Shown here one piece after another: positions 1 through 44,022 of a stretch of DNA of 44,022 nucleotides. This DNA is from Chitinophagaceae bacterium (GTDB taxonomy: Bacteria > Bacteroidota > Bacteroidia > Chitinophagales > Chitinophagaceae). The position numbers were made by a program, and so were the translations under genes. The stretch lies in contig CANFLL010000028.1 in assembly GCA_947447825.1 (NCBI GenBank), positions 1-44,022 on the forward strand. The letters run 5' to 3'. Under the pieces are notes generated by a model. The model was not told the DNA's origin, made no database searches, and saw only the letters and a list, made by a program, of their open reading frames with translations. The stretch's first letter is position 1, and every line of letters starts with the position of its first letter.

Positions 1-100
1 AAACAAAAGAAGAGAAATAATTATTTTTTAACTAAAGAGGTTATCAACAAAAGTTGAAAGTGGGAGAAAAAACGTCAACCTATATTATGAGACCTCAAAC

Positions 101-135
101 TAACCACTAACCACTTACAACTAACCCCTAACAAT
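101..135. repeat. Heptanucleotide repeat tract (5 units)
   Basis: Five contiguous 7-mers of the type TAACCAC / TAACCCC / TAACAAT lie just upstream of the first gene. Read on the other strand they resemble the TTGTTAG/TGGTTAG heptamers at 8011-8087, so the same repeat class occurs on both sides of the sigma-SusD block in opposite orientation. Confidence 0.75.
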
Positions 136-145
136 TAAGAAAGGG

Positions 146-153
146 TATATTTG
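146..153 (+). promoter_or_regulatory. Bacteroidota -7 promoter element TATATTTG
   Basis: TATATTTG matches the Bacteroidota sigma-70 -7 consensus TAnnTTTG and sits 15 bases before the ATG at 169. The surrounding 20 bases (GGTATATTTGTAGAAATAGA) recur identically upstream of the paralogous gene on the minus strand at about 18090-18106. The conservation of this leader between two otherwise diverged copies supports a real promoter. Confidence 0.65.
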
Positions 154-168
154 TAGAAATAGAAGGTA

Positions 169-759
169 ATGACAGATAACGAATTGAAAGAATTGGTGGC
201 AGGGTTGGCCACCTCGAATGCTGAAAATGCTAAAATGTTTGAGGAAACCAAACAGCTGTTTAAAGAAACAGATAAGAAGATGCAGGAAAATGCTGCTGAA
301 CTAAGAAAAACGGAAGAGTTATTTAAAAAATTGGGTATCCATGTTGGTGGCATGGCAAATAGCCATGGACAAAGTACAGAGGAATATTTTTATAACTCAT
401 TAGTAGAGAATCCAAGACTAGGAAACATTAAGTTTGATGAGATAAGCAGAAATCTTCACTACAAAATAGCTAATCTGGAAGATGAATTTGATATAACCAT
501 GTTTAATGGTAATAACATTGCTTTGATTGAGTGCAAATACAGGGCAAAAGAAGAGGATGTTATTAAGCTAATTGATAAAAAAGTAGGCAATTTCAGAATA
601 CTTTTTCCATTCTATGCTAGTCATACCATCTATTTGGGTATTGCTGGTTTCTCTTTCGATGCTAGGATGGAGAAGTTTGCTAGGGATAATGGGGTAGCAA
701 TCTTGAGACAAAGGGGCAATGTGGTAGAAGTAGAAGCCGATAATTTGAAAGCAAATTAG
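169..759 (+). CDS. Coiled-coil plus PD-(D/E)XK nuclease-like protein (copy 1)
   Basis: The 196-residue product has a charged helical N-terminal half (about residues 1-55, likely coiled coil) and a C-terminal domain that looks like the PD-(D/E)XK nuclease fold: Asp108 in an EFD motif, then the strand containing Glu121-Cys-Lys123 (IECKYRA). These are the usual metal-binding and catalytic positions of the fold, so it could cut or bind DNA; the actual activity is not known. A paralog with the same core lies at 17470-18081 on the opposite strand, and the two share a promoter leader. Such small proteins are often annotated as DUF3782-like. There is no signal peptide, so it is cytoplasmic. The ATG at 169 follows an AGAAGG stretch. 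It stands alone, about 195 bp before the sigma factor gene, and has no obvious functional link to glycan use. Confidence 0.75.
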   Translation: MTDNELKELVAGLATSNAENAKMFEETKQLFKETDKKMQENAAELRKTEELFKKLGIHVGGMANSHGQSTEEYFYNSLVENPRLGNIKFDEISRNLHYKIANLEDEFDITMFNGNNIALIECKYRAKEEDVIKLIDKKVGNFRILFPFYASHTIYLGIAGFSFDARMEKFARDNGVAILRQRGNVVEVEADNLKAN

Positions 760-954
760 TGCGGTAACTTGCATCTTCAGATGGCAAAGTAAATTGCGTT
801 GGTTTTGTGAAGGAATAGACCTTTAATTGACTTTCAATTTTCAATCAATGTATTTTAACAATCAAGCAATCAGTCTAATAACCTATTTTGATGTAAAAAA
901 AAATAGTAGCTATTGAATTAAACCTCGCATCTTCGCATTATAAATATTTAACGA

Positions 955-1545
955 TTGCTTGACCCAGAAAAATATGAGGAGAGTAAGCTAGTGTCTTTAC
1001 TAGCCGAAGACAGTGAGTATGCCTTTCAATTAATATATGATAGGCATAGAAACAGAATTTATAAAACCGCCACTCGTTTTCTTAAATCACCCATATTGGC
1101 TCAGGAAGTAGTGCAAGATGTGTTCATGAAATTATGGCTATCTAGAAAAACATTAAAACCAACTCAACCTATTGAAGCTTGGTTGCACACTGTTTCTAAA
1201 AATAATATAATTAACAGACTGAAAAAGGTAAGTAACGAATGGAAAGTGATGAATGAACTACCCTACATTACTGCTAATAAATCTAATACCACTGAAAACA
1301 GTGTTCAAGATGCCGAATATGCTGCCATCCTACAAACCGCCATTATTACGTTACCAGAACAACAAAAGAAGGCTTATCTGTTGTCAAGAAACGAAAATTT
1401 AACTTACATCCAAATAGGAGAGAAGCTTGAATTGTCGCCTCTCACTGTAAAAACACATATTTCAAGGGCCCTGCTTCACATCAAACAAGCACTTGCTGAA
1501 AAAGGAATAATACTTTCGATAGCAGTTGTTGCCATTATTTATTAA
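955..1545 (+). CDS. ECF RNA polymerase sigma factor (FecI-like, PUL-associated)
   Basis: The 196-residue protein has sigma-70 region 2 (about residues 20-75, with an AFQLIYDRHRNRIY helix and a QEVVQDVFMKLW motif) and region 4 (about 130-180, LPEQQKKAY followed by a helix-turn-helix ending in SPLTVKTHISRAL). It ends in a hydrophobic tail, common in Bacteroidota ECF factors paired with SusC/D systems. The next gene encodes the cognate FecR anti-sigma factor and SusC carries an STN domain, so this factor is expected to switch on the SusC/D unit when glycan is sensed. The start is TTG at 955: a TAA lies two codons upstream in frame and the first in-frame ATG is far inside the domain. Sigma assignment is firm; which promoters it recognises is inferred. 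Confidence 0.93.
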   Translation: MLDPEKYEESKLVSLLAEDSEYAFQLIYDRHRNRIYKTATRFLKSPILAQEVVQDVFMKLWLSRKTLKPTQPIEAWLHTVSKNNIINRLKKVSNEWKVMNELPYITANKSNTTENSVQDAEYAAILQTAIITLPEQQKKAYLLSRNENLTYIQIGEKLELSPLTVKTHISRALLHIKQALAEKGIILSIAVVAIIY

Positions 1546-1557
1546 TTTTTTTTCCTT

Positions 1558-1577
1558 CTTGTACTCCACAAGACTCC
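1558..1577 (+). promoter_or_regulatory. Candidate promoter/operator shared with GH29 gene
   Basis: The 20-mer CTTGTACTCCACAAGACTCC lies 45 bases before the FecR start. A close copy (CTTGTACTCCATAAGCTTCT) lies at 22756-22775, 35 bases before the GH29 start. A weaker TATGTACTCC occurs upstream of the 2669-aa gene near 24644. The similar spacing suggests a shared regulatory element, possibly a target of the ECF factor; this is inference. Confidence 0.35.
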
Positions 1578-1622
1578 TTTATTTGTATTAAAATTATACA
1601 GATTGCAAATCTGTGAATTATT

Positions 1623-2711
1623 ATGAGTAACGAGGAACGTTTCAAATATCTTTTAGGGCTTTATCAAGCTAACAACATCTCTATTGAGGAGCATGATGAG
1701 CTATTTGAAATGATAGATTCATCAGATTATGATGCGGTATTGACTAATGCTATCTATTTTGATTTAAGCAATGGTACTGATGAAGACTCAGCAGATTTAC
1801 CACCACACATTGCTCATGATATTATCAGGAATATTTATGAGGCTGAAAAGAATGTGAAAAAAATACTGCCAACCAAAAGGATAATTCCTTCTATTTATCG
1901 TTGGGTTGCTGCTGCAAGCATTTTTGCACTAATTGTTTTGGCTTCTTTGTTTTATCAATCATCTAGTACTACTTCAAAAAAACAATTTGCCGCAATTATC
2001 CCAAAATATACTATTACGGTTGCTAACACTAAAAATGAACAACAATTGGTTGTTTTAAGTGATGGGTCCAAAGTAATCTTAGCACCCAATAGTTCCATTC
2101 ATTACAGCAGATTATTTGCTGGCGAAACAAGAGATGTTTACCTAGAAGGGGAAGCTTTTTTTCAGGTAACAAAGAATCCGGTGAAACCTTTCATGGTGTA
2201 TTACAATAACATTGTTACCAAGGTATTGGGAACTAGTTTCAAAATCAACACTAATAAAACTACAGGAAATGTAGAAGTATCCGTTAGAACGGGTAAAGTA
2301 CAAGTGTTTGAAAATGAAAAACTGTTGTCACTTTCTGATAAAATTAAAAAAGCAACTACCATCATAACGCCAAATCAGAAAGCTGTTTATAATGCAGGCT
2401 CTCACCTTTTTGAAAATAGTATTGTGGATAAACCTGAGAAATTACTGCCCAACGATACTGCCGTAGTAAATACTAAAGAGGTATTAGCTTTTGACCAAGA
2501 AAAACTTAGTATGGTTTTTCAGAAAATACAAACGTATTACGGAATTGATATAGTTGTAGAAAGTTCTAACCTATACAATTGTAGTTTTTCTGGCGACATT
2601 TCTAATCTTGATTTATTCTCTGTTCTGAAATCAATATGTATTGCCACCAACTCTTCTTTTGAAGTGAACGGCACTAAGATTTTGATCAAAGGAAATGGAT
2701 GCGATAACTAA
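1623..2711 (+). CDS. FecR family anti-sigma factor
   Basis: The 362-residue protein has a cytoplasmic N-terminal part (1-90) expected to hold the sigma factor, one membrane span at about 92-111 (IYRWVAAASIFALIVLASLF), a periplasmic FecR domain at about 125-235 (with LSDGSKVILAPNSSI and YLEGEAFFQV motifs) and a C-terminal DUF4974 domain at about 285-358 that contacts the STN domain of the partner SusC. This is the usual length and order for PUL anti-sigma factors. It lies 77 bp behind the ECF gene and 68 bp before SusC. In the known FecIRA-type mechanism, glycan binding by SusC is relayed by its STN domain to FecR, which then frees the sigma factor. Confidence 0.93.
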   Translation: MSNEERFKYLLGLYQANNISIEEHDELFEMIDSSDYDAVLTNAIYFDLSNGTDEDSADLPPHIAHDIIRNIYEAEKNVKKILPTKRIIPSIYRWVAAASIFALIVLASLFYQSSSTTSKKQFAAIIPKYTITVANTKNEQQLVVLSDGSKVILAPNSSIHYSRLFAGETRDVYLEGEAFFQVTKNPVKPFMVYYNNIVTKVLGTSFKINTNKTTGNVEVSVRTGKVQVFENEKLLSLSDKIKKATTIITPNQKAVYNAGSHLFENSIVDKPEKLLPNDTAVVNTKEVLAFDQEKLSMVFQKIQTYYGIDIVVESSNLYNCSFSGDISNLDLFSVLKSICIATNSSFEVNGTKILIKGNGCDN

Positions 2712-2728
2712 ATAAATACATTTATAAT

Positions 2729-2761
2729 CTTTCAGTGCTAAACTGATAATAGACTTTCAGT
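2729..2761 (+). repeat. Short direct repeat CTTTCAGT in the FecR-SusC gap
   Basis: CTTTCAGT occurs at 2729-2736 and again at 2754-2761, 25 bases apart, just before SusC; an ACTGATAA between them can pair with the first copy. It may be an operator or small hairpin. Function is unknown. Confidence 0.25.
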
Positions 2762-2779
2762 AATATTTTTTCTTTCTAA

Positions 2780-5700
2780 ATGCAACTTTTGCTTGCTAAA
2801 CACTTATTTGCCGTGAGAAATTTTCTTCCTTGTTTCATTTTTGTATTATTGGGTATTGCTAGCGCAACCCAAAATATGTTGTATGCACAATCTAGTCTCG
2901 ACAAAACTTTCACCTTCAAAAATACTAATAAGGTGAAACTAAAAGTTCTAATAAATGAAGTACAAAAACAAACACATGTAAACATTTCCTTTAGCTCTAG
3001 CATCATTAATACAGATCAAGTGATTGCTTATAATGCTACAAACAAAAAGGTTGCTGACTTTTTACAAGACTTAGAAAAGAGTTATAAGATAGGCTATCAA
3101 TTGGTGGGAGATAGGATTATCCTCTATAAGATTAACGATAAACCCAAGACTGATAAACTCACGGAAGAAATTAAACTTACGCAAGAGGGAAACGTAATTA
3201 GGGGTGTGGTAAAAAACGAAAAAGGCGAAACCATGCAAGGGGTTACCATCATAGAAAAAGGTAAACCAAATGCAGTAGCTAGTGATGCAAAAGGAGAATT
3301 CAAAATAAAAGTGACCAATAGTAAGGCTAGCTTGGTATTTAGTTTTACGGGTTATGAACCAATAGAAGTTGCTGTTAGTAGCAGTTCTATTGCTAATATT
3401 TCTCTTACTTCCATCTCTAAAGCATTGGACGATGTGGTGGTAGTAGGTTATGGAACAATTAAAAAGAGTGATCTTACTGGTTCTGTTTCTAAGGTAAAAC
3501 TAGAAAATGCTGCTCAACAAACTTCTAGTTCTTTCGAACAATTATTACAAGGAAAAGCGGCGGGCGTAAACATAACGCAAACTTCTGGCGACCCTGGTTC
3601 AGGTATCGTTTTTAACATAAGGGGAACAAATTCATTAGGGGCTAATCAGCCCTTAATTGTTATAGATGGTGTGCCCATTGAGTCGGATAATGCAACAGTG
3701 TCTAGTAAAACAGGTGCTGATTACTGGACAAGCCAAGAACAACCCTCAAATGTTTTGGCTAACCTGAATCCTAACGATATAGAATCTTTAGAAATCTTAA
3801 AAGATGCCTCCTCTACTGCCATCTTTGGTTCCAGAGGAGCTAATGGTGTGGTGATGATTACAACAAAAAGAGGGAAAGCTGGCAGAGATAAAATTTCTTA
3901 TAATTATAGGTATGATGCCTCTCAACTTCCCAAGGAAATTGCCATGCTAACGGGACCACAGTTTGCTCAGTATGCCAATGAAGCTACTTACAACTCCGAT
4001 TCAACCAAAGGACAATTCTTTAGATTTCCGCTAGATACAATTGCTAAATTAGGGACAGTAAACTTTCAGGAAATAATTTTTAATAGGTCTAATTCTCAAG
4101 ATCACCAAGTTTCATTGCTGGGTGGTGACGACAGAACCAAATATGCTTTAGGGGCTTATTACACTACGATTAATGGAGTAGTGGTAAATACGTATTACAA
4201 AAAGCAAGGGCTCTCTTTTAATCTAGATAGACAATTTGCTAAAAATTTTAAAGTAGGTATATCTGCCAAGGTTAATTTCTCGGACAACAGAGCTGGATTA
4301 CAATCTACTAATCATGCTAATCAAGGGGGTTCAGTTGTTACTACTGCACTTCGTTCAACTCCTACCGCTCATTACATTAATGATGATGGAACCATCAATA
4401 CAAGTCTGAGTAATAATCCAGCTTTATTATTAAGCAATTCGGTAAATAAAACAAAGAACATGATGTCTTTGGTTAACATATTTGGAGAGTATAGCATCAT
4501 CCCAAACGATTTAAAGCTTAGGGTAAGTGGTAGTTTCAATCAAAACAATAACCAAAGCAACACTTATTGGGGTAGAGGAACCGTAGCAGGCGATGCTTCT
4601 GGTGGTCAGGCTTTTCAAATTACCAATCAAAACTTAAATTATTTAACGGAGTACACACTTTCATATAATAAAAAAGTGTTTAGAAATGATCGGATCAATG
4701 CAGTAGCTGGCTACACTTCTCAAAGCTGGGAGTCGAGTGCTTTTGGGGTTAATGCCAAAGGATTCCCTAATGATCAATTGGGTGCTTACGGGTTTGAATA
4801 CGCCACTGCTCTGATTAACTTGCCGAAAGCTACTTTGAAAAAATGGAATCTTGAATCCTATTTAGGAAGAATGAACTATACCATGAACGATAAATATTTG
4901 CTTACCTTAACGGGTAGGGTGGATGGTTCGTCTCGTTTAGCACCCAGTCATAAATGGGATTTCTTTCCTTCTGTAGCCCTTGGTTGGAATTTATACAAAG
5001 AAAAATTCTTTAAGCGTTTAGCCTTTGTTTCTAATGCTAAAGTTAGAACCAGCTATGGTTTTTCGGGCAACCAAAATATTCATGTGGGTGCCACAAAAGC
5101 ATTGTTAAGTTCTAATCGTGCAAGCAATGGGGTAGATAGTATTTCAACGGGTGAGGTAATTTCTAGCTTTGAAAACCCTAACCTACATTGGGAGAAAACT
5201 GGTCAATTAGATGTTGGTATCGATTTCGGATTTTTGAATGACAAGTTCCAATTGTCCATTGATTTATACCAAAAAACTACGAATGATTTATTGCTAGATT
5301 TAGCTATCCCTTCCGATAATGGTTTTTCTTCCTATGCTACCAATTTAGGTAAAGTTGAAAATAGAGGTATTGAAATAGAAGCAAATGCACGGTTTTTAAT
5401 AGCCAATAAAGTTCAGTGGAGAATAGCAGGAAACATTGCTTTCAACCAGAATAAAGTGTTGAACCTAGGAGAAAACGGTCAGATTTATGGCGATAATCTA
5501 TTGCCTACTGCCCTCGATCAGTATGGAACCATTGCCCAGCCAGGTTATGCTATCGGTTCTTTTTATGGTTACAAAATAAAAGGCATCTATCAAAACAAAG
5601 CTGAAATTGCTAAAGGGTCTAAAGATCCAGTGAATCCATTGCCTCAGCCCGGCGATTTTAAATATGCTGACCTAAATGGAAACGGAACAATAGGGCCAGA

Positions 5701-6241
5701 GGATAGAACCATCTTAGGCAACCCTAATCCCAAATATACTTTCGGGTTAACCAATACTTTTTCTTACAAAGGCTTCGAGTTGAGTTGCTTTTTAATGGGC
5801 AAGATTGGACAATCGGTGTTGAATTTGAACCGTTTTTATAGTGATGGATTAGTTTATAGTTCTTCTGGAAATTTGCGTCAAGAAGCTTGGTTGGGTCGCT
5901 GGCATGGAGAAGGAACTAGCAACTATTATCCTAGGGCAAAAACAACTGGGTCTTTGTTCGACAAAAGAGTGAGCGACCATTTAGTGGAAGATGGTTCTTT
6001 TATCAGGTTAAAAAATGTTAGCTTATCCTATATTGTAGATACAAAAAAGTGTCGTTACCTAAAGCAATTTAATGCGTTGAAGTTTTTTGTAAATGCCACC
6101 AATTTGTTTGTTATTACTAACTACAAAGGTTTCGATCCTGAAGTAAGCGGTTTCGGACTTACCGCCATCACACAGGGAGTTGATTTTGGTACCATACCCC
6201 AATATAAAACTTATTCTTTGGGCATCAATGTAGGATTGTAA
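2780..6241 (+). CDS. susC: SusC/RagA family TonB-linked outer membrane transducer
   Basis: The 1153-residue protein has a signal peptide (about 1-37, ending LYAQ), an STN secretin/TonB N-terminal domain (about 43-115), a carboxypeptidase-D-like regulatory domain (about 140-210), a TonB-box-like segment DDVVVVGYGT near residue 217, a plug domain (LIVIDGVPIES, LEILKDASSTAIFGSRGANGV) and a long beta-barrel reaching the C-terminus. The STN domain marks it as a signalling SusC working with the FecR/ECF pair upstream. With SusD (47 bp downstream) it imports oligosaccharides across the outer membrane using TonB energy. The substrate cannot be read from the sequence; the neighbouring enzymes suggest rhamnogalacturonan or arabinogalactan fragments. 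Length is typical of the family. Confidence 0.96.
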   Translation: MQLLLAKHLFAVRNFLPCFIFVLLGIASATQNMLYAQSSLDKTFTFKNTNKVKLKVLINEVQKQTHVNISFSSSIINTDQVIAYNATNKKVADFLQDLEKSYKIGYQLVGDRIILYKINDKPKTDKLTEEIKLTQEGNVIRGVVKNEKGETMQGVTIIEKGKPNAVASDAKGEFKIKVTNSKASLVFSFTGYEPIEVAVSSSSIANISLTSISKALDDVVVVGYGTIKKSDLTGSVSKVKLENAAQQTSSSFEQLLQGKAAGVNITQTSGDPGSGIVFNIRGTNSLGANQPLIVIDGVPIESDNATVSSKTGADYWTSQEQPSNVLANLNPNDIESLEILKDASSTAIFGSRGANGVVMITTKRGKAGRDKISYNYRYDASQLPKEIAMLTGPQFAQYANEATYNSDSTKGQFFRFPLDTIAKLGTVNFQEIIFNRSNSQDHQVSLLGGDDRTKYALGAYYTTINGVVVNTYYKKQGLSFNLDRQFAKNFKVGISAKVNFSDNRAGLQSTNHANQGGSVVTTALRSTPTAHYINDDGTINTSLSNNPALLLSNSVNKTKNMMSLVNIFGEYSIIPNDLKLRVSGSFNQNNNQSNTYWGRGTVAGDASGGQAFQITNQNLNYLTEYTLSYNKKVFRNDRINAVAGYTSQSWESSAFGVNAKGFPNDQLGAYGFEYATALINLPKATLKKWNLESYLGRMNYTMNDKYLLTLTGRVDGSSRLAPSHKWDFFPSVALGWNLYKEKFFKRLAFVSNAKVRTSYGFSGNQNIHVGATKALLSSNRASNGVDSISTGEVISSFENPNLHWEKTGQLDVGIDFGFLNDKFQLSIDLYQKTTNDLLLDLAIPSDNGFSSYATNLGKVENRGIEIEANARFLIANKVQWRIAGNIAFNQNKVLNLGENGQIYGDNLLPTALDQYGTIAQPGYAIGSFYGYKIKGIYQNKAEIAKGSKDPVNPLPQPGDFKYADLNGNGTIGPEDRTILGNPNPKYTFGLTNTFSYKGFELSCFLMGKIGQSVLNLNRFYSDGLVYSSSGNLRQEAWLGRWHGEGTSNYYPRAKTTGSLFDKRVSDHLVEDGSFIRLKNVSLSYIVDTKKCRYLKQFNALKFFVNATNLFVITNYKGFDPEVSGFGLTAITQGVDFGTIPQYKTYSLGINVGL

Positions 6242-6288
6242 ATTTAAAATTCTTGTGTTTTAGTAAATCATTAAATCGCCATTAAGCA

Positions 6289-8010
6289 ATGAAAAAAATA
6301 ATAATAAGTGTTCTGTTCTCCATCTTAATCATTTTAGTTGGTTGTAATAAAAAACTCGACGAAACCCTCTACGATACCCAAACATTTGGCAGCATTACAA
6401 CCACGGCAGATGTATTGAAAGTAATTCAAGGAACGTATGGTATTTTGGAGGATGTTTCTTTGTATAAAAAAGAACTGCTTAAATTATTGCTTTTAACAGG
6501 TGATGACTTCACCACCACCTCAAACGAGTATCAACCTTACAGTCAAAAAGTTTATGACCCAACCTCTCCTTCCATTGCACAATCATACCAATCGTATTAT
6601 AGCATCATCAATAATTGCAATTATTTATTGAGTAAAATTCCTTCCATTAAAACTACCTCTGGCACCGACTCCACATTGAAAGCTAGAGAAGAAGGTGAGA
6701 TTCGTTTTTTTAGGGCTTTTGCTTATTTCGATTTGGTAAGGCTTTTTGGTGAAGTACCCATCAGGACGGTGCCTACTAACATTAATACTAACTTTTACAT
6801 AGCCCGCTCTAAGGTTGATTCTGTTTATGCACTAATATTCTCTGACCTTAAAATTGCAGCAACTAATCTTCCCTACAAAAGCACTTTCGATGGCATTGGT
6901 TTTACAAACAAAGGAGCTACTCAAGCCTTGCAATCTTTGGCTTATTTAACTTATGGCAATTATTTAGATAATAATGGTCGAACAGCAAAGGCCGCATTCA
7001 CTACCGCAGATAGTTGTGCCACAGTGGTTATTAAAAGTGGTGGATATAGTTTATTTTCTAACTATGCTGACCTCTGGAATGTAGATAATGAATCTACAGC
7101 TTATGGCACAGAAGTTATATTTGGCATCAGGTTCACCCGCGACAATATTGTTTCGGGTGGTTCGGCTCTTGGTTCTCAACTTCCTCAACTTTTCATGCCT
7201 AGCAATATGGGGGGCGTCACTGGCAATCCTGTTAAAAATGCTTTAGGTGCTTATGGTTCAGGTAGTGGCAACTATCGTGTTCAGCCTTGGTTTTATAATT
7301 ATTGCTTATCTGGCGATTATGTTAATGATTACCGTGGAGATGTTACTTTTATAACCTCTTGGGCAAAAACGCCAGGTTCTGGCACTAAGTATGTCTCTTT
7401 TCCTGCCATTCCATCTACCAAAACAGATACTGTTCCTTTTCAAACACCTTTCATTAAAAAGTACATAGACAGCAAAGGACTTGATGCGGCAAACCACGAA
7501 AATGACTTCTTTTTTCTGCGTTTACCTGAGGTTTATTTGATACGGGCAGAAGCCGAAAATGAAATGTATGCCGGTCCTAGTGGTGCGCCTAATGCTTTGA
7601 AAGATATAAACGTGTTGAGAAAAAGAGCTAGAAATGCCAACTTAATTAGTCCGAGATTAACACCTTTAGATGTGCCATCAGGTCTTTCTCAAAATGATTT
7701 CCGTAAAAAAATATTTGATGAGAGAGGATTGGAATTTATTGGTGAAGGCAAGCGTTGGTTCGATTTAGTTCGTATGAAAGGACCTGATGGTACAGGAACG
7801 ATGTACCAATATCAGTTTAGCGATTATATTCCCAATCAGGTGCCAATTGGATTGCCGGTGTATGATAAAGTTGCTAAAACTTGGAGTGAAGGTTTGATCG
7901 ATGCTACTACTGTTGTGCCTTATGATAGCAAATATTTGCTGTTCCCAATTCCACAAGCTGAACGTGACTTAAACAGTAAATTAACACAGAATAAGGGATG
8001 GGGGCAATAG
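6289..8010 (+). CDS. susD: SusD/RagB family surface glycan-binding lipoprotein
   Basis: The 573-residue protein starts with a lipoprotein signal peptide; the lipobox LVGC places the lipidated Cys at residue 19. The body has the SusD features: an N-terminal TPR-like region (TADVLKVIQGTYGIL, ... RFFRAFAYFDLVRLFGEVP) and the C-terminal signature with LPEVYLIRAEAENEM and GLEFIGEGKRWFDLVRM. It acts as the hinged lid of the SusC transporter at the cell surface. It follows SusC after 47 bp and is surely co-transcribed. The stop codon TAG is followed at once by a heptanucleotide repeat tract, so the core operon may end here. Confidence 0.96.
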   Translation: MKKIIISVLFSILIILVGCNKKLDETLYDTQTFGSITTTADVLKVIQGTYGILEDVSLYKKELLKLLLLTGDDFTTTSNEYQPYSQKVYDPTSPSIAQSYQSYYSIINNCNYLLSKIPSIKTTSGTDSTLKAREEGEIRFFRAFAYFDLVRLFGEVPIRTVPTNINTNFYIARSKVDSVYALIFSDLKIAATNLPYKSTFDGIGFTNKGATQALQSLAYLTYGNYLDNNGRTAKAAFTTADSCATVVIKSGGYSLFSNYADLWNVDNESTAYGTEVIFGIRFTRDNIVSGGSALGSQLPQLFMPSNMGGVTGNPVKNALGAYGSGSGNYRVQPWFYNYCLSGDYVNDYRGDVTFITSWAKTPGSGTKYVSFPAIPSTKTDTVPFQTPFIKKYIDSKGLDAANHENDFFFLRLPEVYLIRAEAENEMYAGPSGAPNALKDINVLRKRARNANLISPRLTPLDVPSGLSQNDFRKKIFDERGLEFIGEGKRWFDLVRMKGPDGTGTMYQYQFSDYIPNQVPIGLPVYDKVAKTWSEGLIDATTVVPYDSKYLLFPIPQAERDLNSKLTQNKGWGQ

Positions 8011-8087
8011 TTGTTAGTTGTTAGTTGTTAGTGATTAGTTGTTAGTTGTTAGTTGTTAGTTGTTAGTGATTAGTGATTAGTGGTTAG
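8011..8087. repeat. Heptanucleotide repeat tract (11 units, TTGTTAG type)
   Basis: Eleven in-phase 7-mers (TTGTTAG, TGATTAG, TGGTTAG) begin at the first base after the SusD stop codon. No interruption of the 7-bp register is seen. Confidence 0.9.
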
Positions 8088-8111
8088 TTTTTTTGCAAAT
8101 AGGATTTAAAC

Positions 8112-8321
8112 TTGAAATAAGGTGTTTCTTTTTTGGAATAAGAGGTTTCTTTTTTGGAATAAGAGGTTTCTTATTTGGAATAAGAGGTCTCTTATTTGGA
8201 ATAAGAGGTCTCATATTTGGAATAAGGTGTTTCTTATTTGGAAAAAGAGGTTTCTTTTTTAGAATAAGAGGTTTCATATTTGGAATAAGGTGTTTCTTAT
8301 TTAGAAAAAGAGGTCTCTTAT
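8112..8321. repeat. 21-bp tandem repeat array (10 units)
   Basis: Exactly ten 21-bp units of the form TTGGAATAAGAGGTTTCTTAT cover this stretch with no length change and a few substitutions per unit. Because 21 is divisible by 3, both strands stay open and give low-complexity reading frames (GIRGFLF heptapeptides on plus, KKPLIPN on minus). These frames look like by-products of the repeat rather than genes. Confidence 0.9.
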
Positions 8322-8377
8322 TTAACGTTCTAAGTTTCATTCCGAATGTCTCATCTGGCGCACCAGAAAAAAATGTG

Positions 8378-8507
8378 AATGACGTGTGGGGCTATGATTT
8401 GGTAACTTTTTGTAAGTTGCCAAATCTAACGGACAGAGACTTGCCACATTTAGATTTACCAACTTCTGAAAAGTTGGCAAATCAGGGACATATAAACCCA
8501 CGTCATT
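8378..8507. repeat. 130-bp imperfect palindrome, MITE/REP-like
   Basis: Outer arms AATGACGTG (8378-8386) and CACGTCATT (8499-8507) enclose inner inverted copies of a GTTGCCAAATCTAA-like sequence (about 8416-8429 and 8450-8463) and two small hairpins (8399-8423 TTGGTAACTT/AAGTTGCCAA; 8459-8477 CCAACTT/AAGTTGG). The nested symmetry resembles a non-autonomous mobile or REP-type element. Confidence 0.6.
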
Positions 8508-8540
8508 GTAAAGAAATGCTGTTGGTTTTGGTGTTGTTGT

Positions 8541-8604
8541 CATTCCGTAGGAATCTATTAGAATGTGTTGAACTCAATGCCTGTAAGAGATTCCTTCGGA
8601 AATA
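8541..8604. repeat. 64-bp inverted repeat of the ATTCCGTAGGAATCT type
   Basis: ATTCCGTAGGAATCT (8542-8556) and AGATTCCTTCGGAAAT (8588-8603) are inverted copies around a 31-base middle. Elements with this ATTCC-TAGGAAT core are common intergenic repeats in Bacteroidota. The hairpin may also end upstream transcripts. It stands about 60 bases before the first beta-helix gene. Confidence 0.5.
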
Positions 8605-8666
8605 CAAATGATTTCCGTTACTAAACACGTCATCGTTAGATTATTGTTCCAACAAAATTGATTCGA

Positions 8667-11198
8667 GTGAACAAATTATATATTTTATTGCTCATTGTTT
8701 TAATCCCTTTTTTAAGTGATGCCCAATCCTTTTTTACTACCCCAATTGCTACTTTCATAGAAAAACCTTCCGAAAAAATAATAGACCTTTCGTTTAATAA
8801 TACACCTGTCGATTCTCTTCAATTAGCCATTAATAATACCCGCTTAAAGTATCCTAGTAACATAATCAGACTAACTGTTTCAGGCAGTTTTCTCATTAAA
8901 AATATGCCAATTACCTTATCAAGTAAGATGTTGCTGATATTGAATTATGCAAAGGTTTTGGCGGATAATAATACCACTGCCACTTCCTTAATAGCCGTTC
9001 CAAACGATACAATGGTGTCCATTTTTGCAGTAGGCACAGCCATTTTGGATGGGGGGAATCATACTATCATTGGCATCAACGCAACAACCTCTGGCAAAAT
9101 CCATATTGACGGATTAACCATTCAGAACTGTAAAAAAGGAGGTGTTTACTATGTTGGTCGTGGGGCAAATGTGTATGCAGATGCTGGCTCAGTAACTCGT
9201 TGCACCATTGCCAACTGTGGTGCGGTAGGCATTTCATTCAATAATGCGTTCAATTTTGTCTGCACTGATAACAGTATTAAAAACGCCACATTGGGCATTC
9301 ATGTTAATGGAAATTATGCAGCTATCACAAACAACACGATTATCAAATGCACCACTGGATTAGAGTCTGTTTCGCAATTTGAAGCCATCACTTTTAATAC
9401 CGTTGATAGCTGCACAACAGGCATCAATTTGACTACCGCCTCTACCGAAACCCTCGTTTCTTATAATAAAATTCGTAGTAACACCATCGGTTTATTAATC
9501 AATAGTACAAAGGATAGAATCTATTATAACGACTGTAAAAACACGGCAAACGTGGCGGGTAGTGGAAGCAATAACTACCTTTTTGGCAATTTGGGCGTAA
9601 ATAAAATTGATGGAAGCAATAGTGGTTGCATATATTTTAATCCCCCAACTATCGGCTATCAGCATAATAATGTGGTGAAGTTTGGGATGGGAAGGCAAGA
9701 CATTACCATTAAAGACACCACCCTGAAATCAGTAAGGAGTATCGTTGATAAATTTCATAATTTATACCCAACAGATGTGTTGGTTATTCATTTAAATGGA
9801 ACTTTCACCACTACTTCTGCTTCCGATTCTTTACTAGTTCTCGATGATGAATGTTATTTATTGAAAGGCAGCATCAATGGAAAAGATTCTTGTGGCACGG
9901 TACTCTATTTTGGGAGTGGCATAACCTCTTCATTTTCTGGAGGCACTATTGATTGTAATGGAATTGATGGTAAAAACGCAGCCCTATTTATTACTGGAAC
10001 TGCCAACGTAATTCTGGATAGCATTACGCTTCTTAATACCGCATCGCAGGGAATTACGAAAAGAAACAGCTTTTCTCCAACATATATCAGGGCATGCACC
10101 GTAAACAATTGTAACGGAAGATGTATATGGGAAGTAGCGGGTAGTAGGCTTTTTGCGGTGGGCAACACTGTTTTGAATGGTGTGAAAGATGGAATTGACC
10201 TCGATGCGTTTTCATCAAATTCTGTTGTAATGAACAACTATGCATCAGGAAATCAGCGCAATGGGGTGTTTATAGAAGAAGGGGCAAATCTGCACATTGT
10301 ACAGGGAAATACGCTTACAGGGAATGCCTACATAGGAATCCAGTTTTATAATTTAGAAGTAGGTAACCAATATTCTTCTAAATGCTTGGTGGCAGAAAAT
10401 GTTTGTACCAACAACAATAGGGGGATTTCAGTAAGTGCTTTATCGGCTGATAGAGCAACCATCGATAACAATATCTTCAACAATGTTTGCACTAATAATA
10501 CCGATGTTGGTATTGGTGGTTTTTATAATGGCACAACTACATACAATAATTACACAGCCTTGAATCTACTTCAAAACAATACTAATGGTTCGTTTTATAG
10601 CAAGGCAAATTTTACTAATAACTATGTTTGGAATATGCTTGCCAACCCCAAGTTGTTACCTATTAATTTCATTTCATTCAATGGAAAAGAAGTAGGGGAT
10701 GCCATTCAGCTTAATTGGGGAATTGCTTCTACTGATAATATTGTTCTATGTCAAATAGAAAGGTCAAATGATGGAATGAGTTTTTATAAGATTGGAGAAG
10801 TTGCTTCATCGGTAAAGGATACTTACGTTTATCTTGATGCTAATCCTTTCATTGGCAATAATTACTACAGAATAAAAGCCATCCGAATTGATGGGAAAGT
10901 TACTTATTCTACAATAGAAGGTTTTACGGTTAATCCATCAAACAATATTAAAGTAAAATGTTTTCAACCTACGAATCAGTTGTTGAGTGTAACAATAGTA
11001 GATAATGAAGTTTTTAATAGGGTTGAAATACAACTGTATGATTTGAAAGGAAAAAGAATTTGTGGTGCTGAATACAACAACCTTCATTCGTTGCAATTCA
11101 GTAAAACAATTCAACTTCCTTCGGTTAGTAAAGGCGTATATATTCTTTCCGTAAAAACGGATAAGGGTAGTGTTGCAAAGGAAGTTATACTTAAATAA
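8667..11198 (+). CDS. Secreted double beta-helix protein with T9SS tail (paralog 1)
   Basis: About 843 residues from GTG at 8667; an in-frame TTG at 8658 would add three and residue numbers here count from it. A signal peptide (ending SDAQ) is followed by two right-handed beta-helix halves (about 25-330 and 335-655) that align with each other: a strand-turn opening (IIRLTVSGSF / VLVIHLNGTF), then ILDGGN / TIDCNG, then Asn-rich coils. The second half carries an acidic patch shared by all three paralogs: DGIDLDAF (Asp511, 514, 516) and GVFIEEGA (Glu540, 541), which may be catalytic. Then come a beta-sandwich domain (about 665-760) and a T9SS type-A sorting domain ending KGVYILSVKTDKG. Beta-helix folds include polysaccharide lyases and GH28-type enzymes, but no known family signature was recognised, so the reaction is open. 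Two paralogs follow in tandem. Confidence 0.85.
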   Translation: MNKLYILLLIVLIPFLSDAQSFFTTPIATFIEKPSEKIIDLSFNNTPVDSLQLAINNTRLKYPSNIIRLTVSGSFLIKNMPITLSSKMLLILNYAKVLADNNTTATSLIAVPNDTMVSIFAVGTAILDGGNHTIIGINATTSGKIHIDGLTIQNCKKGGVYYVGRGANVYADAGSVTRCTIANCGAVGISFNNAFNFVCTDNSIKNATLGIHVNGNYAAITNNTIIKCTTGLESVSQFEAITFNTVDSCTTGINLTTASTETLVSYNKIRSNTIGLLINSTKDRIYYNDCKNTANVAGSGSNNYLFGNLGVNKIDGSNSGCIYFNPPTIGYQHNNVVKFGMGRQDITIKDTTLKSVRSIVDKFHNLYPTDVLVIHLNGTFTTTSASDSLLVLDDECYLLKGSINGKDSCGTVLYFGSGITSSFSGGTIDCNGIDGKNAALFITGTANVILDSITLLNTASQGITKRNSFSPTYIRACTVNNCNGRCIWEVAGSRLFAVGNTVLNGVKDGIDLDAFSSNSVVMNNYASGNQRNGVFIEEGANLHIVQGNTLTGNAYIGIQFYNLEVGNQYSSKCLVAENVCTNNNRGISVSALSADRATIDNNIFNNVCTNNTDVGIGGFYNGTTTYNNYTALNLLQNNTNGSFYSKANFTNNYVWNMLANPKLLPINFISFNGKEVGDAIQLNWGIASTDNIVLCQIERSNDGMSFYKIGEVASSVKDTYVYLDANPFIGNNYYRIKAIRIDGKVTYSTIEGFTVNPSNNIKVKCFQPTNQLLSVTIVDNEVFNRVEIQLYDLKGKRICGAEYNNLHSLQFSKTIQLPSVSKGVYILSVKTDKGSVAKEVILK

Positions 11199-11379
11199 GA
11201 TGCAGGTTGCATGTTACAGGATGCAGGTTGCCGGTTTCCAGTTTCCAGTTTCAAGTACCTGTAACCTGTAACCAGTTACTAGTAACCAGTAACTAGTAAC
11301 CAGTAACCAGTAACCAGTAACCTGTTACTAGTAACCAGTAACCAGTAACCAGTAACCTGTAACTTGTAACCGGTAACCA
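11199..11379. repeat. Heptanucleotide repeat tract (about 26 units, GTAACCA type)
   Basis: 7-mers begin at the first base after the stop codon: GATGCAG, GTTGCAT, GTTTCCA and related units to 11254, a single 6-base unit, then seventeen uninterrupted GTAACCA/GTAACCT/GTTACTA units from 11261 to 11379. The tract nearly fills the gap between beta-helix paralogs 1 and 2. Confidence 0.92.
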
Positions 11380-11391
11380 CATAAATAAACA

Positions 11392-13932
11392 ATGATGATA
11401 AAAAAGTTATTAGTAGTAGGAGTTTCGCTGTTGCCCTTATTGGGCTTTTCACAAAGTATTTATAAGCTGCCCAAAATGTCATTCATTCAAAAGGCAGGGG
11501 AAACCGTGACTGATATTGAAATTAAGAATAAGTCGATTGAGGAAGTACAAGCTGCTATAGATAAAGCCCATAGCCAAAGCGACATATTGAGGGTAACACT
11601 TACTGGCAGTTTTACGGTTACTAAAGCACCGCTGAAATTGGCAAACAAAACAATACTATTCCTAAATAATGCAACCATCAAAGCAGGAAATGATGCCACA
11701 GCCCATGTGTTATTATCTATAGAAGATGCTCAGTATATTTCTATCAGTTCTACTGGTGGTGGGGTTTTGGATGGTAATAATAAAAAGATTACGGCTATTG
11801 GTGTTGGTAATGCTGGTAAGACCCACATTGATAACTTAACCATTAAAGGTTGTAAGGATGGAGGTTTAGTTTACTTTGGAAGAGGAATGAAGGAGTATGC
11901 AGATGCAGGTTCCATTACTCGATGCGCCATCAAGGATTGTGGTGAAGTAGGCATCACCATCGAGAATTCATTCAACTTTATTTGTGAGGATAATGAAATA
12001 ACAAATGCAATCAGGGGCATCTACCTAAATGCAGATAATGCAGCTATCGTAAATAATAGAATAAGCTTTTGCAAAACTGGCATCAGGTCTTTAGCCCAAT
12101 ATGATGCCATTGCCTACAATAGTGTTTCCAACTGTGGCACGGCAGTTCAGTTGGATAGTACTTGCTTGGAAACCTTTGTTGGGAATAATATTGTGAAGAA
12201 TAATGGTGTAGGCTTCAACCTGAATAGTATTAAAGCTAGGGTTTACAACAACGACTGCGATAACCGTATTGAGGTTTTGGGTAAAGGTTCTGCAAATCAA
12301 TTGTATGCCAATAAAGGTATCTCCATTACAGAAGGAAACAATGAAGGCTGCGATTATTTCAATCCGCCATTGTTGGGCAATATGCACAACGACCTCATCA
12401 AACTTGGCATTGGAAGGTGGGACATTACCATAAAAGATACTCTATTAAAAGATGTTAGATCCATCATCGATAAAGCACATAAGGCACATGTAAACGATAT
12501 TTTGGTGGTGCATTTAAACGGTACATTCACTACTTCTGGCGAAACTGATTCGCTGAAAGTGTTGGATAATGAGTGTATCCTACTAAATGGAATTATCAAT
12601 GGCACGGGGAGTGTAGGCAAATTAGTTTGCTTTCAAGGTAGCATCACGTCCTCTTTTTCTGGTGGTACCATTGATGGAAACGGTACAAATGGCGATGCTT
12701 CCTTGGTGTACATTACAGGTGCAGCCAACGTTATTTTGGATAGTGTACGGGTAATTAATAGTAAGCACCAAGGCATCACCAAACGAAATAGCCATTCGCC
12801 TACATACATAAGAGGTTGCACCGTGGAATTTGGCAGTAGAGGCATCTGGCAATTGGCTGCCGACAGGTTATTTGCCTTTGAAAACAGGGCTACAAAGGGT
12901 TTGATGGATGGGATAGACTTAGATGCTTACACCACTAACTCTGTAGTGATGAATAATTACAGTTGCAACAATAGAAGGCATGGGGTATTTATTGAGGAAG
13001 GTGCAAATGGACATATTGTGCTAAACAACACCCTCGATAGCAATAGCACAGGTGTTGCATTCTTTAACTTAGAAGTAAATAATAAACACAGTTCTCGTAA
13101 CCTAGTGGCTAATAATCTTTGCCGTTGGAACAATCGTGGCATTCAGGTAAATGCAGCTAGTGAAGAAAAATCAACTAGAGATAATACGATGTTTAATAAT
13201 GTTTGCACCAACAACCTTGATGCAGGTATTGGTGGTTATTATGGTGGACCAAAAACGACCAACAATTACAATGCAATGAATGTGGTAAGCAATAATGCCA
13301 TAGGTTCTTTTTCGGATAGGGTTAAAATGGAAGATAATACTGTTTGGAACTGTCTTGCTTCCAATACTACGCTACCTGCAGAGCTTACTGCGGTGGTAGC
13401 CAAAGCAACGTCCAATGGAATTACATTAAATTGGGGAACACTTGCTGAAAACCAAGCAAAAAGTTTTGAAGTAGAACGCTCGTTAACCATGAACAAATAT
13501 GCTACGGTGGCAACAGTAAAAGCGGCAGGAATGTCTACATCTAAACAGAAATATTCTTTTACAGATTCTACGGCACCAAGGGGGATTGTGTTCTACAAAA
13601 TAAAGACTGTTGATACTAAAGGAAACGTCTATTATTCAAACATCATCCCGGTAGAAAACAGGGTAGATACTGCTTTCGATATTCAATTTACTAACCTAAA
13701 GAATTGGTCGTTTCAAGTAAATGTAAATGCAAAGAAAAGTTTCAATGCCATCAATATTCAGTTGTTCGATCTTAATGGGACGCAGTTGTATAAAGAAGAT
13801 TTTACTACTAATGGTGCTACAGACTTTATGCAAGTAATTAAAGTACCCAACATTCTAACGGGCACTTACATCCTTTATGGAAAGACTGCCTTTGGCGACT
13901 GTATGAAGAAGGTGTATATATCGAGGTACTAG
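11392..13932 (+). CDS. Secreted double beta-helix protein with T9SS tail (paralog 2)
   Basis: The 846-residue protein repeats the architecture of its upstream neighbour: signal peptide (ending LLGFSQ), first beta-helix half (about 25-330, with GVLDGNN and YADAGSITRC motifs), second half (about 335-655, with GTIDGNG, DGIDLDAY and GVFIEEGA), a beta-sandwich domain starting near residue 660 (LPAELTAVV, ITLNWGT, FEVERS) and a C-terminal domain ending TGTYILYGKTAFGD, read as a T9SS sorting domain. The three paralogs are clearly related over the helix parts but diverged, so the duplication is not recent. Expected location is the cell surface. It may bind or cleave a plant polysaccharide; this rests on fold and neighbourhood only. 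Confidence 0.85.
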   Translation: MMIKKLLVVGVSLLPLLGFSQSIYKLPKMSFIQKAGETVTDIEIKNKSIEEVQAAIDKAHSQSDILRVTLTGSFTVTKAPLKLANKTILFLNNATIKAGNDATAHVLLSIEDAQYISISSTGGGVLDGNNKKITAIGVGNAGKTHIDNLTIKGCKDGGLVYFGRGMKEYADAGSITRCAIKDCGEVGITIENSFNFICEDNEITNAIRGIYLNADNAAIVNNRISFCKTGIRSLAQYDAIAYNSVSNCGTAVQLDSTCLETFVGNNIVKNNGVGFNLNSIKARVYNNDCDNRIEVLGKGSANQLYANKGISITEGNNEGCDYFNPPLLGNMHNDLIKLGIGRWDITIKDTLLKDVRSIIDKAHKAHVNDILVVHLNGTFTTSGETDSLKVLDNECILLNGIINGTGSVGKLVCFQGSITSSFSGGTIDGNGTNGDASLVYITGAANVILDSVRVINSKHQGITKRNSHSPTYIRGCTVEFGSRGIWQLAADRLFAFENRATKGLMDGIDLDAYTTNSVVMNNYSCNNRRHGVFIEEGANGHIVLNNTLDSNSTGVAFFNLEVNNKHSSRNLVANNLCRWNNRGIQVNAASEEKSTRDNTMFNNVCTNNLDAGIGGYYGGPKTTNNYNAMNVVSNNAIGSFSDRVKMEDNTVWNCLASNTTLPAELTAVVAKATSNGITLNWGTLAENQAKSFEVERSLTMNKYATVATVKAAGMSTSKQKYSFTDSTAPRGIVFYKIKTVDTKGNVYYSNIIPVENRVDTAFDIQFTNLKNWSFQVNVNAKKSFNAINIQLFDLNGTQLYKEDFTTNGATDFMQVIKVPNILTGTYILYGKTAFGDCMKKVYISRY

Positions 13933-14002
13933 GTTTTAAGTCGTAAGTCGTAAGTCGTAAGTTGAAAGTCGTAAGTCAAAAGTTGAAAGTGATTAGTTAG
14001 AA
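13933..14002. repeat. Heptanucleotide repeat tract (10 units, GTCGTAA type)
   Basis: Ten 7-mers (GTTTTAA, GTCGTAA, GTTGAAA, GTCAAAA, GTGATTA, GTTAGAA) begin directly after the TAG stop of beta-helix paralog 2. Unit sequence differs from the tracts at 8011 and 11199 but the period is the same. Confidence 0.88.
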
Positions 14003-14093
14003 TTTAGATAAATATTAAACTACTTGTTTTCACAGAAGTGAATAGCAAATAATTAAAATCCAAAATTCAAAACAAACAAATAAAGATTGCGCA

Positions 14094-16070
14094 ATGAAGA
14101 GACAAATTGTTTGGATAGTATATTTCTTTCTGCCCATATTTATTTATGGGCAGACGCTATTTACGCCACCCACTATGGGTTTTATTCATAGCCCTTCAGA
14201 AGCAATTACTAACCTGTCTTTCAATAGCACCTCTCTGAGTTCAGTACAATCGGCTATTGACGATGCAAGAAATACTTACCCCAATAACATCCTTCGCATT
14301 ACTCTTTCTGGCACGTTCACGGTAGCCGAAGTTCCTTTAAAATTGAGTAACTACACTTTATTGTTCTTGAATAATGCAACCATCCTAGCCAACAATTCCA
14401 CAACCGCTACTGCTATGATAAGTGTAAGTAATGCCCAATATGTAAGCATTGGTTCTACTGGAGGTGGGTTGTTAGATGGAAATAATGCTAACCTAAAAGC
14501 CATCGAAATCAATACTTGTGGTAAGACGCACATCGATAACCTAACGATTAAAAACTGTACCAATGGAGGCGTTTCCTATAGTGGAAATGGGCAAAGTGTT
14601 TATGCAGATGCAGGTTCTGTTACGCGTTGCAATATCTCTAATTGTACCACCTATGCCATTGCCTACAGAAATGTATTCCATTTTGTTTGCACAGATAATA
14701 CCCTTCAGAGTAATGGTATTGGCATTGCCATCAATGGTAATAATTCGGTAGTTGCCAATAATACTATTACCCAATGTACTACGGGTATTGTTGATAGCTC
14801 GCAATATGAAGCCATTACCTATAATTCTATTACTAATTGCACAACAGGTATTAACCTAGTAGGAACATCGCTAGAAACTTTTGTTTCTCATAATACCATC
14901 AATACAAACAATGCAGGATTAACAGTAAATAGTACCAAGGCACGCATTTACTACAATAACTGCAATAACACAACCGAGGTGCAGGGCGGAGGTACAAACA
15001 ATCAGTTGTTTTGCAACATCGGTATCACTTCCGCGGAGGGCAATGTTTCTGGATGTAGCTATTTTAATCCACCGCTAAAAAGCAATATGCACAATGACCT
15101 TATCAAAATTGGGAAGGGAAGGTATGATATTAATATTGGCTCCCTCAGTTTAGGAATGTTACGTTGTGTGATGGATATGATTCATGGTAGTCAGCCCAAT
15201 GCGGTAATTGTTGCCCATCTGAGTGGCACTTTTACCGCAGAAAGCAGTACCGATTCTTTTCTGGTTAAAGAAGATGAATGCATCCTTCTCAACGGCACTT
15301 TCAATGGAAATGTAAGTTGTGGCACAATGGTAAACTTTAGCGGTAGCCTTACTTCTTCGTTTTCTGGGGGAACCATCGACGGACAAACTACTAATGGTAC
15401 AAAAGGATTGGTTTACATTGCTGGTTCAGCCAATGCTGTTTTAGATGCCGTTTTCATTTCTAATAGTGCCACTCAGGGGATATTTAAACAAAATAGTACA
15501 GTTCCTACCTACATACAGGGTTGTACCCTAAGTAATTGTGGCTTTAGAGGAATATGGAGTCTTGCTTCTAGCCGTTTGTATGCATTAGAAAACAATGTTT
15601 CTTCTAGTGTAAAAGACGGGATAGACTTAGATGCATTTAGTACTAAAGCCATTTTAATTAAAAACACATGCAACAATAATAAGCGCAATGGCGTGTTTAT
15701 AGAAGAAGGGGCAAGTGGACATTTAGTAATGGCAAATACGTTAAATAGTAATGCTACAGCAGGTGTTGAGTTGTATAATCTGAATGTAGATAATGCCAAT
15801 TCCTCACAAAACTTGTTGGTATATAATAGTTGTTCATCCAACAACCGTGGAATAATGCTAAATGCGGCGGCAGCTACTAAGGCAACCATAAATAATACTT
15901 TGTTTAATAATACTTGTTCGAATAATATGGATGTTGGGGTGGGTGGATACTACAATGCCACCAATACTTACAACAACTATAACGCATTTATGAACATACA
16001 GAATAACACAAACGGCTCCTATTATTCTGCTAGAGATTACACATTGAATTACGATTGGAATATGTATTAA
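14094..16070 (+). CDS. Secreted double beta-helix protein lacking T9SS tail (paralog 3)
   Basis: The 658-residue protein has a signal peptide (ending FIYGQ) and both beta-helix halves of the two upstream paralogs, including ILAN..., GGLLDGNN, YADAGSVTRC in the first half and GGTIDGQ, DGIDLDAF and GVFIEEGA in the second. It stops at DWNMY, exactly where the others continue (VWNML / VWNCL) into the beta-sandwich and T9SS sorting domain. It therefore should reach the periplasm by Sec but has no visible signal for T9SS export. Either this is a periplasmic version of the same activity or the tail was lost. A stop and only 43 bases separate it from the SGNH gene, with no leftover tail coding seen in that gap. 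Likely co-transcribed with the SGNH hydrolase. Confidence 0.85.
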   Translation: MKRQIVWIVYFFLPIFIYGQTLFTPPTMGFIHSPSEAITNLSFNSTSLSSVQSAIDDARNTYPNNILRITLSGTFTVAEVPLKLSNYTLLFLNNATILANNSTTATAMISVSNAQYVSIGSTGGGLLDGNNANLKAIEINTCGKTHIDNLTIKNCTNGGVSYSGNGQSVYADAGSVTRCNISNCTTYAIAYRNVFHFVCTDNTLQSNGIGIAINGNNSVVANNTITQCTTGIVDSSQYEAITYNSITNCTTGINLVGTSLETFVSHNTINTNNAGLTVNSTKARIYYNNCNNTTEVQGGGTNNQLFCNIGITSAEGNVSGCSYFNPPLKSNMHNDLIKIGKGRYDINIGSLSLGMLRCVMDMIHGSQPNAVIVAHLSGTFTAESSTDSFLVKEDECILLNGTFNGNVSCGTMVNFSGSLTSSFSGGTIDGQTTNGTKGLVYIAGSANAVLDAVFISNSATQGIFKQNSTVPTYIQGCTLSNCGFRGIWSLASSRLYALENNVSSSVKDGIDLDAFSTKAILIKNTCNNNKRNGVFIEEGASGHLVMANTLNSNATAGVELYNLNVDNANSSQNLLVYNSCSSNNRGIMLNAAAATKATINNTLFNNTCSNNMDVGVGGYYNATNTYNNYNAFMNIQNNTNGSYYSARDYTLNYDWNMY

Positions 16071-16113
16071 GTGGGGATTATATCATTACCACAATAATTA
16101 AAATAAGAAATTT

Positions 16114-17340
16114 ATGATGAAAAGTCTTCGTTTACTTGCCTTTTTACTGCTGTTTTCCTTTGGGGTAAAAGCGCAAGTTGTAAGAACGTTTTTAGATAGA
16201 ACGGTAAAGGAAGGTTTTCTATCTATCAGCTTTGAGGTTCAAACTCCTACTAAAAAGGATTCCATTTATTGGTTCTATTTGAATGGGTTGAATGGGAAAA
16301 AGGTAGTACGACTTTCTTTAAATCCTGATGGAACATTGGGGTTATATGCTGGGGGCAAGCAATTTTTAGCACCCACTAAGCCCAAGCATAACTACCTGAT
16401 TAGTATTGGTGTCGATTTCGACAAAAAGCAAGTGCAAGCCATGTATGGTGCCGATTCTGCCAATATGATCAATTGGACAGATGCAGAACTTACTTATGAT
16501 GATTATGCTGCTACCGAGGCTTCACTTATTCAGACGGTTGGTTTGCCATTAAAAAATCTTAAAGTAAAACTGCCTGAAACAACGATAACCAAGAAGGAAG
16601 ATATTTGGAATGGACTCAAAGAATGGGAAATTGCTAAGTATAAGTCTTGGGTAGCCACTTTGCCCGAAGATCAGTTTGAATGGGAAATGTTGTTACAGCA
16701 ACACCTTGGCTCTTTCTATTTTCCTCACTATGTAAGAGATAGGAATAAAGGCAAATATTCTTTGACAGAACCTGGTGATTGGGGCTTTGTGCAGGATGAA
16801 CTTTCGTTGGCTCGTATTCTTTTGATAGGCGATTCTATTTCACGCAGTTATACTGATTCCACGCGTAAAAGGTTAGTGGGGGTTGCCAATGTGCATCGTG
16901 CACCTGCCAATTGTGGTCCTGCTACTGCTGGGGTTAAATATTTGGATAGTTGGCTTGGTAAGAAACCTTGGGATATCATAACGTTCAATTTTGGTATCCA
17001 TGATTCAAAGAATTCTATGGCTACCTATAGGGCAAATTTGCAAAAGGTGGTAGAAAGATTAAAGGCTACAAAGGCTTCGCTTATCTGGATAAGAACAACC
17101 CCTTTGTACGATAAAGAAACAGGAATTGATAAAACTGCAGAAGTGAACCGTATTGCAGATTCCATGATGCAGTCTAATCATATACGTATTTGTGATGTTG
17201 CAGGAGCTGTAATGAAAGACACTGCATATAAAAGCTATTATTTAGATGGCGTACATTTCAACAACAAAGGAATCTCCTTAATGGCTGAGGCCGTTGCTAA
17301 ATCACTCAAAGAAGCATTGGAGGAAAAGAAAAAGAAATAG
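16114..17340 (+). CDS. Secreted SGNH/GDSL hydrolase, probable glycan esterase
   Basis: The 408-residue protein has a signal peptide (about 1-21, ending VKAQ), a beta-rich N-terminal domain (about 25-150) that may bind sugar, and a C-terminal SGNH hydrolase domain. Visible blocks are LLIGDSIS with nucleophile Ser241, a Gly in NCGPAT, FNFGIHD at about residue 295 in the position of the Asn block, and DGVHFNNKG with Asp378 and His381. This triad suits a carbohydrate esterase removing acetyl or similar groups, as rhamnogalacturonan acetylesterases do. It follows beta-helix paralog 3 after 43 bp and probably shares its transcript, which hints that the beta-helix substrate is an esterified polysaccharide. 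Ester type is unknown. Confidence 0.85.
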   Translation: MMKSLRLLAFLLLFSFGVKAQVVRTFLDRTVKEGFLSISFEVQTPTKKDSIYWFYLNGLNGKKVVRLSLNPDGTLGLYAGGKQFLAPTKPKHNYLISIGVDFDKKQVQAMYGADSANMINWTDAELTYDDYAATEASLIQTVGLPLKNLKVKLPETTITKKEDIWNGLKEWEIAKYKSWVATLPEDQFEWEMLLQQHLGSFYFPHYVRDRNKGKYSLTEPGDWGFVQDELSLARILLIGDSISRSYTDSTRKRLVGVANVHRAPANCGPATAGVKYLDSWLGKKPWDIITFNFGIHDSKNSMATYRANLQKVVERLKATKASLIWIRTTPLYDKETGIDKTAEVNRIADSMMQSNHIRICDVAGAVMKDTAYKSYYLDGVHFNNKGISLMAEAVAKSLKEALEEKKKK

Positions 17341-17469
17341 ATGCCTGTATTAATAACTGACAACTAACCTAAACATTAAGAGAAGCATTTCCAAGTGGCG
17401 ATAATGATACGGCGACCTGTTTTGGTAAATGCCTCAAAATCGCATACTCTGCACAATGACAGTTATTTA

Positions 17470-18081
17470 TTAATAGGCTTTCAAGTTATCTGATTCTATT
17501 TCCATTACCTCACCTTTCTGTTTTAAGATAGCTACTCCATTTTCTTTTGCAAATTCTTCAAGTTCATTATAAAACGAAAAACTGGCAATACCTAGGTAAA
17601 ACTTGTGATTAGAATAAATAGGAAACAACTTCTTAAAACTTTCAACTTGCTTTATTATCAATTTCTCTACATCACTTTTATGTGCTTTGTATTTGCACTC
17701 TATCAATGCAATATTTTCTCCGTTATACATTACTATATCAAACTCTCCTTGTCCACGTTTAGATTTTGGTGTAAAGTTTTTAACAATGGTATCATACCCT
17801 ATGCCACCCAGTTCCGGTTTATCCAACAATGAATTATAAAAATAATCCTCCGCATTCGAGCGATTGTTATCTGAAATATTGCCCAATCGGATACCAATTC
17901 TTTCTAAACTTGCATCAGTCTTTGCCATTTGTGCATCAGTTCTCGCCATTTGCGCCTCAGTTCTTGCAAACTGTTCATCAGTTTTTGCCATTTGTGCATC
18001 CGTTCTTTTCTGTAGTGCAGCATTTTCTGCTTGAGTAACCGCTATTTTATCAAATATTGTGTTTAATTCACTCGTTGTCAT
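17470..18081 (-). CDS. Coiled-coil plus PD-(D/E)XK nuclease-like protein (copy 2)
   Basis: The 203-residue protein is a paralog of the gene at 169-759. Residues about 22-60 form a repeated coiled coil built from 7-residue units of the type RTDAQMA/KTDEQFA. The C-terminal domain has the nuclease-like core: Asp115 in GEFDIV and Glu128-Cys-Lys130 in IECKYKA. The last residues (ESDNLKAY) also match copy 1 (EADNLKAN). The two genes point towards each other across about 17 kb. The coiled-coil heptads are encoded by near-identical 21-bp repeats (GCACAAATGGC-type blocks on the plus strand, about 17918-18005), which may change in number by slippage. Cytoplasmic; target unknown. Confidence 0.75.
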   Translation of the reverse strand: MTTSELNTIFDKIAVTQAENAALQKRTDAQMAKTDEQFARTEAQMARTDAQMAKTDASLERIGIRLGNISDNNRSNAEDYFYNSLLDKPELGGIGYDTIVKNFTPKSKRGQGEFDIVMYNGENIALIECKYKAHKSDVEKLIIKQVESFKKLFPIYSNHKFYLGIASFSFYNELEEFAKENGVAILKQKGEVMEIESDNLKAY

Positions 18082-18096
18082 CTTTTTCTATTTCTA

Positions 18097-18104
18097 CAAA
18101 TATA
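18097..18104 (-). promoter_or_regulatory. Bacteroidota -7 element TATATTTG of copy 2
   Basis: On the minus strand TATATTTG (plus strand CAAATATA) lies 15 bases before the start codon, within a 20-base leader identical to that of copy 1 at 169. It matches TAnnTTTG. Confidence 0.65.
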
Positions 18105-18137
18105 CCTTTTCCTTACAAGAGGTAGTCTTAAACAAAA

Positions 18138-18176
18138 GTGCAGCTACCACTTTCAAGTAGTAACTGCACTTTTTTA
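18138..18176. terminator. Hairpin with T-run, terminator-like
   Basis: AAAAGTGCAG and CTGCACTTTTTT pair around a loop that itself can pair (CTAC/GTAG). It has a T-run on the plus strand. It lies between two divergent genes (copy 2 on minus, methyltransferase remnant on plus), so it ends no visible gene and may be left from a deleted neighbour. Confidence 0.5.
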
Positions 18177-18263
18177 TATCAGCATATTCCAATTAAAAAC
18201 TGGTTCGGCTAATAAGCAAGAGCAACCAGCTTGGCTGAACACTAGCACTATAGAGCGTAATTA

Positions 18264-18355
18264 TTTAGCAATAAGTAACACTCAGGCACAGGTCAGAGAC
18301 TCTGCGCTAGTTGCCTATTTTGGGAAAGACCTGAGTTAGATTGGTAACTGCTAAA
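18264..18355. repeat. 92-bp inverted-repeat element, MITE-like
   Basis: Arms TTTAGCA...ACTCAGG (18264-18286) and CCTGAGT...TGCTAAA (18330-18355) are imperfect inverted copies around a 43-base middle. No reading frame is present. The rest of the 460-base gap between 18082 and 18541 holds the hairpin listed before and nothing else recognisable. Confidence 0.5.
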
Positions 18356-18541
18356 ATATACTCAACTCACATTTTGCAACTCAACACGCCACAGGCCATG
18401 CACTAGCCCTTGTAGATATTAGCGACTGATGCGGACTTGCTGGGACTATCTGGGAGCTAGTGAAAGGTTCTTTACAGTTATTTAAAAATTTATCGTTGTT
18501 TTGTTGCTTGCTAGACTTAGTTTAGCAGAAATAATTACTTT

Positions 18542-18913
18542 ATGAATGTTGTCTCTTTTTTTGCGGGTGCTGGCGGTCTCGATTTAGGCTTCGAAAATGC
18601 AGGATTCAATGTTCGATGGGCGAATGAATACGATAAAGACATCTGGGAAACATACGAAAAAAACCATACTAAATCTAAACTTGATCGTAGAAGCATCGTT
18701 AATATACCTTCAAGTGAGGTTCCAGATTGTGATGGCATTATCGGTGGGCCTCCTTGTCAAAGTTGGAGTGAGGCTGGGTCTAAAAGAGGTATTACTGATA
18801 AGCGAGGTCAATTATTTTATGAGTTTATGCGGATTCTTGCAGATAAAAAGCCGAAGTTCTTTCTTGCAGAAAATGTATCTGGGATGCTTTTACCAGCACA
18901 CAAAACAAATTAA
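18542..18913 (+). pseudogene. HaeIII-type C5-cytosine methyltransferase, N-terminal remnant
   Basis: The 123 residues match the start of C5-cytosine DNA methyltransferases of the M.HaeIII (GGCC) type: motif [13 protein letters not shown] (6-17, SAM binding), motif [15 protein letters not shown] with catalytic Cys72, and motif VI ENV (110-112). From memory M.HaeIII shares [21 protein letters not shown] and FFLAENV almost word for word. The family runs to about 330 residues; this frame stops after HKTN, losing motifs VIII-X and the target recognition domain, so it cannot methylate alone. The next gene starts three bases after the stop. The endonuclease partner downstream is also truncated, at its other end, as expected from one replacement event. 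It could be mistaken for a short intact gene. Confidence 0.88.
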
Positions 18914-18916
18914 AAT

Positions 18917-19156
18917 ATGAATTCAATAACTTTTCAATCTACAAAGTACAAATCAAGAGAAATACAATTATCTGCTTTTGGGGATGTATTAATTTCCACT
19001 ACTACGCTTAACAGGAATTTATTTGATAAAAATGATTGTTATGTTAATGATGAGGCGTGTGTTATTGATGAGCAAATATTCTATTTTGTAGAAGAAAATG
19101 AAATAACCTTACCTGAAAAGTCGTTAAAGAAGCTGTTACTTAAACAAATAAAATGA
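18917..19156 (+). CDS. Small hypothetical protein, first gene of a coupled pair
   Basis: The 79-residue product was not recognised. It is mixed alpha/beta, rather acidic in the C-terminal half (VEENEITLPEK), with no signal peptide or membrane span. It starts three bases after the stop of the methyltransferase remnant and its stop overlaps the next start (ATGA at 19153-19156), so the two are translationally coupled. The tight pair between two halves of a wrecked restriction-modification locus suggests a small cassette, possibly for defence or toxin-antitoxin use, but no motif proves this. Confidence 0.6.
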   Translation: MNSITFQSTKYKSREIQLSAFGDVLISTTTLNRNLFDKNDCYVNDEACVIDEQIFYFVEENEITLPEKSLKKLLLKQIK

Positions 19157-19659
19157 TTACTTACCAATTTTTCCCAAGATCTCAAGGAATTACCAAAGAA
19201 ATACAATCTGTAATTTCTTGTTTTCAATTAGAATACAATAAAATAAAATCACCTGATTTTAATCTTTCAAGTAATGAAGTATTAGAAACAATCCGACCTC
19301 ACCTCGAAGAGATTGGATTTGTGTGTGAAACTGGTAAATCGAAGGATCAGAAAATAAGTGTTCCAGTTTTATTTGGGTTTGATAATAGAATTGACAAGGC
19401 ATTTAATGCTGATGCAGTAAGTGCTGATGGAAAAATCGTTATTGAAATTGAAGCGGGCAGGGCAACAGAAAACAATCAATTCCTTAAAGATGTATTTCAA
19501 GCTTGTATGATGTTTGAAGTAGAGTATCTTGTGATTGTTGTAAGAAAGGTCTATCGTAAGCATAAAGATTTTGAAATCATACATACCTTCTTGGAAACTC
19601 TTTATATATCAAATCGTCTTCATCTACCCCTCAAAGGGATTCTTCTAATAGGCTATTAA
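19153..19659 (+). CDS. Probable PD-(D/E)XK-fold nuclease-like protein
   Basis: The 168-residue protein has an N-terminal helical part and a core with Asp87 (NADAVS), then a beta strand KIVIEIEAGRA giving Glu98-Ile-Glu100. This Asp-x10-Glu-x-Glu spacing fits the PD-(D/E)XK nuclease fold, with Glu in place of the usual Lys, as occurs in some type II restriction enzymes. After it follow a helix (FLKDVFQACMMF) and a strand EYLVIVVRK, also typical of the fold, and the end LPLKGILLIGY. No precise family could be named. It overlaps the 79-aa gene by four bases. Context within a dead HaeIII-type locus supports a link to DNA cutting; this is inference. Confidence 0.55.
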   Translation: MITYQFFPRSQGITKEIQSVISCFQLEYNKIKSPDFNLSSNEVLETIRPHLEEIGFVCETGKSKDQKISVPVLFGFDNRIDKAFNADAVSADGKIVIEIEAGRATENNQFLKDVFQACMMFEVEYLVIVVRKVYRKHKDFEIIHTFLETLYISNRLHLPLKGILLIGY

Positions 19660-19664
19660 ATGAT

Positions 19665-19755
19665 GGGAGCGTAAGGGATTGCAGTGAAAATCCTTTTTGC
19701 TGCCCTGAGCAAAAAGATTGTAACGAAAAGCCCGACCCGAAGGGATACGCCCAAA
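19665..19755. repeat. REP-like palindromic element at the restriction-locus junction
   Basis: GCGTA (19669-19673) and TACGC (19746-19750) bracket a hairpin CTTTTTGCT / AGCAAAAAG (19693-19701 and 19708-19716) around GCCCTG. The GAGCG...AAGGGATTG...CCCGACCC layout resembles an intergenic element frequent in Bacteroidota genomes. It sits exactly between the inserted gene pair and the decapitated endonuclease frame. Confidence 0.55.
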
Positions 19756-19758
19756 TAA

Positions 19759-20583
19759 TTCAACGAAACAGAGCAAGGTCTTTATAGCTTGAATGCAAGT
19801 TTCGCTGTTAATTTCTTAATTGATTTAGAGCCTCGTTTGTCAAATGGAATAGATTCAAACGACGTTTTGCAACTGGAGATTGTTTCTGACAAACAAGGTC
19901 AGCTTGGAGACGTTAGGGATGTTTTAGCAATAAGGTCATCTCAAAAATGGGAAATAGGAATCTCTGCAAAAAATAACCACAGGGCAGTCAAGCACTCCCG
20001 GCTTTCAAATGAAATAAACTTTGGGGAGAAATGGTTGGGTTTTACTTGCTCAGCTACTTACTTTGAAGAAATAAAGCCAATATTTGATAGCTTGGCAAAA
20101 TTGAGAACAGCCAGCAAAGCAAAGCAAAAGTGGGATACTCTTGGCGATTACCATACATCGGTTTATGTACCGGTATTAGATGCCTTTAAAAAAGAGTTGC
20201 TTCAATTAGATAAAGAAAACCCTGGTATTGTTGCAGAAAAACTGGTTGAATATTTAATAGGAAATCAGGATTTTTACAAAGTAATTAAGGGTAAAAATAA
20301 GGTTGAAATACAAGCCTATAATTTACACGGAACTTTAAATCTTCCTTTTGAAAACATTAAACCTAAATTAAAAATACAAAAGCTAAAGCTTCCAAATAGA
20401 CTAATAGAAATTGTTTACCAAGACAATTCTCAAACAACATTATTAGTATCCTTAACAGAAGGATGGCAAATTTCATTTAGGATACATAATGCCAGTTCTA
20501 GGATTGAACCTTCGTTAAAATTCATTATTAATTTAGTATCGACTCCTCGTAGTCTTTTCACAAATCATTTGTCATTGGGATAG
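19759..20583 (+). pseudogene. HaeIII-type restriction endonuclease, N-terminally truncated
   Basis: The open frame resembles the HaeIII restriction endonuclease family: LEPRLSNGID, GDVRDVLAIRSSQKWEIGIS (strand with a Glu), AKNNHRAVKHSRLS, FGEKWLG, VEYLIGNQDFYKVI, FNLHGTLN-like NLHGTLNLPFENI, and RIHNASSRIEPSLKF near the end. The family, by recollection, is about 318 residues; here the frame opens after a TAA at 19756-19758 and homology seems to begin at once (QGLYSLNASFAVNFL), without ATG. The only nearby start is TTG at 19789, which would give 264 residues. About 50-75 N-terminal residues appear lost. The C-terminal three quarters is intact, so residual function cannot be excluded, but without a complete methyltransferase an active HaeIII would kill the cell. 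Confidence 0.8.
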
Positions 20584-20738
20584 TGTATCACTCCCGGCTA
20601 GCTAACGTCACTCACCAAATATACACAAGGCTTTTGCACGTTTTTCACGTGTTTATTCCCCGCTAGCGCATTATGACGTTATACGGACTCATTACCAATC
20701 ATCCCCTTCCAAAAATAAATCCTCCATTAATTTACCCA

Positions 20739-21115
20739 AATTCTAGTCCCCTCATTTTTAGCACCATTCAATTTACTATAAATTATGCGTGCCAACTTTT
20801 CTAAACAACCCTAATTTGTACCAATTAAGGTATATCTATTTTCGGGGACACCCTCATTTGTGGCAATTAAGGTGTCCATAATTTGGGGGAGGCACTAAAA
20901 TGCACAAATTATAGTGTCTCCATTTTCGGGGACTGACTAATTAGCACAAATACATGTGTCCCAGTTTTAGGAGACACATTTATTTGTACCAATTCATGTG
21001 TCCCCGAATTGGCTAGCCTCTCATTTGCACCAATTAACGTGTCCCAGTTTTAATGATGCCTATAATTTGTACAAATTAAGGTGTCCCCAATTTTGGGGAC
21101 TGACATATTTGTACA
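20739..21115. repeat. 42-bp tandem repeat array (9 units)
   Basis: Nine units in exact 42-bp register, one of 41, start at 20739, 20781, 20823, 20865, 20907, 20949, 20991, 21032 and 21074, with a partial unit after. The typical unit is AATTAAGGTGTCCC, a variable GGGGACTGA-containing middle, then ATTTGTACA. In the best units the middle is a palindrome GTCCCC-AATTTT-GGGGAC. Units differ at many positions, so the array is old or under loose constraint. Spacers are absent, so it is not a CRISPR. A 77-aa plus frame over its end is a by-product of the period being a multiple of three. Confidence 0.92.
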
Positions 21116-21182
21116 AAATTGGGCATGTCCAAAACTTAGAGAGGGGAGAATGGTATTGCTTTTACCTTCTCCATAATCTTTG

Positions 21183-21260
21183 CCTCATTGCGAGGCACGA
21201 AACAACCTTTTTTAAATTATTGGATTTATGAAAAAGGTTGCTTCTTGCCTCGCAATGACG
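21183..21260. repeat. Palindromic repeat with ATTGCGAGGCA core
   Basis: CTCATTGCGAGGCACGAAAC followed by AACCTTTTT (21184-21212) pairs with AAAAAGGTTGCTTCTTGCCT then CGCAATGACG (21231-21260), leaving an 18-base loop. Such ATTGCGAGGNACGAAGCAA palindromes are well-known dispersed repeats in many bacteria. It may also act as a bidirectional stop between the 42-bp array and the 320-aa gene. The rest of 20584-21454 holds no gene. Confidence 0.75.
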
Positions 21261-21454
21261 GCGAGATAGAAGCTATTTTAGTAATTAAAATATTTATTTT
21301 TCGCTTTTGTTCTAATTACCCCATTACTAACTTTCAATACCCTAATTTTACTAAATCAAATTATCTAGATAAGGAAGACAACTATACCTGCCCCCTCATT
21401 TTCCTAGTTTCATAGACAGTAACAAAGCATTTAATCATTTTTAAATTATCGGTC

Positions 21455-22417
21455 ATGGCAAAGAAACCATTGGGGTTGTTCGTTAATCGTTTTGAAGTTT
21501 GTACAAGAGGAAATTTTACTGCCGCATCGGCATTTGGGTTACAACATACCCAAAGTTTGTTTGCAGATAGCACCACATCGCCAGTTGCGTTGTTATGCTA
21601 CAACAATGTGAAACCAAAATATGATGACTTCGAGGCTGCAAGGGTGGCACAATCTAGCCAATCGGGCATACAAGGTGGTGATGTGCTTACGTTTAAACAA
21701 ATATTGGATGGTATGCCAATAGATGTGGAAAAATGGCAAACAGATATAAAACTGGTGTATGCCGAAGGTAGTGTGAAGTTTAAAAAGATGTTTCCAAAAG
21801 GAAAACTAACATTGAATAGTGGTAAGCAACAAAACCGGGTAAACGCTGTGAAAACATTAATTGTTACTATTGGCACCGACGCAAGCCTTACTGTTGTAAA
21901 AGCTATAATTCAAACTTTTTACAACAAAATGCTTACTGCTTACGCTATTAAAGGAACATCAAAAGAATCTACTATTACTGATAGTACTACCATAGAAACT
22001 AAACGTATTGCCATGTGCGATGAAATAGAAGGTAACTATGGTATATTGATAACTGATAATAAGACTAACCCAACTTTGGCAGCGAAGTACTTTGACGAAG
22101 ATTGGATGACAAACAGATTGCAGATGAGTTTTAACTTAAAAGTGAAAATATTAGATACCAAAAATGCCATTAACCGTACTTACGCTAAACCGTTAACACA
22201 GAAATTTCATATTGTAAACAGAACCAATACTATAGAAAAAGTGTTTTTATCGGCTACAAGAAAAGGTTTGATTGGGCTGATATTTGTAACTATTCCTCCA
22301 AATAGCGATGCCATTTATAATTTGAGTGACATGGGAGACAATGCCACCCAGAAATTTTTGAACGTTCAAAATACTGATGATAAACTAAAAGCAGATTTAA
22401 CCATTAGGGTACTGTAA
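21455..22417 (+). CDS. Hypothetical protein (320 aa), orphan beside the 42-bp array
   Basis: No family was recognised. The 320-residue product has no signal peptide or membrane span. It begins MAKKPLGLFVNRFEV, has a mixed Ser/Thr-rich middle (TSKESTITDSTTIETKR) and ends in a strand-rich section (KVFLSATRKGLIGLIFVTIPP, LKADLTIRVL). The frame is well supported: ATG, long, ordinary composition, and a strong terminator 40 bases after its stop. It is flanked upstream by two repeat types and downstream by the terminator, so it is a single-gene unit. Role unknown; a structural or cytoplasmic binding protein is as possible as an enzyme. Confidence 0.7.
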   Translation: MAKKPLGLFVNRFEVCTRGNFTAASAFGLQHTQSLFADSTTSPVALLCYNNVKPKYDDFEAARVAQSSQSGIQGGDVLTFKQILDGMPIDVEKWQTDIKLVYAEGSVKFKKMFPKGKLTLNSGKQQNRVNAVKTLIVTIGTDASLTVVKAIIQTFYNKMLTAYAIKGTSKESTITDSTTIETKRIAMCDEIEGNYGILITDNKTNPTLAAKYFDEDWMTNRLQMSFNLKVKILDTKNAINRTYAKPLTQKFHIVNRTNTIEKVFLSATRKGLIGLIFVTIPPNSDAIYNLSDMGDNATQKFLNVQNTDDKLKADLTIRVL

Positions 22418-22459
22418 TGTATATATTTGATATTAGCTTAAGAAACTTGGCTAAAAAGA

Positions 22460-22504
22460 AAGCGGCTGTTAAGAATGTGATACTTCTGAACAGCCGCTTT
22501 TTTA
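22460..22504 (+). terminator. Rho-independent terminator
   Basis: AAGCGGCTGTT (22460-22470) and AACAGCCGCTT (22489-22499) form a perfect 11-bp stem around an 18-base loop and are followed by a T-run. It ends the 320-aa gene. The remaining sequence to 22755 is AT-rich without a recognisable gene. Confidence 0.88.
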
Positions 22505-22755
22505 TTAGAGCTCTTCGACAATTGCTTTGTGATAAAAAAGAGTGGCTTCTATTTGTTTTCTCTGTTTTTTTTCTGTGTCTTCTGTGGCAATAATTTTATC
22601 CAATTATGTAGAATTTCTTTGCCACTGAGGTAACAGAAAAAGAGGGAAAATGTATTTCCGAAGAGGTCTATTACATACTTTATACTCATCATTCTACAAT
22701 AAAACCATTTGTTTCACTTGCTAGAACTAACAGAACCGAGTTGAAATAATTTTAC

Positions 22756-22775
22756 CTTGTACTCCATAAGCTTCT
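22756..22775 (+). promoter_or_regulatory. Candidate promoter/operator shared with FecR gene
   Basis: CTTGTACTCCATAAGCTTCT matches the 20-mer before FecR at 1558-1577 at 16 of 20 positions. It lies 35 bases before the GH29 start chosen here. It may tie the fucosidase to the same control as the PUL core; this is inference. Confidence 0.35.
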
Positions 22776-22810
22776 TTCAAATGTATAACTATTTACATTC
22801 CCACGCACAT

Positions 22811-24535
22811 ATGAAGTATAAATTTAGAATTGTCATTTGTCTATTGCTTGCTTTTTTCCTCACTAAGTTTTCTTATGCTCAGAATGAAGCAGCAATGACA
22901 AGTGAACACAAGATGCAATGGTGGCGAGAAGCAAAATTCGGCATGTTTATCCATTGGGGTATTTATTCGGTTCCCGCAGGTAAATATGTTTGGAATCTAC
23001 CTGATGGAAAATATAAGGAAGACATTACCCAAGGGGAATGGATTATGAACCGTTGTAAAATTCCAGTAGCTGAATACCGAAAATATGCAGAACATTTTAA
23101 CCCAATAAAGTTTAACGCCGAACAATGGGTACTTACTGCCAAAGCTGCTGGGCAGAAATATATAGTGATTACCGCAAAGCATCATGATGGTTTTGCGATG
23201 TTTAAATCGGAGACAAGCAATTATAATATTTATGATGCCACACCCTTTAAACGAGATCCTTTAAGAGAATTGGCAGATGCTTGTAGGAAGTATGGGATGA
23301 AGCTTGGCTTTTATTATTCGCAAGCACAAGATTGGGGACATAAAGGTGGCGCACCCAACAAATGGCATTGGGATAAGGATGTTCAGGATGGATCGATGGA
23401 TGCCTACATAGATAGCATTGCAGCACCGCAGGTAAAAGAAATATTAACTAAATATGGTGATGTGGCGGTGCTTTGGTGGGATACACCCAAAGATATGACA
23501 CCCGAATTGGCTAATAAACTAGACGCGATTACTAAACAACACCCAAGCCTAATAACCAATAATAGATTGGGTGGTGGCATAAGAGGAGACCTTGAAACTC
23601 CAGAACAATACATTCCAGCATCGGGATACCCTGCCAGAAACTGGGAAGTATGTATGACGGTGAATGAACATTGGGGCTATAATGCCTACGATGATAATTG
23701 GAAAAGCACCAAGGAATTACTGCGTAAACTGATTGACATTGTAAGTAAGGGTGGCAATTTCTTACTGAATGTAGGGCCGACGGCGGAGGGTATCATCCCA
23801 CAAGTTTGTGTAAATACTTTGAAAGAGATGGGAGATTGGTTGAAGATAAATGGAGAATCTATTTATGGTACTACGGCTAATCCTTTCGATTATCTTTCTT
23901 GGGGGAGGGCTACCCGAAAAGGACAGAAAGTGTATATTCATGTGTTTGATTGGCCAAAGAATGGGCAGTTGAATGTTCCATTTGCCAACACGGTAACTAA
24001 GGCATACTTGCTTGAGGATACTACTACACTATTGTCAATTAAAAAAGAAGGGAGCAAGTTGGTAGTTACAGTACCTAAGATTGCCCCAGATAAAATTGCC
24101 TCTGTAGTTGTTTTAGAGTTTAAAGGCGAGCCAACTGTTTTGCCTAAACTTACAGAAGGAGCTAATGCCAATGCCACCTCTGAGTTAGATACTGCCCATG
24201 GCATCAACAAAATATTTAGCACCAACCCCAAAGACTTTTATTCCGCAGGAAAAGACCAAAAGGAAACTACAATAGAATTGGATTTGAAAAAGCCTCAGCA
24301 AGTAGCAGGCATCATGCTTGCCGAACCTTGGCGTGCTTGGGAAAACAAAAAACAACAGTTTGTTTTGAGATATAAGAGTGGAGATGAATGGAGAGAAATA
24401 ATTGAGGGTACTACCAATGGCACTGGCTATACAGAAATGTTTAAGCCTGTAACTGTACAGTATTTACGGTTGGAGTTGAAGAATGATACTGATGCACCAA
24501 GATTAAATCAGCTAATGTTGTACAGACCCTATTAG
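22811..24535 (+). CDS. GH29 alpha-L-fucosidase, secreted
   Basis: The 574-residue protein has a signal peptide ending FSYAQ (24). The GH29 catalytic domain (about 25-370) shows FGMFIHWGIYS, KHHDGFAMF, FYYSQAQDW and VLWWDTP, where Asp224 is the expected nucleophile, and NFLLNVGPTAEG. A beta-sandwich follows, then a C-terminal F5/8 type C-like part (about 490-574, AEPWRAWENKKQQF, ... YLRLELKN). The family removes alpha-L-fucose from glycans; fucosylated arabinogalactan or rhamnogalacturonan side chains would suit this locus. The ATG at 22811 was chosen over the upstream in-frame TTG at 22757 and ATG at 22781 because it gives a standard signal peptide and leaves the upstream 20-mer non-coding. 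There is no T9SS tail, so a periplasmic site is likely. Confidence 0.93.
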   Translation: MKYKFRIVICLLLAFFLTKFSYAQNEAAMTSEHKMQWWREAKFGMFIHWGIYSVPAGKYVWNLPDGKYKEDITQGEWIMNRCKIPVAEYRKYAEHFNPIKFNAEQWVLTAKAAGQKYIVITAKHHDGFAMFKSETSNYNIYDATPFKRDPLRELADACRKYGMKLGFYYSQAQDWGHKGGAPNKWHWDKDVQDGSMDAYIDSIAAPQVKEILTKYGDVAVLWWDTPKDMTPELANKLDAITKQHPSLITNNRLGGGIRGDLETPEQYIPASGYPARNWEVCMTVNEHWGYNAYDDNWKSTKELLRKLIDIVSKGGNFLLNVGPTAEGIIPQVCVNTLKEMGDWLKINGESIYGTTANPFDYLSWGRATRKGQKVYIHVFDWPKNGQLNVPFANTVTKAYLLEDTTTLLSIKKEGSKLVVTVPKIAPDKIASVVVLEFKGEPTVLPKLTEGANANATSELDTAHGINKIFSTNPKDFYSAGKDQKETTIELDLKKPQQVAGIMLAEPWRAWENKKQQFVLRYKSGDEWREIIEGTTNGTGYTEMFKPVTVQYLRLELKNDTDAPRLNQLMLYRPY

Positions 24536-24577
24536 TTTTTAGTAGTTAGTTTTTGGGTTGTAAGAGGTTATTGTCAG
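24536..24577. repeat. Weak heptanucleotide tract after GH29 stop
   Basis: TTTTTAG, TAGTTAG, TTTTTGG, GTTGTAA, GAGGTTA and TTGTCAG follow the stop codon in 7-base steps. The units are diverged, so this is a faint version of the tracts at 8011, 11199 and 13933. The rest of the gap to 24762 is AT-rich with no gene seen. Confidence 0.35.
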
Positions 24578-24762
24578 TCAATTGCTGTATAGCGTTTCTA
24601 AATATGTTCGTATAAACATGAACAACAAAAAAACTTTTCTTCTATGTACTCCTATCATACAATTTGTTTGTATATAGATAAGCGTGCTGCTTAATAAAAT
24701 GATTTTGATTGCCTTTTGCTCATAATGAATATTAACGATTTATAACTTTCACATCAATTAAA

Positions 24763-27700
24763 ATGGATAATATGAGGTCTTTGCTTGTCAACAATGGTGC
24801 TGCCCATAAACTACGCAGCTTGTTTGCCCTTCTATTCATGCTAGGGATAATTAATACAGCTTCGGCAGTAAACAACTACTGGGTAGTGGGTACTGTAAAC
24901 TTAGCAGGAACTACTTTCTCTTACACTACTGCCCAAATTACTGGTGCCTCTAGTTCTGGTACTACCATCACTTGTGCAAGCACCGCAGGTTTGTATGTAA
25001 ATGAGGTTTTAAATACTACACTTGTAAGTGGTAGTGGTACTATTGCGTCGGGAACGTACATTCAAAGCATCAATGCCAATGGAACGCAATTTACAGTTAA
25101 CAATGCACCCACTTCTCTTTCGGGTGCTACAATTACGGTTTCTAGTGCTTTATATACCAATGTTGGGTTAACAACCTTTACAACTACTACAACAGAGGTA
25201 ACATCGGATGTATTCAACCTTACAACTGCTACTAGTGTTCTAACTACGCAAACCACGGCATCTACATTGGGTGCTGTTGCGCTAACTGCGGGTACTTACA
25301 ATGCTTCTGTAGGTACTACTAGTGCCGCTACAACCATCTCTGGAGATCTTACCATTGGTAGTGGAGGAACTGTGAATATTAATTCTGGTACAGCCTTATT
25401 TGTTAGTGGAAACATTGTAATGACAGGTGGAACTCTTGCAATAGGAACAGGTGTTATAAGAATGTTTAAAAACTTGGCTGGTAATACTACCGCTACAGCA
25501 CAGGCAAGTGGAACAATAACGGGTTCTGGTACATTTGTATTTGCGGCTACTAGTATATTGGGTTCTGGAAATTCTGTGAACGCAACAACAGGGGCGATAA
25601 CATTGGGAACTTCTCCTAATCCACAAAAGATAAATGCCAACTTCTCTTCCTCTTCTTCTACAACCAATTTCCAGATTTATACTTATTTGCAAGTTGCAGG
25701 CACCACAATTTTGCCTGCAAACTCTAGAATGAAAAACGGAAATGGTGGTACAGCTACTTCCTTATTAGATTTGAATGGGAATTCTTTTTCGTTGGGTAGT
25801 TATACTACTGCTACTTCTGGGGCAGGTACTTTGTATGATTTAATAAGGGGTGGTGGAAACAGCTCCCTAGAAATTAGGGGCTCAAGCTTAAATTTGGGTT
25901 CTGGTTTGGTGATGGATCAATCAACACCGGGTACTACCAATGCTATTAATTTGATAATGACCAATAATGTTACCCCTGTTAGCAATGCTTCAATAATTAA
26001 TTCTTTAGTTTTATTAAACAGCGGTTCATATCCATCTGCGCTAACCAATGGTTATGTTTTCTTAAATGGTCAGAATGTAACGGCAGCTACTACTTTTCCT
26101 ACAGCCTCTGCTACTTCTTATTTTCAGGAGGGCTCCACTGTTTCAAGTGCTGCAACTGGAGGAACAATGACCATTAATGCCCCTTCTACCACATCTACAC
26201 CAACAGTTATTCCTCTAGGTACTTACAATGCTGCTCAGGTGTACACGCCTGTTTCATTTGCCAATACTACTGGTTCTCCTACTTCTTTTACAGTAAGCGT
26301 TGCAACACTTACTGCTGGAAATGTTTTTGGTAACGGATCAGGTACAAACGGCACATTACCATATCAGTGGAATATCACCACCACAGGTGGTACAAATCCT
26401 ACGGCTCAAATTGCCTTTCAATCCCCTGCTGCAAATTCAGGCTTCACAACCACTGGCGGTGCCACGGCACAGTTGGGGGTTTTGGTAAATGGAACTACTG
26501 GTTATGCCAATGTGGTAACAACTAGTACAGCAACTCCTGCACTATTAACCTCTATGACTATTTCTGGTTCTGGACCTTATGTAGCTACTACACCATCTGG
26601 TTACGTATTATATAGTAATTCATTATCCAATACTTATGTGATTGGTAATACTGGTGCGGTATTTCCTTTACCTACCCTAACAAATAGTACATTAACCGCA
26701 ACTGCTACTTTAAATGCAGTTTACACAAGTTCTAGCCCTATTTATTCTATCACAGGTACTAACATAACTACTCTAAGTGCAGCGACTACTTCTTCAGGTG
26801 GAGGTTCCACTGGGGTTACTTCTGGCTTTCCTACAGGGGTTACTATCACTAAGTCTAGCGCTACTGCTGGATACTTGGCAGGTACACCATCTGATGCTTC
26901 AGGTAGTACTTATAGCGTAGTATTAACAGCTACCAACGTAGCAGGTACTGCCACAGAAACAGTAGCATTAAGTGTAGCTTCAAATCCAACTATTAATAGT
27001 GCGCTTACAGCTACTGCCTTAGTGGGTGGAGCTTTCAATTATACTGTTACTGCTTCTGGTGGTGCTAATCAATTCAATGCCGATTTAACGGCTTTGCCTG
27101 CTGGTAGTGGCCTGTCTTTTAGTGGTTCGACTATTTCTGCATCTACAATTGCTGCTGGTTCTGCTGGCACTTATAGTATTCCATTGACTGCAACAAATAC
27201 CAATGCTTCGCCAAACCTTAGCTGTACTTCTTGCCCTACATTGGTATTAACTATTTTGGATGCACCTACCGTATCTGGTATTTCACCATCCACAGGTGCA
27301 GTTGATGGTACTAGTTTTACCCTTACAGCAACAGGAACAAACTTTGTTAGTGGTTACTCAACTATCAAGTGGGCAGGGTCTTCAACTGGTGTTACTAGTG
27401 TTAATGTAATTGATGCAAGCCATATTTCAGCTACCATTGATCTATCTCTTATTGCTCATACTGTTTCTTCAAATACACCTGCTGTAACTGTAACAAATGC
27501 AGGTACTAATAGTCAAGCTACTACTACCCCTGCTACCCCTGCTAGTGTTATTAGTACTTCTAGCCCAACAACCTACACTATTTCTGTTGCTACCCCTACA
27601 GTAACTTCTCTTTCTCCTGCGGCTACTGTAGCAGGCGTATTATCAGCTGTAGTTACAGTAACTGGTACCAACTTTATAAGTGGCGTATCGGCAGTAACCT

Positions 27701-30700
27701 TAGCTGGTTCTACCACAGGTGTTACAACAACTTATGTGAGTGCTACACAATTAACAGCTACTATCTCATCTTCTGTTTTAGGTAGTGCAGGAACACCAAA
27801 AATTGGGGTTACAAACACTGGGGCGGGAACTTCTGCTTCTAGTTTAACAGCCTCAAATCCTACTTTCACTATTTATAGTGGTGGTGCTGCTTGGGCATTA
27901 ACTACCGATGGAACTGCGGTTCAAGCATCAAACCTAACAGCAGTAACGTTAGTAACAGGTACAGGTTCTACCAATATTGTACCTAACAGTACTTCTGCTT
28001 ATGCCGCTATTACTGCCACAGGTTTAAACTATACCCCTTCTGTAGCCGCAGCATCTCAGTCATGGCCTGCAGATGGACCTACAGGTACTGGTCCAACAGT
28101 GAATAATACTACTGGAAATGTATTTAATGGGGTAACAACTACAGCTTCAGTAAATAACATCAGGTACATAGAGTTTGCTGTTACACCAATCAGTGGCAAT
28201 AACTTTACTGTTAACAATATTACTATACCAATTACCAATAACACAAGCACGGGTTCATTAAGTTATGCAGTTGCGTATTCATTGGATGGTTTCAATACTA
28301 CTAGTGGTGTTGTATCTATTTCTCCTATTGGGGGAACTGCAATAAGTAATACTGCTGGTTTAAAGAGTGTAAACTTCAATTATACTACTCCATTCATAGT
28401 TCCAGATGGTAAAACCTTAAGTGTAAGGGTTATATTTTGGATAAATAAAACTACAGCACAGGCTAGTTCCTATATCACCCTTTCAAATGTAGTTATTGCT
28501 GGTACCGTTACTGCCGCATATCCTTCTCCATCTATTACAAGTGCTTTAGGAACTGTACTTGGAGATCAGTCAGTTACTTACACTACAGGTTCTCCTCTAT
28601 ATAAATTTACAGCTAGTAACCCAGTTGGTGCTACAGGTCATACTATTACCTATTCTGCTAGTCCTTCTACTTTTGGTGGTTATACTTTCAATTCTGATGG
28701 AACAGTAACTGGTAAATCAACTACCTCCGCTGGTGGTACTTATAATGTTACCTTAACAGCAGATAATAGTAACTTATTCCCTACCTCTACCACCATCAGT
28801 TTTGCAATTGACGGTATTCCTTTCGATCCTACTACTACAAGCATTTCTCCAACAACAGCAGTTGTTGATGGTGCTGGTTTTACAATTACCGTAAATGGTA
28901 CAAACTTCGTAAATGGAAAGACTTCTGTTACTTGGAATGGTACTACATTAGCCACCACAATAGTTAGTGGAACACAAGCAACAGCCACAGTTCCTGCTTC
29001 ATTATTATTAGGTTCTAGCATTAGTTCAGCAACAGCCAACGTGGGTGTAACTAGTACAGGTGCAAATACGCCTAACTCTAATACCCAGGCTTTCACGATT
29101 ACTAATATTACCCCGGTGCTCAATGCTATTTCACCTGCTGGTGTAGTTGCAGGAGGAAGTGGGTTTACATTGTCAGTTTACGGAAGTAACTTTACAACTG
29201 CTTCTAAAATAACTTGGAATGGTACACAATACACAACAACTTTTGTGAGTACTACGCTTTTAACCGCGGCTATAAACGCTTCGGATATAACGAGTACAGG
29301 TACAGTAACAGCGGGTGCAACAAATGTATTCCCTGGTGCGGGGTCACTATCTACCGCTACAACTCAATCATTTATAATAGGAAATGCTACTGCAACTTGG
29401 ACAACAGCATCGTTAACTCCAAGTTTAGCTGGCAACATCTCTGCAACTACGCCTACTTTAACTGGAATGGTAAGTGGTACTAATAGTGGATTAATTACTT
29501 ACAGTCAGGCTGGTGGTAATGCTTTCCCTGCTGATGGCTCTACAGCTACACCAAACAGTGCATTTACTGGTTTGGCAGCTTCTCCATCCACAACTTCTAC
29601 AACCACTGCTGTTAGATCATTAGATTTCATCGTATCCCCTGCCAGTTTAAAGGATATGACCATTTCTGCTGTCTCTGTTCCTGTTTATGCTAGTGGATCT
29701 GGTGCTATGGTTTATACTTTAGCATACTCTACTGACGGAACTAACTTCACTAAGATTTCTACAGCCACTAACACCGGTAATTCTGCTGGTGCTGTAACAG
29801 TTTACAATACCAATGATATTAGTATTGGAAATGGGTCAACTATGGTTACTAACTATGTATTCCCTACACCAATATCTATCACCAACGGTAATTCTCTAAC
29901 ATTTAGAGTGATACTTTGGAGAAGGTCTAGTTCTACTGGAACTGCTACTGTAAATATTGGTTCTCTCACAGTAGTTGGTAATGTAAGTTCTGTCGCAAAA
30001 GCAACTGCACCTTCTATTACTTCATTGTCTGATGACAATCAACAAGTGGATGTATATTTCTCTGAGCCTTCATATAATGGTACATCACCAATTACTTCAT
30101 ATACCTTATATGCTTACGCAAGTGGAAGCTCTACTCCAACTGCTACTTATCCAGTAACTCTAGGGACTGGAACTTTGGCTACCACTCCTTATCACATTTT
30201 GGCTACTTCTTTAACAAACAACATCAGCTACACTTTTAAAGTGTCTGCAACTAATGCTTCTGGTGAAGGAACTTTAAGTGCTAGTTCAATTGGCGTTATC
30301 CCTTCAAATAACACAACATGGACTGTAACTGGTGGTGTTGGAAGTTGGGATCATGGTGACCCTGACGCAGGAAACCAAAATGCTACAATTAATGGCAACA
30401 TAACTTTGACAAAGAATTTTAATTGTTTAAAATTAACTGTTGCAAGTGGCGTTACTGTTTCAGTACCTAGTGCATACACATTCACTGTTCAAGGTAACTT
30501 ATCAAATAATGGTACTATCACAGGAACATTATTATTAAATACTACAGTAGCTCAAACTATTTCTGGTACGGGTACTGTTTATAATGTTACCATCAACAAT
30601 ACTTCTGGAGGAGTTTCTATTACTTCTGGAATAAGCAATAAGTTCAATGTGGCAGGTGTACTTATCCTTAAATCTGGTGTAGTTACCACAAATAGTAATC

Positions 30701-32772
30701 TTACTTTTAGATCTTTAAGTATTGCAAACTCTGGAACATTGGCACCAATTGACGGTGTAACTAACACTGGTTCTATTTCAGGAAATGTAACCGTTGAACG
30801 TTATATTCCTGCTGGTTACCGTGGATATAGAGATTTAGCACCATCCGTTCACAATGCTGGTTCAATATACAATAACTGGCAAGAGGCTGGTAGATTACCA
30901 GGAAGCACAGGCTATCAAGCTGGTTATGGTATCTTCATCACTGGCCCTAGTGCAACTCATGCTAATGATGGAACATTTTATGGGTCATCTGCTACTTCGC
31001 CTCAACCAGCACCAAATTCATTTGGTTTAGATTACAGCATCAACGGTTCGGCGTCTGCTTTTGCTTACAATAACTCCAATGCTTCTTTCTATTCATTGTA
31101 TGCTGCTAATAAAATTGATAGCATTTACAATACTACTACTATCAATTTGTATCCTTTCACAGGTTACAGGGTTTTGATAAGAGGTGATAGAAGTTTCAAT
31201 TTGGCTAATACTGCAATCTCAAATATTTATAATTATGGTTTGCTAATGTATAATCCAACCATATTGCGCGCTACTGGACAGTTAATAACAGGAACAGTTA
31301 CTTACACTACTTCTGGTGTTAGTACACCGATTACTACAGCTTACGAGTCCATTTCTTATGGATTAAATGCTTCTCCTTACAAGTTTAGTATGGTGGCTAA
31401 TCCTTATGTAGCTCCTGTGTTATGGGGCGATGGTACCAATACAACAGGCACAAATGCTACAACTGTTTATGGTGCTTCTGGCGGAACTAATGCACACATC
31501 AATGCAAGTTATTGGTATATGGATCCTACTTATTCTGCTACTGGTAAATACATTGCTTACAATGCAATTACAGGTTCTAATGCAGTTGTTAATTCTGCAT
31601 TAGGTAGCAATACTTATTCTGGAACTACTGCTGCTGGTAATGGTTACATTCAAGCAGGTCAAGCAATTTTTGTTCAAAATGCAGCATCAGGTTCTCCAAC
31701 AGTTGTGTTTACCGAAAAAACCAAAGCGGTAAATTCTACTAAGACTGCGGTGTTTGGAGTTTCTACTCCTTTGAGTAAGATTTACATTAGTTTATTGAAA
31801 AAAGATACCACTTCAAACTACAAACGTGTAGATGGTGCCGCCATTGCTTTCAGATCAGATTTTGCTAATGCAACTTATGGTCCTCAAGATGCGTTGAAGT
31901 TTGGTACTTCTACCGATAACTTGTTCATAGCTGATAAGGGTAAAAATCTAAGTATTGATGGTAGAGCTCCTGCTACATCTTCAGATGTAATTGCACTTGG
32001 CATTAGTAGTGTGAGTAGTTCATCTTATCAATTAGATATTGATGCTACAAATTACACTTCAAATGGGTTTGCACCTTATTTGGTGGATAGCTACAGAGGA
32101 ACAACTACTGCTTTGACTGCGGGAGCAAACAGCATTAAGTTTACAGCAGATGCAAAAGTTGCCGCTTCTTTCGATAACAGATTTAGCATTGCTTTCAAAC
32201 CAACAACCTTGGCAGTTAACAGTATTGTTGCAAGTGCTAGTTTGAATAATAATGTAGCAACTATTTCATGGAATACAGTAGGAGAAAAGGGGGTATCGAG
32301 ATTTGAAGTAGAAAAATCTACTGATGCCGCTAGCTTCTCTAAAATTGGTCAGACTTCTGCTAAAAATACTTCATCAGCATCTTATTCAACCATTGACAAT
32401 AGCGCAACAGCCGCAACCAACTACTATCGTATCAAGGCAATTAGTGAAGTAGGTACTGTTACCTACAGTAATGTTGCTAAAGTATCTATTACTAATTACC
32501 AATTACCAATTACGGTGTATCCTAATCCTTTAAAGGGTTCCAACTTAGTAAATGTTAGCTTTAACAACATTGCTGCTGGAAAATACTCCGTTACTATTAC
32601 TAATGTTCTAGGTCAAAAAGTGCAAGAAGCAGCAATCAACCATTCGGGTGGTAATGCAATACATGCCATTAAAATTGGCAACACTATTGCATCTGGCAAT
32701 TACACAGTAGCTATCAGAGAAACTGGAAGTGGTCTGTTAGTTCATCAATTAGGCTTATGTGTTCAACCATAG
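24763..32772 (+). CDS. Giant surface adhesin-like protein with T9SS tail
   Basis: The 2669-residue protein is Ser/Thr/Gly/Ala-rich. A signal peptide (about 1-36, ending NTASA) is followed by a long repetitive stretch, a putative Ig-like part near 745-830, four IPT/TIG-type domains starting near 835, 945, 1358 and 1450 (pattern TxSLSPxxxVxGxxFTxTVxG), two copies of a roughly 200-residue domain at about 1040 and 1543 (each with an SQ...FPADG or SQSWPADG motif), a fibronectin type III domain near 1750, a section opening TWTVTGGVGSWDHGD near 1852, and a T9SS sorting domain from about 2585 (YPNPLKGSNLVNV to GNYTVAIRETGSG). It carries no recognisable catalytic motif, so attachment to glycan or cells is the best guess. 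The T9SS tail puts it on the surface. No break in the frame was seen. Confidence 0.88.
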   Translation: MDNMRSLLVNNGAAHKLRSLFALLFMLGIINTASAVNNYWVVGTVNLAGTTFSYTTAQITGASSSGTTITCASTAGLYVNEVLNTTLVSGSGTIASGTYIQSINANGTQFTVNNAPTSLSGATITVSSALYTNVGLTTFTTTTTEVTSDVFNLTTATSVLTTQTTASTLGAVALTAGTYNASVGTTSAATTISGDLTIGSGGTVNINSGTALFVSGNIVMTGGTLAIGTGVIRMFKNLAGNTTATAQASGTITGSGTFVFAATSILGSGNSVNATTGAITLGTSPNPQKINANFSSSSSTTNFQIYTYLQVAGTTILPANSRMKNGNGGTATSLLDLNGNSFSLGSYTTATSGAGTLYDLIRGGGNSSLEIRGSSLNLGSGLVMDQSTPGTTNAINLIMTNNVTPVSNASIINSLVLLNSGSYPSALTNGYVFLNGQNVTAATTFPTASATSYFQEGSTVSSAATGGTMTINAPSTTSTPTVIPLGTYNAAQVYTPVSFANTTGSPTSFTVSVATLTAGNVFGNGSGTNGTLPYQWNITTTGGTNPTAQIAFQSPAANSGFTTTGGATAQLGVLVNGTTGYANVVTTSTATPALLTSMTISGSGPYVATTPSGYVLYSNSLSNTYVIGNTGAVFPLPTLTNSTLTATATLNAVYTSSSPIYSITGTNITTLSAATTSSGGGSTGVTSGFPTGVTITKSSATAGYLAGTPSDASGSTYSVVLTATNVAGTATETVALSVASNPTINSALTATALVGGAFNYTVTASGGANQFNADLTALPAGSGLSFSGSTISASTIAAGSAGTYSIPLTATNTNASPNLSCTSCPTLVLTILDAPTVSGISPSTGAVDGTSFTLTATGTNFVSGYSTIKWAGSSTGVTSVNVIDASHISATIDLSLIAHTVSSNTPAVTVTNAGTNSQATTTPATPASVISTSSPTTYTISVATPTVTSLSPAATVAGVLSAVVTVTGTNFISGVSAVTLAGSTTGVTTTYVSATQLTATISSSVLGSAGTPKIGVTNTGAGTSASSLTASNPTFTIYSGGAAWALTTDGTAVQASNLTAVTLVTGTGSTNIVPNSTSAYAAITATGLNYTPSVAAASQSWPADGPTGTGPTVNNTTGNVFNGVTTTASVNNIRYIEFAVTPISGNNFTVNNITIPITNNTSTGSLSYAVAYSLDGFNTTSGVVSISPIGGTAISNTAGLKSVNFNYTTPFIVPDGKTLSVRVIFWINKTTAQASSYITLSNVVIAGTVTAAYPSPSITSALGTVLGDQSVTYTTGSPLYKFTASNPVGATGHTITYSASPSTFGGYTFNSDGTVTGKSTTSAGGTYNVTLTADNSNLFPTSTTISFAIDGIPFDPTTTSISPTTAVVDGAGFTITVNGTNFVNGKTSVTWNGTTLATTIVSGTQATATVPASLLLGSSISSATANVGVTSTGANTPNSNTQAFTITNITPVLNAISPAGVVAGGSGFTLSVYGSNFTTASKITWNGTQYTTTFVSTTLLTAAINASDITSTGTVTAGATNVFPGAGSLSTATTQSFIIGNATATWTTASLTPSLAGNISATTPTLTGMVSGTNSGLITYSQAGGNAFPADGSTATPNSAFTGLAASPSTTSTTTAVRSLDFIVSPASLKDMTISAVSVPVYASGSGAMVYTLAYSTDGTNFTKISTATNTGNSAGAVTVYNTNDISIGNGSTMVTNYVFPTPISITNGNSLTFRVILWRRSSSTGTATVNIGSLTVVGNVSSVAKATAPSITSLSDDNQQVDVYFSEPSYNGTSPITSYTLYAYASGSSTPTATYPVTLGTGTLATTPYHILATSLTNNISYTFKVSATNASGEGTLSASSIGVIPSNNTTWTVTGGVGSWDHGDPDAGNQNATINGNITLTKNFNCLKLTVASGVTVSVPSAYTFTVQGNLSNNGTITGTLLLNTTVAQTISGTGTVYNVTINNTSGGVSITSGISNKFNVAGVLILKSGVVTTNSNLTFRSLSIANSGTLAPIDGVTNTGSISGNVTVERYIPAGYRGYRDLAPSVHNAGSIYNNWQEAGRLPGSTGYQAGYGIFITGPSATHANDGTFYGSSATSPQPAPNSFGLDYSINGSASAFAYNNSNASFYSLYAANKIDSIYNTTTINLYPFTGYRVLIRGDRSFNLANTAISNIYNYGLLMYNPTILRATGQLITGTVTYTTSGVSTPITTAYESISYGLNASPYKFSMVANPYVAPVLWGDGTNTTGTNATTVYGASGGTNAHINASYWYMDPTYSATGKYIAYNAITGSNAVVNSALGSNTYSGTTAAGNGYIQAGQAIFVQNAASGSPTVVFTEKTKAVNSTKTAVFGVSTPLSKIYISLLKKDTTSNYKRVDGAAIAFRSDFANATYGPQDALKFGTSTDNLFIADKGKNLSIDGRAPATSSDVIALGISSVSSSSYQLDIDATNYTSNGFAPYLVDSYRGTTTALTAGANSIKFTADAKVAASFDNRFSIAFKPTTLAVNSIVASASLNNNVATISWNTVGEKGVSRFEVEKSTDAASFSKIGQTSAKNTSSASYSTIDNSATAATNYYRIKAISEVGTVTYSNVAKVSITNYQLPITVYPNPLKGSNLVNVSFNNIAAGKYSVTITNVLGQKVQEAAINHSGGNAIHAIKIGNTIASGNYTVAIRETGSGLLVHQLGLCVQP

Positions 32773-32800
32773 TAAGTAGTGAGAGAAAAGTTAGTTGTAA

Positions 32801-32824
32801 AGGGTTGATTCTCGAATCAACCCT
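32801..32824. terminator. Perfect 11-bp palindrome after the giant gene
   Basis: AGGGTTGATTC and GAATCAACCCT pair perfectly around a 2-base loop, 29 bases after the stop of the 2669-aa gene and 50 bases before the 84-aa gene. There is no T-run, so it may be a partial terminator, mRNA-stabilising hairpin or operator. Confidence 0.5.
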
Positions 32825-32873
32825 ACACTAACGAGTCAAATCAAATTAAATTAATCTTTAAATATTTAATAAA

Positions 32874-33128
32874 ATGCAAACAATAATAAAAAGTGTAAAG
32901 CTTATTAGCTTGTCATTAGTTATCGGTCTTTGTTTCACTGCTGTACATGTGAACGCACAAAGCCCAGCAGATGATCCAGGTATAAATGGACCAGGTTCTC
33001 CAAACAATGGCCCATCTGGTGATGGTAGCCCAGTAGTTCCTTTTGATGGCGGCATGAGCATAATGCTAGCAGCAAGTGGTATTGGTTATGCTTCTAAAAA
33101 ATTAAAAGCTTTAAAGAAGAAAGCATAG
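32874..33128 (+). CDS. Small PID-CTERM-like secreted protein
   Basis: The 84-residue product has a signal peptide (about 1-29, ending VNAQ), a short Pro/Gly/Asn/Asp-rich linker, then a C-terminal signal: VPFDGG, a hydrophobic helix (MSIMLAASGIGYA) and a Lys-rich tail (KKLKALKKKA). This layout matches the Bacteroidota PID-CTERM sorting signal (usually PIDGG), here with Phe for Ile. Such proteins are thought to be processed by an exosortase-like enzyme. The mature piece would be only about 20-30 residues, so it may be a small surface or matrix component. It lies 101 bp behind the giant adhesin gene and ahead of a terminator, and is probably expressed with it. Confidence 0.75.
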   Translation: MQTIIKSVKLISLSLVIGLCFTAVHVNAQSPADDPGINGPGSPNNGPSGDGSPVVPFDGGMSIMLAASGIGYASKKLKALKKKA

Positions 33129-33180
33129 AAGTATTCTACATATAATAATCCCCTTTTTTCAGCTCCCCAAAAACAAATAC

Positions 33181-33207
33181 AGCCATCGACTTGTCGGTGG
33201 CTTTTTC
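33181..33207 (+). terminator. Rho-independent terminator
   Basis: AGCCATCGA (33181-33189), loop CTTG, TCGGTGGCT (33194-33202) and a T-run form a clear terminator for the adhesin/PID-CTERM unit. Confidence 0.85.
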
Positions 33208-33212
33208 TTTAA

Positions 33213-33261
33213 GTTGAAAGTCAAAAGTCAAAAGTGAAAAGTCAAAAGTGAAAAGTGAAAA
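33213..33261. repeat. Heptanucleotide repeat tract (7 units, GTCAAAA type)
   Basis: Seven in-phase 7-mers (GTTGAAA, GTCAAAA, GTGAAAA) follow the terminator, the same period as the tracts nearer the beta-helix genes. Confidence 0.88.
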
Positions 33262-33328
33262 TAGGTAAGCATTAATCGTTACTACTTTCATTAACAATTA
33301 TTCATTTAACTCTAATTATTATAAACTC

Positions 33329-34747
33329 ATGCTTCATAAAATAAAACTTCTAATCTCTTTAATAGTTCTTTTATCATTCAATCTATACGGTCAGCAGCCC
33401 ATTCAGATTAATGGAGTCTATCCACAGATGTCCGTTGTTAGCAATCATCTCAATCGTTCAGAAGCTGGCATCGGTGCTTTATTGCCTTGGGCTAATAAGC
33501 TCTGGGCGGTGGGTTATGTGGCACATATTCATGGTTCAGGTATTGGACTCTATGAAATAAGTGACGACATGACCAGCCGAAAACATCCCATGAGTCATAC
33601 TGGAACTTATGCCAATAGATTCATTCATAACAAATCTAATCAGGCCTTTATTGGTCCTTACGTAATCGATACTGCTGGCAATGTGAAGATTATTCATGAC
33701 CTTAAAAACTATCGTCTTTGTGCAACCATGCAACATCTATCAAAGCCAGATTCGATGGTTTATTTTTTAACCATGGAAGGATTACTGTTTGAAACAAATG
33801 TTTACACACTAAAAAGTGCACAATTATTCGATTTAGTTAAAGAACTCGACATTCCCAAAAGTGCGCAAGTACATTTTAAAAATGGATTTACCATCGATGG
33901 AAAAGTTTTTGTGGCAAACAACTCTTACTACGAACAAGAATTTCAAGGAAAGCGTTCGGCTGGAAGATTGGCACAATGGGATGGCAAGGCTTGGTCAATT
34001 ATTGATAAAAACCCGTATGTGGAAGTGGCTGGCAAAAATTGGTCAAGTAACGATTATGGCAATGCTATGTATGCAACAGGGTGGGATAGAAGTTCTGTTA
34101 TTTTGAAGTTTTATAAAAGTGGCGTATGGAAAACATATCGACTGCCTAAATCATCCTATTCCTACGATCATGCTTGGAACACCGAGTGGATGCGCATTAG
34201 GGATGCCGTTACCGAGCGTTATTTGATGGATGTTCATGGCACTTTTTTCGAAATGCCCTGCATTACCTACAATGGTAACATCATGGGGATTCGCCCTATA
34301 TGTACTCATTTACGAATTGTACCCGATTTTGTTTCGTGGAGAGGAATGTTTGTGATGGGTAGCGATATGACCGACAATTCGAGTGGGCAACCACAATCTG
34401 GCTTCTGGTTTGGCAACATCGACGATTTATGGAAGTTTGGTAAACCAAAGGGAATAGGTGGGCCATGGTACAATACCCCTCTGAAAACTGGCGAAACCTC
34501 CGACCCTTATTTGATGAATGGTTACGACCAAAAAACAATGCACATCACTAACCATAGTTATAAAGATATAGAAATAACGATAGAGGTAGATTTTTTAAGT
34601 AATGATACTTGGAACACCTATAAAACAATCAAGATACCTGCTAAAGGATATGTATACCATGTTTTCGAGAATGGCTTCTCGGCTCAATGGGTAAGGGCAA
34701 GGGTAAATAAGGAGGCAGAAGTAACATTGCAGTTTACCTATAATTAA
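33329..34747 (+). CDS. Secreted probable beta-propeller lyase/hydrolase
   Basis: The 472-residue protein has a signal peptide (about 1-22, ending LYGQ). The body is strand-rich with several blade-like segments. The N-terminal part has HIHGSGIGLYEI, SHTGTYANRFIH and NQAFIGPYVID, which recall seven-bladed propeller enzymes of the PL24/PL25 ulvan lyase and GH145/PL27-like group, where conserved His and Tyr do the chemistry. The last 90 residues look like a separate small beta domain. If right, it could act on a rhamnose-glucuronate linkage, which caps arabinogalactan and occurs in rhamnogalacturonan-linked side chains. The family match is by eye only; a non-catalytic propeller is possible. It lies between the adhesin unit and GH43. 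Confidence 0.6.
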   Translation: MLHKIKLLISLIVLLSFNLYGQQPIQINGVYPQMSVVSNHLNRSEAGIGALLPWANKLWAVGYVAHIHGSGIGLYEISDDMTSRKHPMSHTGTYANRFIHNKSNQAFIGPYVIDTAGNVKIIHDLKNYRLCATMQHLSKPDSMVYFLTMEGLLFETNVYTLKSAQLFDLVKELDIPKSAQVHFKNGFTIDGKVFVANNSYYEQEFQGKRSAGRLAQWDGKAWSIIDKNPYVEVAGKNWSSNDYGNAMYATGWDRSSVILKFYKSGVWKTYRLPKSSYSYDHAWNTEWMRIRDAVTERYLMDVHGTFFEMPCITYNGNIMGIRPICTHLRIVPDFVSWRGMFVMGSDMTDNSSGQPQSGFWFGNIDDLWKFGKPKGIGGPWYNTPLKTGETSDPYLMNGYDQKTMHITNHSYKDIEITIEVDFLSNDTWNTYKTIKIPAKGYVYHVFENGFSAQWVRARVNKEAEVTLQFTYN

Positions 34748-35225
34748 TCTTTGCCGTTAATTAAGGAAGGCTTCGTTTAAGCGAAACATTCTTTTGTATG
34801 TAGAATTTTACTTAACTGGGGGAGGAGAATATCAAAGAGAGTTCTTTATTTAGTCCTCTTTTTCCCATTTATTCACCTGAGTTATTCGACGACTCACCTG
34901 AGTTATTCGATGACTCACCTGAGTTATTCGACGACTCAAGTGAATAAATGACGCTTTAAGAGGGTAATATATCCTTAATAGCTTGTAGTAAAGCAACTTT
35001 GTAAGACTTGATTTATTAATGAGGTTCAAAAAATAGTTAGTCCAATAGGATAGTATATAACAGTTGACTATTTCTGTTAAGTTAGTTTGCGTTCCTTAAT
35101 TGGTTTGTAAGAATATACTTGCAATTATTTCTGAATGATAAATTATGCTCAGTTTGCCACAAATTACACAACTTTCACTTCTCAAAATTCGTCATTTAAA
35201 ATTCACATCTTTTAACATAAAAAGT
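34748..35225. other. Long gene-free gap with palindromic repeat
   Basis: The 478-base gap contains the 85-bp palindromic repeat cluster at 34866-34950 and otherwise only AT-rich sequence. No reading frame or RNA was recognised. The promoter of the following GH43 gene should be here. Confidence 0.5.
34866..34950. repeat. 21-bp repeats enclosed by an inverted repeat
   Basis: Three 21-bp units (CACCTGAGTTATTCGACGACT at 34874-34894, 34895-34915, 34916-34936) lie between CATTTATTCAC (34866-34876) and its inverted copy GTGAATAAATG (34940-34950). Each unit also has GAGT/ACTC symmetry. The whole block can fold as one large hairpin. Confidence 0.85.
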
Positions 35226-36287
35226 ATGAAATTCTTTCGTTCCATCAGTATTATCTTCCTTGTCTTTTCTTTATGCTCATTATCGAAGGCTCAGAAAAAG
35301 CATAAAGTTCCTACTGAAAAAGATATGGGGGCTTATCTTTTAGTGTATTTTAAAGATGATACCCATGGCTTATACTTTGCTTTGAGCAAGGATGGAAATA
35401 GTTTTACGGATGTAAACAATGCCAAACCAATCATTGCAGGTGATACTATTGCTGACCAAAAAGGAATCCGTGATCCCTACATCCTTCGTGGGCCTGATGG
35501 TATGTTTTATATGGCTTTAACAGACTTGCACCTCTTTGCACAAAAACTAGGCTACCGCGCAACAGAGTGGGAGAGGGACGGAAAAGAGTTTGGTTGGGGT
35601 AATAATCGTGGAATGGTGTTGATGAAATCACCCGACCTTATTCATTGGTCACATACGGTGTTACATGTTGATGAAGCTTTTCCAGAACTAACCAATATTG
35701 GATGTGCTTGGGCACCTGAACTAATTTATGATGAGCTAAAACAAAGAATCATGATTTATTTCACCATGAGGATTGGTACTAAAAAAGAAAAGGTCTATTA
35801 TTCGTATATAAACCCTGAATTCACTAAACTTGAAACTGCACCCAAGCCCATTTTCGAATATCCTAATGGCAAACCATTTATAGACGGGGATATTACCAAA
35901 GTGGGTAATAAATATCATTTATTCTATTGTTCGCATGATGGCACTGCGGGCATTAAGCAAGCTGTGTCCGATTCATTAACCAGTGGTTATGTGTATGATT
36001 CTACTTGGTACGATCCCGAACCAAGAGGGTGTGAAGCCCCCAATATTTTTAAGCGCATTGGCGAAAATAAATGGGTGTTGGTATATGATATTTATGGGAT
36101 CAAACCACACAACTTTGGTTTCAGCGAGACATCCGATTTTGTTCATTTTACCAATCTAGGGCATTTTAATGAAGGCGTAATGAAGACAATTAATTTTTCA
36201 ATACCCAAGCATCCTTCCTTCATTCAAATAACCTCAAAGGAAGCTAATCGTATTGCACAACATTGGGGAGTAGACATGAAATTTTAG
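35226..36287 (+). CDS. GH43 family glycoside hydrolase, secreted
   Basis: The 353-residue protein starts at ATG 35226 with a signal peptide MKFFRSISIIFLVFSLCSLS ending KAQ; an in-frame ATG at 35145 would add 27 residues before it and was rejected for that reason. The five-bladed propeller residues of GH43 are visible: base Asp83 in IRDPYI, Asp220/Asp222 in FIDGDITK as pKa modulator, and acid Glu270 in RGCEAPNIF. GH43 enzymes mostly remove alpha-L-arabinofuranose, beta-xylose or beta-galactose; the subfamily was not identified. Arabinose removal from pectin or arabinogalactan side chains would fit the neighbours. A hairpin at 36349-36381 follows. No T9SS tail, so periplasmic or outer-membrane-associated. 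Confidence 0.87.
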   Translation: MKFFRSISIIFLVFSLCSLSKAQKKHKVPTEKDMGAYLLVYFKDDTHGLYFALSKDGNSFTDVNNAKPIIAGDTIADQKGIRDPYILRGPDGMFYMALTDLHLFAQKLGYRATEWERDGKEFGWGNNRGMVLMKSPDLIHWSHTVLHVDEAFPELTNIGCAWAPELIYDELKQRIMIYFTMRIGTKKEKVYYSYINPEFTKLETAPKPIFEYPNGKPFIDGDITKVGNKYHLFYCSHDGTAGIKQAVSDSLTSGYVYDSTWYDPEPRGCEAPNIFKRIGENKWVLVYDIYGIKPHNFGFSETSDFVHFTNLGHFNEGVMKTINFSIPKHPSFIQITSKEANRIAQHWGVDMKF

Positions 36288-36348
36288 ATTTCATTCGCCA
36301 ATTCGTCAGCGTATTTATTTGAGATATACAATTCAATGGCGTTTATTT

Positions 36349-36381
36349 AAGGAAGGCTTTTCTTTTAGCAAAGCCTTCCTT
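36349..36381. terminator. Inverted repeat AAGGAAGGCTTT / AAAGCCTTCCTT
   Basis: A perfect 12-bp stem with a 9-base loop, 61 bases after the GH43 stop; no clear T-run follows. A lone copy of AAGGAAGGCTT also lies near 34764, so the element is dispersed. Probable transcription stop. Confidence 0.6.
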
Positions 36382-36584
36382 AGTGTTCAGGATATCGCTT
36401 AATTAAGCCTCATTGATAAAATAATCATTAATTCATAACTAAATAATGTAATTTTTTTGTTAAACAATATCGCTTGAACGCCATTGGCATGACAGACTAT
36501 GACAGTTAAACTTATTGTGATAGAAGCTTTGCCCATTCATATTTCGATTGCAATTTGATCAATCTATTTAAAAAAGTCAATTTT

Positions 36585-39110
36585 ATGATATACAAATCGC
36601 TTAAACACTGTTTTTTATTCTCTATTAGTATTATTCTTGTAGTTGCTACAGTAAAAGCACAGGTCACTTTGAAAGACAATGGTACTAAGGTTACCATCTC
36701 TAATGGTCTAATCTCAATGGTTGTGGTAAAAGGGAGTGCTCAAGTAACTTCAGTTTCCTACAAGGGTAGTGTTAACCTATTAGGAAGTAAGGGAGATTAT
36801 TACACAGTCCATGTAACGCATGATTCTGTTGATGCGTGGTTAGGTTTAAGTGCATCAAGTTTTAAGGTAGTTACCAATACGGCTGATGAAGTGGATATTG
36901 CTATGAAGAATCCAAAATTGGGTGCTGATTCTGTAAATGTTAATGGCTTTTTCGATGTCACGAAGCATTATGTAGTCCATAGGGGCGATGCTGGTTATTA
37001 CACCTATGTAGTTTGGAAGCATCATGCCAACCAACCTGCAGGAGGGTTTTATCAACAACGTACCACTTTTGATGGTTGTTCGTTGTTTAATTCTAGTTCA
37101 ACCCGTACTAGTTATGATTACTCCGGTGTTGAGAAAAACGGGGCTTCTATTGGTGGTGACTTGTTAACTAATTCTATAACAAATGCTGTATATAAACTTC
37201 CATTAACTAGTTACTACACTGATTCCGTTGGGTACACTGAGGATCATTATCCTGTTTGGACCAAGTATGATTGGGCAGTTTATTCTGGTGATTCCACTTC
37301 TAATCACAATACATGGGGTTCTGCCTGCGACCAGTATGGTATCTGGAGGCTATGCCCTAGTGAAGAATTTTTAAATGGTGGTCCTACCAAGTTGCGTGGA
37401 GGTGTGCAAGCAGGGGAGGTAGATTTGAATACCAATGAAGGTCATGGAATTGGCAACGTTGATAATTCTATTTCTAAAGGTTTAGAATGGCAGAAAGTAT
37501 ATGGTCCTTTTAAAATGTACTTTAATGCTGGAACCGACCATAACCAATTATGGGCTGATGCGCAACAAAAAGGAAAACAAGAAGTGGCGCAATGGCCATA
37601 TAGTTGGGTAAATGAACCAGATTCTGTGTACACCAAAACCCGAAGCAATGTAATTGGGCAGATAACTGTTCCCGGTAAATCTACTGCCTATGCAATGGTT
37701 ATTTTAGGGAAGGATACAAGCTTTGGAGATGATACTGGAATTAATTGGATGTTTCAAGGTGGCACTAACTATCTATTTTGGAACAAAGCTGATTCCACAG
37801 GTCGATTCTCTATTCCTAAAGTTCGCCCAGGAACATATAAATTATTCTCTTACATACCAGGCATATTCAACGAACTCCAGATAAAGAATATAGTGGTAGG
37901 TGTAGATTCAACTACAGACTTAGGTATTATTAATTGGGATGCTCCCATGCGTCAACAAACTATATGGCGAATAGGTACGCCAGACCATAGTGCAGGAGAG
38001 TTTAAATGGGGGCAACGTATGAGGCAGTTTGGGTTGTGGTGGCGTTACCTAGAAGAAACAGGGCAAAACGATTTAAACTATACTATTGGTCAGAGTAATG
38101 AAGCCACCGATTGGTATTATGCTCAACCTGTTGTGGCAGTTGCAAAGGGTGCTTATTTTGCACCTAAATGGAACGTGAAATTTAATCTATCTACTATTCC
38201 TCCTAATCCTGCCGTTGTGCGCTTTGCTTTGAGTGGTAGTATGGGGTCCGCTTACTACATTGATGTTAATGGTACTACAATTACGCCTGGTGGCACAAAA
38301 GGTGTATATACTATTGATGATATGGCATATTACAGAGATAATATCAAGGTAGGGCAATATTCTTATGCAGAATATTCATTCAATCCCAAACTACTAAAAC
38401 TTGGAGATAACACCATTACTATTCGTCAGCGAAAGACAGCATCAAATACATGGGATACCACAAAAGGAAAACCAGTATTGCCTGGCGGTGGAATTCAATA
38501 TGATTGTATAGAGTTGGCCGCAGGAAAAATAGTTTCCTCATCTTCCTTATTACCACTTTCTTTAACTCAATTTGTTGGTACACTACTAAAAGATAAGACT
38601 TGTCTTGTTTGGACAACTACTAACGAACAAAAAACTAAAGTTTTTGAAGTTGAAACTAGCACAGATGGAAAGGTATTCAGTACGCTGAGTAGCGTATTGG
38701 CCAATGGAGGTATCAATAGTTTTGCCAGATACCAATTTGTTGATGAAGCCCCAAAAGATGGAATAAATTATTATAGATTAAAAATAGTTGACAATAATGG
38801 AATTTATACTTACAGTAAAACAATATCAATAAACAAAGCACTTTCAACTAAATCAATAGAGCTAACAGCTGTTTATCCAAATGCATTCAGCAATCAGCTT
38901 ACTGTAAATTGTAATGCAGCCAAAAGCGAGAAAATAGAAATGCAAATAGTTTCTTCAAATGGAATAGTGCTAAAATCAATAAAAGTTGCCGTACAAAAAG
39001 GAAAAAATAGTTTGCAATTAAACAATTTAGAGGCTTTGGCATCAGGTGTCTATTTTCTAAAACTTATTGGGGTCGATTCAGGCACAGTGCAAAGGGTTGT
39101 TAAATTGTAG
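36585..39110 (+). CDS. PL4 rhamnogalacturonan lyase with T9SS tail
   Basis: The 841-residue protein starts at ATG 36585 (the in-frame TTG at 36555 would precede the signal peptide, which ends VATVKAQ). It shows the three-part layout of PL4 rhamnogalacturonan endolyases: a large N-terminal beta-sandwich catalytic domain (about 25-360, with TKHYVVHRGDAGYYTYVVWK, WTKYDWAVYSGD and NEGHG), a fibronectin-like domain (about 370-455, RFSIPKVRPGTYKLFSY), and a C-terminal carbohydrate-binding-like domain (about 455-640, TIWRIGTPDHSAGEFKWG, GGIQYDCIEL). The enzyme would cut rhamnose-galacturonate bonds in the rhamnogalacturonan-I backbone by beta-elimination. Catalytic Lys and His were not assigned with certainty. 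The tail has a beta-sandwich (VWTTTNEQKTKVFEVETS) and a T9SS domain ending SGVYFLKLIGVDSG, so the lyase should sit at the surface. Confidence 0.88.
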   Translation: MIYKSLKHCFLFSISIILVVATVKAQVTLKDNGTKVTISNGLISMVVVKGSAQVTSVSYKGSVNLLGSKGDYYTVHVTHDSVDAWLGLSASSFKVVTNTADEVDIAMKNPKLGADSVNVNGFFDVTKHYVVHRGDAGYYTYVVWKHHANQPAGGFYQQRTTFDGCSLFNSSSTRTSYDYSGVEKNGASIGGDLLTNSITNAVYKLPLTSYYTDSVGYTEDHYPVWTKYDWAVYSGDSTSNHNTWGSACDQYGIWRLCPSEEFLNGGPTKLRGGVQAGEVDLNTNEGHGIGNVDNSISKGLEWQKVYGPFKMYFNAGTDHNQLWADAQQKGKQEVAQWPYSWVNEPDSVYTKTRSNVIGQITVPGKSTAYAMVILGKDTSFGDDTGINWMFQGGTNYLFWNKADSTGRFSIPKVRPGTYKLFSYIPGIFNELQIKNIVVGVDSTTDLGIINWDAPMRQQTIWRIGTPDHSAGEFKWGQRMRQFGLWWRYLEETGQNDLNYTIGQSNEATDWYYAQPVVAVAKGAYFAPKWNVKFNLSTIPPNPAVVRFALSGSMGSAYYIDVNGTTITPGGTKGVYTIDDMAYYRDNIKVGQYSYAEYSFNPKLLKLGDNTITIRQRKTASNTWDTTKGKPVLPGGGIQYDCIELAAGKIVSSSSLLPLSLTQFVGTLLKDKTCLVWTTTNEQKTKVFEVETSTDGKVFSTLSSVLANGGINSFARYQFVDEAPKDGINYYRLKIVDNNGIYTYSKTISINKALSTKSIELTAVYPNAFSNQLTVNCNAAKSEKIEMQIVSSNGIVLKSIKVAVQKGKNSLQLNNLEALASGVYFLKLIGVDSGTVQRVVKL

Positions 39111-39531
39111 AAAGTCAAGTATTGATGACTTAAGGCTTAATTCTATGTAAGGGTGTGTAAAAGTTTTTTTTAATAAAAATGATATGTCGGACTTAGAGAT
39201 GCAAATCAATGCGTATTGAAAATTGAACAAACTTTTGTGTAACCAATAACACATAACTGAATGTTATGTTAGAACCGTACCTACTAAATGTCTGTAATGA
39301 GTTGGGAATAAAGTGTCTAGTAAGGGTATACTTTTAATAGCAAACATGCATCTCTTACTTATGTAAACCTATCCGCAATCCTGACAGATATTAAAGACCT
39401 GTCAGGACATACAATGCTTTTGGGTTTTCTTATTCTATTTTGATTTAGTTCTATATTGCTTTACCTAATTGAATTCCAGTTAAAAACCAGTTCAATTTCT
39501 TGAACAATCAACTACCTGCTGTTGAAATCGG
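39111..39531. other. Gene-free gap between convergent units, with short palindrome
   Basis: A 421-base AT-rich gap between the PL4 gene (plus) and the photolyase gene (minus). The only structured item is CCTGACAG (39380-39387) with CTGTCAGG (39399-39406), a hairpin type common in Bacteroidota intergenic space. No gene seen. Confidence 0.5.
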
Positions 39532-41007
39532 TTATAGCGATTCCAGAAATCTTTGTGCGTTTGATAGGTGCATCTGTTGTTTTGTTTCGGGCATTTTATC
39601 GAAACTACCTACTAACATTCCCAGCCTGGGGTTTTGTAAAAAGAAGTCTCTATGCACATGCATGAATCTCCAGAATAGTCCGTCCCATATATTTTGCCAT
39701 TCACCTTTTTTGTAATCGCTCATTTTCATGAGGTAATTACTACCGCTTATATAGGGCTTTGTCGACATCAATCCGCCATCTGCAAACTGGCTCATGCCAT
39801 AAACATTTGGCACCATCACCCAATCGTAAGCATCTATAAATAGCTCCATAAACCAACGATATACTTCGTTGGGGTCGAACTCGCATAGTAGCATAAAGTT
39901 TCCCAATACCATCAATCTTTCTATATGGTGACAATATCCTGTTTCTAACACTTTTTTAATCGTGCTATCTATGGGTGCAATCCCCGTTGTACCATTCCAG
40001 AAGGATGCAGGTACCTTTCTAGTAAATTTCCAGTAATTTCTTGTCCGTTCCTCAGTGCCTTTCATTTGATAAACAGCCCTTATAAACTCTCGCCAACCAA
40101 TAATTTGCCTCACAAACCCTTCCAAAGAATTTAAAGGAATATTATTTTCAATTCCAAAACGCAGTGTTTGCTCTATTATATAGTTTGGAGTTAATATTCC
40201 CACATTAAGCATTGGGGTTAGCACGCTGTGGTTCAGGAAGTTTTGATTGGTAACTATCGCGTCTTCAAAAGCACCAAATGAGGAGAATCTTTCTGCAAAA
40301 AACTCCTGCAACCATGCTTTGCTTTCTTCAAAAGTGGTAGGGTAAAGGAATCGAGCATTCAGTTCGCCGTAGTTATCTCCAAAATACTGTTGGGTATAGG
40401 CAATAGCTTCGGTGTAAAACGAATTTGACTGTAAGAAATTAACTTTTGGTGGCAATTTATCTTTGGGATATTTTAACCTGTTCTCATCATCATAAGTCCA
40501 TTTTTCGCCAAGAGGTTGCTGGGAACTATCCAATAATATATTCCTTTTTATCCGCTGATTCTTGTAAAAGTCAGTCTGAAACAGTCGCTTCTTATCCTTA
40601 AAGTAAGTATCAATTTCGGTAGGGGTATTGATAAAAAGAGCAGTAGAATGCTTTTTAGTTTGTATACCACAAATGGCAGATGCTTTGGTAATCCTTTTTT
40701 CGAGCCAATTATCAGTTGTATCTATGTATTCAAATGAATCAATACCATTTGCTTTTAAATGAGGGATAAGCTTTCTAATATCGGAAAACTCATTGTAAGC
40801 ATCAATGTATACCACCTCAATGTTTTTTGATTGAAGGTAGTTTTCATAGAACTTCATACTCGCCCTGTGAAAAGCAATTTTCTGTTTATGAAAATTATAT
40901 TGTTTAAAATAAAGCCACTCTTCTACCAGATATAAAGTATTGCAGTTGGCCAAAAGTGGGTTTTGTTCAAACAGTTGATGCGGGAAAACGATACCTATTA
41001 CGCTCAT
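39532..41007 (-). CDS. Cryptochrome/photolyase-related protein (DPRP type), Fe-S ligands absent
   Basis: The 491-residue protein belongs to the deoxyribodipyrimidine photolyase-related (PhrB/CryB) family: IGIVFPHQLF start, alpha/beta antenna domain to about 130, then helical FAD domain with GYCHHIERLMVLGNFMLL, VMVPNVYGMSQFADGG and TKPYISGSNYLMKMSDY. Related prokaryotic (6-4) photolyases bind a [4Fe-4S] cluster through four Cys, three of them in a YCxGCxY...CPFN segment before LYW. Here the segment reads YKKGEWQNIWDGLFW, with none of these Cys, and the upstream MxCL Cys is Pro-Ile-Asp. So it should bind FAD but not the cluster. Repair of (6-4) lesions or light sensing are both possible. It follows the FAD-domain gene by 12 bp and is surely co-transcribed. 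Confidence 0.85.
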   Translation of the reverse strand: MSVIGIVFPHQLFEQNPLLANCNTLYLVEEWLYFKQYNFHKQKIAFHRASMKFYENYLQSKNIEVVYIDAYNEFSDIRKLIPHLKANGIDSFEYIDTTDNWLEKRITKASAICGIQTKKHSTALFINTPTEIDTYFKDKKRLFQTDFYKNQRIKRNILLDSSQQPLGEKWTYDDENRLKYPKDKLPPKVNFLQSNSFYTEAIAYTQQYFGDNYGELNARFLYPTTFEESKAWLQEFFAERFSSFGAFEDAIVTNQNFLNHSVLTPMLNVGILTPNYIIEQTLRFGIENNIPLNSLEGFVRQIIGWREFIRAVYQMKGTEERTRNYWKFTRKVPASFWNGTTGIAPIDSTIKKVLETGYCHHIERLMVLGNFMLLCEFDPNEVYRWFMELFIDAYDWVMVPNVYGMSQFADGGLMSTKPYISGSNYLMKMSDYKKGEWQNIWDGLFWRFMHVHRDFFLQNPRLGMLVGSFDKMPETKQQMHLSNAQRFLESL

Positions 41008-41019
41008 AACTACTCAATG

Positions 41020-42117
41020 TTATTTGTAAATCTTCTTTAGGTTTAATTTATTCCAGTAAGCAAAAAAAGAAGGATAATAGCCAGTTACACTAGTAGAAAT
41101 CCAATCTCTTGCTTCTTCTGTTCCTGCATAACCTACATTGAGCGGATGCTCTTTATAGTAGATGTTTTTTAAATGATATGCGTCTACCAGTGACGAAAAT
41201 GAGCCAATATAAACCTGAATATTGGGGATGTTCTTGCTTAAAGCCATCATAAAATCGATACACTTATCACTAACAGGATAGGCGGCGAAAAAGGAAGGTT
41301 CCAACAATAGAATCCTGTTGCCCGATTCGTCTTTTTGCCATATCGGATCTAAATTGTAGTAGTTATAAATAAAAGTAGGCAGTTCATCATTTACCTGCAA
41401 AACATCAGATTGCGGAAGGGGGGTAGCCGCATCAAAATGTTGTGTTTCCTGCAATTCTGCAGGTACAGTCATCCTTTCGAGCTCTTGGTAAATGGTATCT
41501 AAAAAAGTAGTTGCTTGCGTTGTGTTGGTGAACTTATTAATGTTCTCTTGGTTGGCATAATATTTTTTACCGCTATTAGCACCACAAACCCATTGCCAGC
41601 TACAGGCATTGCTAGCCCAATCGCCATCTAGCAGGTGATAGTACATCCATTTTGCTGGTTGTAGCCAATGTAACTGTGCTACGTTGCAAGCCAAAGAGGC
41701 GGTGTACATTCTGCAATGGTTGTGCATATAACCGCTTTCGTACAATAACTTAATGGCGGTATCTATACCCTCTATTCCTGTTGATGCAGTATAGATGGGA
41801 GAAGAAATTCCGTAATTTGAAACAGGGGTTTGGTCTTGTTTAATGGCAGTATTAATGTCTTTTACCTGCGCTACCCGTTGAAAATAATCTCGCCAGCATA
41901 GTTCTTTTACGAACGGCTCTATCTGCCATAGTTTATAACCTTTACTCAAAACATGTTCCAGCACCTGCCTCGTACTGATAACACCCCTAGAAATGTAAGG
42001 AGACAAATAGGTGACAGCTCCGTGCACATAATTGCGTGTTTTTGCATAAACCACAGGGTCTATTGTGTCTAGTTTATCAACTATTGCTGTATAATCTGTT
42101 TCAAAATTAAATTCCAT
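41020..42117 (-). CDS. FAD-binding domain photolyase homolog without antenna domain
   Basis: The 365-residue protein starts directly in the FAD-binding fold of DNA photolyases and cryptochromes: YLSPYISRGVIS near residue 37, ELCWRDYFQRVAQV, GYMHNHCRMYTASLACNVAQ, DWASNACSWQWVCGANSGKKYYANQ-type flavin-site region (about 165-190). The usual N-terminal alpha/beta domain (about 130 residues, antenna pigment binding) is missing and the first residues MEFNFETDYTAIVDKL leave no room for it. The C-terminal 130 residues (ELPTFIYNYYNLDPIWQ, RILLLEPSFFAAYP, IQVYIGSFSSL) look like an additional domain. It forms a two-gene operon with the DPRP gene. It may be a light-dependent repair or regulatory flavoprotein; the exact role is open. 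Confidence 0.8.
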   Translation of the reverse strand: MEFNFETDYTAIVDKLDTIDPVVYAKTRNYVHGAVTYLSPYISRGVISTRQVLEHVLSKGYKLWQIEPFVKELCWRDYFQRVAQVKDINTAIKQDQTPVSNYGISSPIYTASTGIEGIDTAIKLLYESGYMHNHCRMYTASLACNVAQLHWLQPAKWMYYHLLDGDWASNACSWQWVCGANSGKKYYANQENINKFTNTTQATTFLDTIYQELERMTVPAELQETQHFDAATPLPQSDVLQVNDELPTFIYNYYNLDPIWQKDESGNRILLLEPSFFAAYPVSDKCIDFMMALSKNIPNIQVYIGSFSSLVDAYHLKNIYYKEHPLNVGYAGTEEARDWISTSVTGYYPSFFAYWNKLNLKKIYK

Positions 42118-42668
42118 TTCATTGAGCTATTTAGGTGGCAGAAGTTTGCTTGAATGGTGCGTTAACATAAATAGAATTCAAAAGTTTATATGTCTAGTGT
42201 CAGGTTCATGTATTTATTCCTCAATCGCTGCACACATGTGCTACTATCTTACAGCAAGGAGTTTGGGTTTAAATAAAACAATAGACAGTGAGTGGCATCT
42301 ATGCATTCATAAATCGCTCATGTATCATTATGTTTTCCTGCAAGGATGAGGCGAGAATCACTCTTTTTTTTTGCTTTTTGTAAATGAGTTGTATAACTAG
42401 TGGTACTTCTGTTTTACATACCATGTCATTCAGGTTGTCTTAATTTCAGAACACGCTTCACTTCTGAGTTCTAAATTCAAAAACTACATGTTCTATTCTT
42501 GTATTTTGCTCTTTGTAATCTGCTGTGTTTTTTTCACCAAACGGAATTGGGTTTACATTTGGCTTTTACAACAGGCATTATGCTTTAGTAGGGTGTTGAA
42601 TATATTTGTCAGCAATCCTTTTTTGTTTGCTTGTAATCTACATCTGACAAAATTTTTATAGATACGAT
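42118..42668. other. Divergent intergenic region, promoters of photolyase and GH43 genes
   Basis: The 551 bases between the minus-strand photolyase operon and the plus-strand GH43 gene hold no convincing gene; a 75-residue plus frame at 42122 has low-quality composition. A TAnnTTTG match TACATTTG is at 42554-42561. Confidence 0.5.
42554..42561 (+). promoter_or_regulatory. Candidate -7 element TACATTTG before GH43-like gene
   Basis: TACATTTG fits the Bacteroidota TAnnTTTG consensus and lies about 108 bases before the start at 42669. No clear -33 element was placed. Confidence 0.4.
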
Positions 42669-43760
42669 ATGAAGAAAAATAGAGCTTTTTTAAGTACTTC
42701 AATGCTATTGTGCATTGTTTTCGTTTTAGGGACAACTAACCTACATGCTCAACAAGTACCTATTAAAGATACTCTGCAATTTAAAAATGGAAATTTCGAT
42801 GAGTTCCTAGAATGGAAGGATACACGTGGCGAGCTAATTAATGCCCACGACGGTGGTGTCATTTTTGTGAATGGTAAATATTATTGGTATGGCCTAGCCC
42901 TCAGAGCTTTAGGACAAGATAAGGGTGAAAACAATGGAGCTGCCACCACAATTGGAATCAATTTGTACAGTTCTAGTAACCTGTTAGAATGGAATTACGA
43001 AGGTGTAATCTTATCAACTTCACAAAATGTAATTAGTCCTCTTCGTGCCCCGATGAGACTTGAAAGACCTAAAATTATTTGTAATATAAAAATAAAAAAG
43101 TTTGTGATGTGGTTTCATTATGTTGGTTATCCTGGTACACACGGGCAACAAATTGGCTTGGCAGAAGCGGGTGTGGCAGTTTCAGACAACATTAAAGGGC
43201 CATTTGAATATCTAGGGCATTACAGGCCAATAAATGACAGTGGAGCGGTAAAAGATTGTACACTTTTTATGGATAATGATACTACAGCTTATTTTGTTTT
43301 CGACCGAAAAATGCCCGAAGGTTCAAGGTGTTTACACATTGTGAAACTCACAGACGACTTTTTGCATGCTACAGATAAATGGGCTAAAATCGATGTTGCT
43401 AACAGATGGGAAGCACCCGCAATTATAAAGCAGGGAGATATTTACTTTTTAATAACCTCTGATGTGTCTGGATGGAAAGCAAATGCTGCAAAAACTTTTA
43501 AATCAACCAATATAATGGGGCCTTACATCGAAGTTGGCAATCCATGCATAGGCGAGCAAAATCAAAATACTTACAACACGCAATGTACCTACGCTTTTAA
43601 TGTAATCGGAAAAAAGAACCTGTCAATTATTATGCTCGAAAGGCATAATACAACTAATTTTTTTAAGTGTTCTTATGTTTGGTTACCCATAGAAGTCAAC
43701 AATAGTAAAGAGCTTTTATTTCCCTACCGGAAAGAGTGGAGCCTTAGTTCTTTATATTAA
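42669..43760 (+). CDS. GH43-like exo-beta-1,3-galactanase-type enzyme, secreted
   Basis: The 363-residue protein has a signal peptide ending NLHAQ (about 28). It resembles the GH43 subfamily 24 of exo-beta-1,3-galactanases: INAHDGGVIFVNGKYYWYGL near residue 57, LERPKIICN with Glu132, VKDCTLFMDNDTTAYFVF with Asp196, and RWEAPAIIKQGDIYFLITS with Glu248. That subfamily trims the beta-1,3-galactan core of arabinogalactan proteins and lacks the usual GH43 base. The family INAHGGG is INAHDGG here. Together with PL4 and the other enzymes this supports an arabinogalactan/rhamnogalacturonan substrate. It is followed after 50-60 bases by the group II intron fragment. Confidence 0.82.
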   Translation: MKKNRAFLSTSMLLCIVFVLGTTNLHAQQVPIKDTLQFKNGNFDEFLEWKDTRGELINAHDGGVIFVNGKYYWYGLALRALGQDKGENNGAATTIGINLYSSSNLLEWNYEGVILSTSQNVISPLRAPMRLERPKIICNIKIKKFVMWFHYVGYPGTHGQQIGLAEAGVAVSDNIKGPFEYLGHYRPINDSGAVKDCTLFMDNDTTAYFVFDRKMPEGSRCLHIVKLTDDFLHATDKWAKIDVANRWEAPAIIKQGDIYFLITSDVSGWKANAAKTFKSTNIMGPYIEVGNPCIGEQNQNTYNTQCTYAFNVIGKKNLSIIMLERHNTTNFFKCSYVWLPIEVNNSKELLFPYRKEWSLSSLY

Positions 43761-43818
43761 TCAATTGAAGGTTACCCAAATAAATGGGAAAGTAAAAGTA
43801 TTTTGATACACACACACA

Positions 43819-43873
43819 CGTCATCGTACGGTTCTGTGAGAGGCTTGGGCTGAAATGCCCTTGCCTACTCGAC
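43819..43873 (+). mobile_element. 3' end of a group II intron (end of domain V and domain VI)
   Basis: CGTACGGTTCTGTGAGAGGC followed by TTGGGCTGAAATGCCCTTGCCTACTCGAC-type sequence matches the 3' half of domain V, the linker and the bulged-A domain VI hairpin (GGC..GGGC / GCCC..GCC) of bacterial group II introns, ending in AC at 43872-43873. The 5' half of domain V and the rest of the intron are not upstream; instead a (CA)n run at 43808-43819 meets it. So this is a truncated fragment in plus orientation. Confidence 0.6.
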
Positions 43874-44022
43874 GGTGTGTCGTGAATCAGTTACTCTTAT
43901 CAAAGAGGATACTTGAATGTTGTATAGAAGATGGAAGAAGGTCTTCCGCAATCGTTGTGCAAGCGAAGGTTGCAAACCACCTCTCGGTGCTTGTTTAGTA
44001 ATGAACTGGTATTGAACGGAAA
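43874..44022. other. Unassigned end of window
   Basis: The last 149 bases hold no complete gene. GTGTG at 43875-43879 directly after the intron fragment resembles the GUGYG start of group II introns, so a second or composite intron could begin here and continue beyond the window; this is speculative. Confidence 0.3.

Follow-up and report, generated by a model that had tools for sequence, protein, structure and literature searches.

The window, meaning the whole stretch of 44,022 nucleotides that was analysed, carries three tandem genes for twin beta-helix proteins, which follow the genes for a SusC-type receptor and a SusD-type protein and precede a gene for an SGNH/GDSL esterase-like protein (Table 1). 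Between the SusD gene and copy 1 lies a 172-aa open reading frame, in which a repeat array covers 212 of 519 bases and which has no Pfam or NCBIfam match.

Table 1. Features of the twin-helix locus in the window, with the landmarks of the three tandem copies.
Feature	Position	Strand	Basis
ECF-type sigma factor	955-1545	+	Pfam
FecR protein	1623-2711	+	Pfam
SusC-type TonB-dependent receptor	2780..6241	+	Pfam Plug, TonB barrel
SusD-type protein	6289..8010	+	Pfam SusD_RagB, 123.6 bits
Copy 1, twin beta-helix protein, 846 aa	8658..11198	+	ORF; Pfam, NCBIfam
Copy 2, 846 aa	11392..13932	+	ORF; Pfam, NCBIfam
Copy 3, 658 aa, ends at second helix	14094..16070	+	ORF
N-terminal beta-helix half	copy 1 8724..9650; copy 2 11452-12372; copy 3 14151-15077	+	alignment
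C-terminal beta-helix half	copy 1 9684..10646; copy 2 12406-13362; copy 3 15111-16067	+	alignment
ADAGSVTR (copy 1) and ADAGSITR (copy 2), N-half	copy 1 9177..9200; copy 2 11899-11922	+	
DGIDLDA motif, begins D511	copy 1 10188..10208; copy 2 12907-12927; copy 3 15615-15635	+	
GVFIEEGA motif, E540/E541	copy 1 10263..10286; copy 2 12982-13005; copy 3 15690-15713	+	
SGNH/GDSL esterase-like protein	16114..17340	+	Pfam Lipase_GDSL_2, 41.9 bits
GH29 alpha-L-fucosidase-like protein	22757..24535	+	Pfam

As proposed in the preliminary description, the three genes are tandem paralogs, which are read from the same strand, copy 2 sharing 45% and copy 3 51% identity with copy 1. Copy 1 starts at a TTG codon (8658), with an in-frame GTG three codons downstream (8667), where the preliminary description had placed the start, and its N-terminus, judged by eye, is signal peptide-like. 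Copy 1 matches Pfam Beta_helix (67.6 bits) and Por_Secre_tail (34.8 bits), and it is the only one of the three to pass the cut-off for a type IX secretion system (T9SS) type A sorting domain (NCBIfam TIGR04183, 34.3 bits vs 23), the T9SS-like tail of copy 2 staying under it (13.7 vs 23 bits). Copy 3 has no T9SS tail in Pfam or NCBIfam, and its end point is shared by the orthologs L025c and L027, which likewise lack the tail. The T9SS-tailed copies may act extracellularly, and copy 3 may act in the periplasm.

Each paralog consists of two homologous right-handed beta-helix halves, which also agrees with the preliminary description. The N-half profile (17 rows) and the C-half profile (16 rows) were aligned by hhalign with a probability of 98% (E 1.8e-13) over 249 columns at 18% identity, and the AlphaFold2 model of copy 2 (residues 20-665; pLDDT 86.7) shows an N-cap helix plus a right-handed beta-helix twice, while the C-half of copy 2 modelled alone reached a pLDDT of 88.3 and a pTM of 0.89 (inputs of 13 and 12 of the 17 family rows). 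In the secondary structure of this predicted fold, DGIDLDA lies on strand PB1/T1 of C-half rung 4 and GVFIEEGA on PB1/T1 of rung 5, and the conserved acids would sit beside PB1 on these neighbouring rungs.

The motifs DGIDLDA(F/Y) and GVFIEEGA are kept identically in the three window copies, as had been reported. Across the 17 family rows, D511, D516 and E541 (copy 1 numbering) are invariant, and D514 and E540 differ in a single row, L042, which carries D514N and E540Q. A 188-residue fragment (L034/L121, G009) was excluded from every family alignment; L026b, which ends at a contig end, was excluded from the C-half and full profiles and treated as missing past that end in the conservation ranking, and L038, whose open frame has 1389 residues, was included with 1185 of them, where the locus sequence ended. 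When 8-residue stretches were ranked over 12 non-redundant rows (32-78% identity), ADAGSITR came first, SFSGGTID second, GVFIEEGA third and DGIDLDAY fourth, so the acidic motifs stand out and are not unique. The catalytic or metal site suggested for them is putative, and ADAGSITR, the best-conserved stretch of the family, had been missed; it sits in the N-half, away from the acidic motifs.

Seven assigned rungs of the C-half contain six invariant charged residues, four of which (D511, D516, R534 and E541) lie beside PB1 on the adjacent rungs 4 and 5, and K468 lies on PB1 of rung 2. Five of the six are on PB1, T1 or T3, as are 25 of all 36 charged positions (P 0.39); since charged residues generally favour the PB1 side, this is no enrichment. 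The proposed gathering of the acids in one groove would agree with their predicted placing beside PB1 on adjacent rungs, but gains nothing from the side of the helix on which they lie. The remaining 15 of the 21 invariant charged residues fall outside the assigned rungs, six in the N-half and nine in the linker and the C-half N-cap; the N-half invariants include K147, H149 and D175. When the two halves are aligned, the N-half strands that correspond to those of the C-half bear no conserved acids. All five acids are kept in the 16 rows that have a SusC/SusD or glycosidase gene in the available flank, and L042 has no such gene among its 10 flanking ORFs of at least 150 aa; the co-occurrence of its two substitutions with the lack of sugar genes speaks for a hydrolase, as an argument from one sequence. 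The dN/dS values of five ortholog pairs range from 0.07 to 0.24, and the twin-helix genes are under purifying selection.

Of the eight loci whose upstream sequence extends over 2.7 kb or more, five have SusC/SusD genes directly upstream. The pair is adjacent in the window, L025, L026, L119 and, following the helix genes, L028, and in L121 SusD was recognised by profile, with a partial gene lacking a Pfam match upstream of it; no adjacent pair is found in L027 (GH95 upstream), L029 (melibiase upstream) or L120. By their adjacent SusC/SusD genes, the helix genes are components of polysaccharide utilization loci. Recurrent neighbours are GH95 (L024, L025, L027 and L029) and GH29 (window and L024), the window GH29 being 82% identical in BLASTP to that of L024, which is the second gene past the L024 helix pair. 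Melibiase, GH31 and SGNH genes are also carried by family loci. An SGNH gene adjoins the helix genes in L025 as well, and the window SGNH protein gave no informative match in a PDB search. Beside the helix genes of L029 are GH88-type and SGNH genes, and the best PDB match of the L029 GH31 is 4xpo, an entry named alpha-glucosidase. Genes for PL4 and GH43 in the window lie 20-27 kb downstream of copy 3, past a restriction-modification remnant. The GH88-type gene of L029 and the window PL4 point to elimination chemistry in such loci, which counts against a hydrolase. As for the earlier assignment to a pectin/arabinogalactan-type locus, the place after SusC/SusD is confirmed, but the substrate label is weak, with GH95 and GH29 as neighbours and PL4 and GH43 far off. 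Xyloglucan, pectin and arabinogalactan were each weighed as substrate from the neighbours, and none could be chosen.

No curated CAZyme family model in Pfam or NCBIfam was matched at cut-off in the profile search that had been suggested, and the Pfam, NCBIfam and PDB profiles gave nothing beyond matches to generic beta-helix models and the T9SS tail and marginal ones to AlgG, AlgG being the top PDB profile match (E 0.012). The catalytic set of GH28 comprises an Asp on one rung and a DD pair on the next, together with GHG and RIK. Among the 17 rows, GDD/QDD occurs in none and GHG in one, R.K strings are missing in copy 3 and six others, and PF00295 (GH28) is not among the Pfam matches with E up to 1 of the three copies. 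Two hhalign runs place the twin-helix DGID stretch on the GH28 NTDGxD stretch, and in both the GH28 DD pair falls on R534-N535, of which R534 is invariant and the next position variable, with a register uncertain by at least one rung. Against a PF00295 profile set (18 of 20 loci; L087 unused, L102 dropped for length), hhalign gave 6% and a score of 29.6 for the N-half and 16% and 33.6 for the C-half, with maxima of 23.1 and 22.2 for 20 column shuffles and 16.2 and 14.8 for reversed profiles. Six unrelated beta-helix proteins of the own genome score up to 34.5 (N-half) and 38.0 (C-half), which means that the signal reflects the fold class. GH28 membership was rejected, since the catalytic set is absent and the PF00295 score is no better than that of unrelated beta-helix proteins; an early mixed 8-locus PF12708 set (N-half 91%, C-half 59%) was discarded as impure, the GH28 identity of L059 being unconfirmed. 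The earlier statement that no GH28 signature is present holds for the catalytic residues and for PF00295, but the predicted C-half fold is close to AlgG/AlgE and GH28, with TM-scores of 0.69/0.66 to GH28 1k5c, a right-handed beta-helix of similar length, and 0.71/0.59 to 7b7a (under GH28/clan GH-N), and with GH28 and GH87 enzymes among its best 50 listed Foldseek matches.

GH55 enzymes have two tandem beta-helices within one chain, and GH55 5m5z is the top Foldseek match of the full two-helix model (E 5.5e-10). Membership was rejected on TM-scores of 0.28/0.25 (rmsd 21.8) and an hhalign probability of 0.7% to three GH55-like proteins, which were chosen for two PF12708 matches per ORF and whose GH55 identity is unconfirmed. 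Similarly, PL6 (AlyGC type) 8bwk is a beta-helix enzyme of similar length (Foldseek E 2.3e-8 with the full model), and PL6 was rejected on TM-scores of 0.23/0.21 and an hhalign probability of 0.6% to 10 PF14592 loci; PF14592 (chondroitinase B domain) had no Pfam match with E up to 1 in the three copies. Pfam NosD (PF05048) and Beta_helix are above cut-off in all three copies, and a NosD copper chaperone was rejected with the curated NosD model, whose highest score is 22 of 300 bits for the window and 28.2 of 300 for relatives. For the full-length model, the highest TM-score among the best 50 listed matches per library belongs to A0A3G5ALH6 of Sylvanvirus, a giant-virus right-handed beta-helix (0.47/0.52, rmsd 9.2, 16% identity), and this likeness between two predicted structures suggests a fold resemblance only.

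The C-half alone resembles alginate C5-epimerases most closely in Foldseek, with AlgG at ranks 1-3 (4nk6, E 4e-8) and AlgE4/AlgE6 at ranks 4, 5 and 7 (AlgE4 2pyg: TM 0.73/0.63, rmsd 4.6, 16% identity). An enzyme that acts on a uronic acid residue, either a polysaccharide lyase or C5-epimerase-like, in which the invariant Lys or Arg would serve as base or neutralise charge and the Asp/Glu cluster would bind Ca2+ or flank the uronate, is somewhat unlikely, and is suggested by this resemblance, by the PDB profile match to AlgG, by weak NCBIfam AlgG matches of copy 3 (E 0.0017, 17.1 bits) and two of its relatives, by the GH88-type and SGNH genes of L029, and by one hhalign run in which DGIDLDA was aligned on YGLDPHD of four Rhizobium proteins resembling AlgG (29%, E 5.8e-4). 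The NCBIfam matches, however, score 17.1-19.3 bits where the curated cut-off is 700, and AlgG also tops the PDB profile matches of the acid-free N-half (E 0.12), the C-half alone reaching only E 0.09, so that the AlgG match is not specific. In the DPHD motif of AlgG/AlgE, as PMC4444821 describes it, lies a catalytic His, and a Tyr precedes the motif by three residues; in the register that matches this motif, DLDA takes its place, and the twin-helix family has Asp in place of both the His and this Tyr, with DPHD occurring in 0 of 17 rows. Profile Smith-Waterman registers scored 38.0, 37.8 and 28.2, the DPHD register being the third, against a maximum of 27.7 in 100 shuffles. An exact match of DGIDLDA to the DPHD rung looks attractive by eye and is given by the one hhalign run, but it is tentative, as HMMER and profile Smith-Waterman favour other registers. 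Unlike AlgG/AlgE, the twin-helix proteins have a second homologous helix fused in front and belong to SusC/SusD loci. The invariant Lys and Arg beside the acids would suit a lyase as well as a hydrolase.

The twin-helix proteins probably form a new beta-helix polysaccharide-active family, for which we infer a hydrolase. The explanation tentatively preferred, at less than even confidence, is a secreted family of a polysaccharide utilization locus, whose C-half would be catalytic and would hydrolyse a polysaccharide with fucose and galactose. The C-terminal helix is the most likely catalytic half, and the rung register suggests that the PB1 face forms the substrate cleft, to which rung 2 would contribute K468, rung 4 D511, D514 and D516, and rung 5 R534, E540 and E541. 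Two carboxylates, one from each of the neighbouring rungs 4 and 5 (D514 or D516 together with E540 or E541, for instance), would serve as acid and base in the hydrolysis of a glycosidic bond in this polysaccharide; carboxylate catalysis is described as common to GH28, GH49, GH87 and GH110 in PMC7939477. The N-terminal helix, being without these acids, probably extends the binding surface, and this explanation gives no role to the invariant ADAGS/H149 patch of the N-half.

Genes for surface glycan-binding proteins often sit directly after SusC/SusD, which is the place of the helix genes. A non-catalytic protein of this kind, in which the twin helices would form a long groove and the acids would hold Ca2+ or sugar hydroxyls, is unlikely; several paralogs of unequal sequence would suit related ligands and the most conserved stretch falls outside the acidic patch, but copy 3 and its orthologs lack a T9SS tail, and four invariant charges that are confined to two neighbouring rungs suggest a local site more than a binding surface along the whole groove. 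It is quite improbable that the acids are structural, capping turns or stabilising rungs through Ca2+, with the active site elsewhere, for example between the helices around ADAGS/H149. The rank of ADAGSITR above the acidic motifs, the invariant K147, H149 and D175, the unremarkable siting of the invariant charges and the tolerance of D514N and E540Q in L042 would all fit structural acids, but the N-half adopts the same fold without conserved acids at the equivalent strands, which means that the fold does not need them. Least probable is a family of glycoside hydrolases that uses the GH28/AlgE beta-helix with its catalytic carboxylates shifted to the T1 end of PB1 and an acid-free duplicate helix binding substrate. 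In it, D516 and, one rung further, E540/E541 would mimic the clan GH-N pattern of one Asp and then two adjacent acids (D321, D344 and D345 in GH110, PMC7939477). With rungs of about 24 residues, such spacing is expected of any pair of stacked residues.

The family is present in six of 13 genomes of the window's genus and in one MAG titled Bacteroidales, and was found in no other genus among samples of 294 family genomes and 395 phylum genomes; one contig scan used two N-half patterns, which relatives with a C-half alone would escape. No relatives were found on plasmids at E 1e-5 or in viral contigs (0 of 62 pattern stretches), and none of the three copies matched PHROGs at E 0.001. Open-licence PMC papers yielded no description of this twin-helix family, and among the matches listed for the motif strings there was only 'yadags', apparently part of other words. 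The family thus appears narrow and undescribed. If catalytic, the twin-helix proteins would be the first members of a new CAZyme family whose helix is duplicated internally, in which one half bears the putative active site and the acid-free half provides a built-in control. The locus is a candidate for the breakdown of a polysaccharide that bears fucose and galactose in this lineage of Chitinophagaceae.

The three tandem paralogs of the window (copies 1, 2 and 3), each with two right-handed beta-helices (N-half and C-half), probably constitute a new family of known fold and, probably, of known trade. None of the family models over cut-off, close PDB relatives or searched literature describes this helix family, while unclassified beta-helix entries of CAZy, which lie outside the comparison, may include relatives. 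Besides the T9SS tail of copy 1, only Beta_helix and NosD reached the Pfam cut-off; NCBIfam also recognised this tail, its remaining matches, including NosD, AlgG and beta-helix repeat, being sub-threshold. The T9SS tail is absent from copy 3 and its orthologs in two related loci (L025c and L027), which suggests one periplasmic protein and one or two exported proteins among the paralogs. No further full copy was found in the own genome: apart from the paralogs themselves, its matches (77 of 80) fall within query residues 575-846, chiefly the part with the tail.

Main features of the window (positions numbered on the forward strand)
Feature	Positions	Remark
Helix copy 1	8658-11198	
N-half motif of copy 1	9177-9200	residues 174-181
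Helix copy 2	11392-13932	
Helix copy 3	14094-16070	
SGNH esterase	16114-17340	directly after the helix paralogs
HaeIII-type remnant	18542-20583	restriction endonuclease gene and short C5-methylase ORF (123 aa)
Repeat-rich protein	24763-32772	2669 aa

The preliminary description had proposed two homologous halves per paralog, and this is borne out by the alignment of the N-half profile (17 rows) with the C-half profile (16 rows) over 249 columns (probability 98%, E 1.8e-13). In the AlphaFold2 model (residues 20-665 of copy 2, built with 13 rows of the family; pLDDT 86.7, pTM 0.89), each half is predicted to comprise an N-cap helix and a beta-helix; the C-half modelled alone (12 rows) gave a pLDDT of 88.3 and a pTM of 0.89.

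The family alignment holds 17 rows (three from the window, 10 from loci L024-L029 of related genomes and four from G011), and D454, K468, W491, D511, G512, D516, A517, R534, E541 and G542 (copy 1 numbering) are invariant in it. DGIDLDA and GVFIEEGA, described as kept in all three window copies, are so; across the family, D514 and E540 are changed to N and Q in a single row, that of locus L042. This joint change, a single case, fits the loss of an acid/base pair. It occurs in the only copy that lies outside a glycan locus: the 10 other ORFs of at least 150 aa in its 15 kb matched neither SusC or SusD nor any glycosidase. A substrate cleft might lie on strand PB1 of the C-half, where carboxylates would hydrolyse the substrate, a reading that we hold as a tentative first choice.

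For the full model, the best Foldseek E-values were for GH55 and PL6 enzymes, yet TM was 0.21-0.32 and rmsd 20-27, and as profile comparison also gave no signal, this kinship was rejected. GH28 was likewise set aside, its profile signal not exceeding that of generic beta-helix proteins. Among the matches listed, the C-half model alone was closest to AlgG, AlgE4 and AlgE6 (query TM 0.59-0.73), followed by phage tailspikes, GH87, GH28 and others. AlgG also ranked first in the PDB profile search (E 0.012), but it did so for the N-half profile too (E 0.12), and the C-half profile alone was weaker (E 0.09). Three rung registers against AlgG-like proteins scored 38.0, 37.8 and 28.2, so that no single residue equivalence is fixed; in every register, the acidic rungs would coincide with the strand bearing the DPHD-type active site or with adjacent strands. 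A lyase or epimerase-like enzyme is a rather doubtful second reading. The full model's best viral matches among those listed were beta-helix proteins with giant-virus names (BFVD A0A3G5ALH6, A0A3G4ZS37 and A0A3G5A3K7); A0A3G5ALH6, named from Sylvanvirus, gave a TM of 0.47/0.52.

When 8-residue stretches were ranked over 12 non-redundant rows, the top four were ADAGSITR (0.961), SFSGGTID (0.930), GVFIEEGA (0.915) and DGIDLDAY (0.895). The best-conserved stretch is the N-half motif YADAGS(V/I)TR, which has no counterpart in the C-half. In the half-to-half alignment, the N-half strands opposite the C-half acidic strands are without conserved acids. K147 and H149 of the N-half (copy 1 numbering) are invariant as well. 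A binding protein appears unlikely as a third reading.

Seven C-half rungs were assigned from the model's secondary structure, and they contain six invariant charged residues: rung 2 is predicted to have K468 on PB1, while PB1 would be flanked by D511 and D516 in rung 4 and by R534 and E541 in rung 5; D454 is placed on PB2. The acids would thus stand together on neighbouring rungs, which answers only in part the concern that they are scattered on turns. Since 25 of 36 charged positions in these rungs of copy 2 lie on PB1 or the turns T1 or T3, finding five of six invariant charges there is at chance level (P 0.39); in the whole protein 21 charged residues are invariant, and 15 of them fall outside these rungs, in the N-half (6) and in the linker and C-half N-cap (9). 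A structural role of the acids is improbable, and hydrolysis was ranked ahead of the lyase or epimerase-like, binding and structural readings.

The paralogs lie between SusD and the esterase, as had been described, preceded by an ECF-type sigma factor, a FecR protein, SusC and SusD. Eight loci extend 2.7 kb or more upstream of their first helix gene. In the window, L025, L026 and L119, this gene is preceded by SusC and SusD, both supported by Pfam; so it is in L121, where SusD is supported but the partial gene before it has no Pfam match. The upstream gene is GH95 in L027 and a melibiase in L029, and in L120 it is neither of these; in L028, SusC and SusD come after the helix gene. GH95 adjoins helix genes in L024, where GH29 follows, and in L027; in L025 it stands behind the SGNH gene, and in L029 it is some 7 kb upstream. 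L029 also carries GH31, melibiase, SGNH and GH88-type genes. The window GH29, 82% identical to that of L024, is placed past the HaeIII remnant, which separates it from the SGNH esterase; in L024, helix genes, GH95 and GH29 are consecutive without this remnant. The solitary copy of L120 (G011:C194:1-15000), with DGINLDAF and IQEGA, adjoins a Sir2 gene, with putAbiC and an amidase at greater distance.

With only the best few first-look candidates scored per genome, full-length relatives turned up in six of the genus's 13 genomes (in one case only a contig-end fragment). Matches came from 3 of 294 genomes in the family sample (E 1e-5), all of the window's genus, and from 1 of 395 in the phylum sample, the own genome (E 1e-20; again 1 of 395 with the C-half alone, E 1e-6). 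One scan of genome contigs gave six loci in four genomes. Contig coordinates identify three of these genomes with members of the genus sample; the other is a MAG whose title is uncultured Bacteroidales and which has two copies, and among 393 genomes of that order none but the MAG itself matched (E 1e-6). In a tree, orthologs of copies 1, 2 and 3 form separate supported groups across species, so the three paralogs predate those species; ortholog dN/dS values are 0.191, 0.235, 0.071, 0.091 and 0.175.

Intergenic gaps of the window carry 7-bp tandem arrays (8008-8089, 11257-11379, 13937-13990 and 33217-33261) with differing units (TAGTTGT, ACCAGTA, AAGTCGA and AAAGTCA); each of the gaps before helix copies 1, 2 and 3 has such an array. 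A 21-bp repeat of ten copies (8112-8323) makes up 212 of 519 bases of ORF 8093-8611, which matched neither Pfam nor NCBIfam and looks spurious. The repeat-rich protein matches TIG and fn3 and has a T9SS tail that is weak; with the L024 protein after GH29 it shares 43% identity over 635 positions.
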